A program made the translations under genes and the position numbers. Source: a virus. From it: 28,148 bases of DNA. This document shows positions 1 to 28,148 of the stretch, piece after piece (the first letter of the stretch is position 1; the number at the start of each line of letters is the position of its first letter). The notes under the pieces are model-generated. The model searched no databases, was not told where the DNA came from, and worked only from the letters and a program-made list of their open reading frames with translations. Location: positions 1 through 28,148 of IMG/VR virus record IMGVR_UViG_3300009506_000246, one strand, 5' to 3'.

Positions 1-149
1 GTCTGGACACTTTTTTTGCGTACTATGCGTCTTTCGGTGCAAAATATCCTGTTTAAAGTCGGACAAACAGCAAAATATTGCGCACAATGAATTCCCTCCT
101 GTAACATGGATCTTGTACAGGAGAAAACAGGGGAAAAGAGAGAAAAAGA

Positions 150-217
150 CGGCCGCTTAGGCTACTCAGGCCGCTCAGGCAGGCCGCTTAGGCCGCTACC
201 GAGCCGCTACCGAGCCG
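150..217. repeat. GGCCGCT-rich short tandem repeats
   Basis: The heptamer GGCCGCT recurs at irregular 10-20 nt spacing. It ends in a perfect 11-bp tandem repeat, GCCGCTACCGA, at 192-202 and 203-213, followed by a partial third copy at 214-217. It lies in the gene-free left region. No function can be assigned. Confidence 0.75.
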
Positions 218-731
218 TGGAGGAAAGATACCGTACCGGCGAAGCGATCGTAGGGATACTTGACGTTACTAGTGGCGTTAGCTACTACCCTAGCCCAAGT
301 TAAACGATCTAGACTAAGACCAACAATCCTTATGCGCCATGTAGCACCACGACTAGCAACGATCAACTTCTCACTAAATACCATCTTGCTAGGCATCATC
401 ATCTTCTTACTACTTACTAGGTTCCAGACCAGGTATCAGACGCTACTAGTAATATAGTAGCGCAGCGCTTAGTAACGCTTAACGCTAGATAGTACCCTCG
501 CCCAGGTTAGCCAAAACCTTATGGGGCATCCACTCTTCGTCAAACTCCGCGCAGGCATCCATTCTTGGATGATCACACTCGTCATCTTTGCCTTAAGCAT
601 GATCGCAGAGTACCATAGCTGTCATGCTTCAAGACACCTCCGGCCGGATCAAGAGCAGGCTCAAAGAATCCATTTGGATCAAATGGAGACTAAACCTTGA
701 TTTCCAATTGCGGATCCATGTCGTCGATAAC

Positions 732-775
732 ATCTTCTCCATGGCGAGAAAGGATCTTCTCCATGGCGAGAAAGG
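732..775. repeat. Perfect 22-bp tandem duplication
   Basis: Two identical, directly abutting 22-bp copies lie at 732-753 and 754-775. Each contains TTCTCCATGGCGAGAAAGG. A perfect tandem copy suggests a recent slippage or duplication event, or a selected pair of binding sites, inside the non-coding left region. Confidence 0.85.
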
Positions 776-894
776 CAGAGCATGATCACCAAAGACAAAA
801 AGCTGATCACAGCGGCGATGGCAAAGCAGGTCACCCTGTCCACCCGTACCGCGATCAGAACATTAAGTGCGCGTCGTGCGAATCTATCTTCATA

Positions 895-1203
895 ATGCTA
901 ATAAAACAGGATCATCGGTTTTCAACAGCTGAGCTAATTCATAATCTTAATCTTCGGAATGGAAGTGAGATGCTAATAGAACAAGATCGTCAGTTTGCAA
1001 CAGCTGAGATCGTAGGCCGTCACCATAGACGCATCCCGATCCTTTCGTTCCAATTCCGATCAAGGTTGTGGTTCTCTGTCTTCAATGATGTCCAGGACAT
1101 CGTCTTCTCGGGTCGTCGGCGTCGTCGTCACCAAGACCAAGTGTCTTGGGAGTGAGGGAGTGAGATGTTAGTAGACCAGGATCATCAGTTTTCAACAGCT
1201 GTG
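895..1203 (+). repeat. Three-copy 39-nt degenerate direct repeat
   Basis: Copies lie at 895-933, 970-1008 and 1165-1203, with no indels. By hand comparison copies 1 and 2 match at 34 of 39 positions and copies 1 and 3 at 33 of 39. All begin with ATG and contain the core CAACAGCTG. Copies 2 and 3 are preceded by purine-rich GGAAGTGAG and GGGAGTGAG, which resemble weak ribosome sites. The corresponding peptides share the pattern MLxxQDxxFxTA. Sequence 3' of copies 2 and 3 is also related (CCAATT-CGATC at 1050-1061 and 1266-1277, with a further relative at 704-716). The units therefore appear to be remnants of a roughly 195-nt repeat. Confidence 0.7.
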
Positions 1204-1311
1204 TCAACATCTGTGATCATAGGACGCCAACGCGGCATGAGCATAGGCCACTACCACCTTATACCCCAATTACGATCACTGTGGCTCTATGTCTTCGACG
1301 ATGTCCTGGAC

Positions 1312-1368
1312 GTAAGCGCCGTGAGCGCCAAGCGTAAGCGCCGTGAGCGCCGTGAGCGCCGTTGAGCC
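1312..1368. repeat. GTGAGCGCC 9-bp tandem repeat array
   Basis: The 9-mer GTRAGCGCC occurs at 1312-1320, 1321-1329, 1334-1342, 1343-1351 and 1352-1360, with a degenerate GTTGAGCC at 1361-1368. One 4-nt interruption lies at 1330-1333. It follows the third 39-nt repeat unit. It could be an iteron-like protein-binding array or simple slippage. Confidence 0.8.
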
Positions 1369-1479
1369 TACCTTCCTCCCTTCCCATCCCACATAGTGAG
1401 ATTCTTCCGAGAGATTAATCACAAAAGACGAAAAAGTACCAGTTCGGGGGGTCTAATGGGAGGGGAACATACCTTATTC

Positions 1480-1531
1480 GGCGAAACAAAGTGAAGCCGA
1501 ACCAGAACAGAGTTCTCTTCACTTTATCGCC
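1480..1531. other. Composite stem-loop containing an AGAACAGAGT box
   Basis: GGCGA (1480-1484) can pair with TCGCC (1527-1531), and AAAGTGAAG (1488-1496) pairs perfectly with CTTCACTTT (1517-1525). Inside, AGAAC and GTTCT (1504-1508 and 1512-1516) close a 3-nt loop. The apical AGAACAGAGT is the same decamer that recurs at 1674-1725. The arrangement suggests a structured RNA or a DNA site recognised by a protein. The function is unknown. Confidence 0.6.
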
Positions 1532-1540
1532 TGAAAGGCA

Positions 1541-1626
1541 ATCTTCATTCCTTCGAAGATATCTTCATTACATTTCATTCGTATTCACTCATTACATTCC
1601 ATTACGATATCCTCCGGAATGAAGAT
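1541..1626. other. AT-rich segment with nested palindromes and CATTACATT repeats
   Basis: An 11-bp perfect inverted repeat, ATCTTCATTCC (1541-1551) and GGAATGAAGAT (1616-1626), brackets a 12-bp palindrome, GAAGATATCTTC (1555-1566), and repeated TCATTACATT elements. The segment is visibly richer in A+T than its surroundings. Such an arrangement is compatible with a replication origin or packaging site, but no diagnostic consensus is present. Confidence 0.5.
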
Positions 1627-1673
1627 ATAAGGAAACTTCTCTCCGCCGAAGGAAAGCAGAGCTTAGAACCTTT

Positions 1674-1725
1674 AGAACAGAGTTCTAGTAGAACAGAGTG
1701 TTAAACAGAGTGTAGAACAGAGTGT
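1674..1725. repeat. AGAACAGAGT box cluster
   Basis: Copies begin at 1674, 1690 and 1714, with a variant AAACAGAGTGT at 1703. They are spaced 11-16 nt apart, about one to one and a half helical turns. A further copy sits in the loop of the hairpin at 1504-1513. The first copy here is part of the inverted repeat AGAAC-AGA-GTTCT. The cluster looks like a set of protein-binding sites. Confidence 0.6.
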
Positions 1726-1783
1726 TGTTAAACAGGCCCTCTAGGCTGCCAATCAGCCTTGGGCCATACAGAGACTTGATCGA

Positions 1784-1830
1784 CTTGACTACCAGTCAAG
1801 GTAGTAGTAAGTAATAGGCCCTTAAGGGCC
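1784..1830 (+). promoter_or_regulatory. Possible promoter with adjacent palindromes
   Basis: TTGACT at 1785-1790 is followed after 17 nt by TAAGTA at 1808-1813, a good -35 but only a partial -10 match to the sigma-70 type. The -35 lies in a 7-bp hairpin, CTTGACT-ACC-AGTCAAG (1784-1800). A 14-bp perfect palindrome, GGCCCTTAAGGGCC, lies at 1817-1830, where an operator might sit. It is some 450 nt upstream of the first gene. The promoter call is speculative. The palindromes are directly visible. Confidence 0.25.
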
Positions 1831-2154
1831 ATGTATAAGTACTTCTTTATGTACTTCCTTATGTACTTCTTTCTTTCCCTTCCTTCCTGCGTAGCAGGGT
1901 AAGCCTCATTCTTCGGCCGATGGAAAGATCTCGAAGAGATCGAAATACTCATGAACTCCCAGCTAGGCTGGCTGGGTGGCCTCTGGCGGATTCGGTGTTG
2001 GGTTAGCCACCGATGTCCTTTGGATGAAAAAACGGATCCGCTGGAGGCAGCTTCCGGAACGTGCTCCACACTGCACCACTGAGCTGAGCCATGGAAACAG
2101 AGAACGTCATTTAACCGGTCTCATTCGGCCGCTGAGCCAAGATCTTCGAATGTT

Positions 2155-2213
2155 GGTATACCTCTATACCCTCCAAGCTTGGGGAGGGTAAGTTGGCGGT
2201 TTCCCGCGCCGCC
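2155..2213. promoter_or_regulatory. Three consecutive hairpins upstream of the operon
   Basis: GGTATA-CCTC-TATACC (2155-2170) overlaps TACCCTCC-N8-GGAGGGTA (2167-2190), which is followed by GGCGG-N9-CCGCC (2195-2213). The first two share TACC and so are mutually exclusive. This is the geometry of an attenuator-like switch, or of a processing or packaging site. None has a T-run typical of an intrinsic terminator. The first gene begins 69 nt downstream. Confidence 0.45.
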
Positions 2214-2282
2214 CGAGCCAGGTCTCTCGTGCTCCGACCACACGGGCCGGCTCCCCTCCTCAACCCCTACTAAGGTAGATAT

Positions 2283-2699
2283 ATGAATAGTGATGACAAT
2301 CACGATCTCTACAACCTGAAGAACGCTAGGGCTGAAGATCAGCGGAGAGAGATGCGGCGATTGGAGGCAGCCGGCATCTGCCTCTTCTGCCTTCGGGACG
2401 GTGACCAGGTCGGTCGATGGTCTGTCAGGCAGAACGAGTACCCGTACCCGAACACATCGACTCACCTCTTGCTCTACCCAGAAGATCACGTCTCTGACTT
2501 GATCGATCTTTTGCCGGAGACTAGATCAGAATTCTGGTCAGCGCTCGATTGGGCGAGAGAGACATATCGATTCGATCATTGGTCGATTGTCAGCCGGAAC
2601 GGATCTAGTACCCTAACTGGCGGAACGATCTATCACGTACACGTTCATGTCATCGTCGGCGACCCTGACCTGCCGCCAGTCCGAGTTAGGGTGTCCTAA
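2283..2699 (+). CDS. HIT-family protein (histidine triad)
   Basis: This 138-residue protein carries the HIT signature HVHVHVI at residues 118-124 (His118, His120, His122) near the C-terminus. Upstream are the usual HIT landmarks: a CxxC pair (Cys33, Cys36) and an N-x-YPY segment followed by HLL-x2-P-x2-H (residues 51-69). HIT proteins are nucleotide hydrolases or transferases acting on nucleoside phosphoramidates, dinucleoside polyphosphates or adenylylated products. The substrate here is unknown. The ATG is preceded by AAGGT with a 6-nt gap. It is the first gene of the rightward block and is followed at 33 nt by the HNH gene. Small HIT proteins are known in phages, but their role in infection is unclear. 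The family call is strong and the function open. Confidence 0.85.
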   Translation: MNSDDNHDLYNLKNARAEDQRREMRRLEAAGICLFCLRDGDQVGRWSVRQNEYPYPNTSTHLLLYPEDHVSDLIDLLPETRSEFWSALDWARETYRFDHWSIVSRNGSSTLTGGTIYHVHVHVIVGDPDLPPVRVRVS

Positions 2700-2732
2700 T
2701 TTTAGGGATGGATATTGACGGAGGTATCTATC

Positions 2733-3071
2733 ATGACATACAAGATCCCTCGTCGATGCTCCAAGCCTGGCTGCGATGAGATGCAGCCGTGTCAGATACC
2801 TGGCCATACGTCGACCTTTCGCGGAGGCAGTCACATTAATCCCCTGCCTGACGATTGGGCGGCGACTCGTCGGAGATTCATAGGTAAACCTTGCAACAAG
2901 TGCGGGAAGGAAACGATTCGCGGTGTCCTTGATCATATCGTCGAGCGGGCCGATGGTGGGAGCCATGACCCGAGCAATCTCCAGTGGTTGTGCAAGTCGT
3001 GCGATCGGATCAAGACTCGTCGATCTGCGGATCTTCGGCGGGGTAGGGGTAAGGGTAAACGTCGTCGATGA
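2733..3071 (+). CDS. HNH endonuclease (variant final His to Asp)
   Basis: The start is ATG 2733, 8 nt after GGAGG (2720-2724), in preference to an upstream in-frame TTG at 2715. The 112-residue product has a Cys/His knuckle (Cys9, Cys14, Cys20, His25), then a classic HNH core: zinc pairs C54-x2-C57 and C87-x2-C90, DHI at 67-69 (His68), Gly75-Gly76 and Asn82. The third position of the triad, normally the His of CH-x2-K, is Asp91 (CDRIKT). It ends in a strongly basic Arg/Lys tail suited to DNA contact. HNH proteins are known to take part in DNA packaging in HK97-like phages. A homing role is the alternative. The His-to-Asp change may alter or reduce catalysis. Confidence 0.85.
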   Translation: MTYKIPRRCSKPGCDEMQPCQIPGHTSTFRGGSHINPLPDDWAATRRRFIGKPCNKCGKETIRGVLDHIVERADGGSHDPSNLQWLCKSCDRIKTRRSADLRRGRGKGKRRR

Positions 3072-3189
3072 GTCCAAGTGGGAGATTGAAAGAATTCGTA
3101 ATTGACATGGCTTGGTACTTGACAAATGGACGCTTGCTCATATATCCTTGCTTCAAGCGGGCAAAATGGATCAGAGGCGGAGGACTGAA

Positions 3190-3492
3190 ATGAGTCTGAA
3201 TCTTTCTAACTATAAGAAGCTGATTGTCTCGGTCACCGGGACGTTCGGCGCCGTCGTTCCCCTCGTCCTGGCTGATGGCCAACTGTCGACCCAGGATGTC
3301 GTGGCCTTGGCCTTGGCAGTCCTGACGAATCTGGGAGTCTTCCAACTCCGGAACGTCGATAAGACGAACCCAGGAATCGTCGATATCCTGAACCAGGCGA
3401 ACCTGACGAGCGAATCGCCAGACTACCCGTCCGAGTCTCTTCTTGAGACAATTCGGCCGGCCGATTCGACTCATGACCAAACAGATGAGTAG
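3190..3492 (+). CDS. Putative holin (two-helix membrane protein)
   Basis: ATG 3190 follows GGCGGAGG closely and gives a 100-residue protein. Longer readings back to 3112 lack a ribosome site. Residues about 10-28 and 36-53 form two hydrophobic segments joined by a short polar ADGQLSTQD turn, and the rest is a polar acidic tail. This 'LADG-LS-D' two-helix architecture is common among actinophage proteins annotated as holins. The position just upstream of the lysin supports a role in making membrane lesions that release or activate it. A structural membrane protein remains possible because holins are identified mainly by topology and context. The stop overlaps the next gene's likely start. Confidence 0.65.
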   Translation: MSLNLSNYKKLIVSVTGTFGAVVPLVLADGQLSTQDVVALALAVLTNLGVFQLRNVDKTNPGIVDILNQANLTSESPDYPSESLLETIRPADSTHDQTDE

Positions 3493-3688
3493 TAATACCT
3501 CTCCTATAGGATCATGTCGTGGCTGCTTCAAGGTCTGGCACGGATTGATGCAAGTACACTGTTCGACTTGTCACTCTCACTTCTCATCGATCGATAACTT
3601 TGATCTCCATCGTGTAAAAGGCCATTGTGTCGAGCCAGAGGAAGTTGGACTCGTGGCAGGATCATGCGGCTGGCAACAGCCAGCTTAG
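3485..3688 (+). CDS. Small FDxHR-type zinc-binding protein
   Basis: This predicted protein of about 67 residues has two CxxC pairs (Cys11/Cys14 and Cys26/Cys29), followed by FDLHR (39-43) and Cys48. It matches the pattern of small 'FDxHR' zinc-binding proteins seen in actinophages, whose function is not established. The chosen ATG overlaps the preceding stop (ATGAGTAG), suggesting translational coupling. An in-frame ATG at 3473 and TTG at 3443 are alternatives, and none has a good ribosome site. It lies between the holin and endolysin genes. Nucleic-acid or protein binding is plausible. There is no evidence for a lysis function other than position. Confidence 0.65.
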   Translation: MSSNTSPIGSCRGCFKVWHGLMQVHCSTCHSHFSSIDNFDLHRVKGHCVEPEEVGLVAGSCGWQQPA

Positions 3689-3706
3689 GAGGATGTAGGA
3701 GGATGG

Positions 3707-4573
3707 ATGCCTGCTAAGCTAGTAGATTACTCGTTCGCACGACCCAGCGTATCCGGATTGAAGTCGGCCGGATATGTCGCTGCCATGCGCTACCTTTCAT
3801 GGGACAATTCATCGACGCATGGAAAGATTCTCTTCATTCCAGAGCTTAGAGCGCTCCATGGAGCCGGCTTAGGCGTCGGCTTCAACTGGGAGTATTCAGC
3901 TACCGATGCGAAGGGTGGAGCGGCAGCTGGCCGCATTCAGGGGACTGAAGCGGTGGCTCAGGCTAAGGTTCGTGGTCTTCCGAAAGGCAAATGCATCTAC
4001 TTTTCGGTAGACTGGGACACGACTCCTGGTGACCAGGCAGTCATAAATTCATACTTTTCAGCGGCTAGGGCCATCTGCCATTCTGCCGGGTACCGTATCG
4101 GAATGTACGGTGGCTATTGGCCGCTGTCTCGTGCCTTCAATTCTGGTGTCATCGATGATGGCTGGCAGACGTACGCCTGGTCTGGCGGGAACTGGGATAG
4201 CAGGGCGGCCATCCGTCAGGTTAGGAACAATGTCAATATCGCAGGTGGTGCCTGCGACATCAATGAGTTCGTTGCCGGTAAGGATTCACACATCTGGTTT
4301 CCTGGTGATTCCATTACTCCAGTCAGTCCAACACCAACAAATACAGGAGATGAAGTGTCGGCAGAAGATATTGCGGCGATTAAGAGCGTCTGTGGCCACA
4401 TTGAGTGGGTGTCTGTCGACACCATGGAGAATGTCAATCGGGTCAAGGTTAAGTTGGCCGAGCTTGAGACCAAAGTAGATGCTTTGGAGTCTGGCGGTGG
4501 CGGCACCGTCAATCTGACTCAGGAACAAATCATCGAAGCATTGAAGGTCTTCTTCTCTAAGGCAACCGCCTGA
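3707..4573 (+). CDS. Endolysin, DUF1906 (glycoside-hydrolase-like) domain
   Basis: Residues about 3-198 form a DUF1906/Rv2525c-like TIM-barrel domain related to GH25 muramidases. VDYS has the usual early Asp7, FNWEYS gives Glu62, YFSVDWD gives Asp102 and Asp104, and a late CDINEF gives Asp184. The enzyme is expected to cut peptidoglycan glycan strands. Residues about 200-215 are a Pro/Thr linker. Residues about 219-262 are amphipathic with coiled-coil character, a GGGG hinge follows, and the last 20 residues form a short helix. This C-terminal part may oligomerise or bind the wall. No signal peptide is seen, so export would need the holin. The ATG follows two tandem AGGAGG boxes (3688-3693 and 3697-3702), consistent with strong expression. 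Confidence 0.88.
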   Translation: MPAKLVDYSFARPSVSGLKSAGYVAAMRYLSWDNSSTHGKILFIPELRALHGAGLGVGFNWEYSATDAKGGAAAGRIQGTEAVAQAKVRGLPKGKCIYFSVDWDTTPGDQAVINSYFSAARAICHSAGYRIGMYGGYWPLSRAFNSGVIDDGWQTYAWSGGNWDSRAAIRQVRNNVNIAGGACDINEFVAGKDSHIWFPGDSITPVSPTPTNTGDEVSAEDIAAIKSVCGHIEWVSVDTMENVNRVKVKLAELETKVDALESGGGGTVNLTQEQIIEALKVFFSKATA

Positions 4574-4574
4574 C

Positions 4575-5837
4575 ATGTCGTCGTCGGCTTACCTACTCTC
4601 GTCGAATATCAACTTGCCTGATCCGGCAGCTGATACGTCCAAGTCTATCGTTTGGACTGACGGATCGGGTGACCCGTTCGACTTTACCGGATGGTCAGTC
4701 ACCTGGACTGTCTGGTGTGGCGTTTATATTGTTAAATCTAACTCTGACCTGACGCTGACTCCGGCGTCAGGTTTCATTCAGATAGACCTGTCCGCAGCTG
4801 AAGTAACCACCCTCTTCGATACAGGCTGGCACAAGGTAGTGGCCGTGAACGACTCTACGGGGGAAGTCGTTCGCGTCTGTTACGGTCGAGTCGAGTCGCC
4901 GATCGGTGAGAGTACTCCTGTCTACAATGTAACGTACGAGCCGCGCCTGTCATACAATCGATACACTACTCCAGGTAACTACGTCTGGACGAAGCCGGTT
5001 TGGTGCGATTCGAACTCTGTAGTTGAGATTATCGTTGTTAGCGGTGGAGGTGGCGGCGGATCTGGTCGCCGTGGAGCTGCTGGAACTGTCCGCACCGGAG
5101 GAGGCGCAGGCGCCCCGGCTCAAGCGAACTTTATCGTTGTATCTGCTGCTGCTCTTAATGCTACCGAGAATGTGACTGTTGGCGCCGGTGGTGCCGGAGG
5201 AGCGGCGGTTACATCAAATGATACAGATGGCAATGGGGGGGCGTCTGGTCACTGGTCATATGTTGGGACGCGATACACTGATGCCCTCATTACTGCGTAT
5301 CCGGGAGGGGGAGCGCAGGGCGGTAAAACGACCCCTGGCTACGGGGGAACTTCATATTCACAATACGGGACTTTTGCCGAAGGGCATTCAGCCGGACCTT
5401 ACTCTGATGGCAGTGGAGGGGCCGGCAGATCCCCCGAGACCTATGCTTCCGGTCCGCATGCTGGCGGCTCTGGTGGTGGCATTACCTCCGGCGACACCGC
5501 CAACAATGGCGGAACTGTGAATAGGTCTTTGGCGATGGATAATGGCTCAGCGGGCGCAAGCTACGGCGATGGCGGCGTCGTCGATGGTTCCAGCCCGACC
5601 GCATCTAATTCTGTCGCTAGAGACGCACGCCCAAGCCTTGTCACGTGTTTTGGTGGTGGCGGTGGTGGTGGTGCCGCATCGATTACCCAAGCTGCGCAGG
5701 CCGGAGCTGATGGCTTGCAAGGCGGTGGCGGCGGCGGTGGCGGCGGCGCATCATTGAATGGCTACAACTCTGGCGCCGGAGGCGCCGGAGGGGATGGATA
5801 TGTCGAAATCATTGTGAGAGGCGGGAACCCGAACTAA
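4575..5837 (+). CDS. Glycine-rich tail fibre / minor tail protein
   Basis: This 420-residue protein begins one base after the endolysin stop. Residues about 1-115 form a beta-rich N-terminal domain of the kind that anchors baseplate or fibre proteins (WTD, FTGW, WHKVVA segments). From about residue 128 there is a glycine-rich receptor-type domain beginning TTPGNYVW. It contains long GGGGGG runs separated by short polar loops and ends in a beta strand, GYVEIIVRG. Similar glycine-rich domains form polyglycine-helix bundles at the tips of phage adhesins and set host specificity. It is therefore likely a distal adhesin. Its location beside lysis and sugar genes, away from the tail cluster, is unusual. 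Confidence 0.75.
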   Translation: MSSSAYLLSSNINLPDPAADTSKSIVWTDGSGDPFDFTGWSVTWTVWCGVYIVKSNSDLTLTPASGFIQIDLSAAEVTTLFDTGWHKVVAVNDSTGEVVRVCYGRVESPIGESTPVYNVTYEPRLSYNRYTTPGNYVWTKPVWCDSNSVVEIIVVSGGGGGGSGRRGAAGTVRTGGGAGAPAQANFIVVSAAALNATENVTVGAGGAGGAAVTSNDTDGNGGASGHWSYVGTRYTDALITAYPGGGAQGGKTTPGYGGTSYSQYGTFAEGHSAGPYSDGSGGAGRSPETYASGPHAGGSGGGITSGDTANNGGTVNRSLAMDNGSAGASYGDGGVVDGSSPTASNSVARDARPSLVTCFGGGGGGGAASITQAAQAGADGLQGGGGGGGGGASLNGYNSGAGGAGGDGYVEIIVRGGNPN

Positions 5838-6607
5838 TGTCATTCGATTTGACAGTCATCGTTCCTTCATCTGGACGTCCTTCCAACATGCGCCGGCTGG
5901 CTCAGGCATTCCAGGACACCTGCACAGCTAACACAACACTCATCTGCGTCCTAGACGAAGGCGATCGTGAATCTGGCAGGTATCACGGGTTCTTGAATGG
6001 CCGAGGCCAGTTTGGCCGAGTCATGACTGTCCCTCGTGGACGGAGAGGAATGGTCGACCCGCTGAACAGGGCATTCGAGGAATTGGAATTCGAATTCGGA
6101 TTTGCAGTAGGATTCATGGGTGATGATCACCTGCCGAAGACGAGAGGGTGGGATGAGAAGTACCTCGAAGAACTTGACATCCTCGGTACCGGCATTGTTT
6201 ATGGCGATGATAAGCTGCAAGGGAAGAACATCCCTACACAAATGGCTATGACGGTTGACATCCCAAGAGAGCTTGGCTACATGTGTCCGCCTCAATTCCA
6301 ACACCTCTGGGTTGACTGTGTCTGGCGGGATTGGGGAGAGGGAATCTCCAGACTCTCCTATTTAGAGACTGTTGTAGTTGAACATTTACATCCATTGGCT
6401 GGCAAGGCGAAGAACGATCGCGGGTATCGGGCCGTCAACTCGGCTTCCATCGGCAAGCAGGACCAGGCAGCGTACCACGAATACCGTGATGGCGGCGGAC
6501 TTCAAACTGACCTGGACAAGCTGCGCTCACTTCTTGCAGTCACTGCTATCTATAGCGACGAAGAGTGGATGAGGATGCTAGAGCATGAGCGGAACGATGA
6601 CGAGTGA
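5837..6607 (+). CDS. GT-A-type glycosyltransferase
   Basis: The ATG overlaps the fibre stop by one base (TAATG), so translation is coupled. The 256-residue product starts with a GT-A nucleotide-binding motif, LTVIVPSSGRPSNMRRLAQA (residues 5-24). A GDDH motif lies at 95-98 (Asp96, Asp97), in the place of the metal/nucleotide-sugar DxD motif. A later HLWVDCVWRDWG segment resembles the acceptor-side half. No signal peptide or membrane segment is seen, so it is a cytoplasmic enzyme. Donor and acceptor cannot be deduced. With the following two genes it forms a compact sugar module adjacent to a fibre gene, suggesting glycosylation of a virion protein. Confidence 0.72.
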   Translation: MSFDLTVIVPSSGRPSNMRRLAQAFQDTCTANTTLICVLDEGDRESGRYHGFLNGRGQFGRVMTVPRGRRGMVDPLNRAFEELEFEFGFAVGFMGDDHLPKTRGWDEKYLEELDILGTGIVYGDDKLQGKNIPTQMAMTVDIPRELGYMCPPQFQHLWVDCVWRDWGEGISRLSYLETVVVEHLHPLAGKAKNDRGYRAVNSASIGKQDQAAYHEYRDGGGLQTDLDKLRSLLAVTAIYSDEEWMRMLEHERNDDE

Positions 6608-7358
6608 TGTCCTGGTATCGTTCTCGCTGTATGGCACCGATCCCGAAGATGTCTACTACAGAGGCGCAGTCTGGAATTCGAAGATATACGCTGATTGGCA
6701 GCCTAGCTGGAGCTTGAGATTCTACTGTGGAGATTCCGTACCAGATAGCGTCAAGAAAGACATCGTTGCACACAACGATAAAGCCTCAATTGTGGAAGTT
6801 CATGGTCCAGAAAATGCTTCCGCTACCACTTGGCGGTTCGGAGCCGTTGACCCCTGTGAGTCTTTTGGAGCAATCATTTTCCGTGATTGCGATTCGCGGC
6901 CGATTGAGCGTGAGAGACGAGCAGTCGAAGAGTGGCTAGCCGAAGACCCTAAGCAGTATAGATTCCATGTCATGCGTGACCATCCATGGCATGCAAGGCC
7001 AATGCTAGCCGGCCTATGGGGAATCAGGACGCCTGCATATCACGACATCTTCCGACGTGGAATCGTCGAGCATGGCGACCATCCTTGGCAGATTGACCAG
7101 GATATCTTGTACAAGAAGGTCTGGCCAGTGGCCAGGAGATACGTCCTCTCGCACGTTGGCTGCATGCGACTGTATGAACGAATCGACATGCGTCGCCCTT
7201 TCCCCGTTCCGCGAGAAGAGAAACGATTCGTCGGGCAAGGCTTTTACGGGGATGGCAGGATCAGGTTTCCTGGCCACGAAGACATGGTCGAACCAGACTC
7301 GCATCTGTTCGTCAGAAATCGAAGAGTGTTCCTAAGGAAGTATGATGGCACGTACTAA
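6585..7358 (+). CDS. Putative second glycosyltransferase (DxD)
   Basis: This 257-residue protein overlaps the previous gene by 23 nt. It has a GT-like N-terminal half (VLVSFSLYG, a later WSLRFYCGD) and a clear FRDCDSRP motif with Asp101-x-Asp103, the usual metal/donor site of GT-A enzymes. Residues 130-165 are His/Trp-rich (HVMRDHPWHARPMLAGLWG) and resemble the acceptor region of capsular-polysaccharide-type transferases. There are no membrane segments. An in-frame ATG at 6597 is an alternative start. The exact family is not certain, but the DxD motif and neighbours make a sugar-transfer role likely. Confidence 0.62.
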   Translation: MSGTMTSDVLVSFSLYGTDPEDVYYRGAVWNSKIYADWQPSWSLRFYCGDSVPDSVKKDIVAHNDKASIVEVHGPENASATTWRFGAVDPCESFGAIIFRDCDSRPIERERRAVEEWLAEDPKQYRFHVMRDHPWHARPMLAGLWGIRTPAYHDIFRRGIVEHGDHPWQIDQDILYKKVWPVARRYVLSHVGCMRLYERIDMRRPFPVPREEKRFVGQGFYGDGRIRFPGHEDMVEPDSHLFVRNRRVFLRKYDGTY

Positions 7359-8262
7359 GACGGTACTGGTGACTGGCAGCGATGGATTGATCGGTCGCTA
7401 CTTGACCAGACACTACCAGCGTCTTGGTTGGTCCGTCGATCAGGTTGACCTGGATTACCCTGGCGGAGCTCTCGCATTCTTTGCAGACAGAACTGGCCGA
7501 TATGACCTCATCGCTCATTGCGCCTACCGAGTTGGCGGTCGAGTCGTTATCGATGGTGAGCCGATGTCTCTGGCCACGAACTTGCAATTAGATGCAGCGA
7601 TGTTTCAATATGCCGTTAGGACGAAGGCACGTGCCGTACTTTACTTCAGTAGTTCAGCTGCGTATCCGGTTAGCCTGCAACATGGATTCTTTTCCCATTT
7701 TGCTTGTGAAGAAGAAGACATCAACGCACATGTCCATCGTCTGGTCGAAAGTGACGTCAATCTCAAGCGTCCGTCCCTACCCGACGCAGGTTACGGTTGG
7801 GCTAAACTGACTGGCGAGAGGCTGGCCGAAGCCGCTTCAGCCGAAGGCTTGAGAATTCACATATTCAGACCATTCTCTGGATACGCTCACGATCAGTCGC
7901 TGGCCTACCCGTTCCCGTCCATCATCAAGCGGGCGTTGGAAGGAGACTATTCGGTTTGGGGTCCACCAGGCCAGACGAGGGACTGGATTCATCTCGATGA
8001 CGTCGTCAACGCTATCCAGACAATCTACGAGAATGATGATAGGAGACCTGTCAATCTCTGTACTGGGGTCGGTACTGAGATGGGCGAGCTAATGAATATA
8101 GCCGCAGGCAGAGATGTAGACGTCGAATACGATCTAAACAAGCCGACTGGAGTTATGTACCGGGTGGGAGACCCGAGCAGGCTCTTTGAGCATTATCATC
8201 CAAGAATTTCAATAGAGGAAGGTGTTAATCGTGCCATACAATGGGCAAGTTCCGAAGCCTGA
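7342..8262 (+). CDS. NAD-dependent sugar epimerase/dehydratase (extended SDR)
   Basis: This is a 306-residue extended short-chain dehydrogenase/reductase. The Rossmann motif GSDGLIG places Gly12, Gly15 and Gly18, an acidic residue pair (VDLD) follows beta-2, and the active site has SSSAAY plus Tyr151-x3-Lys155 (YGWAK). The later RDWIHLDDVVNAI motif is typical of nucleotide-sugar epimerases, dehydratases and reductases such as GDP-fucose synthase or UDP-glucose 4-epimerase. The exact reaction is not resolved. It probably supplies or modifies the sugar donor for the neighbouring transferases. Start 7342 is the longest reading. ATG 7345 has better spacing to AAGGAAG. The gene overlaps the previous one and the small terminase start. 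Confidence 0.85.
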   Translation: MMARTKTVLVTGSDGLIGRYLTRHYQRLGWSVDQVDLDYPGGALAFFADRTGRYDLIAHCAYRVGGRVVIDGEPMSLATNLQLDAAMFQYAVRTKARAVLYFSSSAAYPVSLQHGFFSHFACEEEDINAHVHRLVESDVNLKRPSLPDAGYGWAKLTGERLAEAASAEGLRIHIFRPFSGYAHDQSLAYPFPSIIKRALEGDYSVWGPPGQTRDWIHLDDVVNAIQTIYENDDRRPVNLCTGVGTEMGELMNIAAGRDVDVEYDLNKPTGVMYRVGDPSRLFEHYHPRISIEEGVNRAIQWASSEA

Positions 8263-8740
8263 AGGCGAGAGGCAGCGTCGCAACAGGCCAGCCTATGATG
8301 GCATCCAGATTGAGTCTGACGACATAATCAGGGGTTTTGAACTCCCTGATCTCGGCTTCGAGTGGCATGAGCGGACGATTGTCTGGTGGGAGACATGGCG
8401 TTCAGCTCCGCAATCGAAGCTTATGACTGAGACTGACTGGCAGTTCCTCATCGAGACCGCTCTCCTGCATCATAGACTCTTTACGATGAGCCAGCGAATG
8501 TCTGCTGGTCAGTTGATGCAGGTGGCTTCAGAACTCAGACAGCGTGAGGGTCAACTTGGTGCTACGTGGTCCGATCGGGCAAAGATGCGCATCAAGATAG
8601 ACAACGTCTATGACTACCTCCCAAAAGAGGAGCAGAAAAACAGAACTGTAGATTTTCATGATGAGTACATGAGGCTCATTACCGAAGCTGAAAAGTTGAC
8701 CCAGGAGGCCAACGGCGATGCTACCTCCGGGGATTCCTGA
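8231..8740 (+). CDS. terS: Putative terminase small subunit
   Basis: The start is GTG 8231, 8 nt after AGGAAGG, in preference to a GTG at 8222 that lies within the ribosome site. The 169-residue product begins with a basic PKPEGERQRRNRP segment, as in many P27-type small terminases. A helical central region follows, with WHERTIVWWETWRSAP and TDWQFLIETALLHHRLF, and the C-terminus is polar. This protein would bind the packaging site and regulate the large subunit, in a ring. The identification rests on the motif style and on overlap with the large terminase gene (8718). It overlaps the end of the epimerase gene by 32 nt. Confidence 0.78.
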   Translation: MPYNGQVPKPEGERQRRNRPAYDGIQIESDDIIRGFELPDLGFEWHERTIVWWETWRSAPQSKLMTETDWQFLIETALLHHRLFTMSQRMSAGQLMQVASELRQREGQLGATWSDRAKMRIKIDNVYDYLPKEEQKNRTVDFHDEYMRLITEAEKLTQEANGDATSGDS

Positions 8741-10337
8741 ATATACGCTCGGATGGGCAGTCCTGAATTGGGGCAGTCGGGTCCTGGCTCAGCCAGACGA
8801 CAATCCTACGTCAATAGCTGGTGAGCGGTGGCGTTACTCGCCAGAGCAGGCAAAAAACATCCTCTGGATGTATGCAGTCAATCCAGTCACCGGTCGATAC
8901 ATTTACAAATCGTCAGTTCTAGAACGAGGGAAGAAGTGGGGCAAGTCCCCGTTCTTGGCAGCAATCCTCTGCACTGAGTTTCTTGGACCAGTTGAGCTGG
9001 CAGGATGGACGTTCAAAGAGGACCCAGAGACAGGTTTGCGTAAACCAGTCTGGCATCGCGTGGATGACGAGCGAGGCCAACCGATCGGTATCATTCGAAA
9101 CCAGTCGTGGGTCCAGATAGCCGCTGTATCTGTCGAACAGACTGCAAACACGATGGACTGTGTACGCGGGATGCTTACCAAGGGCTCTGCATACGAGGAA
9201 TATCCAGGTTTGGATGTTGGAATTGAGCGATGCTCTTGGAACGGGTCCAAACTGGAGAGAATCGCCGCTTCGGCTTTCTCCCGAGAGGGAAACCGACCAG
9301 ATTTCGTTGGAATTGACGAAACTCACCTTTGGGTGCCGAGTAGATCTGGTCCAGATAACTTCAGAGCGATTCAGAGAAACCTAGCGCCACGTCGAAAGCG
9401 GTGGATGGCAGCAACGAACGCTCCGGTTCGTGGTCAGGGCAGCGTAGCAGAGATACATCACGATGCCTACGACGATATGATCTCGGGCAGAACAGAAATA
9501 GACAACTCTATCCTAATGGATACGCGCCAGGTCAGTCTTTCTGACATCTACGACAAGGAAAAGGCATATCCAGCCTTGGAGTTCGTCTACGGAGACGCTT
9601 ATACGACTGGACGTCTCGATATTGACAGCATTTGGGAAGAAATCATGTCGCCGATGTCCGAAGAGGCAGAGATGCGCCGGTTCTACTTCAACCAAATGAA
9701 CAAGGGCGAGAGCACATGGCTTAAATTGAGCGATTGGGATGGATGTCACGACCCTCGAATCCATCTGAAGAATTCAGACCCTGTCGCACTCGGGTTTCGG
9801 GTTACGCCAAGGCAGTCAGCCAATATCGTGGCCTGTAGATTGACAGATATGGCCTTGTTCGACTTGTCTCGCGGCTCATGGGAGCGGCACGAGTCCTTCC
9901 CTAAGGACTGGGAAGTCCCAATGAGCGAGGTAGACATCCGAATGCGTAAGATAATCGACTCTCTTGACGTCAAGCACGTCTGTGCTGATCCGCAGTACTG
10001 CGATGATATCGTCTCTCGTTGGGTTTCTTCCTATCCCAGGAAGAAAATCGAGGGCATGTGGTCGAATCAGAACCAGACCAAGTTCTCCAGAGCTGTCGAA
10101 CAGTTTGAAGCGGCCGTCCAGGATGGGCGAATAAAGTGGAAGGATGGTGTTATCAATCGACACGTTCAAAACTGTCATATCGAAGAGGTCTCCAATGGTC
10201 ACATCATCCGAAAAGAGACACCAAAGTCCGAAAACTACATCACTGCCGCGCAGGCTGCGGTACTTGCAGCGGAAGCGGCGAGGCTTGCGATAGCTGACGG
10301 TGCACTCAAGAAGAATAAGGTATGGACGTTCAGTTAG
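8718..10337 (+). CDS. terL: Terminase large subunit (ATPase intact, nuclease Asp residues apparently substituted)
   Basis: This 539-residue protein is the DNA-packaging motor. Walker A is RGKKWGKS at 70-77 (Lys76, Ser77), Walker B with the catalytic Glu is FVGIDET (Asp200, Glu201), and ATNAPV at about 234-239 fits the coupling motif. The C-terminal half has the layout of the RNase H-like nuclease. However, the strand that normally ends in FDGS reads GFRVTPRQ (Arg361 in the Asp position), and the C-terminal helix that normally reads IDAA reads ITAA (Thr509). The middle acidic site, ADPQYCDD (Asp424, Asp429, Asp430), is retained. By memory of the family, two of three metal ligands appear missing. 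Either an unusual arrangement or an inactive nuclease is possible. Confidence 0.93.
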   Translation: MLPPGIPEYTLGWAVLNWGSRVLAQPDDNPTSIAGERWRYSPEQAKNILWMYAVNPVTGRYIYKSSVLERGKKWGKSPFLAAILCTEFLGPVELAGWTFKEDPETGLRKPVWHRVDDERGQPIGIIRNQSWVQIAAVSVEQTANTMDCVRGMLTKGSAYEEYPGLDVGIERCSWNGSKLERIAASAFSREGNRPDFVGIDETHLWVPSRSGPDNFRAIQRNLAPRRKRWMAATNAPVRGQGSVAEIHHDAYDDMISGRTEIDNSILMDTRQVSLSDIYDKEKAYPALEFVYGDAYTTGRLDIDSIWEEIMSPMSEEAEMRRFYFNQMNKGESTWLKLSDWDGCHDPRIHLKNSDPVALGFRVTPRQSANIVACRLTDMALFDLSRGSWERHESFPKDWEVPMSEVDIRMRKIIDSLDVKHVCADPQYCDDIVSRWVSSYPRKKIEGMWSNQNQTKFSRAVEQFEAAVQDGRIKWKDGVINRHVQNCHIEEVSNGHIIRKETPKSENYITAAQAAVLAAEAARLAIADGALKKNKVWTFS

Positions 10338-10347
10338 GAGGTGAAGG

Positions 10348-12054
10348 ATGACTCAACCAATGCAAGACTCTCAATCTCAGGTGCAGATTTCAGACGACTT
10401 GAACTCGACCGAACCGGGAGCGCCCCGTTGGTGGGTCGACAGGCTTTATCGCCGGCTGGACGCTCGCCAGAGCCGTTTCACACATCTAGAAAATTACATC
10501 CTCGGAGAGCATGCTCTCCCCATGGGTGACCCGCGCTACGCCAAGGCGTTTAAAGAGATCCAGAGGAAGTCACGGACGAACTACACTATCTTGGTTCGTG
10601 ACGCTACGACTGCTCGAATGCGTTCGCCAGATGCCTTCGAATTTGGTCAAGACCCGCAAGGCCCAGATGATTCGGCCTTCGAGATATGGGCTGCTAGCAA
10701 TATGCAGATGCAGTCGCCGATCGCTGTACAGATGGCTGCTACGTTCGGTGTCGTTTACGGAATCGTATCGCCTCCGCAAGATGGCCCGAATGGCGTGCCA
10801 GTCATTACGATAGAAGACCCTCGTTCGTGCATCGTCGAGTTCGACCCGCTAAAGCCGTTCACCGCCCGTGCTGGACTGAAGCGGTGGGAAGATGACGTAG
10901 ATGGGTATACGTATGCTGCCCTTTATCTTCCCGAATTCATATATCTCTATCGTTCGACGGTTGTCCAGCAGAATCGCCACGTTGACAACAAGGTGACGGT
11001 GACTGACAGCCTGCGACCGTCATCGGGCGGACCAGACTTCACTATCGTATCCGTCCAGCGTAACCCGCTCGGAGACGTTCCGCTCGTCGAAGGCCATTGG
11101 CAGCCTACACACGGCACGATGTCAGCGGCAGAGCACGAGAACATCATCGATATCCAAGACAGAATCAATCACGTCATCATGGATCGAATGGTCATCTCTA
11201 AGACTCAGGCATTCCACCAGCGCTATGTCACTGGTCTCGATGCAAACAAGAAGCACTTCGATCCTGGCCACGACAGGGTGTGGGCCGTCGAAGACCCAGA
11301 TGCTACCTTCGGAGACTTCCAAACTGCCGACCTTCGCCAAGCTCTCGAAGCCGCTCGTGACGACATCGGTGATTTGATCGCTATCTCTCAAACACCAGCC
11401 ACCTACCTGACCAACCGAATGATAAACGTCGCTGGGAACGCCATGTCCCTTGACCAGTCGGCCTTGGTTGCTAAGGTCAGGCTTCGTATGGAAGCAATGA
11501 GCTTCTTCTACATTCGGCTGCTGAAGCTGGCTTTCAAGTACCAGGGTGACAGCAAGGCTGACGAGATCTACACTAACTGTATCTGGCCAGATCCAGAGAT
11601 GCACACAGTTGCAGAGCTAGCAGACGCTGGTTCGAAGTGGGATGCCATCGGCATACCGATCGACCTTATCATGAAGCGTCAGGGCTGGTCACCAGAAGAC
11701 GTCCAACACGCTGTCGAAGAGAAGAGGCGGCAGGAAGAGTTGGCACAGCAACAAGCGCAGCAACAAGCAGATCTACAAATGCAGATAGCTGAAGCAAGAG
11801 GCTTCGGCAATCAGATGGGAGAAGACCCAATGGCAGCGAAGAAGGTTCCGCCGAACCAGCAGGGCAAGAACCAGCAGGGACAGGACCCGAATCAGAAGAA
11901 CCAAAACCAGAACCCGAATCAGAGAAGCGGGAACCGGGCTCAGGCCGGAGCAGCCAACGCCGGTAGCAAGTCTGGTGGAGCTACTGCACAGAAGAAGACT
12001 CCTCCGCCAGCGCCACAGAAGAAGACTCCGCCACGAAAGCGTCGTAGCGGCTGA
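10348..12054 (+). CDS. Portal protein
   Basis: This 568-residue protein directly follows the large terminase, with a near-perfect ribosome site AGGAGGTGA (10336-10344) overlapping the terminase stop. The core resembles SPP1-type/HK97-type portals: an N-terminal helix, a NYTILVRDATTARM segment, central beta elements, and a helical region rich in LAISQTPATYL-type residues (the clip/stem). Twelve copies would form the ring through which DNA passes. From about residue 455 the protein is Gln-rich, then Asn/Gln/Pro/Lys-rich with repeated NQ and PPP-KK motifs, a long low-complexity tail of about 100 residues. The tail may contact the scaffold or the DNA, and it is longer than in many portals. Confidence 0.9.
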   Translation: MTQPMQDSQSQVQISDDLNSTEPGAPRWWVDRLYRRLDARQSRFTHLENYILGEHALPMGDPRYAKAFKEIQRKSRTNYTILVRDATTARMRSPDAFEFGQDPQGPDDSAFEIWAASNMQMQSPIAVQMAATFGVVYGIVSPPQDGPNGVPVITIEDPRSCIVEFDPLKPFTARAGLKRWEDDVDGYTYAALYLPEFIYLYRSTVVQQNRHVDNKVTVTDSLRPSSGGPDFTIVSVQRNPLGDVPLVEGHWQPTHGTMSAAEHENIIDIQDRINHVIMDRMVISKTQAFHQRYVTGLDANKKHFDPGHDRVWAVEDPDATFGDFQTADLRQALEAARDDIGDLIAISQTPATYLTNRMINVAGNAMSLDQSALVAKVRLRMEAMSFFYIRLLKLAFKYQGDSKADEIYTNCIWPDPEMHTVAELADAGSKWDAIGIPIDLIMKRQGWSPEDVQHAVEEKRRQEELAQQQAQQQADLQMQIAEARGFGNQMGEDPMAAKKVPPNQQGKNQQGQDPNQKNQNQNPNQRSGNRAQAGAANAGSKSGGATAQKKTPPPAPQKKTPPRKRRSG

Positions 12055-12074
12055 CACCCCTGGAGGGTTACGAA

Positions 12075-12593
12075 ATGTCCGAAGAAAAGGACCAGGCGTC
12101 CGAGACCGAAACCGAATCGAACGAACCAGACAGTTCAGCATCCGAAGCCGTGTCGACGGTGTCGACGGACATGGCAATCAATGAGACGCTGGACAACCTT
12201 GATACTGGCACTCTCCAAGCCATCGTCAAAAAGCTACGTGGTGAAAACGCAAAGGCGAGAGTGGATCGCAAGGAAGCTCGCGACATCCTCGCAAAAATAC
12301 AGGAAGAGAAAGATCTAGCTGACTCGACGGCTAAGAGGCAGGTCATAGATCTCACCAGGAAGCTGCTAGCGATTGAGTTCAATATCAAGGAGGATCTGGT
12401 TGAGTTCATCGGTGAGGACTCACCGGACAAGATGCGGGAGCGTGCAGAGAAACTGAGTAAAGGTGGATCTGCTGCTTCCGAAGCAAAGGCAGATTCGTAC
12501 AAGCCCACCGATATGTTTGCTGGACGCAAGGCTCCGGCACCGAAAACGATGACAGGTGGAGAGCTTCTACGAAGTCTGATCCAAGGAAACTGA
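12075..12593 (+). CDS. Capsid scaffolding protein
   Basis: This 172-residue protein has a highly acidic, Ser/Glu-rich N-terminus (residues 1-37) and a charged helical centre, LRGENAKARVDRKEARDI (residues about 53-90), with coiled-coil character. Its C-terminal segment contains Lys/Arg residues, typical of a domain that contacts the capsid. The ribosome site GGAGG is placed normally. Position between portal and capsid, small size and composition support a scaffold. No separate prohead protease gene is visible in the window. The call rests on composition and order rather than a conserved motif. Confidence 0.8.
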   Translation: MSEEKDQASETETESNEPDSSASEAVSTVSTDMAINETLDNLDTGTLQAIVKKLRGENAKARVDRKEARDILAKIQEEKDLADSTAKRQVIDLTRKLLAIEFNIKEDLVEFIGEDSPDKMRERAEKLSKGGSAASEAKADSYKPTDMFAGRKAPAPKTMTGGELLRSLIQGN

Positions 12594-12625
12594 TATTTAA
12601 CCCTCTGGAAAGGAGGTGAAAAGAC

Positions 12626-13636
12626 ATGAGTGATACTGCATTTGAGAGCATCAACAGGTCCAACGCTGACAACAGGACTGCTAGGGAGATTCCTGTTGAC
12701 ATCGTCAAGGAAATCATCCAGGACGCTGACAAGGCGTCCGCTGTCATGCAGCTCGGTCGCGTTACGACGCTGCCGGCTTACCAACAGCGGCACCGAGTTT
12801 TCCGCAGCTATCCCGAGGCTTACTGGTTGGACGGTGCCACGCTCCCCGAGCGTGATGTTGCGCTGAAGTCAACTACCTCGATGCTGTGGGACTACGTTGT
12901 CTTGGAGCCGCAGGAAATCGCGGTCATGGCGGTCGTCCCAGACACCTGGGAACAAGACTCGGATATCGCATGGGCTGAGATCCAGGCCAAGCTATCCGGT
13001 GCCATCGCGAAGCGGCTCGATGATACTGTCCTCTTCGGCAACTCCGAACCGACTGGCTACACTGGTCCGTCTGGTGGTGTTGTTGCTGCGGCTGTCGCAG
13101 CTGGCAACACGGTCACGCTCGGTGACACTGTTGGTACTGACCTCGGTGGCGGTGGCGATGGCACATACAACGATATCGGCCTTGACATCGCTCGCTGTGC
13201 CCAGATCCTTGCCGATGGTGGTTACAACCCGACCGGTTGTGCTGCTCGGGAAGGCTTCGAGTGGCGGCTTGTCGGTGTTCGTGACACGACTGGCCAGCCT
13301 GTTTACCAGCCGGCTGCCCAGCGTGGTGGCAATCCTGGTATGTACAACATGAACTATGTGCCTGTCGGCAACGGTTCGTGGGACAACACTTCGGCATTGA
13401 TGGTCGTTGGCGACTTCAGCCAGCTGATCATTGGTGTCCGTCAGGATGTCACTTTCTCGATTTCCGACTCGGCACCGATCGTCGACTCATCCAACAACGT
13501 TGTATTCAACACCTTCCAGCAAGACGCTAAGGTGATGCGTGCGACGTTCCGCGTCGGCGTTGTCGTCCCAGATCCCACAAAGATCCTGGGTGGCGACTTC
13601 CCGTTTGCAGTTCTGCGTCCGGTGGGCGCTAGCTGA
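12626..13636 (+). CDS. Major capsid protein, HK97 fold
   Basis: This 336-residue protein has the strong ribosome site AAAGGAGGTGA. An N-terminal helical arm (residues about 15-40) is followed by YQQRHRVFRSYPEAYWLDG, a beta-rich E-loop/P-domain, a long spine helix around IAWAEIQAKLSGAIAKRLDD (113-132), and an A-domain with Gly-rich loops (GLGGGGDG-like). The C-terminal part ends with FRVGVVVPDPTKIL. This is the usual organisation of Phage_capsid-family proteins, which assemble the icosahedral shell. Codon use is strongly biased to favoured codons, consistent with very high expression. It is followed by a GC-rich hairpin and a glycosyltransferase. Confidence 0.92.
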   Translation: MSDTAFESINRSNADNRTAREIPVDIVKEIIQDADKASAVMQLGRVTTLPAYQQRHRVFRSYPEAYWLDGATLPERDVALKSTTSMLWDYVVLEPQEIAVMAVVPDTWEQDSDIAWAEIQAKLSGAIAKRLDDTVLFGNSEPTGYTGPSGGVVAAAVAAGNTVTLGDTVGTDLGGGGDGTYNDIGLDIARCAQILADGGYNPTGCAAREGFEWRLVGVRDTTGQPVYQPAAQRGGNPGMYNMNYVPVGNGSWDNTSALMVVGDFSQLIIGVRQDVTFSISDSAPIVDSSNNVVFNTFQQDAKVMRATFRVGVVVPDPTKILGGDFPFAVLRPVGAS

Positions 13637-13648
13637 TCCGATGATAAT

Positions 13649-13679
13649 AGGCGGGTCGTGATAATGATCCGGCCCGCCT
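13649..13679 (+). promoter_or_regulatory. GC-rich hairpin after major capsid gene
   Basis: AGGCGGG (13649-13655) and CCCGCCT (13673-13679) form a 7-bp stem with a 17-nt loop, 13 nt after the capsid stop. It has no following T-run, so it is not a classical intrinsic terminator. It may act as an mRNA-stabilising element or partial attenuator that separates the very abundant capsid message from downstream genes. Confidence 0.55.
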
Positions 13680-13699
13680 CAATCAAGAGAGGTAGACCT

Positions 13700-14692
13700 G
13701 TGAAGGTCTTGGCTTACGTCCATGCTTATCCTGGTTCTGGTCACAACGCCGGAGCAGAGACAACGATCCACGGTCTGATGCGGCACATGAAGCGGGATGG
13801 ATGGGACCCGATGGTCCTGGCGTCCAAGCCGTTTCGGACTGAACCAGGTAGCTATGTCATCGATTGGATTCCAGTCCAGGCACATAGCTCAAAGAAAGAT
13901 CCATTCCTATACTTCCCAGGTCAGGATCTCATCGTCTCTCACCTGGAGTGCGCCGAACGAGCTTACCTCGTCGGCAAGATGCTGAACAAACCAGTCGTTC
14001 AGCTCATTCACAACACGACAGACTTCTCTCAAGGAATCTCTCGATTCGCTCACGGCCTGGTCTTCAACAGCGAGGCCACGAAGAAAGCGGTCAACGCTCC
14101 ACAGCCGAGCATCGTGGTCTACCCTCCGGTTGATCCGGAAGAGTACAGAGTCGAGACGACGAGAGAGTACATCACACTCGTCAATATGAGCGATGGTACA
14201 GACCCATGGTACGACAAGGGTCCGGAAACGTTCTACAGGCTGGCAGAGCGGTTCCCTCGCGAGAAGTTCCTCGGTGTGAAGGGTGGCTACGGAATCCAGG
14301 ATGTTAGACCAGGTTACCCGAACGTCACAATAATGGAACACACGGATCACCCACTCTCGATCTATAAGCGATCGAAGGTAATGTTGATGCCTTCGGGCAT
14401 CGAGTCATTCGGCAGGATCGCTGTCGAGGCAGCCGCCTCCTCCATCCCTTCGATTGTTTCGGATACGGCAGGCTTGAGAGAGGCTAGTGTTGGCATTGGC
14501 TACCTGCCTCCGAAGGATATTGACCTCTGGACTTCAGCACTGAGCGAAGTGCTCTGGAACTACGACGAGGCATGCAAGCACGCAGAGGTTTCGTCAAGGC
14601 TCCTTTGGAAGAAGACAGATCGACAATTGGACACATTTAGAGAGTTCATGAGATTGGCGGTGATGAGCAATGGATTTAGTCACTCTGGCTGA
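13700..14692 (+). CDS. GT-B (GT4-like) glycosyltransferase inserted in head operon
   Basis: GTG 13700 is preceded by GAGAGG with 7-nt spacing and gives a product of about 330 residues. Longer readings start inside the hairpin. The N-terminal part begins VKVLAYVHAYPGSGHNAGAE, the acceptor-side glycine/GAE motif of GT4 enzymes. The C-terminal domain carries the donor-binding E-x7-E pair (Glu235 and Glu243 in ESFGRIAVE), preceded by MLMPSG and followed by a conserved PSIVSDTAGLREA. The fold is expected to transfer sugar from a nucleotide donor with retention. It lies directly downstream of the capsid gene and overlaps the connector gene by 23 nt, suggesting that a head or tail protein is the acceptor. 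Phage-encoded glycosylation of capsid and tail proteins is known in some mycobacteriophages. Here it is inference. Confidence 0.85.
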   Translation: MKVLAYVHAYPGSGHNAGAETTIHGLMRHMKRDGWDPMVLASKPFRTEPGSYVIDWIPVQAHSSKKDPFLYFPGQDLIVSHLECAERAYLVGKMLNKPVVQLIHNTTDFSQGISRFAHGLVFNSEATKKAVNAPQPSIVVYPPVDPEEYRVETTREYITLVNMSDGTDPWYDKGPETFYRLAERFPREKFLGVKGGYGIQDVRPGYPNVTIMEHTDHPLSIYKRSKVMLMPSGIESFGRIAVEAAASSIPSIVSDTAGLREASVGIGYLPPKDIDLWTSALSEVLWNYDEACKHAEVSSRLLWKKTDRQLDTFREFMRLAVMSNGFSHSG

Positions 14693-15248
14693 ACTGGTGG
14701 ATGCGGTTGGTCGCGACCCGCTGACGCCCGCTGACGGAGCGTACAAGGATGAGCAAGCCGAATGGGAATCTATGATCTCGTTCATCTCGAACTCCGTCCT
14801 GGCTTTCCTTCCGCAGGATTTCGCTACGTCAACGGATGACGAAGTACGCTTCAGAGCCGATAGCCGTGGCGAGGTTCATCTGACTGGCACTCCGGTTGCG
14901 TCAGTCTCGACAGTCTTCTCTGTACCTATTTACGATGAGGCATCTGTCGATGAACTCTTGTACGACGCTTTCTTCGATGGAGTCGAGAGCATCTGTAACC
15001 TCGCACCGTACCAGGTCGTCGATGTGACTTACACTCATGGATATTCAGCTGTCCCGGACGATGTGAAGGATATGGCTCTCGAAGTCATGAAGTTGATCCT
15101 TCAGCTTGGGTCGCCGGTCTCCGTATCGAAAGAGTTCGTGCTCGGGACTGAGACTCGTATCATGTCCGATCGCGACAATGCGACTGTCATGTTGTCACGT
15201 GCTGTCATCGACAAGTATCGTGGCCAGAAGAATACGGTCTTCCTGTAA
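14670..15248 (+). CDS. Head-tail connector (adaptor, HK97 gp6-like)
   Basis: This 192-residue protein overlaps the transferase gene. It is mainly helical at both ends, with a beta-hairpin centre, the architecture of the adaptor proteins that form the first ring under the portal. Early residues LAELVDAVGRD and the WESMISFISNSV helix resemble gp6/gp15-type adaptors. The later helix DVKDMALEVMKLILQ and a TVMLSRAVIDKYR C-terminal helix fit too. Its position immediately after the head genes is the usual one. The identification rests on order and secondary-structure impression, not on a strict motif. Confidence 0.72.
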   Translation: MDLVTLAELVDAVGRDPLTPADGAYKDEQAEWESMISFISNSVLAFLPQDFATSTDDEVRFRADSRGEVHLTGTPVASVSTVFSVPIYDEASVDELLYDAFFDGVESICNLAPYQVVDVTYTHGYSAVPDDVKDMALEVMKLILQLGSPVSVSKEFVLGTETRIMSDRDNATVMLSRAVIDKYRGQKNTVFL

Positions 15249-15634
15249 TGGCTATCACAGGCGGAGCGGTTACCGTGACCGGAACTGTAAGCTCTGCACT
15301 CTTCATTGCGAATATGTCTAAAGATGCCAGGCTCCTCGCCCTCCTTCAGGAGAAAGCCAGGATGGTTGCGACTCTAGCAAGAAGCATATTCCTGTCTCAG
15401 TCGCGTGGGCAGAGCTATCGAGATCCTGATCCATTCAGGTATGCAGACTCGTTCGAAGTTAGACTTGGCCCTATCGTAAACGGTCTTCCTAGCTACGTTG
15501 TCTCGAACACTGACCCTGACGCTGTCATGGTTGAGTTTGGCACTCGGGCTGGCGGTAAGACTCTTATCCTTAAATATAGGCCATTGGGGCGTGCCGTCGA
15601 TCAGATGATGGCTGGTGGAGGGTTCTCAGCATGA
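15248..15634 (+). CDS. Neck / tail completion protein (HK97 gp10-like)
   Basis: This 128-residue protein has a 1-nt overlap with the adaptor gene. Its first half has a helix, KARMVATLARSIFLS, followed by beta strands SFEVRLG, YVVSNTD and AVMVEFGTRAGGK. The VEFGT segment is a typical signature of HK97 gp10-type neck proteins. It may act as stopper or tail completion protein joining head and tail. No separate classic head-closure protein was recognised between this gene and the adaptor, so this one may fulfil that role or it may be missing. Confidence 0.68.
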   Translation: MAITGGAVTVTGTVSSALFIANMSKDARLLALLQEKARMVATLARSIFLSQSRGQSYRDPDPFRYADSFEVRLGPIVNGLPSYVVSNTDPDAVMVEFGTRAGGKTLILKYRPLGRAVDQMMAGGGFSA

Positions 15635-16038
15635 CCGAAGAGTATATCGTTCACGGCAAGCCAGCAGACGCTATCGTTGACATCTTCACGAATCTCACAC
15701 CAGAGATGCCTAACAAAGTCTTCGTGTCTACTGACATGAGGAGCTACGTGGCCAGAGGAAGGTACGTTTACGTGTCGTACCTCGGTGGAATATTGAAATG
15801 GCCGAAGATAATGCGCCCTCGAATTGATGTCGAGGTGTACGCCGAAAGCCGAGACGCGGCGGAGGGAATCGCCAACATCTGTTTGGCTTCCTTGTTGCGA
15901 GTGAAACACTCGTATGTAGGTCACGGCATAAGGATCACAGAGGTACGTCTGGAGCAAGGCATCACGATCCTTTCAGATCCACAAGATGTCGAGGCCAGAT
16001 ATGTGTTTAGCGTCCGGCTTACCACTACACCAGAGTGA
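15631..16038 (+). CDS. Tail terminator protein
   Basis: This 135-residue protein overlaps the previous stop by 4 nt (ATGA). The N-terminal helix of about 15 residues, then beta strands (RYVYVSYLGG, RIDVEVYAE), a central helix SRDAAEGIANICLASLL and final strands ARYVFSVRL make the compact alpha/beta fold of tail terminators (lambda gpU/HK97 gp10-neighbour type). These hexamers cap the tail tube and join the head. Location just upstream of the tail tube gene fits. Confidence rests on order and fold impression. Confidence 0.68.
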   Translation: MTEEYIVHGKPADAIVDIFTNLTPEMPNKVFVSTDMRSYVARGRYVYVSYLGGILKWPKIMRPRIDVEVYAESRDAAEGIANICLASLLRVKHSYVGHGIRITEVRLEQGITILSDPQDVEARYVFSVRLTTTPE

Positions 16039-16075
16039 TCTAAGCCAATCTGACTAAGAAAGGATGTGAAGAAAT

Positions 16076-16636
16076 ATGTCTTTTGATGCTGGCGAAGTGC
16101 GGTTGGCTCGCTCGGGTCACGTGTACCTGGCCGACGTCGGGACTACACTCCCTACGTCACTTGCCGAAGCGCTCGATTCAGCTTTCGTCGATGCCGGTTA
16201 CCTCAACGAGGATGGCTTGACGTTGTCGCCTGACGTTACGATCAAGGATGTCATGGCGTGGCAGTCTCGGATTCCGATCAAGACTGCACTGGAGACGTTC
16301 CAGTTCGAGTTCAAGTATGTCGCTATTCAGCAGAATCAGACCAACGTTGGTCTGTTCCTTCTGTCTGAAAACTGGGAGAATTCGGCCGGCGAGGGTAAGC
16401 TGACCATTCCTGGCAACCCTGGGCTTCTGACCAAGTCCCTAGTTCTGGAATGGACGGATGACCTAAGCGACTCCGCCCGTCTTGTCGTTCCTTCGGCAAA
16501 CCTCACCAAGCGTGAGGACCTGAAGATGACAGCTAAGGATGAGCAGAGCTACGGATTTACGTGGCGCGTCGTCCTCTCGGAAACTAACATCGCCTACCTC
16601 TACACCGACAACCCGGATCTCGTTCCGGCTAGCTGA
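16076..16636 (+). CDS. Major tail protein (tail tube)
   Basis: This 186-residue protein has an AAGGATG-type ribosome site. It opens with GEVRLARSGHVYLADVGTTLPTS, a pattern seen in many actinophage tail tube proteins, followed by TLSPDVTIKDVMAWQS. The rest is beta-rich with a central helix, as expected for the two-sheet tail tube fold that polymerises in hexameric rings. It precedes the tail chaperone pair and tape measure, its canonical position. Like the capsid gene it is followed by a strong hairpin, consistent with a need for abundant, stable message. Confidence 0.88.
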   Translation: MSFDAGEVRLARSGHVYLADVGTTLPTSLAEALDSAFVDAGYLNEDGLTLSPDVTIKDVMAWQSRIPIKTALETFQFEFKYVAIQQNQTNVGLFLLSENWENSAGEGKLTIPGNPGLLTKSLVLEWTDDLSDSARLVVPSANLTKREDLKMTAKDEQSYGFTWRVVLSETNIAYLYTDNPDLVPAS

Positions 16637-16643
16637 TTTATCG

Positions 16644-16667
16644 GGGGGCGGGTACCACCCCGCCCCC
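16644..16667 (+). promoter_or_regulatory. Strong GC hairpin after tail tube gene
   Basis: GGGGGCGGG (16644-16652) pairs perfectly with CCCGCCCCC (16659-16667) around a 6-nt TACCAC loop, 7 nt after the tail tube stop. It has an A-rich, not T-rich, 3' flank. It most likely blocks 3' exonucleases or partly attenuates transcription ahead of lower-abundance tail chaperones. It is the second such element after a major virion gene. Confidence 0.65.
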
Positions 16668-16707
16668 ACCAAAACCCTATCACGATGATACGTAAAGGAA
16701 TAAGAAA

Positions 16708-17022
16708 ATGCCTGCAACTGCAAAAACGCCTGCTGTCAAGGACTCTGCTGTCAAGGACTCTGTCTCTGTCGCTAAGAGCGAAATTGGCAAGCTTCCGATC
16801 GAGTTCGAGTGGAAAGGCCATCACTACACAGTCCCGGCAATGGAAGACTGGCCATACGAAGCCCAAGAGGCCATGGAGTCTCAGTTTATGGCCAGGATGG
16901 TTCGCGCCGTTCTGAAGCCTCGCGACATGATTAAGTTCATGGAGACCGAGCCAAAGACGAAAGATCTGGCCGAATTCGTCGAAGCTCTGTTCCGTGCGTC
17001 CGGTGTTGACTTGGGGGAATAA
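16708..17022 (+). CDS. Tail assembly chaperone, upstream frame (gpG-like)
   Basis: This 104-residue protein has an Ala/Val/Ser/Lys-rich N-terminus containing a short repeated 'AVKDS' motif (residues 9-18). A folded part beginning IEFEWKGHHYTVP (31-43) and helices AQEAMESQFMARMVRAVL and LAEFVEALFRASG follow. This is the usual content of lambda gpG-type tail chaperones, which coat the tape measure before tube assembly. It ends at a G-run (17013-17017) beside its TAA stop, and the next gene starts one base inside that stop. The pair is likely read as two products through a programmed -1 shift. Confidence 0.82.
   Translation: MPATAKTPAVKDSAVKDSVSVAKSEIGKLPIEFEWKGHHYTVPAMEDWPYEAQEAMESQFMARMVRAVLKPRDMIKFMETEPKTKDLAEFVEALFRASGVDLGE
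17013..17019 (+). promoter_or_regulatory. Probable -1 programmed frameshift site
   Basis: The heptamer GGGGGAA (17013-17019) sits three bases before the TAA of the first chaperone frame. Moving back one base on GGG changes the reading from GGG-GAA-TAA to GGG-GGA-ATA-ATG and enters the downstream chaperone frame. The last upstream stop of that frame (TGA 17007-17009) lies just before the site. The fusion product would have about 265 residues. A G-run slip between gpG and gpGT homologues is well known in siphoviruses. Separate initiation at ATG 17022 cannot be excluded. Confidence 0.65.
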
Positions 17023-17504
17023 TGGGCCTGATCCTTCTTCTGAAGGATCAGGACAAGTTCAGTAGACTGGAAGCTGACTTCGCTGAATACTACCATATAG
17101 ACGTACGTGACCTCTGGCGTCCAGGATCTGGCTTGACGTATCGTCGCTGCATCAACCTTGTGAAGCAGCTTCGTTCGCCAGCGAGAACAGTGCAAGCTGA
17201 AGCAAAGCTAGGCGAGTACTCGTTGACCGACCATATCCTGGCCGACGTACGTGACCTTCTGAATATGGCAGTCTATCTCACCGTCCATACCATCCAGGTG
17301 GAGAAGAGGGCAGACCTGGACAAGATCCTGAAGGCCGCTCCGAAGCCAATGGAGCGGCTAGGTCTAAAGGACGAAGAGGAGAAGAAAGAAAAGAAGTTCG
17401 CTTCAGTTCGAGAGCTGCAATCCATGATGGGCGGAACTAACAAGGACGGTACCGCCTCCATAGGAGAGCGAAGGGGAAAGAAGACACCCACGGAAGGGAA
17501 GTGA
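17022..17504 (+). CDS. Tail assembly chaperone, downstream frame (gpT-like)
   Basis: This frame gives 160 residues if started at ATG 17022, but it is more likely made as the C-terminal half of a frameshifted gpGT fusion. The N-terminal part, FSRLEADFAEYYHIDVRDLW, and SGLTYRRCINLVKQLR are typical of the downstream chaperone domain in actinophages. A highly charged helix DEEEKKEKKFA (residues about 119-129) and a polar tail end it. The stop overlaps the tape measure start GTGA. Its role is to link tail tube subunits to the tape measure during assembly. Confidence 0.8.
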   Translation: MGLILLLKDQDKFSRLEADFAEYYHIDVRDLWRPGSGLTYRRCINLVKQLRSPARTVQAEAKLGEYSLTDHILADVRDLLNMAVYLTVHTIQVEKRADLDKILKAAPKPMERLGLKDEEEKKEKKFASVRELQSMMGGTNKDGTASIGERRGKKTPTEGK

Positions 17505-20500
17505 TTGATTTGGCTGGTCTAATCGGCGAGATGATGGTCTCAGTCAATGCCATGCTCAACCGTGGGTCTTTGGCTGCTACAAACGCACAACTCCGTTCCG
17601 GCCTGGCCGCTGGTGGTGCAGCGGCTGGTGCCGGCTTTTCTCGTACCCTAGGCGTCTCTACCAACAAGGGAATGACAGCTGTCTCTGGGTCGGCGAACCA
17701 GGCCGCATCCAGGGTAACTGGCGCATGGACAGCTGGCGGAGCAGCTGCTGGTGCCGGTTGGGGTAGGTCTGGTAGGACGCATTTCAATTCTGGAATGGCA
17801 AATATCGCTGCTGCTGGAAGAGGAGCAGTTAACGGTATAACTGCAACGTTCTCCAACGGTGGTCGCATAGCAGGAGCTAACTTTGGTAGTCGTCTACTCC
17901 AGACCACCGGTGGTGGCCTAGCCAGAACCAAGATGGCAGCGATGTCGGCTGGGATGGCCATCGCTGGTGGCATGGGTCGACATGGAAGTCTCGCAGGATC
18001 TAGATTCGGATCTGGCATAACAGCTACCGGTAGAACTGGCTTTACCAACTTCTCTCGTATTGGAACTACTGCAACGATGGCCTTGGCCGGAGGCATCGGC
18101 AATAGTGGAAGTAGAGCTGGTGCTCGCTTCGGTTGGGGAATGAGGACTACCGGAGCGGCCGGAATGAATGCGTTCTCAAGGTCTGCTATGGCGGCTGGTT
18201 ATTCACTTGCCGCTGGCATGGGTGCACCTGGTGGTCGTGGTGGTGCACTGTTCGGTGGCGGTATGGTTGGCGGTGCTCGCGGTGGTATGCTTCCGTTACC
18301 TGCCAACGTTAACAGGACATTGGGCGGCATCCCTGTCGGAAAAACTGGTACGTCCCTAGGAGGAAAGTTCGGCGCTGGTATGTCTGGTGTTTCAGCTACA
18401 TCTAGGATGGTAGCTGGAGGATTCGGTTCGGCAGCGATTGCGGCTACTCGATTCGGTGGTGCAGCTGGCGGAGCCGGAACTGCGGCCAGAGGCGCAGCCA
18501 CTGGTGCAAGAAGTCTCGCCGACAACGGGAACAGGTCTGCTAGTGCCCTCGTAGCTGCTGGAGCCGGGGCTCAAAAAGCCGGTGGCGCGTTTGCAGCCAT
18601 GAAAGGCCCGCTGACCTTCCTTGCCGGAATGCTCGGTATCAAGATGGTTAAGGCTGTCTGGGACGTCGCTTCTCAGTTGGACTCGGCACACCTCGCCTTC
18701 GAGACGTTCCTTGGATCGGAGCCGGCAGCCGATCGATTCACTCAAAAGCTTATCAAGTTCGCTAAGCAGACTCCGTTCGAGTTCCCTGAACTAGTCGGCG
18801 CTGCCCAGAAGATTATGGCTCTAGGCTTCTCGGCGGATCAAGTATTCCCAATGCTGACTGCTATCGGTGACGCTACGTCAGCTATCGGTGGTGGCCAGCA
18901 AACGATTGACCGTGTAACCCTGGCTCTCGTTCAGATGAAGTCGAAGGCTAAGGTTTCTGGTGAGGAGATCAGACAGCTGGCTGAAGCTGGTATTCCTGCT
19001 ACTCAATACTTGGCTGACGGCTTCGGCAAGACGACGCAAGAGATCCAAGACATGCAGCGCAAGGGCCTTATCCCTGCCGACCAGGCCATTGAAATTATCA
19101 TTAGGTCCATGGAAGAGGGCTCGGCTAACGCTCGTGGCTTCGGCGGAATGATGAAGAAGCAGAGTCAGACGATGGCTGGATTGATGTCCACCGTCAAAGA
19201 CACATTTTTAACTAACTCTGCGCAGATCATGCAGTCCATTGGATTCCTGATTCGTGGTGGTCTGCGAGTCGTCATCTTCTTCTTTGAGCTATTTGCCAAG
19301 GTTGCCCTCGTCCTCGGCAATTCTTTAGGCAACCTGGTTCACTGGGTCACGAAGACAAAGGCGGTTCTATATCCGCTGATAGCTATCTTTGCTGTCTTGG
19401 CTATCAACGCCATGGCTTGGAGAATCGCTATGTACTCAAGTCATGGTGGCATTGCTGGTTTCGTCATGGCTATTGGATGGTTGAAAGCTTCGCTACTCAA
19501 CTATATCAGGACGTCGAAGATAGCAACAACTATGACGTTGTTGTTCAACTCTGCGTGGTACGCTAACCCGCTGGTCTGGATTGCCATTGCCATCATTGCT
19601 GTCGTCGCTGCTCTCGTCGTCCTTTACCTAAAGGTGAAGTGGTTCCGGGATGGCGTACATGCCATGTTCCATTGGTTGGGCGCAGCTCTGAAGGCAATCT
19701 GGCACGGTATAGCATTCGCCTTCAAGAATTACTGGGACATTATCATTCTGGTCTTGTCTGCGGCTCTTGGACCTATCGGCCTGGTCATCATGGCCTTCGT
19801 CGTTCTCTACCGTCGAGTTGATTGGTTCCGAAACGCTATTAATGCAGCGTTCCGTGTCATCGGCGAGGCATTCAAATGGCTATGGAGCATGATGAAACAG
19901 AACTGGGACTATACGGCCTTAGTTCTGTCTCTCATTACTGGTCCTATTGGTTTGTTTATCATGGCTCTTGTTGTGCTCTACCGGAGAGTATCCTGGTTCC
20001 GGGATGGGATCCATAGGGCATGGAAGTTTATCGTTGATCTGTCCCGTTGGATCTGGGACCACATGGGCAGATATATCAAGACGTATGGTGCCATCCTTCT
20101 GACGATTTTTAGTCCGATCGGAGCGCTCATCGCTCTCTTCGTCCTCCTCAAGAGGAAGGGCGATGAATGGGGCAGGTTTGTTTCTTCGATGAAGCACATC
20201 TTTGCTCCGGTTGGGCAGGCATTTAGGGAAGTCGGCAACATCTTCGTCGATACGTGGCACGACATCGTGAACGCCTTCAGGCCATTGGGCAGGGCATTCG
20301 CTGATCTGGGCAAGTCCATCGGCAAGGCATTGAAGCCATTCTTCGATGTCATGAAGATGCTGTGGGATCTCGTTGTAAAAGCATGGAACGCAATCGTTGG
20401 CGCATTTAACCATGGAGGCAAGAAATCTGGTGATTCTGTCGGTCCGGGCAGCCCAGCCAGGAAGAACACGGTTTCGTTCGCTACCGTCCTGGCCACCGTC

Positions 20501-23152
20501 TTTAAGGTCCTGGCGAAGGTATTAGTCTTCGTTATTCAGTGGGTAATCATCCCACTGTTCAAGCTCCTGGCATGGGTTATCCGTATCGTTGTATGGATTA
20601 TCATCGGTCTCATCTGGGTATTGACGTTCGTCATTCGTGCCTTGGCATGGGTCGTCGCCAACATCCTTGCGCCTATATTCAAGGCCGTCTTCTTCGTCCT
20701 CGTCTGGGTCGTCAGGATATCAGTCATGGCGATGATATGGCTCTTTAATCACATGGGTAACGTCTTCTCGTGGGTAGTGAACAATCTAATCATGCCTGTC
20801 GGTCGAGCTATGGCCTGGTTCTTCCAGAACATACTCGTTCCGGTCGGCAGGTTTTTTGCTGACAGCTGGTCCTGGTCTTGGAACTTCGTAGGCCAGGTCG
20901 TTAACTGGATTTACCGCAACATTCTTATTCCAGTATGGAATGCCATAGTTTGGTACTATCAGAACATCTTGGGACCAGTAGCCAACTGGTTGGCAGGTGT
21001 ATTCTCTGCTGCATGGATGAATATGGGCAATGCAGTTAGCTGGATCTATCACAATGTCTTATTGCCGATATGGAACGGTTTGGTCTGGTTCTATCAAAAT
21101 GTTTTAGCTCCTGTTTTTAACTGGCTCGCTGATGTCTTCAGTAATGCGTGGAGGAACAAGGGCAATACACTCTCATGGATTTGGAACAATGTCTTCCAGC
21201 CAATCTGGCGCGGTCTAGTTTGGTTCTACCAAAATGTTCTCGCCCCTTCCTTTAACTGGCTGGCCGATGTATTCTCGAATGCATGGAGGAGTAAGGGGGC
21301 TGTTCTTTCATTTATTTGGAACAGTGTATTCATTCCGATCTGGAATGCCATGGTATGGTTCTACAGGAACGTCTTGGCTCCGGTCGTGAACTGGTTCAAG
21401 GATACGTGGAATTCAGCGTGGAATGTTGTCGGCAACACTCTGACATGGATCTATCAAAACGTTATCAATCCGACGTGGCATGCCATCGTGGATGGTATGC
21501 ACTGGGTCCAATCGTCTCTTGTCAGCGCTCTTCTTCAGATCAAGGACTTCTTTACGAGTGTATGGAACGAGCTAGGTAACATCGTCCATGCTGCGTGGAA
21601 GAACATCGTTGACTTCGGCACTAACGGAGTAAACGCAGTCATTAATCTTCTGAACGCTGGCTTCGGCAAAGTGAACGATGTCGCTATCAAGCTAGGTGTT
21701 AAGAAGGATGGCGAGAAGCTAATCCCGGAGATCCCAAAGATTGCTCCATCTGGATATGCCTCTGGTGGTTACGTCACTGGGCCTGGCACTGCTACGAGCG
21801 ATTCCATCCCGGCTCGATTGAGCCATGGAGAGTACGTAATTAAGGCGTCGTCTGTCAAGCAGATCGGCGTCAGCAGACTGAACCAGATCAATGCTCTCGG
21901 TGGAGGTGGAGGAAGGCCAAGACTGGCCGGAGATGGTAGCGGCGGTATTGCCTTTGCTGGCGGTGGTATGGTTGACGCCATTAAGGCATTGAAGTTCGTT
22001 AAAGATCAGTCAGGCAAGCCATACGTCTGGGCCGCCGCTGGTCCTGGCGGGTACGACTGCTCTGGTATCGTTTCGGCTGCATATAACGTCTTTTTGGGTA
22101 AACATCCATATAATCACACATTTTCAACAAGTAATCAGGCCGGATTTTTCCAGCCAGGTATGGGACTCTTCAACTCTGGTTGGGCAAACCCTGGCGAGCG
22201 TGGTGGTGGCTCTGTAGGCCACACTGCCGGTAACATCCTTGGAGTTGGATTCGAGGCAACGCCTCCAGCTGTCAAAGTCGGCGGTGGAGTTACAGGCATC
22301 AATGAATTCGCCCATACCGGACATGCTGGTGGTGGCGGTGTCTTTGATAAGGCAATGGAATTCCTTATGCATGGATGGGATTGGATCAAAGAGCACATGC
22401 TCGATCCGATCTGGGCTGACATCGCGAAGAAGATCCCTCCGGGTGGCATTACTCAAATGATGGGTGGCGCTGGAAAGAAGCTATTTGACGCTGTCGTCGA
22501 CTTTATTCACAATCAGATCAAAGATCTCCTGGATATGATTGGATCTATGGGCGCCGGACCAGGTATGCCGTGGTCAGGCGGTGGAGATTTGAATACCTGG
22601 ATCAAGACAGCCATGTCCTATGCTGGAGTTCCTGATTCCTGGTTTGGTCCATTGAAGGCTCGTGCTATGCAAGAGTCTGGTGGTAACCCGAATGCTATCA
22701 ACAACTGGGACAGTAACGCTGCCGCTGGTCACCCGTCGCAAGGTCTGTTCCAGACGATTGCCAGTACGTTCAACGCCTTTCGTGATCCTCGCCTACCGAA
22801 CTCAATGAATGATCCTGTCGCTAACGCAGTAGCGGCTATCAATTACATGAAGTCTCGGTATGGCTCCGTCTTCAACCTTCCGAGTGGTGGCTATGCCAAA
22901 GGTGGTCTGGTCAAGTCGTATGACGACGGTGGATGGCTTAAGCCTGGCGACTTGGCTACAAACAAGGGCAGCCGCCCCGAGCCAGTCTTCACGAACTCTC
23001 AGTGGAGCGTGCTTAAGAATCAGAAAAATGATGGACCATTGCATCTAATTGTCAAGATTGGCGACAAAGTCTTGGAAGACATCGTCATTGACAAGCTAGA
23101 TGAGCACAATTCGAATGTCATTAACGTCTTGGATAGAGGCAGGGGTCTGTAA
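17501..23152 (+). CDS. Tape measure protein with two peptidoglycan-hydrolase-like domains
   Basis: The GTG start overlaps the previous stop, with GGAAGG 3 nt upstream. The 1883 residues suggest a tail of roughly 280 nm (about 0.15 nm per residue). Residues 1-370 are Gly/Ala/Arg-rich repeats of about 41 residues. A conserved tape-measure domain lies at about 398-540 (FETFLGS to SMEEGS). Next come multiple hydrophobic helices with three 57-61-residue repeats (from about residue 707) and five 45-residue Trp-rich repeats (1096-1320). Near the C-terminus is a NlpC/P60-like domain with DCSG (Cys1520) and His1574. A lysozyme/transglycosylase-like domain has Glu1725 in AMQESGG and QGLFQT after it. 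The domains may open the cell wall during DNA entry. Confidence 0.93.
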   Translation: MIDLAGLIGEMMVSVNAMLNRGSLAATNAQLRSGLAAGGAAAGAGFSRTLGVSTNKGMTAVSGSANQAASRVTGAWTAGGAAAGAGWGRSGRTHFNSGMANIAAAGRGAVNGITATFSNGGRIAGANFGSRLLQTTGGGLARTKMAAMSAGMAIAGGMGRHGSLAGSRFGSGITATGRTGFTNFSRIGTTATMALAGGIGNSGSRAGARFGWGMRTTGAAGMNAFSRSAMAAGYSLAAGMGAPGGRGGALFGGGMVGGARGGMLPLPANVNRTLGGIPVGKTGTSLGGKFGAGMSGVSATSRMVAGGFGSAAIAATRFGGAAGGAGTAARGAATGARSLADNGNRSASALVAAGAGAQKAGGAFAAMKGPLTFLAGMLGIKMVKAVWDVASQLDSAHLAFETFLGSEPAADRFTQKLIKFAKQTPFEFPELVGAAQKIMALGFSADQVFPMLTAIGDATSAIGGGQQTIDRVTLALVQMKSKAKVSGEEIRQLAEAGIPATQYLADGFGKTTQEIQDMQRKGLIPADQAIEIIIRSMEEGSANARGFGGMMKKQSQTMAGLMSTVKDTFLTNSAQIMQSIGFLIRGGLRVVIFFFELFAKVALVLGNSLGNLVHWVTKTKAVLYPLIAIFAVLAINAMAWRIAMYSSHGGIAGFVMAIGWLKASLLNYIRTSKIATTMTLLFNSAWYANPLVWIAIAIIAVVAALVVLYLKVKWFRDGVHAMFHWLGAALKAIWHGIAFAFKNYWDIIILVLSAALGPIGLVIMAFVVLYRRVDWFRNAINAAFRVIGEAFKWLWSMMKQNWDYTALVLSLITGPIGLFIMALVVLYRRVSWFRDGIHRAWKFIVDLSRWIWDHMGRYIKTYGAILLTIFSPIGALIALFVLLKRKGDEWGRFVSSMKHIFAPVGQAFREVGNIFVDTWHDIVNAFRPLGRAFADLGKSIGKALKPFFDVMKMLWDLVVKAWNAIVGAFNHGGKKSGDSVGPGSPARKNTVSFATVLATVFKVLAKVLVFVIQWVIIPLFKLLAWVIRIVVWIIIGLIWVLTFVIRALAWVVANILAPIFKAVFFVLVWVVRISVMAMIWLFNHMGNVFSWVVNNLIMPVGRAMAWFFQNILVPVGRFFADSWSWSWNFVGQVVNWIYRNILIPVWNAIVWYYQNILGPVANWLAGVFSAAWMNMGNAVSWIYHNVLLPIWNGLVWFYQNVLAPVFNWLADVFSNAWRNKGNTLSWIWNNVFQPIWRGLVWFYQNVLAPSFNWLADVFSNAWRSKGAVLSFIWNSVFIPIWNAMVWFYRNVLAPVVNWFKDTWNSAWNVVGNTLTWIYQNVINPTWHAIVDGMHWVQSSLVSALLQIKDFFTSVWNELGNIVHAAWKNIVDFGTNGVNAVINLLNAGFGKVNDVAIKLGVKKDGEKLIPEIPKIAPSGYASGGYVTGPGTATSDSIPARLSHGEYVIKASSVKQIGVSRLNQINALGGGGGRPRLAGDGSGGIAFAGGGMVDAIKALKFVKDQSGKPYVWAAAGPGGYDCSGIVSAAYNVFLGKHPYNHTFSTSNQAGFFQPGMGLFNSGWANPGERGGGSVGHTAGNILGVGFEATPPAVKVGGGVTGINEFAHTGHAGGGGVFDKAMEFLMHGWDWIKEHMLDPIWADIAKKIPPGGITQMMGGAGKKLFDAVVDFIHNQIKDLLDMIGSMGAGPGMPWSGGGDLNTWIKTAMSYAGVPDSWFGPLKARAMQESGGNPNAINNWDSNAAAGHPSQGLFQTIASTFNAFRDPRLPNSMNDPVANAVAAINYMKSRYGSVFNLPSGGYAKGGLVKSYDDGGWLKPGDLATNKGSRPEPVFTNSQWSVLKNQKNDGPLHLIVKIGDKVLEDIVIDKLDEHNSNVINVLDRGRGL
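20786..21604 (+). repeat. Five exact-period 45-residue tape-measure repeats
   Basis: Repeat units begin at 20786, 20921, 21056, 21191 and 21326, each exactly 135 nt, with a degenerate sixth unit from 21461 to about 21604. The consensus pattern is P-x-W-N/R-x3-W-F/Y-Y-Q-N-x2-A/V-P, then NW, a D/G-x-F/W-x2-AW step and NxxSWIxxN. The protein repeat is better conserved than the DNA, so the units are old and under selection at protein level, except that units 3 and 4 are closest. They lie within the hydrophobic part of the tape measure. Confidence 0.88.
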
Positions 23153-24738
23153 TGGCTATAGGCTATAGAGGTAAAGGTGCTGTCGATTCTGATGGTGCTG
23201 GTAATAACCTATCTGTCACAGTAGATCAGACGTCTGGCGCCACTAGTACAGATGTAAATTTTATCATGGTATCTTGCAAGCCAGTTCCATCGACGTCTTT
23301 AGACACCCCTAATGGCTGGACTAAGATCATGGAGAAGGCTAACGGGACGGTGGCTGCTGGAACTGATACTGGATCTATGCTTGTAGCTGTTTACATGGCC
23401 AGAGGAGTGGTGGCGGATACCACCATTAACATGGAGACTAGCGATGCTACTAACTCTGTCATTATCGCTCAGATGTTCACATATACGAGGTCAGCGAGCG
23501 AGCGGTGGATAGTAGCGAACAATACCGATGGCGGAGACAGCACAGACGGTGCTGATTTTAGCGCAACGGCTTCGTTACAGCTTGGGGCTGTGACAGACGA
23601 TGTCATCCTTTCCGTGATAGGGGTGAATAGCGATGCCGGGGCAATCACGTCCCCGGCACTCGCGATCACTGGACTTACTCTTTCTGCCATTACCAACAGG
23701 ACCGACGAAGCCGATACGACCGGAGGGGACGCCAGGCTACTAGTTTATGAGAACACGGTATCGTCCGGCACTGAGACTTCGGAGCCAACTTTTACATATA
23801 CAAATGCATCGACTCAATCCGGAGAAGCGGTCTTCCTTCGAGTTCGAGTGGAAACTCCGACCTTGGCCGTTGCTTTCAACGATTCATATATTACTCCAGG
23901 TATTACGTGCACGATGACTGGCATCGGAGGATATGACGAGTACACCTTGACATATCGCGATCCATCTGGTAGATTTAATGACCAGAATGTTAGAGGTTGT
24001 GACCTGACTACTATCGGCGGGGACACTGAAATAGCTACGGACTATGAATTCCCCAATTTCAAATCTCAGAGCTATCGACTTAACTTGTATGCCGATTCAG
24101 TCTTGCAGGATACAGTCGATGCGACTGTCACGACAGACGAAGTAAAGGACTCATTGGTCTCTTCCGGAGTTCTAATCGCTCTCGATACTTGGATCAAGTC
24201 GCCTACCAATCCTCCGCTTAACAGACCGTGCCAGTTGATTACAGATGAAAGCAAGACGTATACAAGGGACGGCAACATACTGACCGAGTCTCATGTATTG
24301 GGCAGGAAGAACCCTGTTATCATTACTGATGTAATGTCAGGAAGAAAAGGAAAGCTGGTCTTTATCGTTGGGGCCGATTTGGAACTTGATGGTATATCAA
24401 ACCCTCAATTAGACCCTGATAACTTTGACAACTTGTTCGATTCAGGCGAGACTCTCTATATGCACGTCTATCAAGAAAAGAACATTGCATTCAAGCCGCT
24501 ATACTTTAAGGTGAGTGGATACGAAGTATCGCAGTACGAAGGGGTGCTGGCGCTAGATGAAGACACTAACGCTTACTTCAAGTATTCGGTTGATTACATA
24601 GAGGTAGATAGGCCAGATACCGGATTGACCATGCCTGGTCTCTTCTTGTGGTCTGACCTTGCCAACAATTACGCTACCTGGTCTGACGTGAAGACTGCCA
24701 AGGCCACATGGCTTGAAGTATATAAGAATGCTAACTGA
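23152..24738 (+). CDS. Minor tail protein (distal-tail region)
   Basis: This 528-residue protein overlaps the tape measure stop by one base. The first 225 residues are Thr/Ser/Gly-rich and beta-rich with no recognised motif (an adhesin-like sandwich is plausible). The second half (about 230-505) has YTLTYRDPSG, a helical-poor series of strands, and VIITDVMSGRKGKLVFIVG, reminiscent of distal tail proteins that carry bound immunoglobulin-like domains. A C-terminal YATWSDVKTAKATWLEV motif recalls repeated 'TW-x2-V' ends of actinophage minor tail proteins. Position directly after the tape measure suggests a distal tail role. The precise function is inferred. Confidence 0.75.
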   Translation: MAIGYRGKGAVDSDGAGNNLSVTVDQTSGATSTDVNFIMVSCKPVPSTSLDTPNGWTKIMEKANGTVAAGTDTGSMLVAVYMARGVVADTTINMETSDATNSVIIAQMFTYTRSASERWIVANNTDGGDSTDGADFSATASLQLGAVTDDVILSVIGVNSDAGAITSPALAITGLTLSAITNRTDEADTTGGDARLLVYENTVSSGTETSEPTFTYTNASTQSGEAVFLRVRVETPTLAVAFNDSYITPGITCTMTGIGGYDEYTLTYRDPSGRFNDQNVRGCDLTTIGGDTEIATDYEFPNFKSQSYRLNLYADSVLQDTVDATVTTDEVKDSLVSSGVLIALDTWIKSPTNPPLNRPCQLITDESKTYTRDGNILTESHVLGRKNPVIITDVMSGRKGKLVFIVGADLELDGISNPQLDPDNFDNLFDSGETLYMHVYQEKNIAFKPLYFKVSGYEVSQYEGVLALDEDTNAYFKYSVDYIEVDRPDTGLTMPGLFLWSDLANNYATWSDVKTAKATWLEVYKNAN

Positions 24739-24749
24739 AAGCTAACAAC

Positions 24750-25940
24750 ATGTATGATTTTGATGGAGACAGCAGTCGGAAGGATGCTTTTCTTAAAGCC
24801 GTTAGGATGGGAGTCCCTAGGAAAAGCACTGTTGACTTATATCTATTCGGAGATCTCATCAAGGCAAATTTGCCGATTTCAGAAGGATCTATCAAAGTAG
24901 ATAGAAACTCTCGCTCTCGCAGGAGCGGGTCGATAACAGTGGCCGATGAGACTCTGTGGCCTGACTTGGATACGGGAGTCCTTGCTCCTCACGGAATCGA
25001 AGTTATTGTCAAGTCTGGGGTCGTCTATCCTTCCGGAATCGAAGAATTGGTGCCGATGGGGGTGTTCCTTGTCAAGAGCGTTACCGCCCAAGAAAACTCA
25101 GGCGGGTTCTGTCAGCTAGAGCTGCTAGACAGAGCAGAGAGAGTATGGGAATATGCATTAATCGTTCCTGATTCATTTACCGAGCAGTTCTTTGCAGGCA
25201 GATACACGAGCGAGGTTGTTGCGCAATATCTAGTCGATGCCGCTCCGGCCAAAGATGGATGGTCGCGTCCGCCATACTGGCCAGGATACCCTGAGTGGAC
25301 GTTTACGTGGGGCGAAGGGCTAACCGATATTAAGATCCCTGGTGGTAGCAATGCTATCGATACTGATAGATGGGAGCTTATATCTAAGATGACCGAAGCA
25401 TGCGGTGGTGTTCTTTACTTCGATCGACTTGGTAACGGGGTAGCCGAGCTACCTACGATGGTTACCTCCGGTCTTACAGAAGCGGATTGCGCCTGGACCG
25501 TTGACTCTGGAGACGTCGGAGTGCTCATAGGTAACGAAAAAAAGATATCGAGAGACGATACTTGGAATGGCGTTTTCGTCGCTGGCCAGGCCGCTAAGGA
25601 CGATGTACCACAACCTAATACGTACGTCATCGACGACAACCCTGCCAGCCCTACGTACTTTTATGGACCATTCGGCAAGAAGATCATGCGGATGTCTAAC
25701 TCGTTGTTAACCGACGAGTCGGCTTGTTATCGGGCTGCCTTATCTAAGCTGCAAGAGTCGGCGGGGCTTCACAGGACGTTGTCCTTCTCTTCTCTTGTAA
25801 ACCCAGCGCTTGATGTCGACGACTTGATATATAACGTACCACTCTTCAGCGGAACTGGAATATATATCGTAGACACGTTGGATGTTCCCCTCGTGGGAGG
25901 AGAGATGTCGGCCACCGCTAGAGGCGTGCAGTATATTTAA
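24750..25940 (+). CDS. Minor tail / tail-hub protein (DUF5047-like)
   Basis: This 396-residue protein has an N-terminal region with VDRNSRSRRSGSITVADETLW, LAPHGIEVIV and VPMGVFLVKSV (residues about 50-115). This is the arrangement of DUF5047-like proteins found beside actinophage tail genes. The later part, with WELISKMTEACGGVLYFDRLGNG (about 211-233), resembles the hub/tail-associated fold of gp27-like proteins. It would form part of the tail tip that connects tube to fibres. The start is ATG 24750, 11 nt after the previous stop, although its ribosome site is weak. Confidence 0.72.
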   Translation: MYDFDGDSSRKDAFLKAVRMGVPRKSTVDLYLFGDLIKANLPISEGSIKVDRNSRSRRSGSITVADETLWPDLDTGVLAPHGIEVIVKSGVVYPSGIEELVPMGVFLVKSVTAQENSGGFCQLELLDRAERVWEYALIVPDSFTEQFFAGRYTSEVVAQYLVDAAPAKDGWSRPPYWPGYPEWTFTWGEGLTDIKIPGGSNAIDTDRWELISKMTEACGGVLYFDRLGNGVAELPTMVTSGLTEADCAWTVDSGDVGVLIGNEKKISRDDTWNGVFVAGQAAKDDVPQPNTYVIDDNPASPTYFYGPFGKKIMRMSNSLLTDESACYRAALSKLQESAGLHRTLSFSSLVNPALDVDDLIYNVPLFSGTGIYIVDTLDVPLVGGEMSATARGVQYI

Positions 25941-25958
25941 GGATTGGTGATTGGTGAT

Positions 25959-26237
25959 ATGGCTTCTAGTGAAAAGTTCGTAGACAGCATCAAGCGGTAT
26001 ATAAAAACCGTCATCCTGTCTTCCTCTCCAAAAGTCGATGATGCCATCTTTGTCTCTTCAGAGACCGAAGACGCCAACCTTTCGACGATAACATATCATG
26101 GTATCGAAATATCATATATCCGTAAATGTACGAGCGAGTCTTTGTCTGCCGGAGACAGGGTGCTTATTATGTCGGGTCCTGGGATACCAGTAACGATCAT
26201 AGGAAAGATTAGAGGAGACACAACCATCCTCTCGTGA
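25959..26237 (+). CDS. Small tail-tip protein with OB-like fold (hypothetical)
   Basis: This 92-residue product begins at ATG 25959. TTG 25944 is an alternative. An N-terminal helix, EKFVDSIKRYIKTVI, is followed by beta strands containing GIEISYIRKC and SAGDRVLIMSGPGIPVTIIGKI. This 'AGD-V ... P-IIG-I' pattern is typical of small OB-fold tail hub/spike proteins. It follows the hub-like gene closely and is probably a component of the tail tip. No catalytic motif is visible. Confidence 0.6.
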   Translation: MASSEKFVDSIKRYIKTVILSSSPKVDDAIFVSSETEDANLSTITYHGIEISYIRKCTSESLSAGDRVLIMSGPGIPVTIIGKIRGDTTILS

Positions 26238-26259
26238 TTCTTATAGAAAGGAAATACTT

Positions 26260-26937
26260 ATGAGCACCACTTCGCCGATCAACGGCTTTCAAATGCCCAC
26301 CTTATCTGATACCTCGGATATCGAGGTAGCAGTTCAGACGCCAGTCCTGGCCATCGATAGTCGTGTAACTTCTCGATTCGCTACTACGTCCGCCCGCGAC
26401 ACAGCCATCACCGTTCCGGTCGCTGGCATGTTGAGTTACGTCTCGGGTACCGAAGAGATGTACTTGTACAACGGTTCTGCTTGGGTGTCGGCGATTCCCC
26501 GGTTCAAGTACAAGCTCTCTACTCAGCTAGTGTCCTCTACGTCATACGTCGACGTCTCGAATCTAACATTCTCTGTCGAGTCTTCCAGCCGGTACCTTCT
26601 TCAATACAAGATTTATGGTAACTCATATGTCAATCCAGGATGGATATACTACGCTTTCAATTTTCCGTCTGGAGCGTTCATAGACTGGAGTTACACCTTT
26701 CGCGAGTATGGCACCGACTACCTTCGGGCCATACAATGGGCCGGCTATGCAACGCCTGACCTCGACGCCGCTCACTTGAAATACGACATTAGCAATATAT
26801 GGGAGAGCACGTATGACCTCGTCTTGACGACGTCAACTACTCCTGGAACGTTCGCTATGAGGACGAACGTCAACGGTGGTGGAGGCAACTCCAGCATTTA
26901 TGGGTATTCGTGGGCAAAGTCGACGAAGATTGCTTGA
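26260..26937 (+). CDS. Tail fibre / minor tail protein
   Basis: This 225-residue protein has ribosome site AAAGGA 10 nt upstream. Residues about 38-78 carry the fibre motif RFATTSARDTAIT-VPVAGML, followed by EEMYLYNGSAWV, a pattern repeatedly seen in phage fibre N-terminal parts. The rest is a Tyr/Trp/Ser-rich beta domain (YLLQYKIYGNSY, YYAFNFPSG, WESTYDLVLTTST), suited to binding a cell-surface ligand. It is likely a distal fibre or a receptor-binding protein. It is distinct from the glycine-rich fibre at 4575, so the tail may carry at least two adhesins. Confidence 0.72.
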   Translation: MSTTSPINGFQMPTLSDTSDIEVAVQTPVLAIDSRVTSRFATTSARDTAITVPVAGMLSYVSGTEEMYLYNGSAWVSAIPRFKYKLSTQLVSSTSYVDVSNLTFSVESSSRYLLQYKIYGNSYVNPGWIYYAFNFPSGAFIDWSYTFREYGTDYLRAIQWAGYATPDLDAAHLKYDISNIWESTYDLVLTTSTTPGTFAMRTNVNGGGGNSSIYGYSWAKSTKIA

Positions 26938-26943
26938 TATGCC

Positions 26944-27249
26944 ATGTTACAATTAGACACTGACGTACTCATAACTATAGCTACGTGGCTAGCCGCTGTT
27001 GCCACCGTCTCTGGTACCGCTTGGCGGTTCCTCGCTCCGATACGACGGATCGATGACAAGACGAATGCAATCGATAAACGCCTAGTCAAAATAGAGACGA
27101 TCGTAACGGATGAGCTTCAAGCTAACTCCGGCAAGTCTGTCAAGGACCAAGTAACTCGCTTGGAGGCGAGAGCCGATGCTCATGACGACCTCCACAAGCT
27201 GCTTAACGTCGCGATCCTCGATGGACGTAACGGGGTCCGGGAGGGATAG
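26944..27249 (+). CDS. Single-pass membrane protein with coiled coil (holin-like)
   Basis: This 101-residue protein has one hydrophobic segment at about residues 8-30 (VLITIATWLAAVATVSGTAW), then a basic RFLAPIRR, then a long heptad-like helical region (about 34-92) with LVKIETIV and VTRLEARADAHDDLHKLL. A single membrane anchor with a coiled-coil tail is common in phage holin-like or spanin-like accessory proteins at the end of the tail operon. Function is not certain. If it is a second lysis membrane protein, it is far from the main lysis cluster. It is the last rightward gene before the terminator. The 3' end overlaps an antisense reading frame. Confidence 0.6.
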   Translation: MLQLDTDVLITIATWLAAVATVSGTAWRFLAPIRRIDDKTNAIDKRLVKIETIVTDELQANSGKSVKDQVTRLEARADAHDDLHKLLNVAILDGRNGVREG

Positions 27250-27418
27250 GTAGAACGACACGGCAAGCGTCGATAGCCAGCATCATCATTGTGGTGACGT
27301 TAGTCCATAGGACGATGCCATCGTTGTCCAGCTTCCATGCTGGCCAGGGCAGACCTATTAGGTTTCGGGATACCCTGCTAGATACCCAAGTAAATTGCGG
27401 CTCTAGCTTCGTCGCCAT
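27203..27418 (-). CDS. Possible small antisense membrane protein
   Basis: Reading right to left, ATG at 27418 follows GGGAGGGAGAG, a good ribosome site about a dozen bases upstream. It opens a 71-residue frame with codon choice like the other phage genes (GTC, ATC, GAC, AAC). The product begins MATKLEPQFTWVSSRVSRNL, contains Trp residues in LPWPAWKLD, and has one hydrophobic helix (IVLWTNVTTMMMLAIDACRVV). It ends in a basic tail. Its end overlaps the end of the preceding + gene by 47 nt, and the + transcript would run across it. Product unknown. A longer start at 27457 lacks support. It may be real or a chance frame. Confidence 0.42.
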   Translation of the reverse strand: MATKLEPQFTWVSSRVSRNLIGLPWPAWKLDNDGIVLWTNVTTMMMLAIDACRVVLPIPPGPRYVHRGSRR

Positions 27419-27514
27419 TAGAACTCTCTCCCTCCCATCGTCTCGATCAAATCCCACTCATAGACAACGAGCTGCCAGAAGATTCATCACTTTTCCTTAG
27501 GATGGGAGAAGGAA

Positions 27515-27558
27515 GCCCCGCGCCCCCGGAGATCAGAGGGACGCGGGGCCTCTTTTCT
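27515..27558 (+). terminator. Rho-independent terminator of the rightward late operon
   Basis: GCCCCGCG (27515-27522) and CGCGGGGC (27542-27549) form a perfect 8-bp GC stem followed by CTCTTTTCT on the + strand. The loop is long (19 nt) and can itself form a C/G-rich inner pairing. It lies between the end of the rightward late genes and the convergent minus-strand genes. Confidence 0.8.
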
Positions 27559-27601
27559 GCCCCCAACCGGCAGTCTTAGTGCTGCTAGCAGACAGCAGCT
27601 G

Positions 27602-28033
27602 TCAGTCAGCAACCATCCGGATTTGGTCTGCCATCTCACGCTGGCGACGGATTACGTATACACCTGCACCGATGCATGCATCGCCGTGTGTGTCGTGACC
27701 AAGGACGGCCAAGCCGCCCTCCGGCACAGTGAGAGATGCAATCGTCTGGCGCTCTGGGTAGTGCACGTATTGGACACCAGGTGTCCCACGAAGAAGGTGA
27801 TCGTGACCCTCCTCGCCGGTCAGAAGGACGATGCCCTTCGCTTCGAGGTCACTCCACGTCTCTCCGTCCACGAACTTGTTGCGAGCAGCATCAGGGACAG
27901 GAATGACAAGCAGGTCGCCTTGCGCCTGCAATCCGGTCAGCGTCGGGACGTCGTAGGAAACGGAGCCGCCTACCGTACCAATCGCTTCGCGAAGTTCTGT
28001 ATCAGTGAACACTGTGGATCCTTTCATTTTCAT
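27602..28033 (-). CDS. Conserved hypothetical minus-strand protein
   Basis: ATG at 28033, preceded by GGAAG on the minus strand, opens a 143-residue frame. The product has an N-terminal acidic helix segment (FTDTELREAIGTVG), a beta-rich middle (LLVIPVPDAARN, GVQYVHYPE, SLTVPEGGLAVLG), then HDTHGDACIGAG and a C-terminal VYVIRRQREMADQIRMVAD. The RRQRE ending recalls uncharacterised proteins in actinobacteria and their phages (from memory). His, Asp and Cys in HDTHGDAC could bind metal, but nothing catalytic can be claimed. It is the first of a minus-strand group convergent to the late operon. The same region on the + strand opens a longer frame that looks like a shadow. Confidence 0.72.
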   Translation of the reverse strand: MKMKGSTVFTDTELREAIGTVGGSVSYDVPTLTGLQAQGDLLVIPVPDAARNKFVDGETWSDLEAKGIVLLTGEEGHDHLLRGTPGVQYVHYPERQTIASLTVPEGGLAVLGHDTHGDACIGAGVYVIRRQREMADQIRMVAD

Positions 28034-28038
28034 TTCAT

Positions 28039-28052
28039 TCTTCCATGGAAGA
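28039..28052. other. 14-bp palindrome over the minus-strand ribosome site
   Basis: TCTTCCATGGAAGA is a perfect 14-bp palindrome located between the two minus-strand genes. It includes the GGAAG that would serve the gene starting at 28033. It could be an operator or a weak RNA hairpin, but chance is not excluded. Confidence 0.4.
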
Positions 28053-28053
28053 G

Positions 28054-28148
28054 TTAAAGTCTAGTCTCTTTCTGGAGACTGGTAATGTCGGCGATGATTT
28101 TCTGCCAGCACAGGTCGTCGAAGAAAAACATCATTTCATTGAAAAACT
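28054..28148 (-). CDS. 3' end of a minus-strand gene (partial)
   Basis: The minus strand is open from the window edge to TAA at 28054-28056. It reads about 30 residues ending WQKIIADITSLQKETRL, with a regular helical look. It stops 20 nt before the next minus-strand start (28033), a typical spacing in a phage operon. The gene's beginning is outside the window. It may also be a chance frame, because it is short. Internal ATG pairs exist at 28134 and 28131. Confidence 0.4.
   Translation of the reverse strand, partial: FFNEMMFFFDDLCWQKIIADITSLQKETRL

Follow-up and report, generated by a model that had tools for sequence, protein, structure and literature searches.

Phages rarely keep 2 kb of DNA without genes. 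Three described systems lie closest to the exception that we report here, a gene-free stretch directly before the late genes of an actinobacterial phage. The first is Streptomyces phage Success, which is the top match among annotated phages to the terminase large subunit (TerL) encoded in our DNA, all annotated matches being at 35% identity or less. Success and similar contigs resemble our locus in the start of their rightward operon, with its HNH gene, but Success and three of 20 contigs scanned (L015, L016 and L022) have 8-11 tRNA genes before the terminase, whereas ours has none. The second is Fromanvirus Rebeuca, in which HNH, lysin, TerL and portal genes follow the left end in the same order as in our DNA; its HNH gene, however, starts at base 549, behind one small gene, whereas our spacer measures 2282 bases. 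The third is formed by the large RNAs GOLLD and ROOL, which an excerpt of one source places near phage tRNA islands (PMC12286853), while an excerpt of another describes a mycobacterial tRNA cluster containing GOLLD and an HNH gene (PMC6582537). The likeness here is one of niche, near phage tRNA islands and HNH genes, and of a long foldable stretch; the difference is that our stretch has no Rfam match and that its structure is not strand-specific.

The Window and Its Late Operon

By the window we mean the whole stretch of DNA that was analysed, a linear viral record 28,148 bases long, which is a fragment of an uncultured actinobacterial siphophage. A rightward operon occupies it from 2283 on, beginning with a HIT-domain gene that is the first with independent support (Pfam):

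2283..2699, + strand: HIT-domain protein, first late-operon gene (Pfam PF01230; score 29.3 bits, cut-off 21.5)
2745..3071, + strand: HNH endonuclease gene (Pfam PF01844, PHROG 589)
3707..4573, + strand: endolysin, Rv2525c-like glycoside hydrolase domain (Pfam PF08924)
8718..10337, + strand: TerL, the query for relatives (PHROG 9)

The operon also contains portal and major capsid protein genes, a very long open reading frame that we take for the tape measure gene, and a gene for a small DUF7439-like protein, whose resemblance is weak and below the Pfam cut-off. The region to its left is truncated, because its left end is the end of the contig. Its features are these:

1..2282, no strand assigned: DNA without genes before the late operon, truncated at left (codon-usage scans; no tRNA, plausible Rfam or DNA match)
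151..217, no strand assigned: small tandem arrays of the GGCCGCTTAGGC and GCCGCTACCGA types (repeat scans)
732..775, no strand assigned: perfect 22-bp direct duplication (repeat scans)
895-931, no strand assigned: duplicated element of about 150 nt, third copy, partial (repeat scan)
951..1100, no strand assigned: the same element, copy 1 (blastn self-match, E 1.5e-11, 65% identity)
1144..1311, no strand assigned: the same element, copy 2 (blastn self-match and repeat scan)
1311..1367, no strand assigned: tandem array of a 9-bp unit, CGTGAGCGC, in about 5.8 copies (repeat scan)
1440..2110, no strand assigned: palindrome-rich part, folding better than shuffles on both strands
1504..1726, + strand: operator-like boxes AGAACAGAGTTCT (1504, 1674) and AACAGAGTGTT (1692, 1716), inverted repeats with a 3-bp centre each
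1836..1872, no strand assigned: tandem array of a 12-bp unit, GTACTTCTTTAT, in about 2.8 copies (repeat scans)
2167..2190, no strand assigned: 8-bp perfect hairpin just upstream of the first late gene (hairpin count)

A Region Without Convincing Genes

A preliminary description of this DNA had held that more than 2 kb at its left lack a convincing gene, and codon usage supports that statement. We scored codon usage with a model built on 26 of the window's own genes, for which the in-gene 5th percentile is 0.085. None of the 180-nt steps wholly inside 1-2282 reached that percentile; after retraining, and with finer steps, 3 of 35 windows exceeded it and none of the 35 reached the in-gene median. 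Open reading frames of 65-152 aa do exist upstream of 2283. The products of those at 697, 1165 and 1728 (minus strand) matched no Pfam family above the cut-off, that of ORF 697 had no match among 50,697 phage records, and the sole outside match of the three in the set of loci compared was one of 26 residues between ORF 1165 and L167 (E 0.009), which we take as chance. At the DNA level the region had no match in phage and plasmid collections, and against the records of nine relatives, searched at E up to 10, it gave matches of 13-28 bases only (best E 0.0099). ARAGORN found no tRNA in the region and cmscan none even at E 1. We conclude that 1-2282 is noncoding; very short genes may remain.

Hairpins, Repeats and a Repeated Box

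With loops of 3-8, region 1-2282 contains 13 perfect stems that are 6 bp or longer, against a mean of 2.5 in shuffles (0 of 100 reached 13) and 2-8 per equal-length chunk in the 11 chunks of the rest of the window; the earlier figure of at least ten perfect or near-perfect hairpins is right provided that 6-bp stems are included. Stems of 7 bp or more number five against 0.6 in shuffles, and one of the 11 other chunks also has five. The region is repeat-rich, as had been claimed: it holds nine families of direct repeats and nine merged tandem arrays, the latter against 0-4 per equal chunk (10 chunks) and an average of 0.17 over 30 shuffles. A pattern search with the repeat units in viral contigs returned nothing useful.

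Could some of this be the remains of genes? It may be asked whether genes or a tRNA array have decayed here and left their remains at a hot spot, as the tRNA genes before TerS in Success, L015, L016 and L022 would suggest. The frame that departs least from genes by codon score spans 697-1365, and it contains three 46-nt repeat copies whose spacings (75 and 195) are multiples of three. Mismatches between the copies of the duplicated element are nevertheless distributed 13/9/11 over the codon positions, and this flat distribution indicates an element without gene-like evolution. Given these flat substitutions, the weak codon score and the want of a convincing homologue, we reject a coding reading of 697-1365; with no convincing protein match and no tRNA either, decay is an extremely unlikely explanation of the region.

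The repeated decamer box of the preliminary description is real: AGAACAGAGT occurs in four copies, all at 1504-1726 and none elsewhere in the window, and the pattern AGAACAGAGTNT with one mismatch allowed recovers the same four boxes, against a shuffle mean of 0.59 (1 of 100 shuffles reached four). The exact box AACAGAGTGTT is in none of the corresponding gaps of the three relatives considered below (G001, G003 and G016). Outside the window it was found, among 228 loci, only in the record of L015 and L090, inside its gap.

The Place Is Kept in Three Relatives, the Sequence Is Not

An alignment search with TerL matched at least 600 stretches, of which 567 of those listed were relatives, and the best 80 were taken; a glycosyltransferase alignment contributed 80 of 183 loci and an endolysin alignment 36 loci. 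The endolysin scan added no relative with a gap of this kind, a HIT scan gave one match of 39 residues, and single-sequence scans with TerL, portal and tape-measure proteins gave nothing useful. In seven aligned relatives TerL is 40-49% identical to that of the window. Three of the records seem to be complete: G001 (57.6 kb, a circle by its 127-bp end overlap), G003 (Micromonospora sp. CB01531 scaffold46, NZ_LWLS01000090.1, 58,139 bp), which looks to carry a putative large serine recombinase gene, and G016 (59,592 bp, its record ends abutting without overlap). GT5837, TerS, TerL, portal and MCP stand in identical order in all three.

Each of these records has a gene-free gap of 1.0-2.4 kb at the same genomic place as our region, between the last leftward gene and the rightward operon: 2385 bp in G001 (42,450-44,834), 1000 bp in G016 and about 1134 bp in G003 as read by eye, the annotator's figure of 1886 bp for G003 arising because small genes were overlooked. 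By the codon test 4 of 37 windows in the G001 gap, 0 of 16 in G003 and 0 of 14 in G016 passed the in-gene 5th percentile, while no window of the three gaps reached the median. Conserved coding frames in relatives, which the preliminary description had named as the observation that would tell against it, are not seen in these three. At greater distance, 13 of 14 Success-like loci have a gene-free divergent stretch, of 441-3014 bp by an annotator that overlooks HNH and tRNA genes. One relative, L100, is without such a gap; a tRNA and coding-like sequence lie where its operon begins.

The G001 and G003 gaps show a hairpin excess like that of the window, while G016 has hairpins at 6-7 bp without a clear excess; for stems of at least 7 bp the G001 excess is due to an AT array, without which the count is 1 against 0.7. 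Tandem arrays number six in the G001 gap against 0.7 in shuffles (1 of 22 other G001 chunks has seven) and one each in G003 and G016. In the G001 gap an AT-rich palindromic array and many palindromes of the GGATCC and GGTACC types lie toward the late operon. Of common DNA, however, we found none between the region and the three gaps, and a 195-nt element common to the G003 and G016 gaps (69% identity) is not in the window. At this distance, then, and for these three relatives, the place is conserved without the sequence. A 9-mer comparison of five spacers (window, G001, G003, L104 and L105) gave two shared words against 1.1 in shuffles, which is chance level, and no conserved regulatory word was found among the five. 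Three gaps, those of the window, G001 and G003, contain the word TTTGTCCGA without a change, and that of G016 has it with a single letter different; we reject it as a regulatory or packaging site, because 9-mer sharing is at chance and its orientation and distance vary.

A Probable Control Region at an Inferred Divergence Point

Our best reading, to which we give a probability of about one half, is that 1-2282 belongs to a fast-evolving control region before the late genes, at the point where transcription diverges. It would be a truncated intergenic control region, sitting where leftward and rightward transcription diverge in relatives; this placement comes from the relatives because the window stops before any leftward gene, showing the rightward side only, whereas G001, G003 and G016 have both leftward and rightward flanking genes. 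The rightward promoter of the late operon would lie inside the region, and probably a leftward promoter too. The palindromes at 1504-1726 would be putative binding sites for a dimeric phage regulator, and the restriction of this cluster to the region within the window counts for the control-region reading. The rest may be DNA under little constraint, lengthened and altered by short tandem duplications and by fold-back copying, a turnover that would explain why the position is kept and the sequence is not. On the other side, in a scan of 1-2400 that covers only sigma-70-type sites we found no promoter-like site, against 2.3 on average in shuffles, and the same interval has four terminator-like sites against 2.0 in shuffles. 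In sum, the spacer is unusual in appearance and probably ordinary in kind.

The cumulative GC skew of the window has its minimum at 2270, as expected where transcription turns rightward. The same minimum could mark a replication origin, in which case the palindromes, the iteron-like boxes clustered at 1674-1726 and the AT-rich patches would constitute an origin with its unwinding element; the two lowest-GC 100-nt windows of the entire window (33%) are indeed at 1539-1638 and 881-980, and the G001 gap has its palindromic AT-rich array. Yet divergent transcription also yields skew minima, and in G001 the detrended minimum (45,892) is near the gap but the raw minimum (54,532) is away from it. AT-richness is also typical of noncoding DNA, early genes are absent from the window, and the sharing of iterons does not go beyond chance. 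Of the earlier proposal that the region may hold an origin, what stands are the GC-skew and AT-rich signs, but divergent transcription and noncoding DNA give the same signs, and we consider an origin very unlikely.

Does the Region Hold the Genome End?

First among the rivals to a control region is that 1-2282 holds cos (or pac), that the contig starts at or near a physical end and that the repeats and palindromes serve the terminase. The gene order shared with Rebeuca behind its left end agrees with this, as do the left ends of contigs L104 and L105, which lie in gene-poor DNA before the first late genes. In G016 both ends of the record fall inside its gap, and once the end is linked to the start, the record aligns with G003 with no gap at the join and small gaps just upstream. 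Other records break elsewhere, however. The circle of G001 is opened between TerS and TerL, and an open frame runs across the ends of the G003 record, from which it follows that ends without overlap occur at other places and that one arbitrary break per genome could hit the gap. In Success, TerL is 25.8 kb from the record start; no shared end sequence was found, and assemblies can also break at palindromic DNA. The suggestion that the region may hold a genome end or packaging site thus keeps the breaks of G016 in its favor and has those of G001 and G003 against it, and we hold it to be unlikely.

A Large Structured RNA?

Does the palindrome-rich part act as DNA or as RNA? Over 1440-2110 the fold z was -4.6/-5.1 with 20 shuffles and -3.8/-4.6 with 15, whereas 671-nt windows in the rest of the window (17 per strand) had mean z of -1.8 and -1.2. 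The 400-nt windows starting at 1-1101 are ordinary (one of 24 below z -3), but among those that start at 1201-1801, with each strand counted separately, 8 of 14 fall below -3; in the rest of the window 6 of 64 do. These values would be in keeping with a large structured noncoding RNA at about 1440-2110, made late in infection in a niche like that of GOLLD and ROOL, to which the tRNA genes before the terminase in Success and its three companions and the HNH gene at the same place in many relatives would also fit. Against such an RNA, other windows of the same phage reach -4.1 at 671 nt and, at 400 nt, minima of -4.7 and -5.2, and at 150 nt the region is on average near the rest (mean z -0.68/-0.89 against -0.65/-0.53). 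Segment 1-700 has a z of -1.2, and 3 of 20 shuffles fold equally well; with the 150-nt values, this leads us to reject structure across the whole region.

The strands themselves also argue against an RNA. They fold equally over 1440-2110 and have equal numbers of G-U pairs there, as DNA palindromes do, which indicates palindromic DNA as much as RNA; for 1601-2200 the centroid shows a slight surplus of G-U pairs on the + strand (10 against 4). In the G001 gap the most foldable part likewise adjoins the late operon, on both strands (to -7.0 and -9.2). No Rfam family reached its gathering threshold, and at E 1 only SpF51 and mir-31 appeared, both far below gathering. Known RNA families and tRNAs are accordingly rejected, and without an Rfam match the part at about 1440-2110 is not a described GOLLD or ROOL; the tRNA and HNH niche is suggestive as context and would confer no membership in either class. 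Of the idea that the region may hold noncoding RNAs, the better than usual folding of about 1200-2200 survives, set against the likeness of the two strands and the failure to find a plausible Rfam or tRNA match, and a large RNA of this kind seems quite unlikely to us. In its boldest form 1440-2110 would be a new large ornate noncoding RNA of the niche of tRNA arrays, GOLLD and ROOL, with the palindrome-rich end of the G001 gap as its fast-diverged counterpart, a proposal that we regard as highly improbable.

Implications

We return to the control region as the preferred reading. A place that stays free of genes while its sequence turns over would point to a function exerted via position, spacing or structure and not via conserved letters. 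If the region is transcribed, it would be a candidate for a new phage RNA. If instead it contains a terminus or an origin, that would establish how an uncultured clade, related to the phage in the Micromonospora assembly, packages or replicates its DNA.

Elements preceding the late operons

The Micromonospora-associated phage (G003; Micromonospora sp. CB01531 scaffold46, NZ_LWLS01000090.1) and a second relative with a complete-looking record, G016 (loci L179 and L154 joined), share a noncoding element of 195 nt, with 69% identity, directly upstream of their late operons, and both ends of the G016 record lie inside it. In a third such relative, G001, a long AT-rich palindromic array closes the gene-free gap and is followed by numerous palindromes, both GGATCC-centred and GGTACCGGTACC-like.

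L118 about 6179-6371: 195-nt element, G003 copy
Joined L179+L154 about 19926-20117: 195-nt element, G016 copy
L099 about 5716-6550: AT-rich palindromic array, then palindromes, terminal part of the G001 gap

L104 and L105, relatives' contigs whose left ends lie in gene-poor DNA before the first late genes, have a 38-nt stretch in common (266-303 and 349-386, respectively; 79% identity) which, judged from its sequence, looks like a tRNA T-arm. ARAGORN predicted a tRNA-Val at L105 322-389 but no tRNA in L104.

Gene content and placement

Homologues of the HNH gene are distant from the start of the late operon in G001, G003 and G016, unlike the arrangement in the window and in the contigs resembling Streptomyces phage Success.

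L095 2751-3032: HNH homologue, G001
L097 13306-13608: HNH homologue, G003
L179 3637-3909: HNH homologue, G016

Near its late operon start, the Micromonospora-associated phage also has a putative large serine recombinase gene (L008 5167-6762, judged by eye). Inspection of ORFs in window 2283-8222, with family searches for part of the genes, revealed no ORF of this kind. Farther right, a long tape-measure-like gene contains imperfect 135-bp tandem repeats (window 21051-21345; 72-76% matches).

Located among the late genes of the window are putative sugar-modification genes (glycosyltransferase-like and epimerase-like, by eye), homologues of which are carried by relatives:

Window 5837-6607
Window 6585-7358
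Window 7342-8262
Window 13658-14692
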